Shown here in pieces: positions 1 through 64,000 of a stretch of DNA of 64,000 nucleotides. The notes beneath the pieces are model-generated. The model searched no databases. It worked only from the letters and a program-made list of their open reading frames with translations, and had not been told where the DNA came from. The position numbers and the translations under genes were made by a program. How positions within the stretch are numbered: position 1 is the first letter of the stretch; each line of letters begins with the position of its first letter. Where the stretch lies: positions 12,392,074-12,456,073 of the forward strand of contig NC_037595.1 of NCBI RefSeq assembly GCF_003073045.1. Reading direction: 5' to 3'. The stretch is from Pomacea canaliculata (Eukaryota; Mollusca; Gastropoda; Architaenioglossa; Ampullariidae).

Positions 1-1712
1 TGTTGGCCGCGACAGCACGCCATGATCACACCAGTGGCGTTAGGTCTTAAATTCGACTGTTCTGGACATTTTAGTGAGTCGGAGACCCGAGGTTAGCAGA
101 CAGAACCTACCCAGCAGGACACATCAGACATCCTAAATAATTGTAGTGACTTCTGTCAGTGTCTACTTTGATGGTCTGTATGTCACTTTTGTCATTGTGT
201 CTAATTTTTAAGTGAAAAGATGTTCATTTATGGACCATAGCTGATAATGCATTGTTTCCTCTAGTTCAAATTAAAAACCACACCTTTTCAGTACTTTATT
301 ATGTAAATAATAAATAAAAGTGTAAGGCCATGGGTATATAATTTTACATTGTACTTTAGTAAATAAAACTCTTGAGGGAAAAGTATGTTGATGTATTAGG
401 TTCTATTCCTATGATAATCGTTGAATGCTAGGCAAAATCGAATTTAGAAATGTAAGGACTCATACCAGGCTCAAAAATATGCATAACGCAGGCCGAAAAT
501 GATAACTGCTGTAACGAATTGCCGCAACAGTCAATTTTAAAAAAACAAAACAAAAATTAATATGATCTGCTTTCCAGATGGTAAATACTTAAAAATTCGA
601 GAGAAGAAAATTGTGGTTGTGTTGTACGCGATACGAAGAGAGAACTTTGTGACAGCAAACTCAACATTTTATGCGGCTGACATTTTGTAGTGGGATTTTC
701 ACACAAATGACATGTGTTTAATCAGCTAGATCCCAACATTATATCGTGGGTATAAAATTGAAAACACACGTGTCACAGCGAAGACCAAAATAACTGTCTA
801 CAGTGTCCGCTCGAACTTCTTTGCTAGAATTAGAGAAAACTAATGTAAAAGATGCTCCCTTCAAGAACGAGACCAAAGCACCAATTCGCTTCGGGCGTAA
901 GTATCAATATCAAAGAAGAAGAGCAGACGGAATATTTCAGAATACATCACTTGTGCTATGCTCTATCTCCTACACTTAAACTTGTAAAGTCATCATCGTC
1001 TTTCTAAGACACGAGATATCAGCCATCACAGATACTAGTAATGACCGTTTGACACTGTTCGCCCATCGCAGATGGTCTGTAAGTCACTGCGTATATGTAA
1101 GTCAATTCAATGACCATAGCTGATAAAGATTTGATTTTCATGTTAATAAGCACATTTTTTTATTGTCAGTCTTACTGTAAATAATATATTAGCTGATAAT
1201 ATACGGAGATATGATTTGAGATAGTGATTTTGTAAATAAAATATTTGGGTAGAAGAATTATAAAGTCTGTTGTTTAGGTGCTATTGCTGGATAGTTTTCA
1301 TTGACTCTTAATCTCTCTGTATGTACAAATTTCTGCAATAATTCTCAAAGATAACTCCATTACCAGTAGACAATAGGTAAATGCCGGAATAAGTGTTCTA
1401 TGGTGTCTATCTCAATTGTACAGAGATGCTATATAGGTGAACTACATAAACGCCATGAAGTATGAAGTTCGCTAGTTGAGAGAATCTTGTGTGAGCATAT
1501 TTCAAACCCCTATAGCTGATTGTCAAATATAGCTTTATATTTATATATGTGTACCGGTATGTTTTCATGTTTGCTTTGGACAATATTCCAGAACTCAAGA
1601 ACTGTAAACTTCCTCAAATCCTTATCAAATAAGGCAGCGAGTTCAACCTCCTTTGTCGGTGTAGGAATCGTGTTTTATTTTTTTTCTGAAGAGAGTTCTA
1701 CAGGTGTAGAAA
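1..1712. other. Upstream spacer with a diverged internal duplication
   Basis: I see no coding exon here. Two segments about 900 bases apart (about 170-430 and 1070-1320) resemble each other: both carry a 'gatggtctgta-gtcact' stretch, then 'gaccatagctgataa', then a 'gtaaataa' stretch, then 'gtaaataaaa'. The AATAAA-like words suggest they could be duplicated 3' UTR pieces of a gene to the left, but that is inference. The last 60 bases before the first ATG match the sequence before the other lengsin-like copies ('gtgtagaaaatgtcagcggtagcagacgac'-type context). Confidence 0.45.
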
Positions 1713-4700
1713 ATGTCAGCGGTAGCAGACGACACTAGAGAAATTGATGTGGACAGTTATGATTACGTCCACCTGGTAATTCCTGATGTGAACGGCCTGC
1801 CGCGAGGACAAGTCATCCCCAGACGGTTTGCCTGGGAGAAACTATCAACAGGTGTTGACCTTTACTACGGTGAGTCGCATCAAATGAGGACCCGCCCTTC
1901 AAAACCACTCAGAAGATGCAGCTGTCACTATCACGTTTATAATTCTTTTATGGTCATTATAAGCCAGGGCTTCTGCTTACGCAAAAAATTGCGTACAGTA
2001 CGCATTAAAAGTTCGGAGGACCCCTTCAATTTTCGTCAATGGGGTCCCCTTCAAATTTGGGCGAAGAACAGGGATCCCTTAAAAATCTGAAGAAGGGGTC
2101 TCTGGGACCCCAAATAATTTAGCCTTAGCAGAAGCCCTGTTATAAGCTAATTTTTTTAACTAGTGTTAGAATATCCCTAGTTACAATGAAAGCCGCTAAA
2201 AAAAATCGTTTTATATGAGTCTGTGTCGCTGACCAATATAGATGAACAGTTCTTACCAAGAGTTACAGGAAAGGATGGTGACTGTGTTAAATTACACGAC
2301 AAAGCTTAAGTCCCATGCGCCTATGTCGTCGTCAATGGCTCGTTTCTGGTCCTTAACCTACGGTGCCAACCTCTCCAAGAAACTGAGTCTTTGCAGTCGA
2401 AAATATTTCGAAACGAGAACTTTATTTACAGTTTGCACAATAGGTCTACTCGTATACCCACTGGCAAATGAGTGACACACGCTGAGACTACTCTAGCAGC
2501 GACTCCAGAAACCAAATCTCCTGGTATAGTCTGGCACCTGCCCTGATTATTTCTCTGAGCTGCCCTTCCCTTACATCCCAGCTAGACCGCTCCACTCCTC
2601 GTCTGATGATCGTCTTCTTACTCTTCCTGTCACCAGAACAACAACATATGGCCTCAGGATTTTTAGTTATTGTACAGCGAAACAATGGAACTCTCTCCCT
2701 TTCCATATCCGCCACCTACCCACAATTGAATCCTTTACACGTGCACTGAAAACACACCTCTTCCGTCAACACTACCTCTAGCAACCTTTCCCATAATGCT
2801 AGTCTTTTTCACACCCTTCGTTTTTCCATATCATGTTACTCTCAGCTTTTGTTCTTGTTATTTGGTTCCTCTTAGTGTTTTCTGTATTTGATTTATTCTT
2901 CATTTAGTATGGTTGTTTATTCTTTTATAGTTCATATGTTATTTGTTTGTTTTCCTGACCCTCGAACCCTGTCCATATTTCGTACTTGTTCTTAAACACT
3001 AAGAGCATGGTCCTTTGAAGTGTGAGTATGCGCTTTATAAATTCTTCTTCATCATCAATCAATCATCAATAATAACATTAATCATTATCATCATGAGTAA
3101 TGGCCGTTCTTTAACAAACAAATATCATCGAAAGTTTTGTGAAGATCGGAGGAAGCTTCTCTGGCCGACAAGCTTAGCTAAATCTAAACGTATTTTTAGA
3201 AAAAGACCGAACGGAGGTCTCATGTACAATGCCAAGCTGTAACTTTAAGGATATTGAGACGGGTCTTGAACGGATTTTCTTTTTCTACGGATCTATTTAT
3301 TATTCAGAAAATTATTCGCCCCTGAATCCATCGAAGCGAAATCCGCTGCAACAGTTCAAGCACGTGTGTAGGGGGACTGTTGTCCGTCTGCCAAGACCAA
3401 CGCTTAACATCTTGCAAAGTTCTCTGCTGTTAGTCTTGGCGAGCCGTAACTAAGAATGTGAATAAACCGGAAGCTTTGTCGTCTAATGCCTCGTTTTAGC
3501 AGTAACTGGAAAAAAAAATCGTCTGCCAGCAGTCCAGTAATACAAGTTCGTGAACAGTTGTATTAAATTGTATAATTCCTGTAGAAACAAATTATTGCTG
3601 TTCAAGTCTTCAAATAATAAAAATAATAAAATTCCTGTAGAAACGAACAATGTAAGTTACAATTATTTATGTACTTCTAGGCGCGCTAATGTATGGACCA
3701 AACTCAGAAACCACTAGGAAAATAAAAGAATTCAAAACGTTGGAGAATATGAAATGGAAGCCTGACCTTTCAACTTTGATAGCCACGCCCTGGTGCGACT
3801 CCAAATCGCACCGCACAGCTTCTGTTCTTTGCGACCTCCTGACAAGGGACGGCACCCCTGATGGGCTGTCCACCCGGGGTATAGTGCAGCAGCTACTTTG
3901 GAAGCTGCGAGATAAATTCGGACTCACGCTTAAAGTTGCCTTCGAGTTCGAATTCATTGTCATGAAAGAGGTAAGTTGCTGATGATACAAATATTTAAAG
4001 ATCGAGTAGGTAGCAATATGTCAGCTTTCTGAGTGAGCTTTTTAGTAACTTCTTTGGTTTTTTAAATATAATTTTCTCTACAAAGTAGAAAACTGTGTAT
4101 TCTAATTTGATGCCATTAAACGACGTACTACACTCAGAGGTAAAATATCAGTATAACAGAGGCGAAGTCTTGATGCTCACTTAGAGACAATCTATTTGGA
4201 AAAACAACAACAACCTTGGAGCAATAATTATAGAGAAATACGGCTAATTCGTCATACCATGTTTCACAACCTTTTATTACACACTGATGAACTGGTTACA
4301 ATAATTAATACTTGTAACCTTAAGAAGTTGACAAAGCTTCTAATGCTCATTAAAAACCAAAAGGAAAAATACGTTGATGGGGAATGATAGCTAAAATAAA
4401 GTAAATGATATAGTATAATCACTACTTTCTATGTGCTCATTTTCAGAATACGCTAGAACCGTTAGGAGGCAACACCTGCCAATTTTTGGACCTTCGCAAA
4501 ACAGGGGGTGACCTTGACATTTTCTACGACCTGTGCGAGACGTTGGAGAAGGTGGGCCTGCATGTGACGTCACTTTCCTCTGAGTATTTTGCCGGGCAGT
4601 GGGAACTAAATTTCAACCCTCTAGATGACATCAAAGCCGCCGACATGGCGTTTCACGTGAAGAACGCCGTCAAGATCTTCTTCAAGAGGCGCGGCTACAC

Positions 4701-5340
4701 GGCCACCTTCATGTCGGTGCCTGACGGCAAGGAGGGGACCAGCGGCCTTCACCTCAACCACTCTCTGTGGACGGCGGCCGGTCAGAACGCCATGGTGGAC
4801 GACCAGAGGAAGGACGCCATCTCCGACCTCGCACTGCGTTGGAACGCCGGGCTTCTGAAGCACGCGCGGGCTTTGACAGCACTGTGTTGTCCCACCATCA
4901 ACTGTTACCGACGACTGCACCAAGTGGCCTGCCCCTCAGACAACACCTGGGCTGTGGAACATCGCACAGGTATGACCCGCTTCAAGGTCCGCAACAACGA
5001 CGTGTACCTGGAGAGTCGCCTGCCTTCCGCCGCCGCCAATCCTTACCTGGTCATCGCTGGTCACCTGGCAGCAGGAATGGCGGGACTGGAGGCCGCAGAA
5101 ATCGAGCTGCCACCGGAGATGGATACTGTAAATGCGCAGAAGCTTCCTACTTCTTTGGGAGAGGCTTTGGACTTCCTTGAGCAGGATGAGGTGATGGTGG
5201 AAACACTGGGCCGACGGTTTGTTTCGTATTTTCTGATTGCAAAGCACGACCTCGAGCTTGATCAATACAGTCTTGTTTCACCGGCCACAGAGGAGGAGAA
5301 ATTTAAACACGAGAGAGAAAAATACCTTGTCAGCCTGTAG
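1713..5340 (+). CDS. LGSN: Glutamine synthetase type I / lengsin-like protein, copy 1
   Basis: Three coding exons: 1713-1869, 3681-3970 and 4447-5340, with GT-AG introns and matching phases, giving 446 residues. Residues about 15-50 form the beta-grasp-like N-terminus (IPDVNGLPRGQVIPRRF, as in lengsin and bacterial GlnA). The rest is the GS catalytic barrel. Residues that match GlnA metal and substrate ligands are present: E141 and E143 (FEFEF), E195 and E202 (GQWELNF), H251 (GLHLNHS), R322 and R327 (EHRTGMTR), E338 and R340 (ESRLP). By family knowledge, such proteins are GS-I-fold enzymes or, in vertebrate lens, a non-enzymatic lengsin. The substrate here is unknown, though the retained ligands argue against a purely structural role. 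A likely AATAAA signal is at 5611-5616. Intron 1 holds a hAT-type element and a LINE 3' end. Confidence 0.88.
1965..2139. mobile_element. hAT-type non-autonomous element (175 bp), in intron 1 of copy 1
   Basis: The ends are inverted repeats (CAGGGCTTCTGCT at the left, its complement AGCAGAAGCCCTG at the right). The element is flanked by a perfect 8-bp target duplication TTATAAGC at 1957-1964 and 2140-2147. An 8-bp duplication and a CAGGG start are hallmarks of the hAT superfamily. No coding capacity. Confidence 0.85.
2490..3105 (+). mobile_element. LINE 3' fragment (CR1/L2-like clade)
   Basis: About 2640-2780 encodes a degraded version of the reverse-transcriptase C-terminus familiar from CR1/L2 LINEs: 'W-N-S-L-P' followed by 'H-L-P-T-I-E-S-F', then a 'K-T-H-L-F-R' motif. 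The 3' end reads gcgctttataaattcttc followed by ATC-rich repeats at 3040-3100, a common tail for such elements. It is 5'-truncated and has no intact frame. It sits in intron 1 of lengsin-like copy 1. Confidence 0.7.
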
Positions 5341-6659
5341 GTATTTGTCTTCTTCGATTTAATGCTCCTGAGAAAAGGAAATCCACGGCCTCTACAAAAG
5401 CCAGGAGTCTATCAGAAGCGAATCATCCCGAGTCTTTAGACAAACACTTCTACATAGAAATCCGAGGTTACAGAACATTAATGACTATTAAGAAATTAGC
5501 AAACACTTAACAATTCATCCATTTCGACAAATCCCCCTAGATTATGATAATGACCAATTTGAAATATACAAAAATATTTGTTTGCGTTTCATCATATTTA
5601 AATTTACAGAAATAAACTTAAAACATATAGATATTATGGAAATCAAACTGCTCTTTGGTAGTTATTAAGCATTTTGATTTTACTGCTCCTCCTCTTTGAA
5701 TGTTCTTTTTGACTTATTATCACAAATATTGCCTGTTCTGTTGAAGAAGATTATTCTTTTCAAACATACTGTTGGTTAATAATAACTTTTCTTTGGTTCA
5801 TATTGGGTAGATTTACCTCTTTTGCAACTACTTTTGATTGTTGTCATTCACGGAACAAGTAATTAAAATGACTTTTTCTGTGCATAAAAACAATAAAGTG
5901 CCTCATCTGAACTTTCCAGCACAGCTTTATCTTAGATGGACACTTGCCACATCTTAACAAAGTAATTGCTAATTTCTCCATAACTGCTGTGTCCTTGTTG
6001 CGAATTACTCATACAGCTTTAGGATAAAACTTTTTTTAAACGATAGACTTGTAAATGTGTTATGTTACTGTTTGACTGTGGTTTGAAATGGAATACTGAC
6101 GTTTTTATATATTATTTGTTGTAATTTTTGCACCTGCTTTTATAACAAATGCTGCAACTTAAACACAAATATCATCGTTAATAACAGAAGAAATCATCCT
6201 CTGTGTAGTCTTAAAATATCTGTTGTGTAGATATTCATTTTATTTCCTTTGTTATCCTGTATCGGACAACCATTTAAACTTGAGCAAGTAAGCTTTTGTG
6301 ATTTATTTATTTAGTTGGGGAGATGTTGACAGATTGCTTTATATCCAGCACCAAGGAAACAGCCAAGCATTATTACATAGTCAATATCTATCTTGGTTCT
6401 GGGAAGCGAGATAAGAGCAAAAAAAATAAAAACCTATCCACACAGGAGTGACACATTTCCTATGCCTTCTTTTTACGGGAATAAAATTGTAGGAACTCTT
6501 TTTTTATATGTTTTTTTTTTTATTCTATTATACTTTTAAGATGATTAATATCAAGTCTATGAACCCTCGTTATCACACCGCTGATATCCTATTTGCTGTA
6601 ATTTTACTTTCTTTAGCTGTGTATTACACAGAGATAATACAATATTAATTTATAATACA
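5341..6659. other. 3' flank and spacer without genes
   Basis: AT-rich. Candidate polyadenylation signals for copy 1 lie at 5611-5616 and near 5890. I see no exon, RNA gene or recognisable mobile element in the remainder. Confidence 0.5.
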
Positions 6660-7070
6660 ACTTTATTTATCCCCAGGAAAAAGTCAAGATAGTGCTCGTA
6701 GTAACAATAATATATATATACACACATGATGTAAAAAAGATAATATAGATGTACATGTTGAAATAGTGTCTCTCACACGCGCATTCTCTCTCTCCCACAT
6801 ACACACACATATTTCTTACAGTAGATACAGTGGGTGACCCCAGGCCACCTGAGGCTAGTACAAGGTGACGGCCAGTAGAGTTTATCAAGTAAATGGCTCG
6901 AGGAATGAATGAGTTGTAATATGTAAAGCGCTCTGAGCAAATCTTTGGAAAAGCGCTGTGTAAGTCCTCTAATAAAAACACTGTGATGAGAATTTGGTAT
7001 GCGGTGACCATATCATCAGTCACCATATCAAAAATGGTTGCATAAAGACATTCATACCACATTATGTCCT
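6660..7070 (-). mobile_element. LINE 3' fragment, minus strand
   Basis: On the minus strand this reads a degraded LINE C-terminus ending in 'S-E-R-F-x-Y-Y-N-S-F-I-P-R-A-I-x-L-I-N', which resembles the RT C-terminal 'RFRNSFIPxAIxLLN' motif of CR1/Rex-like elements. After a short 3' region with a CA/TC-rich tract it ends in a 'GGGGATAAATAAAG' tail at about 6660-6680. It is 5'-truncated. Confidence 0.6.
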
Positions 7071-7599
7071 AAGCATGTAATTATAATACAAACAAATCTG
7101 CCATGCCAGCAAGTTTTTTTTTTAAAAACCAAATCTGCAACTAAAAACATTTTAATAATCATGTTTACACATAATTAGTGGATAACCACTGACATGAAAC
7201 ATTAGGACCAGGAACTTTGATGTATCAGCTTGAGCTAGAATAAACTGACTAGATACATATCTAGGCATACAGCCAGAAAACTTATCTGATGCTAACTGGG
7301 GTAAGAAGATGCCGAATTCACCAACTACTAAATCTGACTTGGTTAATTCATTAAAATTTAGACTGATATAAATGGTGTTAAATTATTTAGTACATCTAAA
7401 ACACGAGTCTTTGACTACCATCCCATTTCTCTAAATATCTTTTTCTGACCAATAACGTGATGCAACATTTCATCTACCATCAGACAAATTTTACTATCTT
7501 CTAGCAACAGAGTGAATAAAATCTTCTCATCCAAAAATTAACAAAGGTAGAACACTTTTACACAAACACACCCATGCACATGACTTTTCCGTGAAAACT

Positions 7600-8575
7600 T
7601 AAGATGTGCTCAATTCTCTTCATCCAGAGGGTTGATTTGTCAAGACCAAGTTGTGGAGCTGTTTCAGCAAGTAAAGATTTGTCTGACTCCATCACAACAT
7701 GCACCAGTTCACCCCACAGTTGTCTTTTATCCCCATTTCTTCTTATTTTGTATACCAACAGTTGTCACAGTAACCATGTGGGTCCATATCTCATTTCCTC
7801 TGACGACACTGCACTACTCTCTCTTCTTAGTGGGCCAGTAGATACCCATGGGGTAGCTTTGCATAAATTCATTGCCTACTGCGATGACAATTTCATAGAA
7901 TTTAAAATAACACCATAGAGATTGTCTTTTTCATCAGAATTCTCCATGAAGTCCTTTAAGTGTCATCTATGACAAAGATGTGGAAATTGTCCCTGTTTAA
8001 CTACCTGGGCATCATCTTCCCTGGGATTCCAACACTCAAACTATGGTGAAGAAGGCTCAACAGCACCTCTTACTTCTTCAGAACCTGAAGTCTTTCTCTG
8101 TCTCCCAACAATTTCTTCATCTCTTTTATAGGTCACACACAGAGAGTGTGCTGTATCTGTTTATACAACAATTTATTGGTGAAGGACAAAAGCAGCTTAC
8201 ATCGTGTTATATTCACCAGCTGCACAGTCATTAGGACAGCCCAGAGTTCTCTTCAGACTCTGAATAATAGGTGAACCCTACAGAAAGTGCCTGAAATCCT
8301 CATGACAAGCATGTCCTGTTGGTAGAATTTTTCCAACTCCCATCAGGCTGCCGATTCTGTGTACCTGCATGCAGGACAAAAGACCAAGGCTGTCCTTTGT
8401 TGTTTCAGCCATGTGACTTCTGAATGTTACTGTGTACAAATGAATGCAGCTGTCTGAAACATGAATCCATTTGGCAGATATGGATAGGTTATAGTAATGT
8501 TTTGCGCTTTCATATTGAGCTGCCTCAAATTGCCCTCTAGGAGAAATAAAGTTTTATCTTACAATCAGTTATAAA
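7600..8575 (+). mobile_element. LINE fragment, Rex/CR1-like reverse transcriptase and 3' end
   Basis: Frames around 7604-7918 carry 'LLSPFLLILYTNSC', then 'SDDTALLSLLSG' (the catalytic DD of reverse transcriptase in the form F-S-D-D-T-A-L-L), then 'AYCDDNFIEF'. A further piece at 8043-8234 gives 'KKAQQHLLLLQNLKSF' and 'FYRSHTESV', the next conserved RT block. The 3' end reads 'gagaaataaagttttatctta' near 8545, the usual tail of this group. The frame is broken several times, so it is an inactive 5'-truncated copy. It lies tail-to-head with the minus-strand LINE fragment before it. Confidence 0.8.
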
Positions 8576-8658
8576 CACAAAGTCTAAGAAAATCAAATGC
8601 ATCCTTCCATACAATGATTTTTTTAAAAAATCTCCCAAGATCAGTAGATAAAAGCACT

Positions 8659-8664
8659 TTTATT
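8659..8664 (-). terminator. Polyadenylation signal of ACTR6
   Basis: AATAAA on the minus strand (TTTATT on the plus strand), about 95 bases past the ACTR6 stop codon, which is a typical distance. Confidence 0.6.
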
Positions 8665-8757
8665 TGCAAAATTCTCTTTTGCCCTTTCATTTACTTATTC
8701 TCTCTCACATGTTCACATGTACACACACAAGGCAACAAGTCAGCTGTACAAAAGCAC

Positions 8758-11700
8758 CTATACATCAAATTTGTCAAGGCAGTATGCAAGGCCTTGTTCA
8801 TCATATTCCTGTCTTGACAGCACCATCTTAGCAAAGCCTGGGTCTTGGGCAAGCCGACATCCACCTTCCCATGAATATGTTGTTGGGCTGCAAAACACAT
8901 TTTGATTTCTTTTTTTCTGCAAAATTTAGGCTAAAATAGAATAAAAAATTAAGATACACTTCTTTTGCACCTTACCTAAAGTTCTTTTTTGTACCATCAC
9001 TTTATTGTGAGTTATGCACTACAAAGTGAACCAAATCAAAACACATTAAATTATCAGAGAACCTATATTTTTTGCAAGAATTACCACACATTCATGCTGT
9101 AGAATGAAGCCAAACTTTTCTCAGTGACTAAGGAACCTCACTCACTTCGGAGGCAGGAAGACTGAAACATCGTATTCATCATTTGACAGACTGCGGACAT
9201 CTTGATACCTTGGAAACAAAAATGAATAAAATAAAAGTGAACGTCATAGTGAAAATTGTAGGTCTTGAGTACTTATGCAAGTGATGATAATTTTAAAGAA
9301 GGTGCAAATATTTTAGACCTGCCAATATAAAGTATTTATTGCTTTACTAGGGAAAAGACATACTTATATCTATCTAGCTAGTGCAAACATCAGGGGGCCA
9401 ACCAAAATAAGGAGTCATTAAAGTGTCTCTTTTACTTTCAAAGATCGTAGGCAACACACAGACTTACATTCTGTCTTTAAAACCAGGTAAGTGGCAGTTA
9501 CCACCTGTAAGCACAATATTACGCAAAAGATGGGGATGAAGCTCTGTGGGAAAGAAAAAAAGAACATTACTGACAAAAAAACTGCTGCATTACTAATTAA
9601 TATATTTTACACATGTACTTAAAATGTGTGTATCTTGTATTTACTGATTAAAAAAAAAGGTAAAGGGGTGGGAATACTAGCAAAATTTAAACTTCTCTAC
9701 TACTCTAGAACTTCTTGGTGTTTCTTCTAAGATCAGTCTTCATTCTTGCTTACAAAATAGATTTACTTCAGAATGTGAAATACAAACCAAGGGAGAAAAC
9801 TTTACAGCCATGGATGTATAGATACTTGGTTACAAACCACCAGAAACTGTTACGGTATTGAAAGGCATTAATAATATTGGATGGGCAAGTCTACAGTAAT
9901 TTGCAAACTTTGATAATTTGATAAAGGTGTACTTTAAGGTAACTATCAAAAGCAGACTGATTGTTAAGGATCCCACAAGGTATAAATACCTTCATCCACT
10001 TTAGTCAGTACATGTGTCACAGCTTCAGCAATGCCCATTTCCTGGATACCTACATCCAATGGATGGAACAACAGCTCTGGTACTGCAAAGCGCTCATTAT
10101 TCATTCTGATAATCTGTTAGTAAAAAGATAAAATGAACAAGCCTTCAAACAAAGGGTATACATGTTAAAATAATAGGCCATGCAAAAGAATTACAGTCAA
10201 ATCTCCCTACTATGCCACCCCTCTACTATGCCACTCTCGGTACTATGCCACTTTTGCTCGGTCCCGACTATAAATTCAATGTAAAAAAAAAATTACTATG
10301 CCACCCCAGACTCTCGCTACTATGCCACTTTTTTGTGACTGTTAAAAGACACAAGTTGTGAAATTCCGCGCAGTGCTCGATTATTATACTGTACGGTAGT
10401 GTGGGACATCGCAGTTAGGTGGATGGAACATAGCACGCACACAGGGAAGGTGGAGGCTGGCAATGTGTGTGTGGGGGGGTCGCTGGCCGGGTGACAGCCA
10501 CGTGACAGAGGGAAGGTGTGAGGGGGTCGACTAGCGACAGGATGCAGGTGCGCGGATGTGGTTGGGAGGGGTGGAGGATGAAGAGGTGAGGGGGAGAATG
10601 AGAGGAGACAGCTAGTGCCAGCAGACGATTCTTGAGAGCTTTGGACCAGACTTGGGCAAAGGACTCCTGTCTCTGACCGGCCCGCCCGCCAGTATATATA
10701 CTATACATACAGTATTAGGTAAAACTGAGTTAACTATATTAGTCCGGCCCTCTAAAACCATCCCAATTTCTCATGCGGCCCCTTGGGAAAATTAATTGCC
10801 CACCCCTGCTTTGGACTGACGGGTAACTTGAGCAAATAAAGCCGTTTTTACGAATCCTCTCTACTATGCCACTCTCGCTACTATGCCACTTTTGCTCGGT
10901 CCCGGTAGGTGGCATAGTAGGGAGATTTGACTGTATTCATATTTAACTATCTTCATGGTGATGTAGGGTAAATAACCACAATCTAAAAGAAACAGATATA
11001 GTTATTAATTATAATATAACAGAAAAATGTTTGACCACTAATGCAGCAAAAGGGTATGCACATTTTGACCTGCTTGACCCAAAAGCTTCAGAACATATAA
11101 ATTTATACCTGTTCTTCTCCTTGTGATTTATCAGAGGAGTCTTCTTTCTGTTTGACATACCCACGTTTTATGTGTGTGTAGTCGGGAAGAACATATTCAC
11201 ACAGGATTGTGTTCTCTGGGCCTTTTTTCCTGAAAAGAAGTGCCCTTCATAAAATGTGTAGATGTATGGAATGATTGCTAACCAAAGAATACCTTCATAT
11301 TTACCAAAAATATGGGAACAAAGAACTACAGACATTTTGTCACTTCCAGAAATATTTTTTCCTTAAGCTGTGAAATAATAAAAAATGCATTTAATATCAG
11401 ATACAGAGAAACAAACTTACTAAATTATACAAATTTTTCACCTCACTTGACAAATAAAATGAGGTTTCAAATAAAATTTCACTTAACGTGGGGAAAAAAA
11501 AGCATTTGGAAAAATAAATGGTGACAAAAATAACCAACATTTTGCACTGAACAAAACATTTGTATGTTCTAAAGTACAAGTTCAAAATACCTAAATGTAA
11601 AAGGTAGTAAGGTGAAGATTTTAAGTAAATTCCTTTCATTCATTACCAAGAAAAACTGTTAGTGTCAATGATCTTGATACTGAGTACAAAATAATTTATC

Positions 11701-14700
11701 TTACCTTGCTGTTTCCATGTCTTTCATGAAGTCAGTAGATACATAGCAGACATCTTCTTTCATTTGGTTAATCACATAAGTTTCATCCATTACCATTAGC
11801 TGTCTGGGTAAACACAATACAAATGGATGACATTAAATTTTGAGAAATAATAATAAATAATGTATGATTTATATGGCACAGATTAACAATTGTATAGGAG
11901 TGTTTCAGTACATGAAACAAAAACAAGCCATGGACAGTATACGAAGGAATGGCAGGTGAACAACAATACTGAAAAAATAACAAAGACAGTGAACTCAGAG
12001 AGACAATGAGGTAACACAAAAGGTAACAGTTTATCGAAGGTCATGTCAGCAGGATAATAAAGCCAAGGTTTTTAACAAAAGATGCAAAGGTAATGTTGGC
12101 CTCAAATCCAGTATTTGCATCATCTTATAGTATGACCCAAAGTTAAATTAATGTTAAATCCATATCATCTTACCATTATTTCTCTACATAATTATGCTTT
12201 TATCTAAAGACTTACCGATATGAAATAATTTCTTTCAAGTGATTGGTCAGCACCTTTCCTCCAATGTTTATCCTTAGCAAATACATAGAATAATGTATTA
12301 TGCATTCAGTTTTTACATCAAATATAAAATCTACTTCTCTGGACAATAGTATAAACCTTTAAAGTGTAAGCTGCAAAAATTTTTTTTACTGCGCTAAATC
12401 TGACATTACTCAAAGTGAGGCTATAATACAGCTGTCTGTCGTGAATTAATATGATAATCTGTACTGATATAAATATTGCTCCCAAGGCAAAGGGTCTGAA
12501 TAGTCTAAAAATATTATGAAAATCCTTCTTGTTTACACATATTAACAGACAAGGCAACGTCCTTCATTCTGGAATAAATAAGAGTGATTTTTTCTTGCTA
12601 AACATTTTTAGAATCATTAAAATGTCATTTGAGAGACAAAAAGTCTAAACTGCCAACACTCTTATTCTAGTATGAATCATATAAAATTTTAACTCATTCA
12701 ATATGGACAATTAATGCAATTGAAGACATTCAGATCTGCTGGTGTGAACTGCTTAGGAAGATTAATGTAGCATTATTTTTCCTTCCTCTCTCTGTGTTCT
12801 TTCATGTTCACTGTGCATGTATTTTTCTACAACTACCTGATTGTGACACCCTTTTCTATAATTTGGAATCAGTATCTACTGCACTATTTTTCACTGGTAA
12901 CAAACTTTCCTTCTGTTCATTTTGAGACTACCTACCTACAAGCTGCATCCAGCAATTTCTTCCCCTTGCAGTATGGCACAAGATGTGTAAAGGAGTAGCC
13001 AGAGTCTACAACTAAAGCACATAGCTCCTTCTTGGAGTCATGCTTTATATAGTGATACTGGCTCAGCTGTGGGGCTGCATCAAAAAACAAAGTAAAACAA
13101 AAAGTTTTCAAACTAAAACAAACATGAATGCACAAACAAGCCATATGCAGAGTTGATGAATCCTATTAGGACTTGCTAAAATCCACAATTTTAAATGACT
13201 CGTAACACAATGAGCAAACAGTCTCTTTAGAAATTTACTTAATTTATTATATATCATTTATGCAGAAAGTCATAGGGCAACTGGTCAGTCAGAAGCAGTT
13301 TATCTTAAAAAGTACTTCATACTTTTTAACATGGAACTTCTGCAAAAAAAGTTGTAATAGAGCACAAACTGTTGATTGTAAGTTACATTGGGGAGTTAGT
13401 CGCGACAGCGATAACCTTTATCCAGCAAAATGTTGAGGATATATCTAAGAGGGGTTGCAACATGGAATGTCTTAATGAGGAAGTTTTACTGTAGTATAAA
13501 GTCTCTCCCATTTTACAAAATTATATATTTGTAACCAAGATGACTGCCATGTTATAAAATTTCTTCAAGTAGCTTTCCTTTAAACAAAGAAAATTATTGC
13601 ACTTTTTACCATTGCAACAGTAGAGAGCTTTGAACTGATATTCTTCAAACAAAATTTCGACCATAGCTTCTTGAACTGAAGTGAAATTGAAGAGTGGTTC
13701 TGTGACAATCAATGTGGTCTCATTGAAGTCCACCTTACCAAAAACAAAAATAATTATGAAAAATTAATGCACTCTTATCTTATAAATAAAACAGAGTGTA
13801 GTGATTAGTGTATGTGTGTGGGGAGGTGGAGGGTGGGATGTGGCTTTGGTTTATAATTATGCAAAAATCTACTGTTTGTATGATCCTCACTAAATTCACC
13901 AGGAATATTATTTTCATTCCATGGAAAATCATAGGCTGGCTATGTTGGTGCATTTCACTTTGGAGCATGTTCATATTTTTGTTGTAAGATGTTACTGAAA
14001 GTTTCAGGTGAAAAAAATAACCTCAAGAAATTGCAACAAACCTCAGCTACACAGAGCAAATTTTTTATGCTGTAATTTAAGAGGGTATCTCAACTAGTTT
14101 CTAATATAACATTTATCTATCAAAAAGTCCCTGTAATTGCATTTATCACTTTTTATTCTCATGTGTTATCACTGATGAATCAACATCTATGGTATAATAC
14201 AGTGGGGTGTTTAAATTAAAACCAGTCATTATTTCATGCATTTCATAAAAAAATTTGTAAAATCTTTATGAAAAATTGCTCTTTAATATTTTAAGTATTA
14301 AGTTATTTTTTAAAAAAGTGAGTTCTTAGGCTAGCCAGCAATAATTCATTCCCCCATCATAGATCCACACCAAAAGACATTTCACCTTGCAGCAGTCTGC
14401 TCCAAACATGTGGTCCCATACTTGTCGCTCTATGTCCCAATTTACCAGGTAGCCCTGAAAAAAAATGTACTATGCTAGCATTATGTTCACTGAAGCAAAA
14501 AAGCATGTACAACTGTCTTTTGTATCATTACCAGACTCCCTAAGCAGTTTCTGTTTCATGTGCTTTATATTACTCTTCATCAAAGAAAATTTACAGCACA
14601 TGCATCATCAAAATTTGACACAAATGAATATGTGCACAGTTGATTAGAAATTAATGGAGAAAAATAAAAAGATATAAGTACAGTACTAAAATATTACAAA

Positions 14701-15682
14701 AATACATTTAAAAAAATTAAAATACAGAATAATGCTACAGAGCACTTCTAAAGATCATTTTTATCTATTTACTAAATTTAGTCCTTCAAGTGCCACACAC
14801 AAAAGTGATTACAATCAGCTTAAATAATAATAAAGCTGATTTATATAGCACTTCAACTTATATAGCACTTCAACCCTCCATGAAAGTGCTTTACCATTTA
14901 TGCATACACACAACAACAATAATAATAATGATGCATAGTGTATGTGAAAATGAGTGTGTGTGTGTTTGTGAAAGTATTTGCATGTGTATGTGAAAGGAAC
15001 CTGTGAGTATTGATGGCACTTTTTGAGTAAGTGGTGGGCATTATCAAGGGTCAACAGTCATTTCACCACAAGACCATTTCACCCCAGTCATAACGCCCCA
15101 CAGGCTGAGTCAAATCATCCCACTATGGCCATTTTTGTCCCAACATTGAAAAGTCAAAAAAGCTTCCAGCATATATTTACAAAATATTACTGAAGTCAAA
15201 ATTGATGTTATTATACCTTTTGAAATGGCAGCAAATAATACAAACTTGACAAGTCTTTGCATTCATCAATCTGATCCCCAATAAATATTCTTGTTCGCAC
15301 ATTTTTTGCCTTCATTACACAGTTTGGAATGATCCTGAAAGAGGAATACGTTTCAGTCAGACTTGCAGCTGGAACCACATAGGCGATCATAGCAATTGTG
15401 ACTTAATTACGTAAACTATTTCTTATATGCACACATGATCTAGCAAATTAAATTCTTAATTCGGAACACAATGTCAACAGCGTTACAAAATATCGTCTGC
15501 ATGTTATTCGTTTCAATGACATTTTTAAACATACAAGTCAAATGCTACAAAAATAATATTCTGAGTTAGTCTTGTTTTAGCCAATTATTATACTGCTTTA
15601 GTTATGCATACTTAGGCTCCTTGTCCGTAGAATACCCAACTTTCGCAGTTCCCGCTCCATTATCAAGCACTAAGGTCGCCAT
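8758..15682 (-). CDS. ACTR6: Actin-related protein 6 (Arp6), complete
   Basis: Twelve exons (minus): 15682-15612, 15334-15217, 14454-14386, 13733-13610, 13074-12936, 12272-12216, 11803-11705, 11229-11109, 10113-9990, 9543-9468, 9208-9146, 8887-8758. All junctions are GT-AG and all phases agree. The exons sum to 1191 bases, 396 residues plus stop, the same length I recall for vertebrate ACTR6. Recognisable blocks: MATLVLDNGAGTAKVGYS (nucleotide-binding phosphate-1 loop), GYLVNWDIERQVWDHMFG, TEPLFNFTSVQEAMVEILFE, VVDSGYSFTHLVPYC (phosphate-2), INIGGKVLTNHLKEIISYR, NIVLTGGNCHLPGF, and C-terminal YSWEGG with KFDV at the end. By family knowledge Arp6 is a nuclear subunit of the SRCAP/SWR1 remodeler that deposits histone H2A.Z. 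It lies head-to-head with the F-box/WD40 gene. Confidence 0.96.
10194..10933. mobile_element. pogo/Tigger-like non-autonomous element, in an ACTR6 intron
   Basis: The ends are inverted repeats starting CAGTCAAATCTCCCTACTAT and ending with the complement (ATAGTAGGGAGATTTGACTG), flanked by TA on each side. CAGT ends plus a TA duplication point to the Tc1/mariner-pogo group. Inside both ends, the words CTACTATGCCAC and 'TTGCTCGGTCCCG' repeat several times (10206-10330 and 10858-10918). The middle contains a fragment of another element at about 10739-10809. No transposase frame is visible. Confidence 0.8.
10739..10809 (-). mobile_element. hAT-like terminal fragment nested in the pogo-like element
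   Basis: On the minus strand it starts CAGGGGTGGGCAATTAATTT and continues through 'gagggccggac', a typical hAT end. A second copy of the same end is at about 23588-23650 on the plus strand. Only one terminus is recognisable here. Confidence 0.55.
14828..15055 (-). repeat. Possible LINE/SINE 3' tail remnant
   Basis: On the minus strand a duplicated 'agtgctatata' phrase runs into an ATT-rich tail at 14822-14840. This resembles the 'gcgctatataaat' plus trinucleotide tails of CR1/L2-type elements. No coding sequence. Assignment is weak. It lies in an ACTR6 intron. Confidence 0.35.
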
Positions 15683-16963
15683 GCTTGTTTGCTACGCTTT
15701 CTTTGGCTTGGGGGCACATGTCGTAAAACAATTATTTCATTATTATTGTTCTAAATTGTAGGCATATTACTATCATATACACAAAATGGTTAAGTAAGAG
15801 ATATATTTTAGTAAGAGTTGCTATATCAAATAGTTCACTTGACGATAACGACATACCACTGCAGAAAGAAATGCAACTCCTGAAGCAAAACCGAAAGCGA
15901 GTTATGTCCCTTGCAGTCAGCAGCGTTGCCAAGTAGTCGCGTCCTGTCGCTGAGTGGCAGCGTATGATCGACAGTCGCCCACTCTACGAGATAGGCGCCG
16001 AACAAACTTCGCCTTGACTCTAGTGCTACCAGGCACTCATCGCGGCAGCTAACACTTCTGCCAACTTTAAATGTAGAGGGGTAAGCGACTTTTCGTCTCA
16101 TCATGGGCTTGGATTACTGAAGGACCAGCTTGAAAGCGTTGTCAACGTGCATCAACGGATATGGACGTTTTTTTAAAGTGACCAGCACTGACAAAACTTT
16201 TACGGACTAAACAGAAATAAGAGAAGTTGTGACAGTGAGTATTCATTGCCTAGACCTGTGTTTATGTCTGCGTCTCTCTTTCTGTTTCTGTGCTCTCTTA
16301 GTAAGGGTTCAGCGGGTGCATCCTAGAAATGTTTTTAGGAGAATCAACGGTTGGTAAACACTCTACGAAAGAAATGCTGTAGTCTGCCTTCATTTATTTA
16401 CTGAGTTATTGTACTATGTGTAATCTCGTGGTCTACCTTGATTTCTTTATTGCGGCTGTTGTGTGATTGGCAATGCTGTAATGTGCCTTTGTTTAATTAC
16501 TCACAGATGTATGGTCCGCGACGCTCACGGGGAAAGAAAGATAACAGATTGTTTCGCCGAGACGAGCTCTGACTAAAGTCAGCAACACAATACCCGGCAA
16601 TAAGCCTGTTTTCGAGGCCAGGCACCTCGGTGACTTATTAACTCCACAGAATGGCACTCAAGATACAGACTGAAAGGTGTTTTTAGTTCAACTGCACTGC
16701 TGTGTTCTCGATACTGTCGGCTTGTCCTTTGTGCTTAACATTAGTCGGCAAGGACACAACTTTTTTTCTTTTCATTGCTGTATTCTCAAGACAGAACAAA
16801 CGTTTTTCGCCACTTGCTCGTGTGTGTGTTTGTGTGTGTGTTGGGAGAGGGTGCGTGCACGTGCATGCGTGTGTGTCGTGAACAACATGAATTTGTGAGA
16901 GACTGCCTCGCTATGGTCTCTCCAGCATGACAATTTGTTAAAGAGACACTGAGACACTGCAAC
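15683..16963. promoter_or_regulatory. Divergent promoter region between ACTR6 and the F-box/WD40 gene
   Basis: The two start codons face away from each other with about 1.28 kb between them. A plausible 5' UTR exon of the F-box gene ends at a donor near 16234 (gaca|gtgagt), so the two transcription starts could be only a few hundred bases apart. No TATA box stands out near either start. A TG-rich tract is at 16818-16880. Confidence 0.45.
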
Positions 16964-19441
16964 ATGAACGCAGTCGAGTTCCTGGTCAGCCACAACGCCA
17001 AGGCCAAGAGGAGCACAGTGCTGAACGTTAAGCTCAAGGACCAGGTGAAAGGGGTTCAAACCCAGGCGCCAGACCCTATTCGACAAGAATCTCTTGTGTG
17101 GCGAGGACATGGTGGGAGACATCCAACTCACAGCAGTGTGGCATTTGATCGTCAGCTGGACAAAGTCTCCATCTGGTTGGAGCAGTGGGACCACGACACG
17201 GTAAGTAATACAATACATCTTTATTGTTTATTTCTGTTCACAACAGAGATAGAAACAGAACAACCATGCGAGAGACAGACAAACGGACTGACAGATAGAC
17301 AAAAACAAGCAGTTCCACATTCTGTGACTGTGTAAATCTGATGTGACTGTTAGTAAATGCGCCGAGACCAATAGGTTCTGGAGTTTTCGAATTCGATCTT
17401 GTTCCCAGCGATGAGTCAGTTTTACGACTTATCTATTAAAGAGAGGAGATTCACACCACCACCAAAACCAAGAACAAAAACAAAGTCACGGCGCACGCAC
17501 GCAGTCAATATTTGTTGGTCTGTTATAAATACCGAGCTCGGTAGAAGCGGATATGAATCTCTTTTTTTTTTTTGTCTACATGTCTTTGCAAGCCTGCTTT
17601 GCACTTACTAGACAAGCCCTTGAATAACCTTTCCGACAGAAACACACATCAGACAATTCTTTCGACACGCACGACAACACAAAGTCAGTTTGGAGCTCGC
17701 GCATATCAGGTGCCAAACAAGAGTCGTCAGAGAGGGGTGTAGGGGCTGGGCCATGGAGGGAGAGGGAAAAAATCGTATGATCTTAGAGGCAATAGCAATA
17801 AATGAAGAATCCAAGTGCGACACAGCATTTTGAGCAGTCTTAACAGGATCTCGCGGTACAGGGTCTAATAGAGTTTGAGAAATAGTAAAAACTAAGTAAG
17901 GAAGGGAGGAAGGAAGGAAGGAAGTTAGGAAAAAGTGACTTTAGCTCCAATGCCCGCTCGGAAGCCTTTCAAGCAGAAGATTTTTCAAAAGCTGTTACCT
18001 GTCACGTAAGACAAAGGACAACAACCTGTGGCCACCGCTTTTTTATTTATTTATTATTTGCTAATAGAAAGCAAGTTTAAATCGCCGAACCGATCATGTC
18101 CTACCACTCGTGTAACCAAATGGAAAAAAAAAATACAGAGAAGAAGAAGAGGAAGAATATATGCATGACGCAAGTCAGAAAGGAAGACGATATAAATGAC
18201 CGTGGTGAAGACCAGTGTATTTCAAGGGACTGCTTATTGTGGTCCCAGTTTTTGTGCCGTTCAATACCCTGCGGCTCATAAAGCCAGCCCCATTTTTCGC
18301 TGTCGCCGTTCCTTGCTGCAAAGACCTTTTCACGCAGCGCTCTCTGACCATGGCGGCAGGAGAAATGGCTTCCGCGCATGTGCGATCGAGAAGGTCAATG
18401 GACGGACTTCTTTCATCTGAGGATTACTAGGGATTAGAGTGTGAATGAGATCCGAGGGATGATTTATTACCAGGGATCGGATTTTGTGGAGGCTACAAGG
18501 GCGGGCGCTCGCATAGTCGCTATTGTTCCTGCAATGGATTGTTTTCCAAGCTAGAAAGCCAGTAATCTACTTGGGTTTTATTCTCTTCTTTTATTTTCTT
18601 CTCAGTCTCTCTCTCTCTCACTCTCTCTCTCACACACACACACACACACAAAAATGCGTTCAGTCTTTGATTTCTTTTGCAACCATTATTTGCGTGACAG
18701 TCGTTCAGTCATGTCACAGTACAAGTGAATGCCGTTTCGCTATTCCTTCATATGAAAAAAAGGCTCCTCGTGCTCGATTCTTTTTTTTCTTGACAGCACT
18801 CAACGCACATTCATATTCAGTAAGTCACCTGTAAACACGACGGTTTTGCCATGTTCAAGAAACGAACAAAAATAACAACAGTAAAAGAAGGAGAAGGGAA
18901 GAGAGAAAGATAGAGAAAGGTTACAACCCCAGGTATATCTGCAGCACGGAAAATATAAAATGAAGTCGATCAAGAAAGACCTATACCAAGACTGTATCAA
19001 GCAAACAACATCTACTGAATGTATCAGCTAAATGTTCTTTTTAACCACAATAAGTACCAAACCCTTTCACAGTGCACTCAACTGGGTCAACGCCTACCTG
19101 TCGTCAAAAACGAGAGCAGAGGGGAGTCAGATAAATGCCTCAAACTACTCTCGATCTATTCCAGAAATGGATCATTGAACAAAGTATAGTGCTCTGTCAT
19201 GTTTTGGTGGAGGGAGGGTCAACAGCCACTCGAGTCGCAATACCACACAGAAATAATGTAGTAGGATGTTGGCACCCATGATTTATGGGGATCCGCTAAA
19301 AGGTCTTACAATATGCCACTGCTCCCACCAGGAATTTACTAGCTGTGAAGTTTACGTTTCTACTGAACCTGGTTAGTATGCTAATGGCATGATTTTATTG
19401 TGTGACAAACTTTGTTATCAGGACCTCTGGAGCAAATCCTG

Positions 19442-19482
<41 letters not shown>

Positions 19483-22400
19483 TAACACAAAAATATCAGC
19501 TAAGGGAAAAATAAACACACGCTTGCACCTGATAGAATTTAACACAACAAAGGGTGAAGGGGTGATTGTGATTTCCCGATACTGGAACCTATACATTTTC
19601 TGCTTTTCCTTTGCTTAAAAATTACTACTTGCGCGGCAGTACTGTCCTGTTTCCGTTACCTGTTGGAAAGTTTTTAATGGTCGTGTAACGTTGAAGTTCC
19701 TATGAGTGTGTGTGTGTGTGGAAAGAGAGAGAGAATTCTTCGTTAAGAGAGACTTACATTTTCTTATGCCAGTGTCAGTATTGCTTATCGATAGCCCTGT
19801 GAACCTGGTCCCACTGCAACACGTGTAAGTAGTTTTCACTGGTCAGATATGGACGAAACGTTTGGCGAAATCTTGCAAAGTTTTTACGTGCCAAACGAGG
19901 TTGCGGTTTTAGATACGCAATGCCAAACCTAGACAAGACCAGACAATCTAAACCGAGACTAGAAAAGTCACGTGAACTTTCCAGAACAAGTCAAGCCATA
20001 CCAAGCCATGCTAAAACATGCTAGAAGTAAGCAAATCCAAAACCAAGTTAAGACTAGACAATCTAAACCAAAGACCAGGAAAGCCACGTCAAGATAAAAA
20101 AAAAAAAATCATTAACAGAGCTACAATCCAAGATAAGCCAAGTAATGACAAGACGTGCCAAGAAAAGAGAAGAAAATACAGGACAGAGCAAACCGTGGTA
20201 GGTCATGCCAGGCTGTCAAGCCAAACCAATACAAGGCAAAAAAGAGTCCAAGAGGCTCATTCATAACACGGGTATTAAAAACAAAAAGTACAATAAATAA
20301 ATATGCAAATTTAAAGAATGCAAAACAGTTATAAGTTATCAAGTTATAAGTTATTACAATACGTACAGTGGAAATAATTATAGAAATATTGTTTCACTTA
20401 TCAGATTTTTATCTGACGTGAAAGATATACCTCCTTTGCAAGGGGTAGGGTATCCTTCCTCTCCTGATATAAAAACTTTTGGGGGGAAGGGGGAACAAAA
20501 GAGGACACCAGTGGGGCACGAGGTTCATCTCGGTGCGAGAGCTGCTTCTCGACAACCGAGTCTTGCCAAAAGCCCTCGCTCCCAAGGATTGTCTGCTCTC
20601 GTCATAAGTGTCCAGTAATCAGCAGTCCAGTGAATGATAATGCCTTGAGCCTTTAGAATATGGCTGGCGCTGCCACACTTAATAAAAGAAATGGGCAAGC
20701 TAAACAAGGTAACATGACATGTATTGTACAAATGTAATTTTCGTAGGTAATTTTAGCACTATGGGGAGTCTCTTTATCTACTTTATTAAAAAAGAAAAAT
20801 CATGAAAAAAAGAATTCACATGAACTCCGTTTGTTTGCTGTTACCAATGCCAGGTTTAAATTGAAAATATTACACTTTATCGCTCTGTGTAAACATTGCG
20901 CAGGAAAATATACACAAATTTAAGAAATATAACATTAATAAAGCATAAATCTTTAGTTTGTCAATATTCTTTGAAGAGGGCTGTAATATTTTAACGAATT
21001 CCAATCTGGTGGCTAATCTTAGTCCCACAGAAACACTGTTAGCAGCTAAGAAGCTTTAAGAGACTACATAAAAGCCAAGTATAAGTATTAATAATATTAT
21101 TATATGTATTGTTAATAATATTATCATGTGTTTACATTATCCGAAAAGCAGTGGACTGGATATTCAATGGAAGGACTATATCTTTAGGGTTCTTTTCGTT
21201 CTTCGGTATTCGACTTTCTCTTTTCTTCTTTTTTATTATTTTCACATCCATTTGTCTTATTAACTGGTTTCTTGCTCTTTGCAAATTTTTGTCAAAAAAT
21301 TTTGAATGACATTTGCTGTTTTTCAAGCGCTTAAATTTCAAATCGTAAATGGCATTAACTCACAAATCATATGAGCGGGATTTCAGTAGGATCTGGTACA
21401 ACAAGTCACAAAGACATGAACTGTCTTGATTAAAAGTTACTGTGGAATGTTATCTCAGAGAGTTTGCACTTGCCAACGCTTACACATGCTCTCGTTTCTG
21501 AACATATCGATGGCTCTTTTATCGATAATGACAGACACTAAAAATAGTCCACTGCACGGGTGGCAAATGACGAAATACAAGAACATCTGGACAAATATCG
21601 TCCAACAGACAACTACCCAGATAACATTTGAACATTTTATAAACGGTTAAAAAAAAGTTATCGCGAAATGTTTGAATAATATTTGCAGCAAAAGTTTTTT
21701 AAATGTTAATTATGAAGAAAGAACAGTATTAATATGACTTCTCTTTGCATGCACACAGAAGTGCGCGGTTCTGGAAGCCATCTTGCGGCACAGCGGCTAC
21801 AAACAGTTCCAGTTCCTGGCCACAGTGCTGCAGCCCTCCCTGCACCGGGACTTCATGTACGCCGCCAGCATCCGCTTCCCAGACATTGACTTCAAACCCA
21901 TCAGCACCCACGTCTCGCGAGAACTGAAGGCAAGTTATTTTTAGAAACATTAGGTTAAGGGTCGAGGTAATTCCTTAATAGCAAACTAATTTGTCTCGTT
22001 CTGGTAAGAAAAGGTAAAACACAACAGTTTTATTTTTTGGACTATGAGGACTTTCTTTGCTTGTAGGAGAAATTATCAAGGCTTCGCTTGGATACATTTC
22101 ACCGAGTAAAAAGTGCGTACCTGGATGGTGTGGACGGACTCAAACTCCCGAACTTGTGTAAGATTCACAGGAAAGTCTTCTAGAATCATCTCGTAAAAAG
22201 TAATTTATTTTTTGGAACATTTATTAAACCTGTAGACCAAATCGACTGGCCCCCATTATCAGTCAGAATTATAAACTGGTATAAAAGGCTTCAAAATGAT
22301 AATCAAACGACCTGCATACTATGATTATCGTAATACTTTAACAATGTTGTTCAAATGTTACCTTCAATAAATAATTTGTACAAACATACTAATTTATAGA

Positions 22401-23433
22401 ATAACTTGTTTTTATGATGTGTATGCTTTTTTTCCATGGACATCTTACCCCCTTGCCCATTACTACCACCAAGTACACCTGTATTCTTGCACGACATCCG
22501 AAATGAATAATACAGAATTGACATATAAGGTAAACATCCACCCTGACTGATGAACATGTCCACAAAATCAATCATTTCAGATCCAAAGTCGAAAAGCACC
22601 GGCTGGCCAGGTCCCTGATTGGAAGTTGCAGCACTCTGAGCGTCGGTAGCGAAGGTTTCCTGACGGATAGATTCTACCCCGATACCACCAGGTCCGTTCA
22701 GCCAGAATCAGTCAGCACGCGAGGAGCAGTGGCCAGGTAACTATACCCAGCACGACAGCGGAATCGTACCCGTGAAATCATGCCCATTTCTGGGTGGATA
22801 GCTGCCTAATCCCTCGCTTTCTCCAGAGACGAACGTCTCTGCTTTCTCCAATCCCAAGATAGGAGCGGTACGTAGATAAATTGCTTGGCGAGAGACCACA
22901 GCTACTTCCGTTTATGGTGTGCGCATGTCCAGCAGCATATCGGACTTTTATACATCGAATTTCGGCTTTTAATGTAGACAACATTAGCGTCGGAAAAAAA
23001 AAATGTTTACAGTACAATTCGAGCAACGTTGGGCAGAACATCCTCACAGAACGGGTGGATTCCGACTTTGGCCTCAGCACTGATCACGTGAACTGATTCC
23101 ACCGTCCAGTCACGATGTACGTTCGTGTTTAGCGACAAGATGAGAACTTCATCATTTTCTCCCAGCACCCGGAGGACCTGTCGGTGGAGAGGGCATTGCA
23201 GCCTCGTTGTGCGCATGCGTCCCTTGAAAACTCGTAACAGCCATTGGCTCCGGAAGCAGACCGCGCTTTTATGCAGAAGATGATCGATTTGCGGGTTCGG
23301 CGATGAAGATATGGTGTGTGTGGTGTCAGAGAATCGAGTTAATTTGTAACGTGAACCTCTGTTTCGAATGGAAGTGGGGAAGAAAACAGGATGAGAAATC
23401 AATATGATATATTGGAGTCAGGTCCAATAAGTG

Positions 23434-23478
<45 letters not shown>

Positions 23479-26400
23479 GTGTGTGTGTGTGTGTGTGTGT
23501 GTGATTGATGTGAGGGAGTGAGAATTTTGCCTATTAGTAGTGATATTTGTTTCCTAGCTAGACGACAGCCACAGATTCCAGACGTCCAGGGTGGGCAATT
23601 AATTTTCCCCCGCAGGAGAATTGGGATGTTTTAGAGGGCCGGACTAAGTTAACTCTTTTCCTTCTGTATATATTATGTGCCCGAGCTGATCCCACAGAAA
23701 GCATTCCTCTCGGGGGCTTCCCAGTCTGGTGTATGCCAAGTAGCTCTCAGTCATAATCAAACAACAAAACTGCGGCAGGTTGCGTTAATGACCTCTCCTT
23801 ATTTCTTGTACACACTGTCGTCTGCAATCTGTAGGAGTCTCCCACGAAGAAAGGTTTTTCTGTGCAGAACTCACATTATATTTCGAGAGGTCACGCAGCA
23901 TTTCAAACCTATTATCGTGGCAGGTTCATCGACATGCCGGTCCGACGACATATTCAAGATGAAAACTTCCCGCGGAAAGAAGTAAACAAATCCAAGTCTT
24001 TAACAAGAGTACGAGTCTTTTGATCCTGAGCAGCCAGGTGTAAAGGTAAGGGCTGACAAACACTCCTTACCAACATTGTTAGTTGTGCTAACTGCTCATA
24101 GCTCACCTGCAGGGAGAGTCGTGACGTCAGCAAATAATTTAACATTAAACGGTTCTTTCGCCCCGGGTTGCTCTCTGGGTGTTAATTTTCTTTCAAAGGA
24201 AATTCTTCTGAAACTTTTGTGAGTGATCGTCATAGTAGAATGCTGACGACTGATTAGAGAAGGTTTAGAACAGGAATCGAAGTGCAGAGCAGGTGTCAGG
24301 TCCCTGTGGCACGCGAAATAACTATTATTCCCATAATTCAGTTAATGCTGCTAGTGTCCATAGCTTGTACAGGCGGTTCACTAAACTTCTGTCTTTGATA
24401 TCACAGAGCACATGGTCATCGCGAGATGCAGAAATTCCAGAGGAAGGAATGCAGCTGTTAAAATGGTACACAAATTCTTGGAACGGTCAGTATTCTGTAG
24501 GCACATGCATGAGAGAAGGAATGAAGATGTAAAGCACTGTGCACATTGTAGACATGTTTGCAAGTCTGTTTCCCCTTCCCCTCCTGCACGCATGTTCACG
24601 TGTATTCTTGCTTGGCACACCATATTGTATAGTTTCCATCATATTTAAAGTAGCATACTTATTAAAGTCTAACAATTCTGTCATTCGTGTCTATATATAT
24701 ATTTTACTTTCAGATATGAAGAAAAATGAATTTCTACACAAGGTTCTCCTGAAGCTTGACCAAAGACAGCATTACTTTTTGTCAAGTATTTTAGCAGTGG
24801 GTATCTTGTATCACATTCTTGTGCTTTCTATAAATCCTCTTCATCATTATCCTTTAAAAATGGACTTCAATCGTTAATTGTTTTCTGTTCTTTTCTCAGA
24901 CCAACAGATGCGCGCGCACATACGTATAGGCGCCATTAGCCTGTGTAAATCAGTAAATGAATGTTAGTGATGAGTAGATATTTCTCTTGAACTAACTCAT
25001 CAACCTAAGAGACATTGTAGGTGTTGAAGAAAATACTGATGATATTGTGGAAATAACTATGACACCGTTAAGTCCCTCAGTGCACGTGCTTATCTCGTGC
25101 AGCACAAGCAGCACAAAGACTTCATCGTGCTTCTACCAGAGCACCTGTCGCTGAAGATTCTGTCATACCTGTCTCCTAGGAACTGGTCGTCGCCGGCAGG
25201 GTTGGTGTCTGTTTTCTCTATTGTTTTTATCTTTTTTAAATTCATGGTGAGAGATGCTATCAGTTCAAATTAACGTGACATAATGCCAATCAGATAATAC
25301 AGATAATTAAGTTTTCTAGATCATGTTGGGTAAGTGTCACTAAGTCCATAATCATGACACACTGTCTACAGCTCTTAACCTCTCTGTCATTTCACGCAGG
25401 TGTGCAAGTCTTGGCAGAAGTTGGCCAACCACAACAGCCTGTGGGAGGCCAAGTGCAGAGAGGTCAAGTTGAAAGTACCGATATCGGACGACCCCATCTG
25501 GAAGCGAGTGTTTCGGGACAACCTCAACCTCCATCTGAACTGGAACAATGGTACTTGCCGCATCACCGATTTCAGAGGCCACACGCAAAGGTGGGGCAGA
25601 CACATTAACCTCCTTCTTAACTAGGCAAACACGGACAAAGAGTTTAACCAAATTTAGCAAACTTTTTATATAATAACTGCCATGTTTAAACTTTTCTAGA
25701 TTTGTTCTCAAGTCCGCATGCACTTGTACACAAAAGATGAATAAAAAAGAAGCAAGCTAAAGAGATAAGAGTGCAGAGAATAAATAAGAAAAACAAATAA
25801 AGAAAAGTAGAGATGAGCGGTGAGATAAATGAAGAAAAAAAAAAGTTTTACGTAGTATATTTGTGTAGTCAAATATATTGTTATACCCGATGTTTCTTAA
25901 TCTGGTTTACATTTCCTGCTTTTAGGCTAGTTAATCGTCCGTTTTAATGGCTGGATGTGTTTTGTACATCATAGCGTGCCATTTCTAGCTGTTTTATGTT
26001 TCATTTTCCAGTGTTTTTTTTTCTGGTGTTATAGTGGGATATAAATGCTTAAAATTAAATTAAAATAAATCCTCCTCACTAAATTCAACGTTCACGACAA
26101 CTTCTTCACGTGTCAATAACAATGATGACAATGATGTCAATGACAATGATCAACTTTATTTGGTCCCAGTGGGCAATTTAAACATGGAATCATTATTACT
26201 CATTATTACATTATTGTTGCTCATTATTTACATATTGAAATTGTGGGGGCATTACCAGCGTGCTGACGGTGACCTTCGACAAATCCCGGATCGCCAGCGG
26301 CAGCGGCGACAAGACGATTCGGGTGTGGGACATCCAGACAGGACAGCTGCTGCACGTGCTCAGGGTCATACTAAGGGTGTCTGGTGTCTGCAGTTCTTCA

Positions 26401-28695
26401 CAAAACATCTTCTTGTCTCCGGATCTTTCGACTCCACTATAAAGGTGTGTAAATAAGTTTTTTTTTAATTCACAACAAAAACAAAACGAATCAACAACAA
26501 AGCTTTGAATTTTTTTCTGGAAACAGCGATGTCGATGCACGTGCAAACAACACCTATGACAATGTGTGCCATATCCTCCCTCTCCGTTCTCAGGCGTACT
26601 TCTAAGATTTATTAAAGCATGTTCCATGGTTTTGTGGCTTGACTGGACAGGTTTGGAACCTTCGAACTGGAAATACTTCACGCACGTTGCTAAGCCACTC
26701 GGGACCGGTGTGGGCACTGGCGCGACATGGCAATCTCCTGGCGTCTGTCTCACAGGATAGGACGGTAAAGGATGGATTCTAAACTCCTGTTCACACATCT
26801 TGTTTTCCTTTGTCTTATTTTCGCTAATTTTCTTTTTTGCATTTCTTTCTTCCATCTTTGTCTTCTGTCCAGTTGTTAGTCTTTCATCATCCCTTCATCC
26901 TAAATGCACAGTCTTTTTTTTTTTCCTGGTCTTACTTTTACTCCTTTGTTATTTTCTCCAGTTTTTCTTTTTGTTTGTTTTTGTTGTTGTTGTTGTTGTT
27001 GTTTTCTCGTTGTCAACTTTATCTTCCGCCCATACATCCCCTCTTCGTCCGTCATGTTGTTATCTTTGTTGTTTTGCCGTGCAGGCCAAGGTTTGGAACA
27101 TCAATCGCTGCCGGCTTTTACACACGTTGACTGGTCACAACGCCGCCATTTTCTCCGTTGACATGAACGAGTCCGGAAGCACGGTCATCACGGGGTCAGC
27201 GGATCGGGTGAGCATGCGCTCATACTACAGTTTAGCTCCGTTTGCGTGGCAATAAGACCCTTCACACCCATATACGTTCTCATAAATAGTAACGTCTGTC
27301 ATTCTTGCATAAGAAACGAAACAAAAATTCGTACATCCCGATAACGACTTCAAAGTACCTCTATAATCATCGCCATCATGATTATCGTCATCATCGTCAT
27401 TATCATAGTTAGTATTAAGATACGTTACATGAGCAAACTCTCAAATCCTGTGATCAGCTGTTAATATCTAACACAAAGCCTAAAACATGTCTGCTATTAA
27501 TTATTTGGTTTTTGCTTTTCTAAAACTCTTTGTCATACTGTGTTGAAAAAAATAAATCAAAATTACTGGAAGAAGTTTTGTGTCACGTGTTTTCTCTCTG
27601 ATGTCAGAGCGTGCGCTTGTGGTCGGTTGAGACTGGAAAATGCCAGAAGGTCATCTGGGTCAGCCCATCCACCTCAATAATGGCGCTCAGCTACAGCCAG
27701 GGCTATTTCGCGTGTTCCTATGGCAACACAATATGTCTCTATCGTGGCACGAAGCTGGTCAAGACTTTCAACGAGCACTACAAGCGGTCAGTGTCACATG
27801 CGCTTGCATGAAGAGAGGGAGAGAAAGGAATACTTTTTTTTCCATGTTTCGTTTCTCTATATCTCTTTCTTTTCACTCACTATTTCTCTTTACAGCTTTT
27901 AGCAATTTTGTTAAAAGAACTCGCGTTGAGATAACTGGCTTTAAATAATTCGCATGAGATAATTGGCTCAGAATAATACGCGTTACCTCCCCCCATGTGT
28001 GCTTGATGCAGTGTGGAGACATTGCAACTGAGAATCGTGGATGCAGAGACAGGAGAGGGCATGCTTGTCAGCGGCGGTCAAGATTCGATGGTCAAGTACT
28101 GGGATGTCTCCAAGTGAGTACAGATCTTAATCTGCTTTATTATTTTTTTTTCATAATTTCATACCTTCCTACATACTGGGCAGTGTTTTGACACCATCTA
28201 AAACCTTCTTTACTGTCGGCAAAGATATAAAAGGACAAGGTTGTAAAGGCGATGAAGAGACCAGAAAGAAATAGAAAAGGAAGCAAAAAATTAAGAATCA
28301 TGCAGGACGGTAAGGACAATTAGAAAATCGGCGACGAGGTCGATGTGTAACCTGATAGTGTTCGTCGATGTACAGCCAATTTTAATGTTTGTCATTGAAC
28401 AGCCAGTTCTAGTGATCTTCGATGCACAGCTAATAATGTTAATTATCGTAATTATCTTTTTACTACTAGTTGTAGTTTCGTTGTTTGATAACCATGTGTA
28501 ATGCTCGTCATTAACAATCGATTGTAGTGTTGGCCATCTGCACAGCAGGTTCCTTTCTCTCTGTCCGCCAGAGACGCCAGCATCCAGACCTTTTCAGGTC
28601 ACGCGGAGATGGTGAGCTGCATTCACTTTGATGAACTTAGAATCGCTAGTGGTTCCCACGATAACAAACTACGACTGTGGGATTTCAACATCTGA
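16964..28695 (+). CDS. F-box/WD40-repeat protein (FBXW family, seven WD blades)
   Basis: Exons supported by phase: 16964-17200, 21759-21929, 22067-22155, 22581-22736, 25081-25200, 25400-25590, 26259-26444, 26651-26764, 27085-27207, 27608-27786, 28012-28113, 28572-28695; roughly 600 residues. The helical N-terminus (VSIWLEQW, then QFQFLATVLQPSLHRDF) resembles the region before the F-box in FBXW2-type proteins. The F-box is LPEHLSLKILSYLSPR...VCKSWQKLA. Seven WD blades follow, with signature ends IRVW, IKVW, AKVW, VRLW, ICLY, VKYW and LRLW. By family knowledge it is a substrate receptor of an SCF (SKP1-CUL1-F-box) ubiquitin ligase; the target is unknown. The second intron begins with GC, not GT. 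One base seems to be missing in the F-box exon and one in the first WD exon. FBXW2-like or FBXW10-like are both possible; I could not settle the subfamily. Confidence 0.88.
18606..18650. repeat. TC/AC microsatellite
   Basis: A TC-rich run followed by about eight CA units. It lies in the long first intron of the F-box gene. Confidence 0.9.
19445..19479. repeat. CA microsatellite
   Basis: About 17 perfect CA units, in an intron of the F-box gene. Confidence 0.95.
19910..20275. repeat. T-poor cryptic repeat tract
   Basis: About 365 bases built almost only of A, C and G on the plus strand, with variants of 'agacaatctaaacc', 'caagcca' and 'aagtcacgt' recurring. One phrase (agacaatctaaacc, then a variant of 'aaagccacgt') occurs twice, about 115 bases apart. 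It looks like an eroded minisatellite. Confidence 0.6.
23435..23503. repeat. TG microsatellite
   Basis: About 34 TG units with one interruption, in an intron of the F-box gene. Confidence 0.95.
23588..23650 (+). mobile_element. hAT-like terminal fragment
   Basis: Starts CAGGGTGGGCAATTAATTTT and continues to 'agggccggacta'. It is the same terminus as the minus-strand copy at 10739-10809. The other end is not recognised. Confidence 0.5.
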
Positions 28696-29345
28696 ATAAG
28701 GAGTAGCCTCTTGCCCATGATGAGTAACCTCCCGTGCCTCATCTCATGGGAGACTCCACTCACTTGGAGATGATGCTGCTGAAAACGATGACAATCAGGC
28801 GAAGGATGCCTGGCAGAAGCAGTCGTGATGCTGACAACAACCATGGCTATTGTAGTGACAACGAGGACAGCAATGGTGATGATGGCTAGTCTCTATCCAT
28901 ATCATGGCGTCTGAGCCACCAGCACAATGAAAGGCTCTCAAGCGTTTCTTTGTACCTCACCGGGATTACCTCGCTTGACTTGATTTCAGTTTGCGCTTGT
29001 CATTCACTCAACTACAAATATGCACTTGTAACATGAAAGCCCAAGTGCCATAGGCTCCAAGTCTGACTTGGTCACCTGAAGCTGTTTACCATGACTTTCA
29101 AGAATGAAGTGCCATTCTTTGATGTTTTCCAGAAATGTACGTGTGTATGTGTTGTTATAATGTGTAAGTGATGGTTTGTGCATGCCTACTCTGTTAAGTG
29201 TGCACATGTATGTGCATGCCCGTGGATGTATTTGTCTTTTATACGATCCACAAATCAAAACTGTCATGTCAAAATAGTGCGCCTTTCACCGCTTTAACAA
29301 GTTAAAATATAAAACAGTCTTTGGGTTAACTTTTAATAGAATAAA
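28696..29345 (+). other. 3' UTR of the F-box/WD40 gene
   Basis: There is no other coding sequence between the stop codon and an AATAAA at 29340-29345, so this stretch is probably the 3' UTR. The end site is inferred from that hexamer alone. Confidence 0.45.
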
Positions 29346-29747
29346 ACATTCAACTGTCCCTGGCATAATTGTTACATTGATTATAATATGCAAGTCTGTG
29401 GCTTACTGTTGATATATTAAAATATTGAGTTTGTGGCTTTTGTCTCAGACTTCTTGATTCAGTCACATACATTTACAATAAGGTATAGATGAATACAATT
29501 AATATGTCGAAAGGCTATAGCTACACAGTCTCGGCATAGCTACTCGTGCTATTCAGACGCGCCAGTACCAATTAAAAGATTTTAAAACTGTCTCTCAGTC
29601 AGTCTATAGCCTATCCGAAAGCAACCCACTAAGGTTCGTCTATTAAAGTTCTGTACAGAAGACAGTGTGGCGAGCTCCACTCCCTAGCTGTTTGTGTAGG
29701 CATCTTATTATCTGTTTATGCAAAGACCGTCTTCAAGTGTAGAAAAT

Positions 29748-29866
29748 GGCGGCAGTGGCAGACGACGCTAGAGAAGTCGACGTGGACAGTTTTGATTACG
29801 TCCAATTGTAATTCCTGCCGCGAGGATTACCAGACGGTTTTCCAACAGATACTGACAGCAGGTGTC
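29748..29866 (+). pseudogene. Relic of lengsin-like exon 1
   Basis: The sequence starts ATGGCGGCAGTGGCAGACGA and matches the exon-1 start of the other copies, including the upstream 'gtgtagaaa'. It translates to MAAVADDAREVDVDSFDYVQ and then stops. The segment that should encode 'PDVNG' is missing, and the phrase 'ctgccgcgagga' follows directly, then a degraded 'ccagacggttt'. No exon 2 or exon 3 is found before copy 2, so this is an isolated broken exon left by an old duplication in the + orientation. Confidence 0.85.
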
Positions 29867-31149
29867 TATGGGGTTCCGAGGGGAATTTTCTCTTTATAGC
29901 TACACAATGCATTTTATACTAATATACACAAAAGAATGCAAGACCGTGTTTCTACGGCACTCACTTGAGTTGATCTTTGACCTTCTTGCCCCATATGCAA
30001 ATGATCCAGCCTCGTTCCTAATACATTTCAACTCTGTAGTACAATGCATTCTATATGCATAGAATGGAATGTATAGCTAAAGAATGCATTCTCTACTTAT
30101 AGAATTGAATTTTATAAATATAGAATGCATTTTACACGTTTGAGTAACTAGCGGGACTAGAACTAAAATACCACTAATCATAAAGAACATCTCAAACTAT
30201 TTGTTTGTATGCGAGTGTTCACTTGTCGGTAAACACGGTAAGATACACCGTGCAGTCAAGCAGCCATGCATGAAGTTCTCACCGGAGCACGGACAGCCAG
30301 TGTGAAAGGAGAATGATATAGTACAGTATAAGGGAGGCAACCAGACAATTCGTTATGCAAAGCCTCTTTGGAACTTGGATTTTTTTAATTTTTTTTTATA
30401 AGATGGACATTGGTATCAAGGAAGCTACCCTGGTTGGAGTTACTAATTCATTTTGTTTACATTTATTAAACTTTTGTTTTATTCCCATCTTCAGCTTCAA
30501 TAAGTTACATTTGGGGTGGTAGTCTTGTACTTTTAATGTCATGTTCTCATGATTATTGATTTTCGTATTAATTCTGTTAAAACCCTATTATTGTTTTCTT
30601 TCTTGACATAAAATGCTAGAAGCCGTTGTTTTAAAAAGTCTCATTCTCCCCACTACAGTTTAAGATCATGTCTCCTCTTTCATCCATGATAATGATGTAC
30701 TGAAACTGTAAAGAGAACAGCTTTATACATTACACTACAGGTTGATCCCACATTAAATTTTGAATATTTTGGTATGCAATTTTCATATGATGAACAAACG
30801 CTTTCATTTATCAAAAATATGGCATGTGCCAGTCAGTAAAATGTGCTATTGACCAACATGAGAAAATAGCTTATAATTGCCTTGATATAAGATGTGCATA
30901 CACAAGACTGTCAACTGCAACAACCCACCCCAAACAGAGGGTTCCAAAATGGTGCATCACATTATTGGCTGAACCTCAAAAGCATTAGATTGGGGGAGTG
31001 GGGGAGGAGAGTGAAAAGAGAGCATGGCAGAAACACTTGTATGGTGGTGTACAACAGACATTAAATGGAAACTTAAAAGGTGTCAAAGGAAACAGTTTGG
31101 GAATGAGACTGCGAGCAAGATCCAACAACTGGTGAATAAAGTCTCAAAG

Positions 31150-31500
31150 AAAATTCTTTTGCTACCAGATCCAGACTCACTTCTTTGTCTGTGGACTTGA
31201 TTATTGTGACCTTATTTTTTACATCACCTTATTCTTGCCATACCTGTAAAATATAATCCTTCTTTGACAGGCCTGATGCTTACTAAGGCACAGAAGGCAC
31301 AGACCTCTGTTATCAAACCACTTTTGTATGACTGCGATACAGACTTTCAACCCCACTCTAAAGCACTGCTTTGAAAGTGCTAATGTCCTCTCTTCAAGTG
31401 TTGTTGGTTATGTCCTGTTCCTCTTGTAGTCTCTGGTCATGTCCTTTGCATAAATCTGATATCTTTCAACTGAAGACTCAGTTACAAAATTTGATTCACC
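31150..31500 (+). mobile_element. Possible LINE reverse-transcriptase scrap
   Basis: A broken frame reads 'GLDYCDLIFY', which resembles the 'RLDYCNSLLxG' block found downstream of the RT catalytic core in CR1/L2 elements. It is followed by a degraded stretch. This is a weak match with many stops. Confidence 0.35.
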
Positions 31501-31734
31501 CCTACATTTATACATATGTATTCCGAGTAGTTAATAAGTAAAATAAAATTAATATTAAATATGACTTATTTAATATAGTATAGTTAAGAATTTCTTTATC
31601 GGAGTAACTTAAAGGATGATTTACATTAGATTATGCTCACTATTGTAATTGCAATCATCAATTGCCATACCCCATAACCAAAAGATTTCATTGAGCGTAT
31701 CTCTGTGATACCGATACTAGCGCGTTACAAAACT

Positions 31735-31735
31735 A

Positions 31736-31770
<35 letters not shown>
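31735..31770. repeat. ATC microsatellite
   Basis: Twelve perfect ATC units. Confidence 0.95.
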
Positions 31771-31771
<1 letters not shown>

Positions 31772-33026
31772 ATATGCAAAAGAAACTTTACTTTGTGCGC
31801 ACATAAATCTCATCAAATCATAGAAAAATATGCTTTTATAGATTCTATATACTAACATAAAAATATCAAGTAGCTTCTACAGCAGATTTACAGCTATTTA
31901 TCACTTGGCTTGAATAACAGAATGTTATATACAAACAGCTAGCTGTAGTGTGTGTTGGCATTGTGAATTAACCTATTCCTGTTAAGTATTATTAACTAAA
32001 ATCACTTGTCACAAATATGCTAAAGTTATGTTTGGTCTGTGTGATTTAAAAAAAAATATTTCAAATAATGAAGCTTTGAAGAAAATAAGTTGACACTTTT
32101 TATTTTAAGAGTAGGTAAAATGGATAATGATTACAGAAGATTTAGAAACCTTCAGGAATGCTACATGTACCACACAGCATAAGAATAAAATTTTAACAAC
32201 ACACTGCTGTTCTAACACACAACCATGACCAGATTTGCTCTTAATAAAAGGTATTTATTTCAAAAATATATCTCATGAATTACATAAAACTTTACTTAGC
32301 TTTCTGGATGTTGCAACAAAATTCTTGAATCTGACAGACTATTAAAAAAAAGAAAGAAAAACAAGCAAAGCAAAAAGTGTATTTCATTTTTTTAAATTCT
32401 ATGGTACCTTCAATTTCACTTTCGATTGTATACCAGCGCCTGTACATAAACCTATATGTTGTGGAAGCCTTAAAATACTGGGCAGAGTGAGCTACAAAAG
32501 GAAGCTACACACATTTTTTGCCAAAAATAATAATAAAACGGCGTCTTCACACACGTACACACACACACAGAAACGACGAAAGTGAAAAAGAGCGACGCTT
32601 ACAGGTCAACCAATCTTGATAAAGAAGACTAAATCACACTTATTTTGCTTCGTCGTCGAATCATTACATAGAATCATAGATGGTGATATAGTATCGACTA
32701 TGAACTGGACGAGTCAACCACGAAGTGTGGTCGAGTTGACCGGCCCCGTGTAAACCTGTGCATAACACGGATACTAGTAACTTGGTATGTGGCCTAGATA
32801 TTCTGTTGAACCTTTAGCACCAAGAAAATGGTTTGCACATATAATAGTAAACCTTTTAACCTTACGCCATGACACGCCATCTCGGATAGACAATCACACG
32901 ATTTGTGTATTTTTCGTAGTTAAAATGATTGTCGGTTGAAGAAAGCGTTTAAAATTCACCCCTTGCACGTGATGTTGACCTGTATGTCTCGAATCACTCG
33001 TGCAGCATTGTTTACAATTTCGCGGC

Positions 33027-33190
33027 ATGGTTCACTGTGGGATAAACAACTTTCACTGCAGCACGCCTAGGTCAAATCGGAGCTTGCGGAAACAGGTGCA
33101 CGAACACAAGGGAGTACTGTTCTTTCGATGGACCCTCTTATTGTCACATTTACTCAAACAAGAAATACAATACTTTGTGTGGCACAAATA
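33027..33190 (+). pseudogene. Possible THAP-like zinc-finger fragment
   Basis: A short frame starts MVHCGINNFHC and reaches 'HKGVLFFRW'. THAP domains begin M-x-x-C-x(2-5)-C and have a 'G-V/I-x-F-H/F-R-F/L-P' turn about 25 residues later, which fits loosely. The frame then ends without the later Cys/His ligands or the AVPTIF block. It could be a P-element or THAP-gene remnant, or coincidence. It sits about 150 bases upstream of a hAT insertion. Confidence 0.3.
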
Positions 33191-33335
33191 GCCGCGAGCG
33201 GAAGAGCGGGATGCATGGAGTGTGACATGCGCAGTGGAGCTCGGGGTCGAGTTGAATACTTCTCCCACCCGCTACCCGGCTGCGTGTACCCACGTCATGC
33301 AAGGCTGCAGCGCCAGGTAGCACGACATATGTAGG

Positions 33336-35154
33336 CAGGCCCGTTCTTAGCCCCCGCGGGGCCCGAGGCAAAAGGGCATGTGCGGGGCCCTCACGCCACG
33401 ATCACACGGTTTTAGTTGGGATCTAAAGTCACTTTTTTCCTCAGGGATATCTCGTCTTTTATCATTGATAGCACGCTGCATACACATTACAACATAAGCC
33501 TACGATTAATTTATTTGTAACGTTCGTCAATAGGTTATGTAACCAACACGTCAAATGGCTACGTAGAGTGGGCTGTCGTACCAGAAATAACAGAGATTGA
33601 ATTCCGCACTGAAGTGTTTTATTCAGTTTTGCTCAGCGTCTGGCCTAACTTCTCTCTCTCTCCAATTCACAAAGAGGTCCCACACCACTGTCAGCTCTGC
33701 TATTTATTCTCCCTGCCCTCGAACATTCTAGCCCTTCCTCGCACAGACATTCTATTTCGTCGCAATAAAGACATTTTGAACATCGCTACATTGTTGAACA
33801 TCATTTCCTCCCTCGCGCAATGACAAGACATTTTTACTGTGAACATTGCTACATTGTTGAACATCATTTCCTCCCTCGCATAAGACATTTTACTTTGAAC
33901 ATTGCTACATTGTTGAACATCATTTCCTCCCTCGCACAAGGCATTCTACCTTTTCATTGCTGCCGTGCTGAACATTCTGGAATATAGATGCAATCTACAA
34001 CCCAAAGACATTATACTTCGTACACTACTAGAGTGCTACAGTTACAACGAAGGGAACCTACAGACAGGCTACAGTCTGCAGTCGTAGTTGAGGTTGAGTT
34101 GATGGGTTTTGCATCCGCCATTAAGTAAACACACTAACACACACACCGACACACGTACATGCTAAAGACATTCAGATTTAGTAACCAAATAACATAGCAA
34201 CACGTAACATACGGCATAATATACACATGTAAGTTTTCAACGCTAAAAAATATTTACAAGTGAACTTTCCTGGCCTTCATTAAAGCAAAATCATCAATCA
34301 GTTCACTGAAATCTAATTCCGAGAAACACTGTTCTCGATGGAGAGTATGGCCACAGGCCATGTTCCTCAGCCGATCTTGGCACATCGTTGACCGCAGGTA
34401 AGTTTTAATTAATTTCAGTTCGAGAAACTTCGTTCTCCGGAAGCTACTGTCACAGGTATTGTGAGGGCAATTCTTAAGGCAATCCATAAATTCGGAAAAT
34501 CGAATGATCGTCCTTTAATGGAGAGGAAAGTCAACATCTTACGAAGGTCTCCATGCACAGAATCTGGAAAAAAACATACTTCAATACGTCCATTTCCCTC
34601 GGCAAGCATGTATCCATCGACATCTCGGCTTTCTCCATGTGTTAACACATCTTCCAAATTCTTCCCACATGACTTCGCACCGACTTTTGGCACTCCTTGA
34701 AGTTGTAGATAATCCAAAAATTTTGATTATGATTCCTTAATTGTTCAATCTTCTTTGAAGAGACGCAATTGCTGTATCCACTATCATGTTGAAGCAGTTG
34801 ATGCGGAATCCTCCTGGGCATTTCTTCCTCCTACATCTTCTCCTTCGTATTGTTCGTAATCAAACATTCTCCTTCTCTTTCTAATTCGTGTAGCTTTAAA
34901 AACTGGTTCTGTAGCCAAATCCTCTGCAATTCTCTTGCATTAATCAGATAGCTTGAAAATCCATTTTGACGATAATCTGTCAGCCATGTGCAAATGCCCT
35001 CCAAGCCATTTAGTGCATCTGAAAAATCCGCAGTCAGATACGGCTGACTACACTTCCATATGCCTAGTTACCATATCAATCAAAAGCGCGGGGCCCCTTG
35101 AAGCGCGGGGCCCTAGGCAGATGCCTCGTCCGCCTGCCCCTAAGCACGGCCCTG
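33336..35154 (-). mobile_element. hAT transposon remnant (1.8 kb) with transposase C-terminus
   Basis: The ends are inverted repeats (CAGGCCCGTTCTTAG at the left; CAGGGCCGTGCTTAG when the right end is read inward), flanked by a perfect 8-bp duplication TATGTAGG at 33328-33335 and 35155-35162. The minus strand at about 34254-34717 encodes the hAT C-terminal dimerisation region: LTIPVTVASGERSFS, then (after one frame change) LKLIKTYLRSTM. Only part of the transposase remains. The element contains a three-unit minisatellite at 33775-33945. It inserted about 180 bases upstream of the copy-2 start region. Confidence 0.88.
33775..33945. repeat. Minisatellite inside the hAT element, ~60-bp unit, 3 copies
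   Basis: The phrase 'gctacattgttgaacatc' followed by 'atttcctccctcgca' occurs three times with small length differences, so this is a short tandem array internal to the transposon. Confidence 0.85.
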
Positions 35155-35369
35155 TATGTAGGCGCGCCAGTGGCATGAGATCTCATCCTTCTCTCGGTGA
35201 GCCTATTTTAGCAACGATTTCCACTCAGGATCATTTACAAAAAGAAAGAATTACAGCACGTGTTTCCACGCCCTACCTGCATGTGTATCACCGTATTTCG
35301 CTGTTTATTGCAAAATCGTCTGCGAGTGTAGAAAATGTCAGCGGTAGCAGACGACGCTGCAGAATTGAC

Positions 35370-38300
35370 ATGGACAGTTTTGATTATGTCCACATGGTGA
35401 TTCCTGATGTGAACGGCCTGCCGCGAGGGCAAGTCATCCCCAGACGGTTTGTCCGCCAGAAACTGAAAACGGGTGTTGACCTCTACTACGGTAAGTCGCA
35501 TGAAAGATAAAGTTATCCAACAACACCATGCACTCTAGAGTGGCATTTGGTAAACGCTTGTGTGTAGGTGACTGGAGTACAGCTAGAATACTTCTAATTG
35601 TACAGAATACCTTTAACAGCTTATTTCGTACGAGTATTCGCGTGCTGGCGACGTTTAGAGACGGTACGAGATGTCAGGAACACGAACAAGCATGCGAACG
35701 CGCCGTCATACACTAAGGTTGTTGTCAATGTTGCATTATGCATGCATTAGAGACCACAAGAGCTACTTCCCATCAGTGCCAGAATAAACAGCTGCTCAGT
35801 GTTGCGCCATATTGTTCACTGTGATTGTGTCAGGCCTGGCGAGATGGGGTTGGGGGGAGTCTGGTGTACCTGGGCCCGCGGCTGTGACAGGGGCCCGGCC
35901 TTGGTCAGTGTATTGTTTTCTTTTTCTTTTAAATAAATATCTGGGGAAAGAATATCATAGCATTACACGTGGAGAAGTCGCGTTTCAAGTCTGCAATGTA
36001 CTGTTGGCAGTGGTAATGTACTATTCCCAGGGGTAGTGGAATAGAGAAGTGGGTTGGCACGGCAATGGGAGTGTGGAGAGAGGGGTAGTCAGCACTGTCG
36101 TGTCATCAGCGACATCCTGTTCACCCCACAATGATGTCGGAAAGCCGCTAGACACCGATTAACTATCGCTTAAGACCAGTCTAGAACAAGGGTGGGTAAC
36201 CTTTTTTTCCCCCGCCAAGGGCCATAAGGATATTTGTAACATCATTTGAAGAACAAACCAAATTATCAACTTGAAAGTTTTCCCTGCTATATTTCATCAA
36301 GCTGTAATGCTGTCACTTGGCACTGACTGAATGTCACTGAGCTACCGCAACACAGATGGGCAGCCAACAAGAGGCATGCCTATCTGTCCTATCATCGTTA
36401 CTTTATGCTCTAGTTCCACGGTTCACAACCGGTGGTACGCGTACGGCAAGAGTTATGATGGGTAGTCAGCGACCTATATGTACTTTAAATAAGTACTTTT
36501 ATGTGCGAACTTACACACGAGGAGTACCCACGGATATACTTTCACCCTTTGAGGTTACAGTCGCGAAAAAGGTTGAGATTCTCTGCTCTAGTTGAGTCCC
36601 CCGTGCGGTTGCCTGACAAGTGCATAGTATGTATCGGAAGAGGAGTTGGTCGTTGAACTTGAAGACTTACAAACAATTCATAATGCTGATTTCCGAGATT
36701 CATCGCTAACACCCTTAGAATTGTTAAACAGCCTGAACTGTTCACAAATTTAAATGTAATCCTTATAATCTTTTGCACATTTCACTTACCGTCGCTCAAG
36801 CGGAACGTTTGCTGAGGATTCATGGCCGAGTGAAGAATGTGTGTCAGCCCACAATGTGTCAAGATCGGGTGAACAGGTTAGGGTGCTGGCAGTGTACAGG
36901 CTCGGCTCACCAGGCCCGAGGCGCATTATCTCTTAATAACCAATTTCAAATATTCTGTCAATAGAGCATAACAACAACCTGACTGTTCCAACTATATGCA
37001 AACAAACGCAAACTTAGATAATAAAAATAAATAAAAAGTACAATTTGACAAAAGTTTCGTTTTATTTTAAAGAGAACGGCTACAATTCTGTAGACTAATT
37101 TTAAGAAATTTTTATATGTTTGTATGAAAAAAGGTTTGACTTACAAGCAAACAGATATTATTCATGGTCTTGTTGAGAGTCTGATTTCCCCTATTTGTTT
37201 AAAGGTGTACTAATGATGGGACCCAACTCGGAATACACTATGAAAATAGAAGAATACGTAACAATGGAGAACCGGAACTGGAAGCCTGACCTTTCAACTT
37301 TGATAGCTACGCCCTGGTGCGACAGTGGCTCCCGCCGCACAGCTTCCGTTCTCTGTGATCTTTTGAAAAGGGACGGCACTCCTGATGGGCTGTCCACCCG
37401 GGGTATAGTGCAGCAGTTACTTGGAAAATTACGAGACAATTTTGGACTCACACTTAAAGTTGCCTTCGAGTTTGAATTCTTTGTCATGAAGGAGGTAAGC
37501 ATCCAATAATAAGTGTATGTGAAAAGAGTAGTTGAAATATGCAAATAAGTTCTTCTGATGGCAGTATTTTTTGTAGCTGTCGCTATCAAAAGGAGCATTT
37601 GATTTTCTTCCTACTGTTGTTGTTTAGCGACATTGTCGAAATACTTACAACAACATAAAATCTAACTATCGAGAATCAGTGCTTGACCAGTTAAAATAAG
37701 ACATGAATAAATTAAAAATGACAAATAGAGATGAGAGAATTTCAATATTTGTCAGCTTTCAAACTCATTATTTTGCATTTATTACATTATGCTTTGAATT
37801 ATTTCCCTTTAAGGCTTTTGATCGTTGGTTAAAATTATCATCTTCATTACTGATTCAAATTACTACACTGTAATAATTTGTTTGAAATTATTGTTCATCA
37901 AGATTTATAATAATGAAAAGGATTTAAAAGGAGCAGAGACAGGTCGTTTCCGTCTACTATAAGTTTTTAGCAGATATATAAGTCCTGCAGTTTACTGTGT
38001 GGCCATGACGATAAATTACACATATTGGTGTAAGAAAATGGCTAAGAAATGTGTCAATAAACACTCAAAGTTGTACTGAAGACTTTCTGAATAACATTCT
38101 CTAGAATTAAGTGCAGTGAAATGTATATATACACATAAATCGTGAGTGCATATATTTAAGTGGATCTTTTATTTTGATTGTTTTTTTTTCGTGTACTTAT
38201 ACAAAATATCAGTTATGAAGAACTAGAAAACAGGAAATACTTAACAAATAGCTCGAAAATCGTAATCCATTTGTGCGAGAAAAAAATCAGTAGAACGATA

Positions 38301-39295
38301 TAAGCTGTTGCTGTAGTTACTGGCAATAGGCAAAAACCATTGAAAGTGTATCAAGTAAATATATCGTGTTTGACATACTGATTCTGCTTGCTCGTTTTTA
38401 GGACACTTTAGAACCGCTCGGAGGAGACAGCTGTCAGTTTTTTGACCTTCGCAGAACGGAGGGTAACATCGACATGTTCTACGACCTGTGCGAGACGCTG
38501 GAGAAGGCGGGGCTGCACGTGATGTCCTTTTCCTCAGAGTTTTACGCCGGCCAATGGGAGCTCAACTTCGACCCTCAGGATGGCATCAAAGCCGCCGACA
38601 TGGCGTTTCACGTGAAGAACGCCGTCAAGAGCTTCTTCAAGCGGCGCGGCTACACGGCCACCTTCATGTCGGTGCCTGATGATAGTCTGGGGCGCAGCGG
38701 CCTTCACTTCAACCACTCTCTGTGGACGGCGGCCGGCCAGAACGCCATGGTGGACGACCAGAGGAAGGACGCCATCTCCGACCTCGCACTGCGTTGGAAC
38801 GCAGGCATCCTGAAGCACGCGCGCGCCCTGACAGCGCTGTGTTGTCCCACCATCAACTGCTACCGACGCCTGCACCGAGTGGCCTGCCCTTCCAAAAACA
38901 CCTGGGCGGTGGAACATCGTACAGGTATGACCCGCTTCAGGGTGTCTGATAACAACGTCTTCATTGAAAATCGCCTGCCATCCTCCGCTGCCAATCCTTA
39001 CCTGGTCATCGCTGGTCATCTGGCAGCAGGAATGGCGGGACTGGAGGCCGCGGAAATCGAACTGCCACCAGAAATGGATCTCGAACATGCGCAGAAACTG
39101 CCGGTTTCGCTGGAAGAGGCTTTGGACGTCTTTGAGAATGACGAAGTAATGTTGGAGGCGTTTGGTCAGCGGTTTGTGTCGTGTTTTGTCACTGGAAAGT
39201 GGGACGGTGAGCTGACGGAATACAACCTTCTCTGGACAGCCCCAGAAGAGAAAATAATTAAGTTCGAGAGAAAGAAGTACCTCGAAAGTTTGTAG
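35370..39295 (+). CDS. LGSN: Glutamine synthetase type I / lengsin-like protein, copy 2 (N-terminus shortened)
   Basis: Exons 35370-35490, 37205-37494 and 38402-39295, with phases identical to the other copies, giving 434 residues from the ATG at 35370. The ATG used by the other copies is at 35335 here, but one base is missing shortly after it ('gcagaattgac' where copies 3 and 4 have 'ggagaaatcga'), so translation from 35335 stops within about 20 codons. A GTG-to-ATG change at the next suitable codon offers a start (MDSFDYVHMVIPDVNGLPRG), losing 11 residues. GS ligands are kept: FEFEF, GQWELNF, GLHFNHS, EHRTGMTR, ENRLP. The expected promoter region is cut about 180 bases upstream by the hAT insertion ending at 35154. 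It may be an active gene with a new start, or a gene in decay. Confidence 0.82.
36192..36330 (+). mobile_element. hAT-like terminal fragment
   Basis: Starts near 'ggtgggtaacctttttttcc' followed by 'cgccaagggccata', a common hAT end. The opposite end and a target duplication are not recognised. Confidence 0.45.
36416..36585. mobile_element. hAT-type non-autonomous element (170 bp), intron 1 of copy 2
   Basis: Ends CCACGGTTCACAACC at the left and, read inward, CAGAGAATCTCAACC at the right. A perfect 8-bp target duplication CTCTAGTT is at 36408-36415 and 36586-36593. 'GGTACGCGTAC' lies just inside the left end and 'GAGTACCC' at 36521-36528, a familiar hAT MITE arrangement. Confidence 0.8.
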
Positions 39296-40435
39296 TTATT
39301 TCTTCTGTCAGTTGAAATAATGAAGTAAATAGGTAGAAGTGTGACTCAGAATAGTTTAAATAGTTCATTGCATTTTACACTGGGAACTGTCGGGCTATAC
39401 ATGCAGTACGAGAGCCCATACAAATGAAGCCGACAACACATTGATGAGATTAGATGCAGTTAAGATATTTAGAAAGTTAAAATGATATAATTTAAGGGTG
39501 AAACAACTGCGGAAAAAGATGATGAGTGTTGTTTTTTTAAGGTGGAAAGGACCGAGTTAGATGTATATCACTGAGGTACGCCAGCACAATAATTACAGTA
39601 AAACCACTATACATGTGATTTTGAATTGCCCCAACTAAAGTGCTCAAATAGTAGGCTTTGTATATGTTAGGTAAGTAAACAACAACAATATCCCTTTTTA
39701 TAAAGCTATACTGTTTTCGGGGGTATAAAATGTCGTCGGGATTTTTTGAAAAAAGGATGTGTGTCCATGCATGCGTGCTTGTTGTGTAAATGTTCTAGTG
39801 TGTTTTGGCCTACTGTGGTGAATGGACGCCGGCGAGTCCGCATTAGCATGATTGGTGAGACTTAACAGTCAGTAGTTATGGTTAATATAAAAAAGACTGT
39901 CAAAATATTACAAAGATTACTTTTGTTTCGCCCCGCTACTCAACATCTGACTTATTCTCACTCCCACACCAATTCATGATCTCCATACAGACTGTATAAG
40001 TAGTTTCACCTTTGAATAGAATAAAACAAATCTTGCCCATTGCCATAAAATTCATAAAAATCGTACGCGAAAAACGAGAAATGAAAAAGTATGCAGGAAA
40101 TTCCAAAAGAATTATTAAAAAATTATTTTGTCTTGGTTTGCTACGCATGATCATGTGTCTTGTAAACATAATTGTTTGTTGAGGAAGATAATGGTAGCGT
40201 GAGGTTTGTGCTTCATGGGTAATCTTAACGGAAAAATATATACGGCAATGACGTAAGTACACAAGACGCATACGCGTACGTACATTGGCTCTTTTGTTTT
40301 TGTGACTAACATAAAGTTTGCACTCATTTTTCTTAAGGAATCATTTTTTAAAAGAAATAGAAAGTTCACTTCTTTAATAAACTTTACAGGCACAAACAGA
40401 AATAATTCTCGATTAACAAAAAATATACAATCTAT
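39296..40435. other. Spacer between convergent copies 2 and 3
   Basis: This is the 3' flank of copy 2. I see no exon, RNA gene or mobile element in it. The duplicated block of copies 3 and 4 starts just after it, at about 40436. Confidence 0.5.
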
Positions 40436-40998
40436 ACGAAGAGCACATATACAATTAACGTAGTTGATACTCTCACATACTCTTTCTTTCTCATTCGCAG
40501 CAGACGGCTTTCTCTTCGTCTATTACATTCTCACCAGCACATCGTTACTCACTGCTATGTAACAGGTTGGTCCCTCGCTGCTTGACCTTTCCCCCTTCCC
40601 CCCTCAACTCCAGTAAACTAAATGTATTATGACGTGGACAGCCAAAAAAAAGCAATCGCTTTGAAAGAATTAGCATGCGTCCTGAGAGATTGTACTTTAG
40701 AGACACCGTTAGTAACACTACACTACACCCCTAGTGTTAACCCAGGTATGACCTAACACGTTTCAGCCTGCACGTGACTGATAAATCTAAGTTTCTATAA
40801 ACATTATTAATTAACCGTCTGCTGCCAACGATTAAACCAACTGCGTCAGCATTATCTTTGGTCTTTTGGCCACTCCTCTTCAATCAATAAATTCTGGTGT
40901 AAAGAGCTAATGTCACACTATTATGCGTTTGTTCACATTTCATGTGTTACATGGAATTCAGTTTTCTAGAATATTAATATGGAGAAGAAGACAAATAT

Positions 40999-43115
40999 CT
41001 ACAGGCTAACAAGATATTTCTTTCTCTCGTATTTAATTTTCTCCTCCTCTGTGTCTGGGGAGAGAAGACTATACTGATGAAGTTCATGGTCGCGTTTTCC
41101 AATCAGAAGATGCGACACAAACCGTCGACCCAACGCTTCCACCATCACTGTATCCTTCTCAAGGCAGTCCAAGGCTTCTCCCAGTGACGTCGGCAACTTT
41201 TGTGCATGCTCGATATCCATTTCCGGTGGCAGTTCCATTTCTGTAGCCTCCAGTCCTGCCATTCCTGCTGCCAGGTGACCAGCGATGGCCAGGTAAGGAT
41301 TAGCTGCACCGGAAGGCAGGCGACTCTCCAGGTACACGTTGTTGTTGCTGATCTTAAAGCGGTTCATACCTGTGCGATGCTCCACAGCCCAGGTGGTTTC
41401 GGAGGGGCAGGCCACTTGGTGCAGGCGTCGGTAGCAGTTGATGGTGGGACAACACAGCGCTGTCAGGGCCCGCGCGTGCTTCAGAAGTCCTGCGTTCCAA
41501 CGCAGAGCGAGGTCGGAGATGGCGTCTTTCCTCTGGTCGTCCACCATGGCGTTCTGACCGGCCGCCGTCCACAACGAGTGATTGAGGTGAAGGCCGCTGC
41601 GCCCTAGCTTGTCGTCAGGCACCGACATGAAGGTGGCCGTGTAGCCGCGCCGCTTGAAGAAGCTCTTGACGGCGTTCTTCACGTGGAACGCCATGTCGGC
41701 GGCTTTGATGCCCTCTATGGGGTCGAAGTTGAGCTCCCACTGCCCGGCGTAATACTCAGAGGTAATAGATGTCACGTGCAGACCCGCCTTCTCCAGCGTC
41801 TCGCACAGGTCGTACACAAGATCACGATGACCTTCTGTTCTGCGAATATCGTAAACCTGGAAGCTGTCTCCTCCAAGAGGTTCTAGAGTATCCTAAAAAA
41901 TATACACAACGAAATTCTATTTAACAAATAATTATTTAACAATTAACAGTGTGTTATATTTGTTCGAAATTATCATATTTGACAGACTGTCATCAAGCAA
42001 ACATTTATAAATGTTATTTACTTCTTTAAAGACGATGAATTCAAACTCGAAAGCAACTTTAATCGTGAGTCCGAATTTGTCCCTTAGCTTGCCAAGAAGT
42101 TGTTGCAGTATGCCACGGGTGGACAACCCATCAGGAGTACCGTCCCTTTTCAGAAGATCGCAGAGAACGAAAGCTGTGCGGCGGGAACCCGAGTCGCACC
42201 AGGGCGTGGCTATCAAAGTTGAAAGGTCAGGCTTCCAGGTTCGGTTCTCAAGCGTTCTGTACTCTTCTATTTTGGTGCTGAACTCCGAGTTAGGTCCAAG
42301 CATTAATATGTCTGGAAAGAAACGAAATTACATTGAGTCATTTAGCCATCCCGAAGTCACGATAATATGGCCAGTAACGGTAGACTAGGTAAATATACTT
42401 CAAAAGGATTAGTTTTACTAATAGCAACTGCTTTAAAGACGCATTGGTATTAATCCTTCTTTATCCAAGAGCAGATTGCTGGAGATATTAAAGGAAGTTT
42501 TATCCAACTGAAGATGAAAGAAGCACTGTAAATTAAATTTTTTGGTAGGTGCTAATAGAGGAAGATCAAACATATTGATGTTTTGGTTAAAAGCTTTAGT
42601 GAGTCGCTGGACTCTGAGGTGACGAATTCAAGGGGGAAAAAAATTGAAATGTCTAATTTGTCAGAGTTTTTTTTTTTATTTCCTCGCTATACCTAAATCA
42701 ACACAAAAATTAAACCCAAATTTATCACTGATCTTAGCTGAAATTAATTTTATTGAAACAAACTCTTTCATTCTCTAAGAAAAAAAGAAAAAAAAACCAA
42801 ACACGTTCAAGCCTATTCTATGGGAGACAACCAGGGTCAATCATCGGTGGAGGATAAGCTCCCTTGGGCGGATATTCGTGTCAGTTTGGCTACTCATGGC
42901 CACAGTCTACCGCCTTAACATACAACATCGATCATGTTTTAATTTGATTTCAACTTACTGTAGGCGAGGTCGACACCTTCTGTTAGCTTCTGGCGGACGA
43001 AGCGTCTGGGAATAACTGCTCCTCGCGGCAGCCCGTTCACATCAGGAATTACCATGTGGACATAATCAAAGCTGTCCACCTCGATTTCTCCTGCGTCGTC
43101 TGCTACCGCTGACAT
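40999..43115 (-). CDS. LGSN: Glutamine synthetase type I / lengsin-like protein, copy 3
   Basis: Exons (minus): 43115-42959, 42311-42022, 41892-40999; 157, 290 and 894 bases, 446 residues. Start MSAVADDAGEIEVDSFDYVH, then PDVNGLPRGAVIPRRF. The glutamine after PRG seen in copies 1, 2 and 4 is alanine here. GS ligands are all present: FEFEF, GQWELNF, GLHLNHS, EHRTGMNR, ESRLP. The last 65 or so residues are identical to copy 4, and over the 272 residues from MYDLCETLE to the stop I count 14 differences, so this is the closest pair in the cluster. The intron-2 donor is gaa|gtaaat rather than gag|gtaagt. It is convergent with copy 2. Confidence 0.9.
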
Positions 43116-43268
43116 CTTCTACACTGCTGACAATCTTTTTTTTTCACAAAGAGCAAGAGTAATTTGCTAAGATGTGTTGTCTGAGAAGAAAAATAGAACG
43201 TCCTCCCAAAGAAGAGAATCATGTGACTGATATATCTCTGAGATTGCACAGTCAGGCGTAATCCTTAA

Positions 43269-43291
43269 TTTATACGAAGGCATTTGATTGG
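43269..43291 (-). promoter_or_regulatory. TATA and CCAAT boxes of copy 3
   Basis: On the minus strand TATAAA is at 43274-43269 and CCAAT at 43291-43287, just upstream of it, about 155-175 bases before the ATG. The same pair is conserved upstream of copy 4, which supports function. Confidence 0.6.
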
Positions 43292-43477
43292 TGCGTATGA
43301 ATAACGCGACCTTTACAGGTTGTTGACCTACTTTCTGCAGCTTATTGCATGCACGGACTGACATCGATGGCTGACAATATATGACCATCTCGACAGACGA
43401 CACTAGTAACTCTGTCTTTAGCTCGGCTCCTTTTTTACCTGACAGCGGACGTAGCTTTCACAAATAAGACATAATAT

Positions 43478-43520
43478 TAAAAAAAAAAAAAAAACAAAAA
43501 AAAAAAAACAACAACAACCA
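43478..43520. repeat. A-rich tract
   Basis: A run of A broken by single C residues, upstream of copy 3. The equivalent place in copy 4 (about 48505-48530) is much shorter. Confidence 0.85.
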
Positions 43521-43782
43521 AAAATTGGATAGACTGGTAAAATTGCTGCAATCTCAGTATTTGGGAGGATGCGAGTGTTATTTAGTCACTGAGAGGTCAC
43601 ACGCACACAGATACTGTCTTTGTCTCTCTCTCTCTCACACTGCTCTGACATGAATATTAGGACTATGTTATCTCTAAAGGGCAATCGTTTATCGTTGGCA
43701 CTTGGTGATTGTTGAAGTACAGACATGTTTGTCTTTCACAAGGGCTGCTCTTTCTTGAGTCACTGAAAGATTGCTTAGAGTG

Positions 43783-44270
43783 CAGTGGCGGCGTTAGGGG
43801 GTGGCAAATGGGGCGGCCGCCCCAGGCCCCGCTCTCGAAGGGGCCCCGCGCTTTAGCCCCGAGGTCATCTTTATGACTTATTGCTAGCTGTGTTAAACAA
43901 GTTGTGACCAAAAAAAATTGACGTTCAGAAAACACTTCTAAGTTCTAATTAATAAAATTATTGAACCCATGTCTTCACGTTAAACCTGACAATAATAACA
44001 AGCATTTTATTAAGTTATAGTCACCATATTATTTCGCTTTAAGAAAAAGCCGCTACTGTCACAAACGGTGGGAAAGGTAACGAACAATTAAAACACTAAA
44101 TTCATTCGTTATTTCGCGAAATATATCCAGCCTATCTAACTCTGTATAAATCAGTGTTTCCGGCATCACATCAATAGGGATATTGATACATGTACTCCAT
44201 TACCCCGGCCCCGCGCGGATGGTCGGCCCCAGGCCCCGCGTGTTCTTAACGGTTCCTAACGCCGCCTCTG
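43783..44270. mobile_element. hAT-type non-autonomous element (488 bp), only in unit A
   Basis: Ends CAGTGGCGGCGTTAGG (left) and, read inward from the right, CAGAGGCGGCGTTAGG. A perfect 8-bp duplication TTAGAGTG is at 43775-43782 and 44271-44278. GC-rich subterminal 'ggggccccgcg' motifs occur at both ends. The matching place in unit B (about 49090-49100) has no element. Confidence 0.88.
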
Positions 44271-45488
44271 TTAGAGTGGTATGCATATATTTTTTAAAGT
44301 TGCATCGACACTTGATTTTTTTCGTGGAAATTACCTATGAACAATATCTCCACTATCACAACGTTCTAGAAGAAATATTTTATTTATTATTTTCCTTGTC
44401 ATTGCGCTAAATATCAGCTGTCGCCACTAAAAGCAACATAGTAACCCATTTCATCCTGACATCAGCACATCTTTGGAAAGTTTTGCTAGATTCTGATGTG
44501 GCTACAATTGTGTTTGTATGCAGGTGAATCAGCAAGGGTTAACTAAAAGTAGCTCTAGCAGCACTCCTAAGTGTACAATTAACTTTCAGCAAACTTACTA
44601 ATTTTTTATCAATACTAGCGCTACATGCCATTACTTTTGACAGACTTTAGGAGTTTTTTCTTTAAAAAAAATTATTAATAAATTGAAGTGAAAACAATTA
44701 CTAAGCAGTCCGACTATATTCCAATGTTGATAATGTAGCAAGGGAACAAAAATTTAACAATCATTAGGTCACAGAAACTAACATTTTAATACGCTCAAGC
44801 TCAGTTCTTTGAAAATTTATAGTGTTTGTCAGGGTGAAATAATTGCAGGTAACTTACACTGGTATTTACTTCAGGGGTTTGCCTCGAGGCTAGCACTGTA
44901 ACGAACGAACGAAGAGCACGCATACGATTAACGTAGTTAACATATATCCTCTTTCTTTCTCATTGGCAGCAGACGGCTTTCTCTTCGTCTATAACACCCT
45001 CAGCAGCACATCCTCCCTCACTGTTATGTCACAGGTTTTGTTAAAATCACTCGCTGCTGGGCCTTTCCCCTGCTCGACCTCCAGTAAAGTGAATATATTA
45101 TGACGTGGACATCCAAAAAAAGCAATCGTTGTTGAAACAATTAGCATGCGTCCTGAGCGACTGTACTTTAGAGACACCGTTCCTAACACTAACAAACTAC
45201 ACTACACCCCTAGTGTTAACCCAGGTATGACCTAACACATTTCAGCCTGCACGTGACTGATAAATCTAAGTTTCTATAAACATTATTAATTAACCATCTG
45301 CTGCCAACGATTAAACCAACTGCGTCAGCATTATCTTTGGTCTTTGGACCACTTCCTTTCAATCAATAAATTCTGGCTCAAAGAGCAAATGTCACACTAT
45401 TATGCGTTTGTTCACTGTCACGTGTTACATGGATTTTCCTGGAGCTTGCAGATTTCTAGAATATTAATTTGGAGAAGAAGACAAATAC

Positions 45489-48182
45489 CTACAGGCTAAC
45501 AAGATATTTCTTTCTCTCGTATTTAATTTTCTCCTCCTCTGTGTCTGGGGAAAGAAGACTATACTGATGAAGTTCATGGTCGCGTTTTCCAATCAGAAGA
45601 TGCGACACAAACCGTCGACCCAACGCTTCCACCATCACTGTATCCTTCTCAAGGCAGTCCAAGGCTTCTCCCAGTGACGTCGGCAACTTTTGTGCATGCT
45701 CGACATCCATTTCCGGTGGCAGTTCGATTTCCGCGGCCTCCAGTCCTGCCATTCCTGCTGCCAGGTGACCAGCGATGGCCAGGTAAGGATTAGCTGCACC
45801 GGAAGGCAGGCGACTCTCCAGGTACACGTTGTTGTTGCTGACCTTAAAGCGGGTCATACCTGTGCGATGCTCCACAGCCCAGGTGGTTTCGGAGGGGCAG
45901 GTCACTCGGTTCAGTCGTCGGTAACAGTTGATGGTGGGACAACACAGTGCTGTCAGAGCCCGCGCGTGCTTCAGGATGCCGGCGTTCCAACGTAGAGCGA
46001 GGTCGGAGATGGCGTCCTTCCTCTGGTCGTCCACCATGGCGTTCTGACCGGCCGCCGTCCACAGAGAGTGGTTGAGGTGAAGGCCGCTGCGCCCTAGCTT
46101 GCCATCAGGCACCGACATGAAGGTGGCCGTGTAGCCGCGCCTCTTGAAGAAGCCCTTAACGGCGTTCTTCACGTGGAACGCCATGTCGGCGGCTTTGATG
46201 CCTTCTATGGGGTCGAAGTTGAGCTCCCATTGGCCGGCGAAAAACTCAGAGGTAATAGATGTCACGTACAGGCCAGCCTTCTCCAGCGTCTCGCACAGGT
46301 CGTACAAAAGATCACGATGACCTTCTGTTCTGCGAATATCCTCAAATTGGAAGCTGTCTCCTCCAAGAGGTTCTAGAGTATCCTAAAAAAAAATATACAC
46401 AACGAAATTGTATTTAACAAATAATTATTTAACGATTAACAGTGAATTATATTTTTTCTAAGTTAGCTTGTTTGACAGACATCCATCTTCAAAGCGCAAA
46501 CATTTAAAAATGTTAATTACTTCTTTCATGACGATGAATTCAAACTCGAAAGCAACTTTAATCGTGAGTCCGAATTTGTCCCTTAGCTCGCGAAGAAGTT
46601 GTTGCACTATGCCACGGGTGGACAACCCATCAGGAGTACCGTCCCTTTTCAGAAGATCGCAAAGAACGAAAGCTGTGCGTCGGGAACCCGAGTCGCACCA
46701 TGGCGTGGCTATCAAAGATGAAAGGTCAGGCTTCCACATCCGATTCTCAAGGGTTCTGTACTCTTCTATTTTTGTGCTGTACTCCGAGTTAGGCCCAAGC
46801 ATTAATACATCTGGAATGAAACAAAATTACATTGAGTCATTTAGCCATCCCGAAGTCAGGATAATGTGGCCAGTAACGGTAGACTAAGTAAATATAGTTC
46901 AAAAGGATTAGTTTTACTAATAGCAACTGCTTTAAAGACGCCTTGGTATTAATCATCCTTTATCCAAGAGCAGATTGCTGAGATATTTAAGCAAGTTTTC
47001 TCCTACTAAAGACGATAGAAGCGTTTTCATGTAGGGGCTGTAGTAGATGGAGGACGAACAAACATTTGTTGTTGTTGTTGTTGTAGTTATACAGAAAGTG
47101 CTTCCACCTTTCGCACTGTGGGGAGGGGGTAAGGGAGTTTCGGAGCTTTGGAGAGGGAAAATAGCCCACTTGCAAAAATTGATGTTTTGGTTAAAAGCTT
47201 TAGTGAGTCGCTGCACTTTGGGGTGACGAATTCAAGGGGAAAAAAATTGAATGTTTTTGAAATTCATTGTTATAAATAACAACACAATCATTAAACCCAA
47301 ATTTATGACAGTTTTTAGCTGAAATTAATTTTATTCAAACAAACTCTTTCATTCTCTACTTTTTTTTTTAATATATATAAACACGGTCAAACATAGTCCA
47401 TGGGAGACAACCAACGTCAAATCATCGGTGGAGGATAGGCTCCCTTGGGCGATATATTCGTGTCAGTTGTACTCATGGCAATAGTCTACCGCAGTGATGC
47501 CCAACCTTTTTCGGCCTGCGGGCCATATCCATTTCGGACAGCCGTGTCGCGGGCCATATCCATTTCGGACAGCCGTGTCGCGGGCCACTTCACCGCAAAA
47601 ATACAAAAAGGGAAAAAAAATTAGAGCAGATACCATTTTTTATTATAAACAAGTTGTACTTACCATTAATTATGTAGTAATTAGTGGGATATTTGAAGTT
47701 GTTTTCGCGAAACCAACTTCTGAATCTCCGGCCTCATCGTAGAGACATCAAGTCGGAGAACTGAATAGAAATGTTCGTCCATCGAAAAAAAAGATTGGGA
47801 AACGCCCCTACGTGGGGATAAATACTTCTTCTTCCCTTTTTTTTCGTTTTTTTAGGTCTTCTTTTATTACTAACATGCCGATTTCCTGCACTGTGGGCAG
47901 AAGTTTCGCGGGCCGGATGGCACCGCGTCGCGGGCCGGATATGGCCCGCGGGCCGTAGGTTGTGCATCCCTGGTCTACCGCTTTAACATACTACATCGAT
48001 CATGGTTTAATTTGATGCAACTTACTGTAGGGGAGCTCGACACCTGCTTCTAGCTTCTGGCGGACAAACCGTCTGGGGATGACTTGTCCTCGAGGCAGCC
48101 CGTTCACATCAGGAATTACCAAGTGGACATAATCAAAACTGTCCACGTCGATTTCTCCTGCGTCGTCTGCTACCGCTGACAT
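45489..48182 (-). CDS. LGSN: Glutamine synthetase type I / lengsin-like protein, copy 4
   Basis: Exons (minus): 48182-48026, 46810-46521, 46382-45489; 157, 290 and 894 bases, 446 residues. Start MSAVADDAGEIDVDSFDYVH, then PDVNGLPRGQVIPRRF. GS ligands present: FEFEF, GQWELNF, GLHLNHS, EHRTGMTR, ESRLP. Intron 1 is longer than in copy 3 because of a hAT-type element (47492-47972) and an extra stretch of about 130 bases near 47030-47165. It is a tandem duplicate of copy 3 in the same orientation. Confidence 0.9.
47492..47972. mobile_element. hAT-type non-autonomous element (481 bp), intron 1 of copy 4
   Basis: Ends CAGTGATGCCCAACCT at the left and, read inward, CAGGGATGCACAACCT at the right, each followed by a 'GCGGGCCATAT' stretch. 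A perfect 8-bp duplication GTCTACCG is at 47484-47491 and 47973-47980. Copy 3 has one uninterrupted 'gtctaccg' at 42905-42912, which is the empty site. Confidence 0.92.
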
Positions 48183-48334
48183 CTTCTACACTGCTGATGA
48201 TTTTTTTTTTCACAAAAAGCAAGAGTAATTTGCTAAGATGTGTTGTCTGAGAAGAAAAGTAGAACGTCCTCCCAAAGAAGAGAATCATGTGACTGATATT
48301 TCTCAGAGATTACACAGTCAGGCCGAAACCTTAA

Positions 48335-48357
48335 TTTATACGAAGACATTTGATTGG
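48335..48357 (-). promoter_or_regulatory. TATA and CCAAT boxes of copy 4
   Basis: TATAAA at 48340-48335 and CCAAT at 48357-48353 on the minus strand, in the same arrangement as copy 3. Confidence 0.6.
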
Positions 48358-48691
48358 CGCGTATGAATAACCTGACCTTTACAGGTCCCTGACCTACTTT
48401 CTGCAGCTTATTGCATGCACGGACTGACATCGACAGACTACACTAGCAACTCTGTCTTTAGCTCGGCGCTTTCTTTACTGCTTCCATAAATAAGACCTAA
48501 TATTAAAAACAACAACAAGAACAACCAATAATTGGATAGACTGATAAAATTCCTGCAATCTCAGTTCTTTGGGAGTATGCGAGTCTTATTCAGTCACTGA
48601 GAGAACCCACACGCACACAGATTCTGTGTCTTTATCTCTCTCACACACAATGCTCTGACATGAATGTTAGGACTATGTTATCTCCAAAGGG

Positions 48692-48991
48692 TAAGGTGAC
48701 CAGACGTCCCGGCTTTTGACCTCGTGTCCCGCCTGCTCATAGTGCGGAACGCCCACTGTCCCGCTTTTTGGCTTTCACCAGATTTGCCGTTGACGGGCGG
48801 AAATGACCCGTCAGTGGTAAACATGACCTGTTGACCCCTCTGCGCCTGCGCACTGTGAGAAGGCAATTCCTGGGCTCGGCAATTCGTGAGGTCATGACAC
48901 CCCCACCTCCTTTATCGGCGTTCTTTGTCGGTGACGTCACCATCATCGGCACGTGTCCCGCTTTCGCACCCCGAAACGTCTGGTCACCTTA
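48692..48991. mobile_element. hAT-type non-autonomous element (300 bp), only in unit B
   Basis: The inverted ends are TAAGGTGACCAGACGT at both sides, with internal 'gtcccg' motifs, as in Zaphod/Tip100-like hAT elements. The flanking 8 bases (CCAAAGGG at the left, CTAAAGTG at the right) match at six positions. Unit A has 'ctaaagggcaatcg' without an insert at about 43673-43686. Confidence 0.78.
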
Positions 48992-49705
48992 CTAAAGTGC
49001 AATCGTTTATTGTTCGCACTTGGTGAGTGTTGAAGTACAGACATGTTTGTCTTTCACAAGGGTTGCTCTTGCTTGAGTCACTGAAAGATTGCGTAGGTTT
49101 GCATCGACGCTTGATTTTTTTTTCGTGGGAATTATCTATGAACAACATCTTCACTATCACTACTTTCTAGAAAAAATATTTTGGTTTCATTCTCATCGAG
49201 CTAAATGTCAGCTGTCGCCACTAAGAGCAACACAGTATCCCATTTCATCCTGACATCAGCACATCTTTGGAAGGTCTTGCTAGATTCTGCTGTGGCTACA
49301 ATTGTTTGTATGCAGGTGAATCAGCAAGAGTTAACTAAAAGTAGTTGGGCCAGCTCTTGCTGCACTTCTAAGTGTAAAATTAACTTTCAGTACATTAATT
49401 TTTTTTTTATCAATACTAGCGCTTCATGCCATTACTTTTGACAGACTTTCGGAGGTTGTTTTTTTTAAAACAACATTTGTTAATAAGTTGCAATGAAAAC
49501 AATTACTAAGCAGTCTGACTATATTCCAATGTTGATAATGTAGCAAGGGAACAAAAATGTACCAATCATTAGGTCACAGAAACTAATATTTTAACACTCT
49601 CAACCTCAATTCTGTGAAAATTTATAGTGTTTGTCAGGGAGAAATTATTGCAGGTAACTTACACTGGTATTTACTTAAGGGGTTTGCCTCGAGGCTAGCA
49701 CTGTA

Positions 49706-50033
49706 AAGATCCTGTATGTAAAGATGTCAGCTTCTGTTGTGTCGTCAGGGAATATTCGATCTTGATAAGAAGTCACAATATAGATAACAGGCCAGTATAT
49801 GCATGGATTCAGTAGGTGAAATTCCCTACGAAGTTTCTGCGCAAATGTAATCATTTTGTAATTTTAGTACATACCTGTATGAAACGGAAAAAAGGTGGAG
49901 AAAAAAAAAAGCTATGAAAATAAAATAGAACGAAAAATATTTTTTAAAGCACGACAGACAGACAAGAAAGAAAGAGAAAGAAGCGGAACTTCTGACAAAA
50001 AGGACTCTCCGAACTAAAAACGAGGTCTCTTAC
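49706..50033. other. Spacer past the duplicated block
   Basis: AT-rich. I see nothing coding in it. Confidence 0.45.
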
Positions 50034-50151
50034 CCCTCACTCCCGTACGACTGGTGGTGAACTCCAGGTTGATGGGCTTGTCGGCGCTGACCTGCAGGTC
50101 GTAGTCCACACCGCCCTGACTGACGGGCATCTTGGGCGTGAAGATCCTCAC
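50034..50151 (-). CDS. Orphan internal exon, function unknown
   Basis: Minus-strand exon with a clean acceptor (ttccctcag) and donor (g|gtaaga), 118 bases, GC-rich like the other real exons. It encodes VRIFTPKMPVSQGGVDYDLQ, then a stretch ending PINLEFTTSRTG. I do not recognise the family. 'YDL-V-...-TSRTG' weakly recalls the N-terminal beta domain of GH31 glucosidases, but this is a guess. No partner exon was found nearby on the minus strand. The next minus-strand genes are the receptor-like gene to the right and lengsin-like copy 4 to the left, so it is either part of a gene with very long introns or a leftover exon. Confidence 0.5.
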
Positions 50152-50179
50152 CTGAGGGAAGACTGCCACAAGTCAGGCA

Positions 50180-50268
50180 GGTGTCAGCATTACTCTGGTG
50201 TTAGTGTTACACTGGTGCTAGTGTTATAATAGTGCTAGTGTTACACTGGTGTCAGCGTTACACTTTAG
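50180..50268. repeat. Short minisatellite
   Basis: Variants of 'ctggtgttagtgttaca' repeat about five times. Confidence 0.6.
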
Positions 50269-50480
50269 ACTGGCAACAAACAGAGCTGTAAACTTGTTTA
50301 CCAGGTGCCATAGTCACATCGGGCCGCTAAGCCACTTAGAGGCCATCAAAGGTCCGACCACCCTCTAAGTGCGGTAGAGGCTGAGACATGTCGCATCTTT
50401 TGGCTGCGCTGGCGGCTGATTCGGCCTGTAAGTGTAGAGACGGCCGCTGGCGCCTGTAACTTGCGAAGGGCTCGTTAAAC

Positions 50481-50775
50481 ATGGCCGCCGTGTTGTTTTT
50501 GCTGTATGACGCGGACCGAAATCTTCACAGAAACAGGATATTTCGGGATGAAAGTAATCCCATCAATTCATGGGATGACATAACGATATACGAACGTTTA
50601 AAATTTCGAAGAGTTGACATCCTGGAGATCGTCGACGACATTCAGGAGGCTTTAACATTTGCGAATCGAGGGCGCAGTGACACACCGACATTGCAAGTAT
50701 GTCTTGCCCTTCGTTTCTATGCGACAGGTACCTTTCAAATGTGTGTGCTGACCAACGTGCTGTACTATTTTTTTT
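50481..50775 (+). mobile_element. PIF/Harbinger transposase N-terminal fragment
   Basis: The frame starts MAAVLFLLYDADRNLHRNRI and includes 'YERLKFRRVDILEIVDDI' and 'TLQVCLALRFYATGTFQ', the hallmark N-terminal block of HARBI1-like nucleases (LTQVCLALRFYATGSFQ in other animals). After this the frame runs into unrelated sequence. The DDE catalytic part is absent from the window, so this is a 5' piece of a broken DNA transposon. Confidence 0.85.
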
Positions 50776-50802
50776 ATTTTAAATGCTTTGTTAGCCTGGA
50801 AA

Positions 50803-52898
50803 GGGCCTGGGAAAATTAGGTGGAAGGGGAAGGTGTGAAAGACAAAAAAAAAAAAACAAACAACAACAACAAAAAACAAAAAAAACCCCAACAACAACAA
50901 AAGCACAGTCAAGATGTATAAAAAGAGAAGATAACGAACACTACTTCATTCTTCTAAGAAGATCCAGATTTGTTTGTTTGTCATGCAGTTTGCCTTTCTG
51001 GGCTTCTTATATGGCGGTATGTTGTCTGCTTCATGTTTTTCTTCCATTGTTCTCGATTCTCGGTAAACGTTGGTTCGCGCATGCGCACACGTGGAGTTCC
51101 CTAGGTATTCCCTCAAGGTCAGGGTGTCGACGTCCCGATTGGTGACATTACTCGGTAAACGTTGGTTCGCGCATGCGCACACGTGGAGTTCCCTAGGTAT
51201 TCCCTCAAGGTCAAGGTGTCGACGGCCCGATTGGTGACATTTCTCGGTAAACGTTGGTTCGCGCATGCGCACACGTGGAGTTCCCTAGGTATTCCCTCAA
51301 GGTCAGGGTGTCGACGGCCCGATTGGTGACATTTCTCGGTAAACGTTGGTTCGCGCATGCGCACACGTGGAGTTCCCTAGGTATTCCCTCAAGGTCAGGG
51401 TGTCGACGTTCCGATTGCTGAAGTGCGGTTACACGGGCGACATTTCTCACGAGCTTTTCTCGGAGTTTGCTTCTATGGCGGACACTAACAGTCCTTTGCG
51501 CAGCTGATACTAACACTGGCAGCTGAGAGTCTCAGCCGTTCCACGAGAAAGAAGTGCAAACTATTTGTAGTTTTGTGGTTATTTGTGGTTAATAAGGGCG
51601 ATCACTGTAGATCTAACGGCGACGACTCCAGATAACAAGGATCGATGACATCGGAAAAATATTGAGAATATACTGAGAACATCTTAAGACTATGAAGGAA
51701 TCTTATCATATTATACAATGACAAAGGGGATCGTCGCTTCACTTTCTTTACTGTAACTCAAGTTCGCTGTGACAGTGAGTGAAGCACGCGAGAGCGATCG
51801 ACATCCAGCCTGTAGATCAGTCAGTTCGCAGAATGCAACACAAAGACACTTACATCATGCGGCTTGTAGATGTTGATCACAACACAAAGACACTTAACTC
51901 ATGTGGCTTGTAGATGTTGATCACAATCATCAGAGGAGGTCATCGTGCAGTTTGACAGTGTGGCCTGTATTGATCAGCTATATACAGGTCACAGAGATAC
52001 GACCACAGTGCATGTAGCTCAGCACTCGTCAAGAGGACTGTGGACTGTACTGCAGGGCCAAGCACCTGATGATCTAACTTTTCATTTTTGCCCATGCAAA
52101 CACCTTTTTTTTCCTTTTTCTGATTTGTGGTCCTGTGTTGTGAGTAGTGGTCATGCGCTTTGTAGCAGCAGATCGTTCGCTCACAACTGTGGTCCTTTTT
52201 TAGCCGTCCGATCGTTTGATTCTAACTTTCCTTTTGGTTTTCTGCAGCTGCTAATGTTTTATTGGTGTACTTTTCTGTGACATTTCGGCGCATTGAGCGT
52301 TTCCCAAGGATTCGGATTTTGCGCGTTATAAGTCTCCTTCATATCTGGATCTTGTTAGAAGAATGAAGTAGTGTTCGTTATCTTCTCTTTTTATATATCT
52401 TGACTGTGCTTTTGTTGTTGTTGGGTTTTTTTTTTTGTTTTTTTGTTTTTTTTTTGCTAGGTAAGGTTGGAAAAGTTGTGCTTAATGAGTTCGTTGACAA
52501 ATGAAATAACTAATAGAAAGAAGAGCGCAATATGGCAGCGAATTGCAAATTTGCCGCCTCTTGTGGCGTAGAACATCGCAGTCTTGTAAGTTGGTTCAAG
52601 ACTTGGTACAAAAAAAAAAAAAAGCTACGTCCACTCCGGACTCACTGACAATATGAAAGAGAATCTTCTTCTCCCCGCTCCCATCAAGTAAAAACACTCA
52701 GTCACACAACAACATTCAAATCACCACAGCACTCTTTCCTTTGTTCTTCCAACAAAACAACCTATCAACATCAATTGCTTAAAACAAAGACCGGCCGCCA
52801 TCCCAGCATTGTGCAGCACGCCTCAGACTGTCCACACTGACAGCCCCATTAATTGGGGTCTTTCACACCTCCCCCTTCCACCTAATTTTCCCAGGCCC
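50803..52898. repeat. Inverted-repeat island
   Basis: Two pairs of inverted repeats are nested: 50803-50843 with 52858-52898 (40 of 41 bases match), and 50886-50969 with 52343-52424 (about 83 bases, nearly perfect). About 430 extra bases separate the two right-hand pieces. The interior contains the 92-bp tandem array. It could be a foldback or Harbinger-related non-autonomous element. The ends and target duplication are not clear. Confidence 0.75.
51059..51426. repeat. 92-bp tandem repeat, 4 copies, with NRF1-like sites
   Basis: Units start at 51059, 51151, 51243 and 51335 (ctcggtaaacgttgg) and are nearly identical. Each contains CGCGCATGCGCA, which fits the NRF1 consensus YGCGCAYGCGCR, followed directly by CACGTG, an E-box. 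Confidence 0.93.
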
Positions 52899-52899
52899 A

Positions 52900-54540
52900 T
52901 GAATCGATGGGATTAAATAAAATAAAATAAACCGGATGACATTGTTTATCGTTGCGTGCGACAGAAAGTACGCCAGTGATAACACAACAGCCTTGTGGGT
53001 TGAAGTCAGCGGGATAATCACATAAATAATAAACATTGAGTTGGATTACTGTTCTTGACTGTATAGTTCTTAATTTATGTGACTGCGCTCAGAAAGAACT
53101 GAGAAATATTTAAAAACAAGCTTAATCATAAATTTATTTGACAGCAACGTCAGGGTACACGTGCTTCATATGGTACGCTTGCAGTAGTCGATGTAGAATT
53201 CAACTTTGCCAGACCAAACAACACAAAGAACGAACCTCAGTCCCCTTCAGGGATTTCTTTGTTATGAATTGCTACACTCAACAGCTATATCATATCACAT
53301 TTATGCAATTTATAATGAATAAACAAGGCGTTGAGCTACTGTAACTCTCGTCGCTCACACAAGGCAAAGAAAACATTACAAACTATTTCACCAAACAGAA
53401 TGTTTCTGATATGTACAAAACGAACTGCACGGCTATCGTGTCTATAGTACTTATTTTGCATGATTTGGCCACCTTTAAAATACATTTATGTGTAGTTCTT
53501 GAGTCTCGGATGTAGTCCTTATCAATTTCACGCTTACTATCACCTGTAACATCAACAGCAACAACAAAAGCTTCTTCACCTATAGCACAAGTGTTGAAAG
53601 CGGTGGAGAAATTTACTGGTAAAATATGGCGAGCAGGTCTGTGAACATTGGAGCCTTTAACACAGCAAAATCAGTTTCATAATGTCATGTTTATATAGAA
53701 AACAAACTGACGTAAACAAGCCTTTTAGACAAAGATATAGTGCAAGAAAGCAATAATTTTAACGGTGCATATAGTATATAATGATGTGTGCTATAGGTAA
53801 CACACTCGGCAATATTAAGGGCCTTAGACAATAAATATATAAATATACTGAGCTGAATTCAAAATATATAACTGTAGTTCTGAAAACAGCAGATTTATCA
53901 TATACGCTATATAAGTATGCATGTACAGTATGAAACACTTTAAACAGTGTAGACGATTTTGTAGTATATAGGATCATCTACATTTATAGCTATACACGAT
54001 TCGGTGTTCGATGGTATGTACTGTATTCACGACTGATAATCATGTTTTTGTTGTCTGAAGCCTACGCCAAGATGTCAGCACTGGACAAACGTATTAACCT
54101 AGAGGAAACACCTTTATCCAGCTAAAACACCGAAAAATTCGACATGTTAAACAGGCATTTCGGTGATGTGGGTGGACAGTAAAACTGTCAGACGTTCCCT
54201 CATCAAAGCCGTGATTTCGGTCTGTGTCTTCTACACTTGAACACGTGACCGGAAGTGGACGTCCTCCTACATTGCCCACTCCCCGTCAACAGTCGATGGT
54301 TGGGGGTCGTTTTCCCCGCAAAGCCATGCACCTGGCATCGACGGGGTTTGAGTTATTCTTAAATAGCAAGACTCTACCTGACATCCTTCACAGAGAGTTC
54401 AAGATCTGAGCAATTCAGATAATACACCTCCTCTGTAGATACTGGTGTCCTGGTATCAGAATACCCTTGCTGGCCACACCACTGCTCTTGAGATGTCTAG
54501 AAATGGCCGTCTGGACTCACTTTTCACGGGTGAGGCATGC
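52900..54540. other. Spacer, probably including the 3' UTR of the receptor-like gene
   Basis: No exon is recognised on either strand. The sequence next to 54540 is probably the 3' UTR of the minus-strand receptor-like gene. I could not place its end. Confidence 0.4.
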
Positions 54541-57500
54541 TTAGCGTTGCCCTGCGGTTTTCGTTCCCTTGATATCAAGTAAATTCTTCTTCTTGCTGAT
54601 GATTTCCGGTGCACTTCCACCCAGCTTTGCGCTGTCGCCTTTCTTTTGCCTTCTGCCTGGCTTCCTGGAAGTGCTTTGAACCCCATCCATCGGTTCCTGT
54701 TCGCAAAGGAAACCCTTGCACTTCGTAACGGTAGAATACTGAGCCAGGTCAGCGTAGTCATCATCCGCGACTGTGTCTCGGTCGTCGGTTGCAGATACGG
54801 TCAGCGGGGGCTGGGCACCACGTAGGGCACCGTCCAAGTCCTCCCCGCAAGCAACGATGCTCGTCACTTCTTTGGGAACCTGGTGCCCAGGAGTGTAGCA
54901 CTCCTTTTTGGCGAACAGTTGCCGCAATCTTTTCTTCACATCACTGACTCCGTGTCTGCGCTTCGTCCGCGGAGTCTGTGATTCGCTGGGTGAAGTGAAG
55001 GGCGGGGAAGGTGCATGGCCCAGATTGTACAAAGAAGACTCCCTGGAGGGCCACCTCGGTGCTCCGGTCGAATCGTCTAGCTGTGTGTTAGCGAAACCGG
55101 TGAGGCAAGCCGGTTCCTCCTCACCCCGAAGTGTAGACGCGATGTGCGATGCCCCTGGTGACGAAATAAATGAGGAAAATTTTACATCGTGGATGGGGTT
55201 GAGGAATCCACTGTCCTGTCCTTCGAAGCGGATGGACTCCTGGAGACGCAACTTGTCGGTGTTTTGGTAGTCAACCCTCTCAAGGTTCAGCTCTTGGTAG
55301 ATGGGTTCATAGTCATGCGCCAGAATTTCTTTCACGAGTTCGCTGCAGTCTCCCGCGCTGTTTTCTTCAACAATATTGTTTTCGTACATGTTGGGGTCGC
55401 TTGTGCACACATCGAACTCGGACGTGAAAGAGTCGTCGTCTGTAGTAAACTCCACGTCGCCTGCGAAAGCGTAGTTATGGAAGATGTTGGCATATACCTC
55501 AACAGCTTCATCTTCTGTCGTCGTCTTCGGTGCTGCTGCTGCTTCTGCTATTGCTGCGGCTGATGATGATGATGGTGTTGCAGCATCCGAGGCTGAGCCG
55601 TCTTCTATTGTCGAGTGTTGCCACGTCATCCTCTGCTGCTGTGGCGACAGAGTTATTTTTTTGCCATCCACGAGCACATCGTCGGTGCTGCTGTCCGTTG
55701 GTGACGTCACCGTGTTACCGGAGACGACAGGGATGCAATAACCGTAGTCGTCAAGCGAAGTACTGGAAGGCACTGTCGCACGGGATCGAGCCTTGCCTCG
55801 GCTTTTATCTTGATGTCTTCTACACACACACACAATCAACAATGAAGCCCACTACAGAAAAACTATTCACCGACATTAACAGTTAATAAGAAATTCCTTG
55901 TATTAATCATAATATTGGGTGGCATCACAGTGACATCACCTTTGTCTACATACCTTGCAAAGATTTCATTGTTTTACGTATTAACAGATCATACTCCTCC
56001 AAAACAGCCACCACCACCCACACCACAGCCACTATATCACTATTTCTATCGCCACATCTACCACTTCATCATCATCTTCATCATGTGAAGGCCTCACCTG
56101 CAAACGATGTAGAGAAGAACTGCAGCTAGCACTACCACCAAGATGGCACCCACTACAGCTCCGACAATCAGATATATTGTGCTGAGGGAGTCTTAAACAA
56201 ACAAAAAAACAAACAAAAAATGGTACAAACTTTACACCAGTCTATCTGCGTTTTCGTCTGCGTTAGTTCTTATCGGTTTGTCTGTTTTCTCATTTGTATT
56301 TCTTCTTACTCTTTATGCCCTAAAAGAGTGATGCATAATGGTTTAACTCCAATTAATTATGTAACCAAGGAACTATCAGACCAGTAATATGAGGTCTGTG
56401 TCAGTCCTAACATTTTCGTTAGTGCTGTTCCAGACCTTTGGACCTGAGTGCGTCTGATGCTGCGGGAGTCGGGAAGCTGCTGTTGCCACCGTCGTCAGCA
56501 GACGAAGGCTTGTGATCTGTGATGTTGCCGTCGACTGCTGATGAGTTCTGCCACGGATTCATATCTTCTCCTGTCGCTGATAAAAGTGATTTCATGAGAG
56601 CAGAGCTTGTGAACATTTCCCTGACTACGTGCTCGAAAGGGGGAGAAAAATTCTGAAAAACCTCGAATAACAGCCAAGAAATAAAAAAAAAAAAAAAGGA
56701 TTTTTCTATACGAGTGTAATATGACAATATATAATATATGTAATCTGAGTGTAATATGAGTGTAATAGGATGATAAATGGAAGTGATTAACAGGGAACTT
56801 GAAGGGAGAAATAAAAATGAAATCAAGCGAGAAGGAGAAGTAAGACAGAGAAAGAGAAAGAGAAGAAAAAGAAAAATTATGGTATTGTGGCACAGACAAG
56901 AGAGAGATGGAGAAAAAAAAAATTACGGTCTCGACAAGAGATAGATGTTAACATCATGAAGAGAAGAGAGGGGAAACCATGGTCTGATGTATGAAATAAT
57001 CCCTCACTTCAGGACGAACTCACAGGTTAATAAAGAAAATTAAATAAACAATCAAATAAACAAGATAATAAGAAAGACCAGATTTAAAGATTTTAACCGA
57101 TGTCGTATTCAGACTTATCAGTTAGTCATCTTGCCCAAAAGTGTAAAATAATTCTTACAAGAACTGTCACTAGTGGACGAGCAGGTCAAATGAAAACTTT
57201 TGGTATAGTCTTCCACTGAAATTACAGAACGCAACATGTTAGAAATAATTCATTGTACATTTTGTAAAATTTGTTGTAAAATAATCAATCAAACAAACAA
57301 ACAGACACACATGCGAGCGCTCACACACGTACACACGATCGGTCATGTATATAGACACACATACGTACACATACGTATACATTAACATGCACAAATGATG
57401 AACTAAGTTACTTTTATGGAAATAAAATGCAGAAATAATTCCATTATTCCATTTCTATTATTTTTTTATTTTCTCGAAATATTTCAGTTCTTGTTCTGCT

Positions 57501-60449
57501 GTGATTAATCTATATTACATTCTGGTTTATATGGCATTGCAACTGTTAAAATGTTTGGTGGCTTCATCAGGTTCTACCCAGGGTGGGCATGGTCTGTACA
57601 GTAGTTGTGGGTCAGTGGGTAGACCAAGGGTCGAGGGTCTGATAACCTACCTTCAAACCCTATCCAGAGCAGGCTGGGAGCCCCGGCATTCTCCACTCTA
57701 AGGTGTATAGTAACAGGGGTCAACAACCCAGACATTCGTTTCTTTGCCAACACCTCCGTCCGGTTATGAAACGGGCTGAACACAACAACGGACTTTTTTG
57801 AGTCTTCAATCCGAACATACCAGTTGCGAGACCTGGTGGTTGAAAATAATTCGAAAAGGTTATAAAATTTAGAAATTGTGATGACCTTTTGTATATACAA
57901 CTGCTTTCTTAGCGGAAACATATTATTTCAATCACATTTACAAGTGAGTCAGTCAAAGACTTCAGAATGACACGGTCCAGTGAAGTCTGGTTTACACTTA
58001 CTTTGTTCCGTTAATGAAGGCATACTGGAATAGAGAGATTGTATTGTTTTGCCCCACTGGTGACCACATGTTGCACGTGGTTGTACGGGACAGGCCTGAG
58101 TCCTGCTCACTGCCATCTGACTTGGTGACAAGGATGGAGGCGCCTTGTGTCTCCGAGAGACTCTGGAAATCCATGCGAGTGTCTAGAATGGTTGACTCTG
58201 GTTACAGACGAAGAACATCTCGTTAATATTTTCACTGAGGAACGACTGAGCGACTGGTTTCGTCGCTCGCATCGGGCATTCGAGTGTTTGTCGAACCTGT
58301 TTGACTATGAGCATGTCTGTGAGAGTGAAACCCATGGCAACCGATTGCACCACGTGACAAACATAACCTTTAGGATCTGTAGTCGAGAGATAAAGGCGCT
58401 CGACTGTGGAGCAGAAGGGTCGTTAGATGAAAACCTCCCCTTGCTCCCTCCGCAGAAACTGGTACCCGATTTATCAGGGTAAAGGCGGGGTAAGAAGATG
58501 GTGGATTTCCACCCTTCACTTACATTCACTGTCCCTCCAGCGACTACAGGACTCCTTACTCTGCATCATATTTTTTTATAAACTTATCGCAGAATTACAA
58601 ATGGATTCAGACTCACTTGGAATGCAGAAATACTGGATGGTGGACATCAACGATTGGTCTGAATCGAATGCAGGACTTCTGCAATTCGAAGAATTCGCTT
58701 GAACGACAGGGACTCGGAACTCGCAGGAGCTCTCTATCAGGCAGGCATAAGCCAGATCCATGAGGTGGTCGTCGGAGACGTCCTCGTAGCAGAACCGGAA
58801 GTAGCTGCGCACGCAGCAGGTGCTTTGAGCAGCACAGCTGAACTGGTAACTACAGAAGGAGAAAACTGCAGAACGACGAAAACCATTTTTGGCCTGAGAC
58901 AAGGCGATGACTGAGGGCGGACCTTCATTGGGACAACGCAGATGATGGTTGGAGCATGAGGTCAGGTCGATCCTGGAACACTTGTCTGACTCTTGGGTCA
59001 TGTAAATGTCTGCAACTGTTCCAGCAAAACTGAGTGAACCCCTGACCTGAACTGGTGGAGTGCTTATTCACTGAACCTAAAGACTTAACGTGAATCCAAA
59101 TTAAACTCTTGTAAAATTATAATGCAATATCATCTCATTCAAATTTTAAATACAACCATCATCTAGAAAGACAAGCATAGCTTAGGTACCTCATGAAATA
59201 ATTCATTTTCTTTGTCAAGACAAATGTTATCAAAGTAGTGTTACATAGTACATATTTACTTATCAACTGCTAGTTTGCATGACAGTTCTAAAATATATTT
59301 TAATTTTTGGTGCAGTGAACTTTTAAGTTGACCTACGATTAACAGATGGTTATTCTCCTTGTCTTCAAGAAAGCAGCAGGTAGAAAGTATCATTACAAAC
59401 AATGTCAAGTGACTGAGTTAAAGTTTGAACATTTAAAATAACTACTCACAAAATAAATTACTTTGCAATTATTTCTAGAACTCGGTCAAAATTTCTGAAC
59501 AATACGTATTTACAGCACATCATTCTACTCTTTAGTTGCACCCTTAGATGGAAGCCTTTCTCTCTTTTCGTGATAAGTAAGTGAAAATGCAAACGAATTA
59601 CATACAAGAAGTAATTGAGAATAGTATTTTAGATAAAAGACTTTTAGGAAAAATACTCATTGACACCCAATCTTTCTCTCGCTCTCGCTCACACACATAC
59701 TTACATATATACATATGCGTGCACACACACATACACTCAGACAGGACATGTCTATATGGTGATTGTGACACACCCAAGTAACTTGTGACAAAAACAAAAT
59801 AACAAGCGATCAGGATAGGAGTAAGCGATTGACAAAGTCCGGGAGAGGAAGGACGCGAAATAATAAAGAATATTTACATGTTTACCAGAGTCCAGCTCAG
59901 GCCTGATCTGCTTAAAAACTGTTGCTAGCGCTTTACTCAACAAAATCAGCTTTGCTGATGTCTTTTAATTATTTTTTTTCGGAAATATTACGAAGACAAT
60001 GGCGCAGCAGTACGATCATAAATTCCGCTAAATAACACAGCGGTTAGGAGGCAGGGAACAAAGGATGTGTAGAGTTCAGACACATACCACATACACTCAC
60101 CATTACAATGACACATCATCTTTACAAGATCACACGGGGGAAAAAAAATCAAAATCAAATGAAATATGAATGTACGTATACAAGGACAGACAAACACAGG
60201 GTGGGCACCCACGCACGCCATCAGAGCAGAGAGGTGGGCGCTAGAGAGAGAGAGAAAGGGAGTAAAAATAACATATTAAATAATTTCTGGGTTGGTACAA
60301 TCTGTTGCGGCCCTATGCTCCCCGAGCAGTAACAAGGAATAACAATCTGTCGAGTGACAGACATCAAGCAATCAACACCTACCTGTTGGTGTGAACAACA
60401 CCAGGACAGCAAACACGAGCACGGCAGCCATCTTGAACAAAGCAGACAT
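54541..60449 (-). CDS. Single-pass receptor-like protein: lectin-like and CUB-like ectodomain, long tyrosine-rich tail
   Basis: Exons (minus): 60449-60383 (signal peptide MSALFKMAAVLVFAVLVLFT), 59009-58617, 58403 to about 58198, 58197-58002, 57832-57651, 56570-56436, 56191-56098, 55819-54541; about 850 residues. The 59009 exon is cysteine-rich and ends 'SSCEFRV...QYFCIP', like a diverged SUEL/galactose-lectin domain. Exons 58197 and 57832 look like a CUB domain (CNMW, FQYAF, LLWIGFEG). A Ser/Thr/Asn-rich stalk follows, then the membrane segment YLIVGAVVGAILVVVLAAVL with basic stop-transfer RRHQDKSRGK. The tail is about 425 residues, with motifs VYANI, MYENN, YEPIYQEL, DYQNT, DYADL and QYSTV, a Ser/Ala run and a basic patch KKRLRQLFAKK. 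No kinase domain. Phases agree at every junction except between 58403 and 58197, where one base seems to be missing. The family is not recognised. Confidence 0.8.
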
Positions 60450-63400
60450 TGGGTCCTTGATTACATTGCGAACACAGACGACATCAGGGCATTGACCACA
60501 TTATGAACAAGAAGGATATGTTGCAATAAAGACTTTATAATCATCATTATTTAAGTAAACTGACTTCTGAGTAGTAGCAGCGGCTGCATCAAACGACACC
60601 TTGACTTTCTACCCCTTCAGAGCACTTGAGGACAATGGCTCCCACCTGTATTCAGGTTACATCCTGATATTGATCACACGTCCAGACAGAAATATGGATA
60701 GATGCGCCCTCGTGTATGTTAATCATCATCCCGAGGCGGAAAACATAATCAGCCTCATCTAAAGCTCGCTTCTGTTTTATTGCGAAATATTTGACAGTTG
60801 GGTGGAGCTCCCGAAAACAATGATTAACGAAAATAAAACCTAAAAAGCAAAAGATAAAAGAAAAAACAATAATGGGGGAACCCTGAAAAACTCTAATCAA
60901 AAACTCAACCAAAAAAACAGACATGTTTACTCACAACCCTTCAGTGGCGGTATCATCAGTCAGTAGAATGATGGGATGGTGTGACAACTTCAGGTCCATT
61001 CACCACAGGGCCGGCATGTACGACACTGCACGTCTACCTTTCTCTTCAGTCAGTTGACAACCCACGTGGAAAAGTCCTGCAAGGTCTTCAAACCCTGACA
61101 CACGACTACTTCAGCATTACGGTTCTTGAGGTCCTGCTAAAAAATATGGAGAAAAATCGGTAAAAATCCTCTGTTAAGAGAAGGTTAGACCGGTAGGCAT
61201 GACGACGACCCTCTGTCACGAACAGGTGAGGCCAGCAGGCATGACAAAGGCCCTCTGTCCTGGTTGTGCCAAGAGGTGTGACAAAGTGTGTCCTGCGCAC
61301 CAACCCTACGGCGAGCTTTCCTTGTCGATGTCCCTGGACAGGTATGGGGAGGGGGAGGAAAGTAATTTTGTTATTTACATCGTTTACCTGTGTTCTTCCC
61401 TATCACCTGTCCTCATAACTAACACATCCTGGCTGGACCTTGCCACTCAGATCCGCGAGATAAAAGAACACTCGGAGTAAGGAGGTGGGAGGTATTCCAA
61501 TGTGAAGAGCGTTAATCTGAAAGAAACCCTGGAGGTAGGGAGGGTTGTGTTTCCCAGTGAACAAGTAGTTGTAGATAGGCAAAGCTTCTGGTCCTGTATA
61601 TCGGTCCTACAGTACTGGTGACATTCAATTCCGTCAGTCGCCGCCATTGACAGATACCAGTCAAGGGACACATGGCTGGATGACTAACTGGTGACAAGAG
61701 TTTAATGTTTGCGGCACTGGATCTCAATAAGAGGGTGGGAAACATAACAGCGTGCATTTCACATCCTCTAAAGTTTTGTTTGTGGGTCTGGCTCTCGGGT
61801 GCTGGTTATAACCCCCTTAAAAAAAAAAAAAATAATAATAATAAGCAAAGGACCACACGAAGTCAGCATATCAGCTTAGTAGAAATGTTATCAAGAACAC
61901 ATTTGCTGAAAGAAACTGCGTCCAGATATTATGGGATGAATCGGCTGCTCTGACAAATCTTTGGTAGCAATGAGCTTAGAAGTGGACAGTAGTCCTTTGC
62001 TCCATGTTTTAGGACATATGTCATCTGGAGGTTGCGAGATAAAAGATGCCACTGCCCGAGACAAGATGGATGAATATCCTACGTGTCTTTCAAGTCAACA
62101 AGGAGTGTCCACAGTGAAACATTTTATTGCTGACCCTACACATTTCGTGGAGGTTGAAGATATCGCTTTCAGCAAGGTGAAGGAAAGCATTCAAGCTAAC
62201 TGACTCGATTCTAAAATAAGAAAATTACTGAAAAAAGCAACTATAATAAACTATAATAAACTTTTTAAAAATGTCACCTGTGTTTAGGTGTAGCCAGAAA
62301 AGAATAGCCCGATGTCATCAAATGAGTTGTATGAGAATTCAATGTTATTGTGACTTTGATATTTTCATGTGTGTTTGTTTTGTATGTAACTGAACATTTT
62401 TGTAAATACACCTGCAATGAACACCGATGGCAAAACCCCATTCAGCTTATCTCCCTGAACATTTGACACCGATACAAAAGCCGTTTTTCTGGCACAGAAT
62501 TCGAACGTTGATCCTTCTCTCAGACGCAACATAGCTACGTGTACAAAGTGTGTATGTGTGTAGATAAGCAGGCGATAGGGAGAGTGAGAGAGAGAGAGAA
62601 AAAAAACGTGACATGTCACGGGCTACTGCCACACACTTCATCGTTTATCCCAACACTGTGGACAGACACAGCTACGGCCTCCCGGACATCTAGTGTCAGA
62701 TGAGATCACGATATATATTTTTTTCTCTTTTTAAAAACACGCACAAACGGACACACACACACACGCTCGCAACCACTTATGCAGGTTGGCACAGACCCGG
62801 AGTTGCTATGTATATATACACCTGTACAGTAAAGTCCCATCACTTGCGTGTCTCCGGTGTTTATCTTACTCATCATATAAGAAAGGATGTAATTGCTATA
62901 ATTGTTTGAAACGCCGCTAACAAGGCTAGCCGAGTGTCAGTTTTAGGTTTGGGCAAGGCTTAGCGCAAGGTACTGCTTCTCAACATTGAGATGAATACTC
63001 CCTCCTCCTCCGTTCTCTAGATACACAGCTACAAGCAGAGAGAGAGAGAGGTCAACAACACAGACGTCAGAATAGTGCCAACCAATGGGAGAGCTGAGAT
63101 CATCGATCAATTGTTTCTGTGTACAAACGTGACGTCACGAAATAATCTGAAAGTGTATTGATCTCTTTTGGGGATTAACTCACTTAAGAGCTTCGCTAAG
63201 CAGAAACCCTCATTTCAAATTATGTTTTTAGTTTGGTCTTTGTACATATGTGTGTCACACCAGACACATCAAGTCCTCGTGCTATAAACGTCTACAAGGA
63301 TTTGCCTGCTGGCCATCAGTGTGACAGCCGCCCATGTCTTAAACTTGCCCAGCTCTCATGCGTTTTAAAAAGAAAGATATATAGAGATACTTCCAGTCTC

Positions 63401-64000
63401 TCCCTCAAACTCTCTCATTCTATTATTTTGTTTTGTGTTGTAGTGTGTCTGTGTGTGTGTGTAAATGAGGTGTGGATGCATATACAAGACAGGAAAATGA
63501 TTCAGCTAGTGCCTGACTCCCTATGACTACATATTATTTTTCTCTCTTTTCCTGCTTCTCTCAGTCTTTCCGTCTTTTTTTACGACCCCCAAGCCCTCCT
63601 CTCCCTGTTCCCCCTTTCTCTTTACCTCCCTCTTTCTCAAGTATATATTTGTCTGTCCAACTTTCTGTCTTATTTTTTTGCTTTTGCATCGTTCCGTCTA
63701 AAAGCTGGTTTGGTTTTTTTCGTTCTCTCTCTTCACTACAGCAGAACAATCTCGCATTGTCTTGCACGACTGTTGCAAACCCAACAAATTTACAGGCTAC
63801 CTCTGATAGCAAAGAAGCTATACTTAACCAAGTGCTTATTTATGACTATGTGATTTTCATGTTTAAAAAATTGTTAAATTCCGAGTGTAAACAAGTTTGC
63901 CACAGTCACCTCATGTGCTCGGTTATGAAAGCCCTTGGCCACACTTACCCCGTGGTGCGCCTGAAGATTTGATGTTCTAGCCAATAGCCAGAGCCTTCAG
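60450..64000. other. Right flank without a supported gene
   Basis: The 60450-60660 part would be the promoter and 5' UTR of the receptor-like gene. Further right I see short duplicated phrases ('aggcatgac...ccctctgtc') at about 61193-61260, an 80-codon open frame at 61961-62203 and simple CA/TC-rich tracts. Nothing shows splice-supported coding structure. Confidence 0.45.
61961..62203 (+). other. Uncertain short open reading frame
   Basis: Eighty codons starting MVAMSLEVDSSPLLHVLGHM and ending KVKESIQAN, followed by a repeated 'actataataaa'. Composition is protein-like, but I recognise no family and see no clear partner exon. It could be a terminal exon, a transposon scrap or chance. Confidence 0.25.

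Follow-up and report, generated by a model that had tools for sequence, protein, structure and literature searches.

A seven-exon gene on the minus strand

The window is a 64,000-nt stretch of Pomacea canaliculata NC_037595.1 (12,392,074-12,456,073, GCF_003073045.1), and all coordinates below are positions in it. On its minus strand, at 60449-54541, lies what looks from its sequence like a real gene for a predicted type I cell-surface membrane receptor; we refer to this gene and its protein as W, and to relatives in the same genome as A, B and C. The model runs from an ATG at 60449 to a stop codon at 54541-54543 through seven exons, with GT-AG introns throughout in phases 1,1,2,1,1,2, and yields a product of 797 aa. 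Its exons are as follows, with donors ranked among 423 GTs and acceptors among 373 AGs by generic matrices.

60383..60449, minus strand: exon 1, start codon and predicted signal peptide MSALFKMAAVLVFAVLVLFTPT (by reading); ends in phase 1; donor rank 2/423
58617..59051, minus strand: exon 2, divergent domain of SUEL type, rich in cysteines (residues 23-167), by homology to C; acceptor rank 125/373
58002..58197, minus strand: exon 3, first half of the CUB-like domain; phases 1 in, 2 out, like the first CUB exon of A
57651..57832, minus strand: exon 4, second half of the CUB-like domain, ending ..PSLLWIGFE; phases 2 in, 1 out, like A
56436..56576, minus strand: exon 5, stem carrying three sequons for N-glycosylation; weak donor G|gtctgg, rank 34/423
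56098..56191, minus strand: exon 6, predicted membrane helix DSLSTIYLIVGAVVGAILVVVLAAVLLYIVCR (by reading); phases 1 in, 2 out
54541..55819, minus strand: exon 7, cytoplasmic tail of 425 residues, then the stop codon; the frame is open over 436 codons; acceptor rank 93/373

By codon score the true frame is the best of the three forward frames in 7/7 exons, and the best of all six frames in 5/7. The donors rank 1, 2, 3, 7, 9 and 34; the acceptors are weaker, at 21, 24, 31, 44, 93 and 125, the last two being the weak sites at 55819 and 59051. A script that looked for overlooked exons proposed no candidate; this carries little weight, because at its acceptor threshold five of the model's own six acceptors would have been lost too. 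Start and stop are those of the original prediction, whose receptor anatomy is supported: the 797-aa model consists of a signal peptide, a 12-cysteine domain, a second outer domain, a stem, one helix and the 425-residue tail.

Across the whole protein, Pfam gave four weak matches under the cut-off, all at the membrane helix and none to SUEL or CUB, and two weak, chance-like matches when W was searched in pieces. A sequence search of the PDB returned one chance match (E 1.2), and one scan each of viral and prokaryote collections found no relative. No Pfam family reaches its cut-off. The earlier view, which recognised no described family, is weakened in that related kinds have been described, both SUEL-domain membrane receptors and oyster transmembrane C-type lectins with hemITAM tails. 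No SUEL-CUB-TM receptor was found in the literature searched, which is no proof that none has been published.

Outer domains and relatives in the genome

The 440-Mb genome of P. canaliculata was searched for relatives of W. With exon 2 as query, C came only third (E 0.10), and a match full of stops scored better (E 0.036); the matches L019, which has four internal stops, and L021 were examined and not used. W exon 2 and C are homologous across the cysteine-rich domain, with none of 2000 cysteine-fixed shuffles reaching the score, and in the region not used for finding C the score was reached by 52 of 5000. The domain of W has 12 cysteines, ten of which align with cysteines of C; the SUEL domain is built on an eight-cysteine framework.

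When W and C together were compared with ten PDB SUEL domains (from six chains, chosen from alignments listing 13 and 14 sequences), they scored 25.7 against a shuffle maximum of 19.75 (0/120), with an hhalign probability of 24%. Adding A and B, both of which match SUEL and CUB profiles, raised the score to 32.7 (0/120 shuffles) and the probability to 70%. Profile similarity of W to SUEL (PF02140) is seen only jointly with C: W alone is marginal, its score being reached by 59/200 shuffles and, in a second test with two profiles, by 6/150. SUEL was not found by Pfam in exon 2 alone, nor is exon 2 among the matches listed by a genome-wide PF02140 search. An AlphaFold model of exon 2 made without an alignment had a mean pLDDT of 33 and was discarded. 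Homology through C supports placing the cysteine-rich domain of W in the SUEL-type fold family.

The original prediction of a lectin-like domain is supported as to the fold family (0/2000 against C, then 0/120 for W and C together against SUEL). The motifs YGR, DPC and KYL belong to the sugar site of SUEL domains; each occurs in all ten solved domains compared and in none of W, A, B and C. B carries FYGY. Since W lacks all three, sugar binding should not be assumed. This absence would also suit a guidance or adhesion co-receptor like EVA-1, whose SUEL-type domain pairs with another receptor while the tail only scaffolds. EVA-1 has two SUEL domains to the one in the W model, and the tyrosine enrichment of the tail described below also speaks against such a role, which we regard as quite unlikely in spite of the precedent of EVA-1, whose partner as a SUEL-domain co-receptor is SAX-3/Robo (extract of PMC3269628).

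The second domain had been called CUB-like. A and B match CUB profiles with probabilities of 64 and 97, but for W the label is drawn only from position and from the intron phases common with A. The CUB profile (PF00431) score of W alone was reached by 60/200, 17/150 and 45/150 shuffles, with no Pfam match, and that of W and C together by 39/120 and 63/120; the CUB HMM has no match in the CUB-position exons of either. The CUB fold of W is putative. The last residues of exon 4, PSLLWIGFE, match PEFLWIGFE, with which the equivalent exon of C closes.

W and A have the same order of parts and, at six corresponding boundaries, the same phases (1,1,2,1,1,2); sites were chosen by eye, and for the stem exon of A the phase was taken into account. 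The donor of that stem exon, G|gtctcc, is comparable to the G|gtctgg of W. In sequence W and A are not significantly similar in either domain (677/2000 and 391/2000 shuffles reach the score). C departs from this layout in having SUEL in two exons and a phase 0 intron at the CUB position, and B in having CUB in one exon. A signal-peptide exon able to end in phase 1 and a membrane-helix exon with phases 1 in and 2 out are found in A, B and C as well, and the small-residue stretch of the helix reads GAVVG in W and GGV in the three relatives. W is best read from these comparisons as a member of a SUEL-CUB receptor family with relatives in its own genome. Further loci with SUEL, covered by stretches of 30 kb at each of C3, C10 and C6 6.64-6.67 Mb and of 10 kb at C6 6.68 Mb, were not counted as family, since none has a CUB match better than E 1. 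Gene D, near A, was likewise not counted; it combines SUEL with a membrane helix but gave no CUB match, and the tail frame that was read contains a single tyrosine.

Tyrosines of the cytoplasmic tail

The 425-aa tail of W contains 12 tyrosines. Its main sites are as follows.

55486..55494, minus strand: first YxN, Y481, EVYANI
55378..55386, minus strand: second YxN, Y517, NMYENN
55261..55269, minus strand: third YxN, Y556, VDYQNT
54727..54756, minus strand: acid-flanked pair YADLAQYSTV after DDD (Y727, Y733)

No Pfam family, enzyme or other, reached the cut-off on the whole protein. YxN occurs three times against 0.37 expected, a count reached in 0.4% of 20000 shuffles, and Yxx[LIV] five times against 1.8 expected (2.3%), both motifs having been picked beforehand; the YxN, above chance in this tail, are putative GRB2-docking sites. 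Eleven of the 12 tyrosines have an acid residue at most four positions upstream, against 5.8 expected (0.2%; tested after the motifs were picked). Strict ITIM ([SILV]xYxx[LIV]), strict ITAM (Yxx[LI]x6-12Yxx[LI]) and NPxY are each absent, and a loose acid-Y-x-x-L occurs at two sites, DDDYADL and EPIYQEL (2.9%).

The Yxx[LIV] sites allow another reading, an endocytic or sorting receptor in which they bind the clathrin adaptor AP-2 for ligand uptake or traffic and the YxN are incidental. Five such sites (P 0.023) speak for it; yet sorting should need one site and not a tail of 425 residues, NPxY is missing, and an acid shortly upstream of the tyrosine is a feature of many kinase substrates, which 11 of the 12 tyrosines resemble. 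We consider this reading unlikely.

In the tail of C, 9/10 tyrosines are acid-flanked (P 0.018), including those of EEGYATL and ADGSYSHL, so that this feature recurs, and YxN (1 vs 0.48) and Yxx[LIV] (2 vs 1.32) are at chance. The tail of A changes frame between two pieces, which were read apart and not joined; it includes VQYDNP and DTDYTSI, and in the second piece acid-flanked tyrosines are at chance (2/3, 66%). In the stretch that was read, no tail could be assigned to B. The tail of W has no other match in its own genome below E 0.9; two further matches, at E 0.98 and 4.2, were not used.

The three YxN are thus above chance in W, but as a triple they are not common to A and C, with one each. 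That their number is not kept, and that the test was run on a motif already picked, speak for a reading in which the tail is disordered and drifts fast, its motifs are mostly due to chance, and the receptor signals otherwise or is a decoy. The enrichment of acid-flanked tyrosines in both W and C speaks against this reading, which we consider improbable.

A putative docking receptor and known systems

On balance, we think it probable that W is an SH2-docking single-pass receptor of the SUEL-CUB family; its adaptors and ligand, like phosphorylation and cell type, we infer. The SUEL-type and CUB-like outer domains would recognise a ligand. As W lacks the usual sugar motifs, this ligand is more likely to be a protein or a complex glycan than rhamnose or galactose in simple form. 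Binding would cluster the receptor, and a Src-type kinase could then phosphorylate the acid-flanked tail tyrosines. The YxN sites would hold GRB2-type SH2 adaptors, with Ras/ERK output, and YEPI, YQEL and YADL may hold other SH2 proteins.

More tentatively, SUEL-CUB receptors may form a small family in gastropods that diverges fast and in which the tails have turned into SH2 docking platforms, a molluscan immunoreceptor class parallel to the vertebrate Ig- and C-type-lectin ITAM receptors and built on a lectin fold without its sugar site. If so read, one member carries YxN and another the hemITAM-like EEGYATL and DGSYSHL.

Vertebrate ITAM, ITIM and hemITAM receptors (Dectin-1, CLEC-2, SIRP-alpha) dock SH2 proteins through tail tyrosines; in contrast to these, W contains no strict ITAM or ITIM. 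CUB-domain receptors such as neuropilin have CUB outside and a single pass, whereas CUB in W is without sequence support, only A and B matching CUB profiles. As in the SUEL (PF02140) receptors latrophilin, EVA-1/C21orf63 and PKD1-like, the SUEL-type domain of W would be the ligand-binding part of a membrane protein (extract of PMC3269628). Unlike them, W has one divergent 12-cysteine domain without YGR, DPC or KYL; a CUB-like domain comes next, the tail is long and bears tyrosines, and there is no 7TM. Three SUEL genes have been counted in Aplysia (extract of PMC9334734), and in bdelloid rotifers SUEL occurs in large membrane proteins (extract of PMC8878817).

The oyster receptors CgCLec-TM1 and CgCLec-HTM resemble W in being molluscan receptors of lectin type that span the membrane and have tyrosine-based tails. 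According to an extract of a review (PMC13027682), CgCLec-TM1 has a hemITAM tail, associates with the SH2 kinase Syk and acts via Syk and ERK. The oyster proteins combine a C-type lectin fold with hemITAM, whereas W has a SUEL-type head and YxN sites. If the docking tail works, W would offer a testable entry point to gastropod cell-surface recognition and a case of tyrosine-based receptors built on an unrelated head, in a family of snail receptors that couple a head of SUEL type with direct SH2 signalling, alongside the C-type lectins known from oysters.

Gene model of the putative receptor W

The receptor anatomy put forward in the original prediction (signal peptide, two outer domains, one membrane helix and a 425-residue tail) was borne out by a phase-consistent model of W, the window gene. 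Its seven exons run on the minus strand from 60449 to 54541, with GT-AG introns throughout and phases 1,1,2,1,1,2, and encode a product of 797 residues.

Parts of the W product
Residues 1-22, minus strand: signal peptide, assigned by eye
Residues 23-167 (exon 2), minus strand: domain with 12 cysteines, from the sequence
Residues 168-293 (exons 3 and 4), minus strand: second domain, from the sequence
Remainder, minus strand: stem, then one membrane helix (by eye), then the 425-residue tail

With codon use learned from the window's glutamine-synthetase exons as the reference, the true frame had the top codon score among forward frames in 7/7 exons and among six frames in 5/7. Ranked by generic matrices, five of the six donors fell in the top 9 of 423, and weak acceptors precede exons 2 and 7 (ranks 125 and 93 of 373). 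The ectodomain carries seven N-glycosylation sequons. Pfam gave no family at its cut-off for the W protein, PDB sequences gave a single match at chance level, and the rest of the window held no match to the protein better than E 0.4.

At least four genes of glutamine-synthetase type (Gln-synt_C, E 2e-63 to 3e-61) also lie clustered in the window, in both orientations.

Glutamine-synthetase-type genes (Gln-synt_C)
4414-5337, plus strand
38402-39292, plus strand
41002-41892, minus strand
45492-46382, minus strand

Nearby pieces, such as 1710-2087 and 34944-35507, resemble by eye the N-terminal parts of these genes; neither of these two matched Pfam. An open frame at 26064-26450 (plus strand) gave a WD40 repeat match (E 2.6e-5) of 25 bits, just below the Pfam cut-off of 27.

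Relatives of W and the identity of its outer domains

Homologs of W were sought in its own genome alone (440,159,624 bases in 24 contigs), and the family size found is a lower bound. The rhamnose-binding-lectin-type (SUEL) profile PF02140 gave eight matches, five of them above cut-off, and W exon 2 was absent from the eight; two of these matches belong to genes built on the plan of W (paralogs A and B). As a protein query, exon 2 returned itself, locus L019 (E 0.036, with four stops within), C6:7012719 and locus L021 (E 0.34), of which C6:7012719 was taken further, as paralog C, because of its fitting cysteines.

Paralogs of W on contig C6 (NC_037595.1)
From C6:20813902, plus strand: paralog A, SUEL match E 0.15, below cut-off
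From C6:31115319 downward: paralog B, PF02140 match E 2.5e-5, above cut-off
C6:7012719: paralog C, third match of W exon 2, E 0.10

Paralog A comprises a signal peptide, a SUEL exon, two CUB exons, a stem, a membrane helix and a tail, and its phases are identical at six boundaries corresponding to W introns, in a model whose splice sites were picked by eye and whose stem exon was picked with phase in mind. Paralog B has a signal peptide, a SUEL exon, a one-exon CUB and a membrane exon (phase 1 in, 2 out). For A and B, hhalign probabilities were 87 and 94 against SUEL profiles and 64 and 97 against CUB profiles, both PDB-derived. The model of C, phase-consistent and without a located stem exon, holds a signal peptide, a two-exon SUEL, two CUB-position exons, a membrane helix and three tail exons to the stop. 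Between A's signal-peptide and SUEL exons lies an open frame that is acidic, rich in Ser and carries a furin-like RRRKRR (locus L009, C6:20815121, plus strand); it may be one more exon of A. The frame changes between the two pieces of A's tail (C6:20819440-20819879, plus strand, same locus), which would be explained by a small intron overlooked in the model, a misassembly or a genuine frameshift.

The identity of exon 2 emerges through C. The two domains align with a Smith-Waterman score of 120, reached by 0/2000 cysteine-fixed shuffles (mean 46.7); ten of the 12 W cysteines pair with C cysteines, and a CC doublet is common to both. C was chosen by likeness to the second half, which is therefore biased (0/5000); in the first half, outside the finding match, 52/5000 cysteine-fixed shuffles reached the score. 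At the SUEL position, A and B resemble each other (0/2000 shuffles), while direct comparison with A and B gave 677/2000 and 56/2000 for W and 218/2000 and 20/2000 for C. Against ten PDB SUEL domains, a W+C profile scored 25.7 (0/120 column shuffles; probability 24%) and a W+C+A+B profile 32.7 (0/120; 70%); C alone reached 64 and 75%, and W alone was marginal in one test (6/150 shuffles) and indistinct in another (59/200). Exon 2 folded alone (mean pLDDT 33) counted for nothing as fold evidence. We conclude from sequence comparison that exon 2 is a SUEL-type domain by homology through C. The lectin-like domain originally proposed stands in this respect, and lacks the sugar motifs: YGR, DPC and KYL, all present in 10/10 PDB SUEL domains (from six chains), are each missing from W, A, B and C (B has YGY). 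Because they are absent from W, sugar binding by its domain should not be assumed.

The second domain scored at shuffle level against CUB profiles (60/200, 17/150 and 45/150 shuffles), as did W+C (39/120 and 63/120), and a CUB HMM that detects A and B, both in its training set, matched the CUB-position exons of neither W nor C. W and C resemble each other here (4/2000), the signal coming from PSLLWIGFE versus PEFLWIGFE at the corresponding exon's end; comparisons with A and B were insignificant for W (391/2000 and 952/2000) and for C (1507/2000 and 799/2000). Sequence lends no support to a CUB label for this domain, and what speaks for the CUB-like fold originally predicted is its position after SUEL, its two-exon form and the phases common with A.

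Tyrosine tails and a possible mode of action

The W tail has 12 tyrosines. In tests that are post hoc, the motifs having been picked in the original prediction, YxN occurs three times against 0.37 expected (0.4% of 20000 shuffles) and Yxx[LIV] five times against 1.8 (2.3%); 11/12 tyrosines have an acid within four residues upstream, against 5.8 expected (0.2%). Two sites fit a loose acid-Y-x-x-L pattern (2.9%), and strict ITAM, ITIM and NPxY were sought in this tail and found zero times. The C tail (208 residues, 10 tyrosines) has one YxN against 0.48 (39%), two Yxx[LIV] against 1.32 (39%) and nine acid-flanked tyrosines against 5.32 (1.8%). In A, the first tail piece has two tyrosines and the second three, with the motifs VQYDNP and DTDYTSI; the second piece counts one YxN (3.1%), one Yxx[LIV] (38%) and two acid-flanked tyrosines (66%). 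From these counts, W and C both show the acid-flanked tail, with a hint of it at most in A, and the YxN triple belongs to W as compared with A and C. The C tail also carries a PPTLPPK stretch, together with EEGYATL and ADGSYSHL (loci L022-L023, C6:7017681-7018079), which closely resemble the hemITAM of Dectin-1 and CLEC-2 in vertebrates.

About 20 kb downstream of A lies gene D (locus L011, C6:20836348-20839477, plus strand), with a SUEL (E 3e-6, custom profile) and a membrane helix; a search for CUB in it gave no match. Since the tail frame read has one tyrosine, not every SUEL membrane protein of this genome has a tail of the tyrosine type.

YxN has an established link to GRB2. Beyond the anatomy, we infer that W most likely works by binding a ligand through its outer domains, upon which the receptors would cluster, a Src-type kinase would phosphorylate the tail, and GRB2-type adaptors would dock at YxN, with different SH2 proteins occupying the rest of the sites.

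SUEL domains have been reported in EVA-1, latrophilin and PKD1-like receptors (PMC3269628). CgCLec-TM1, an oyster C-type lectin with hemITAM, Syk and ERK (PMC13027682), is the nearest described parallel to W in the literature covered.
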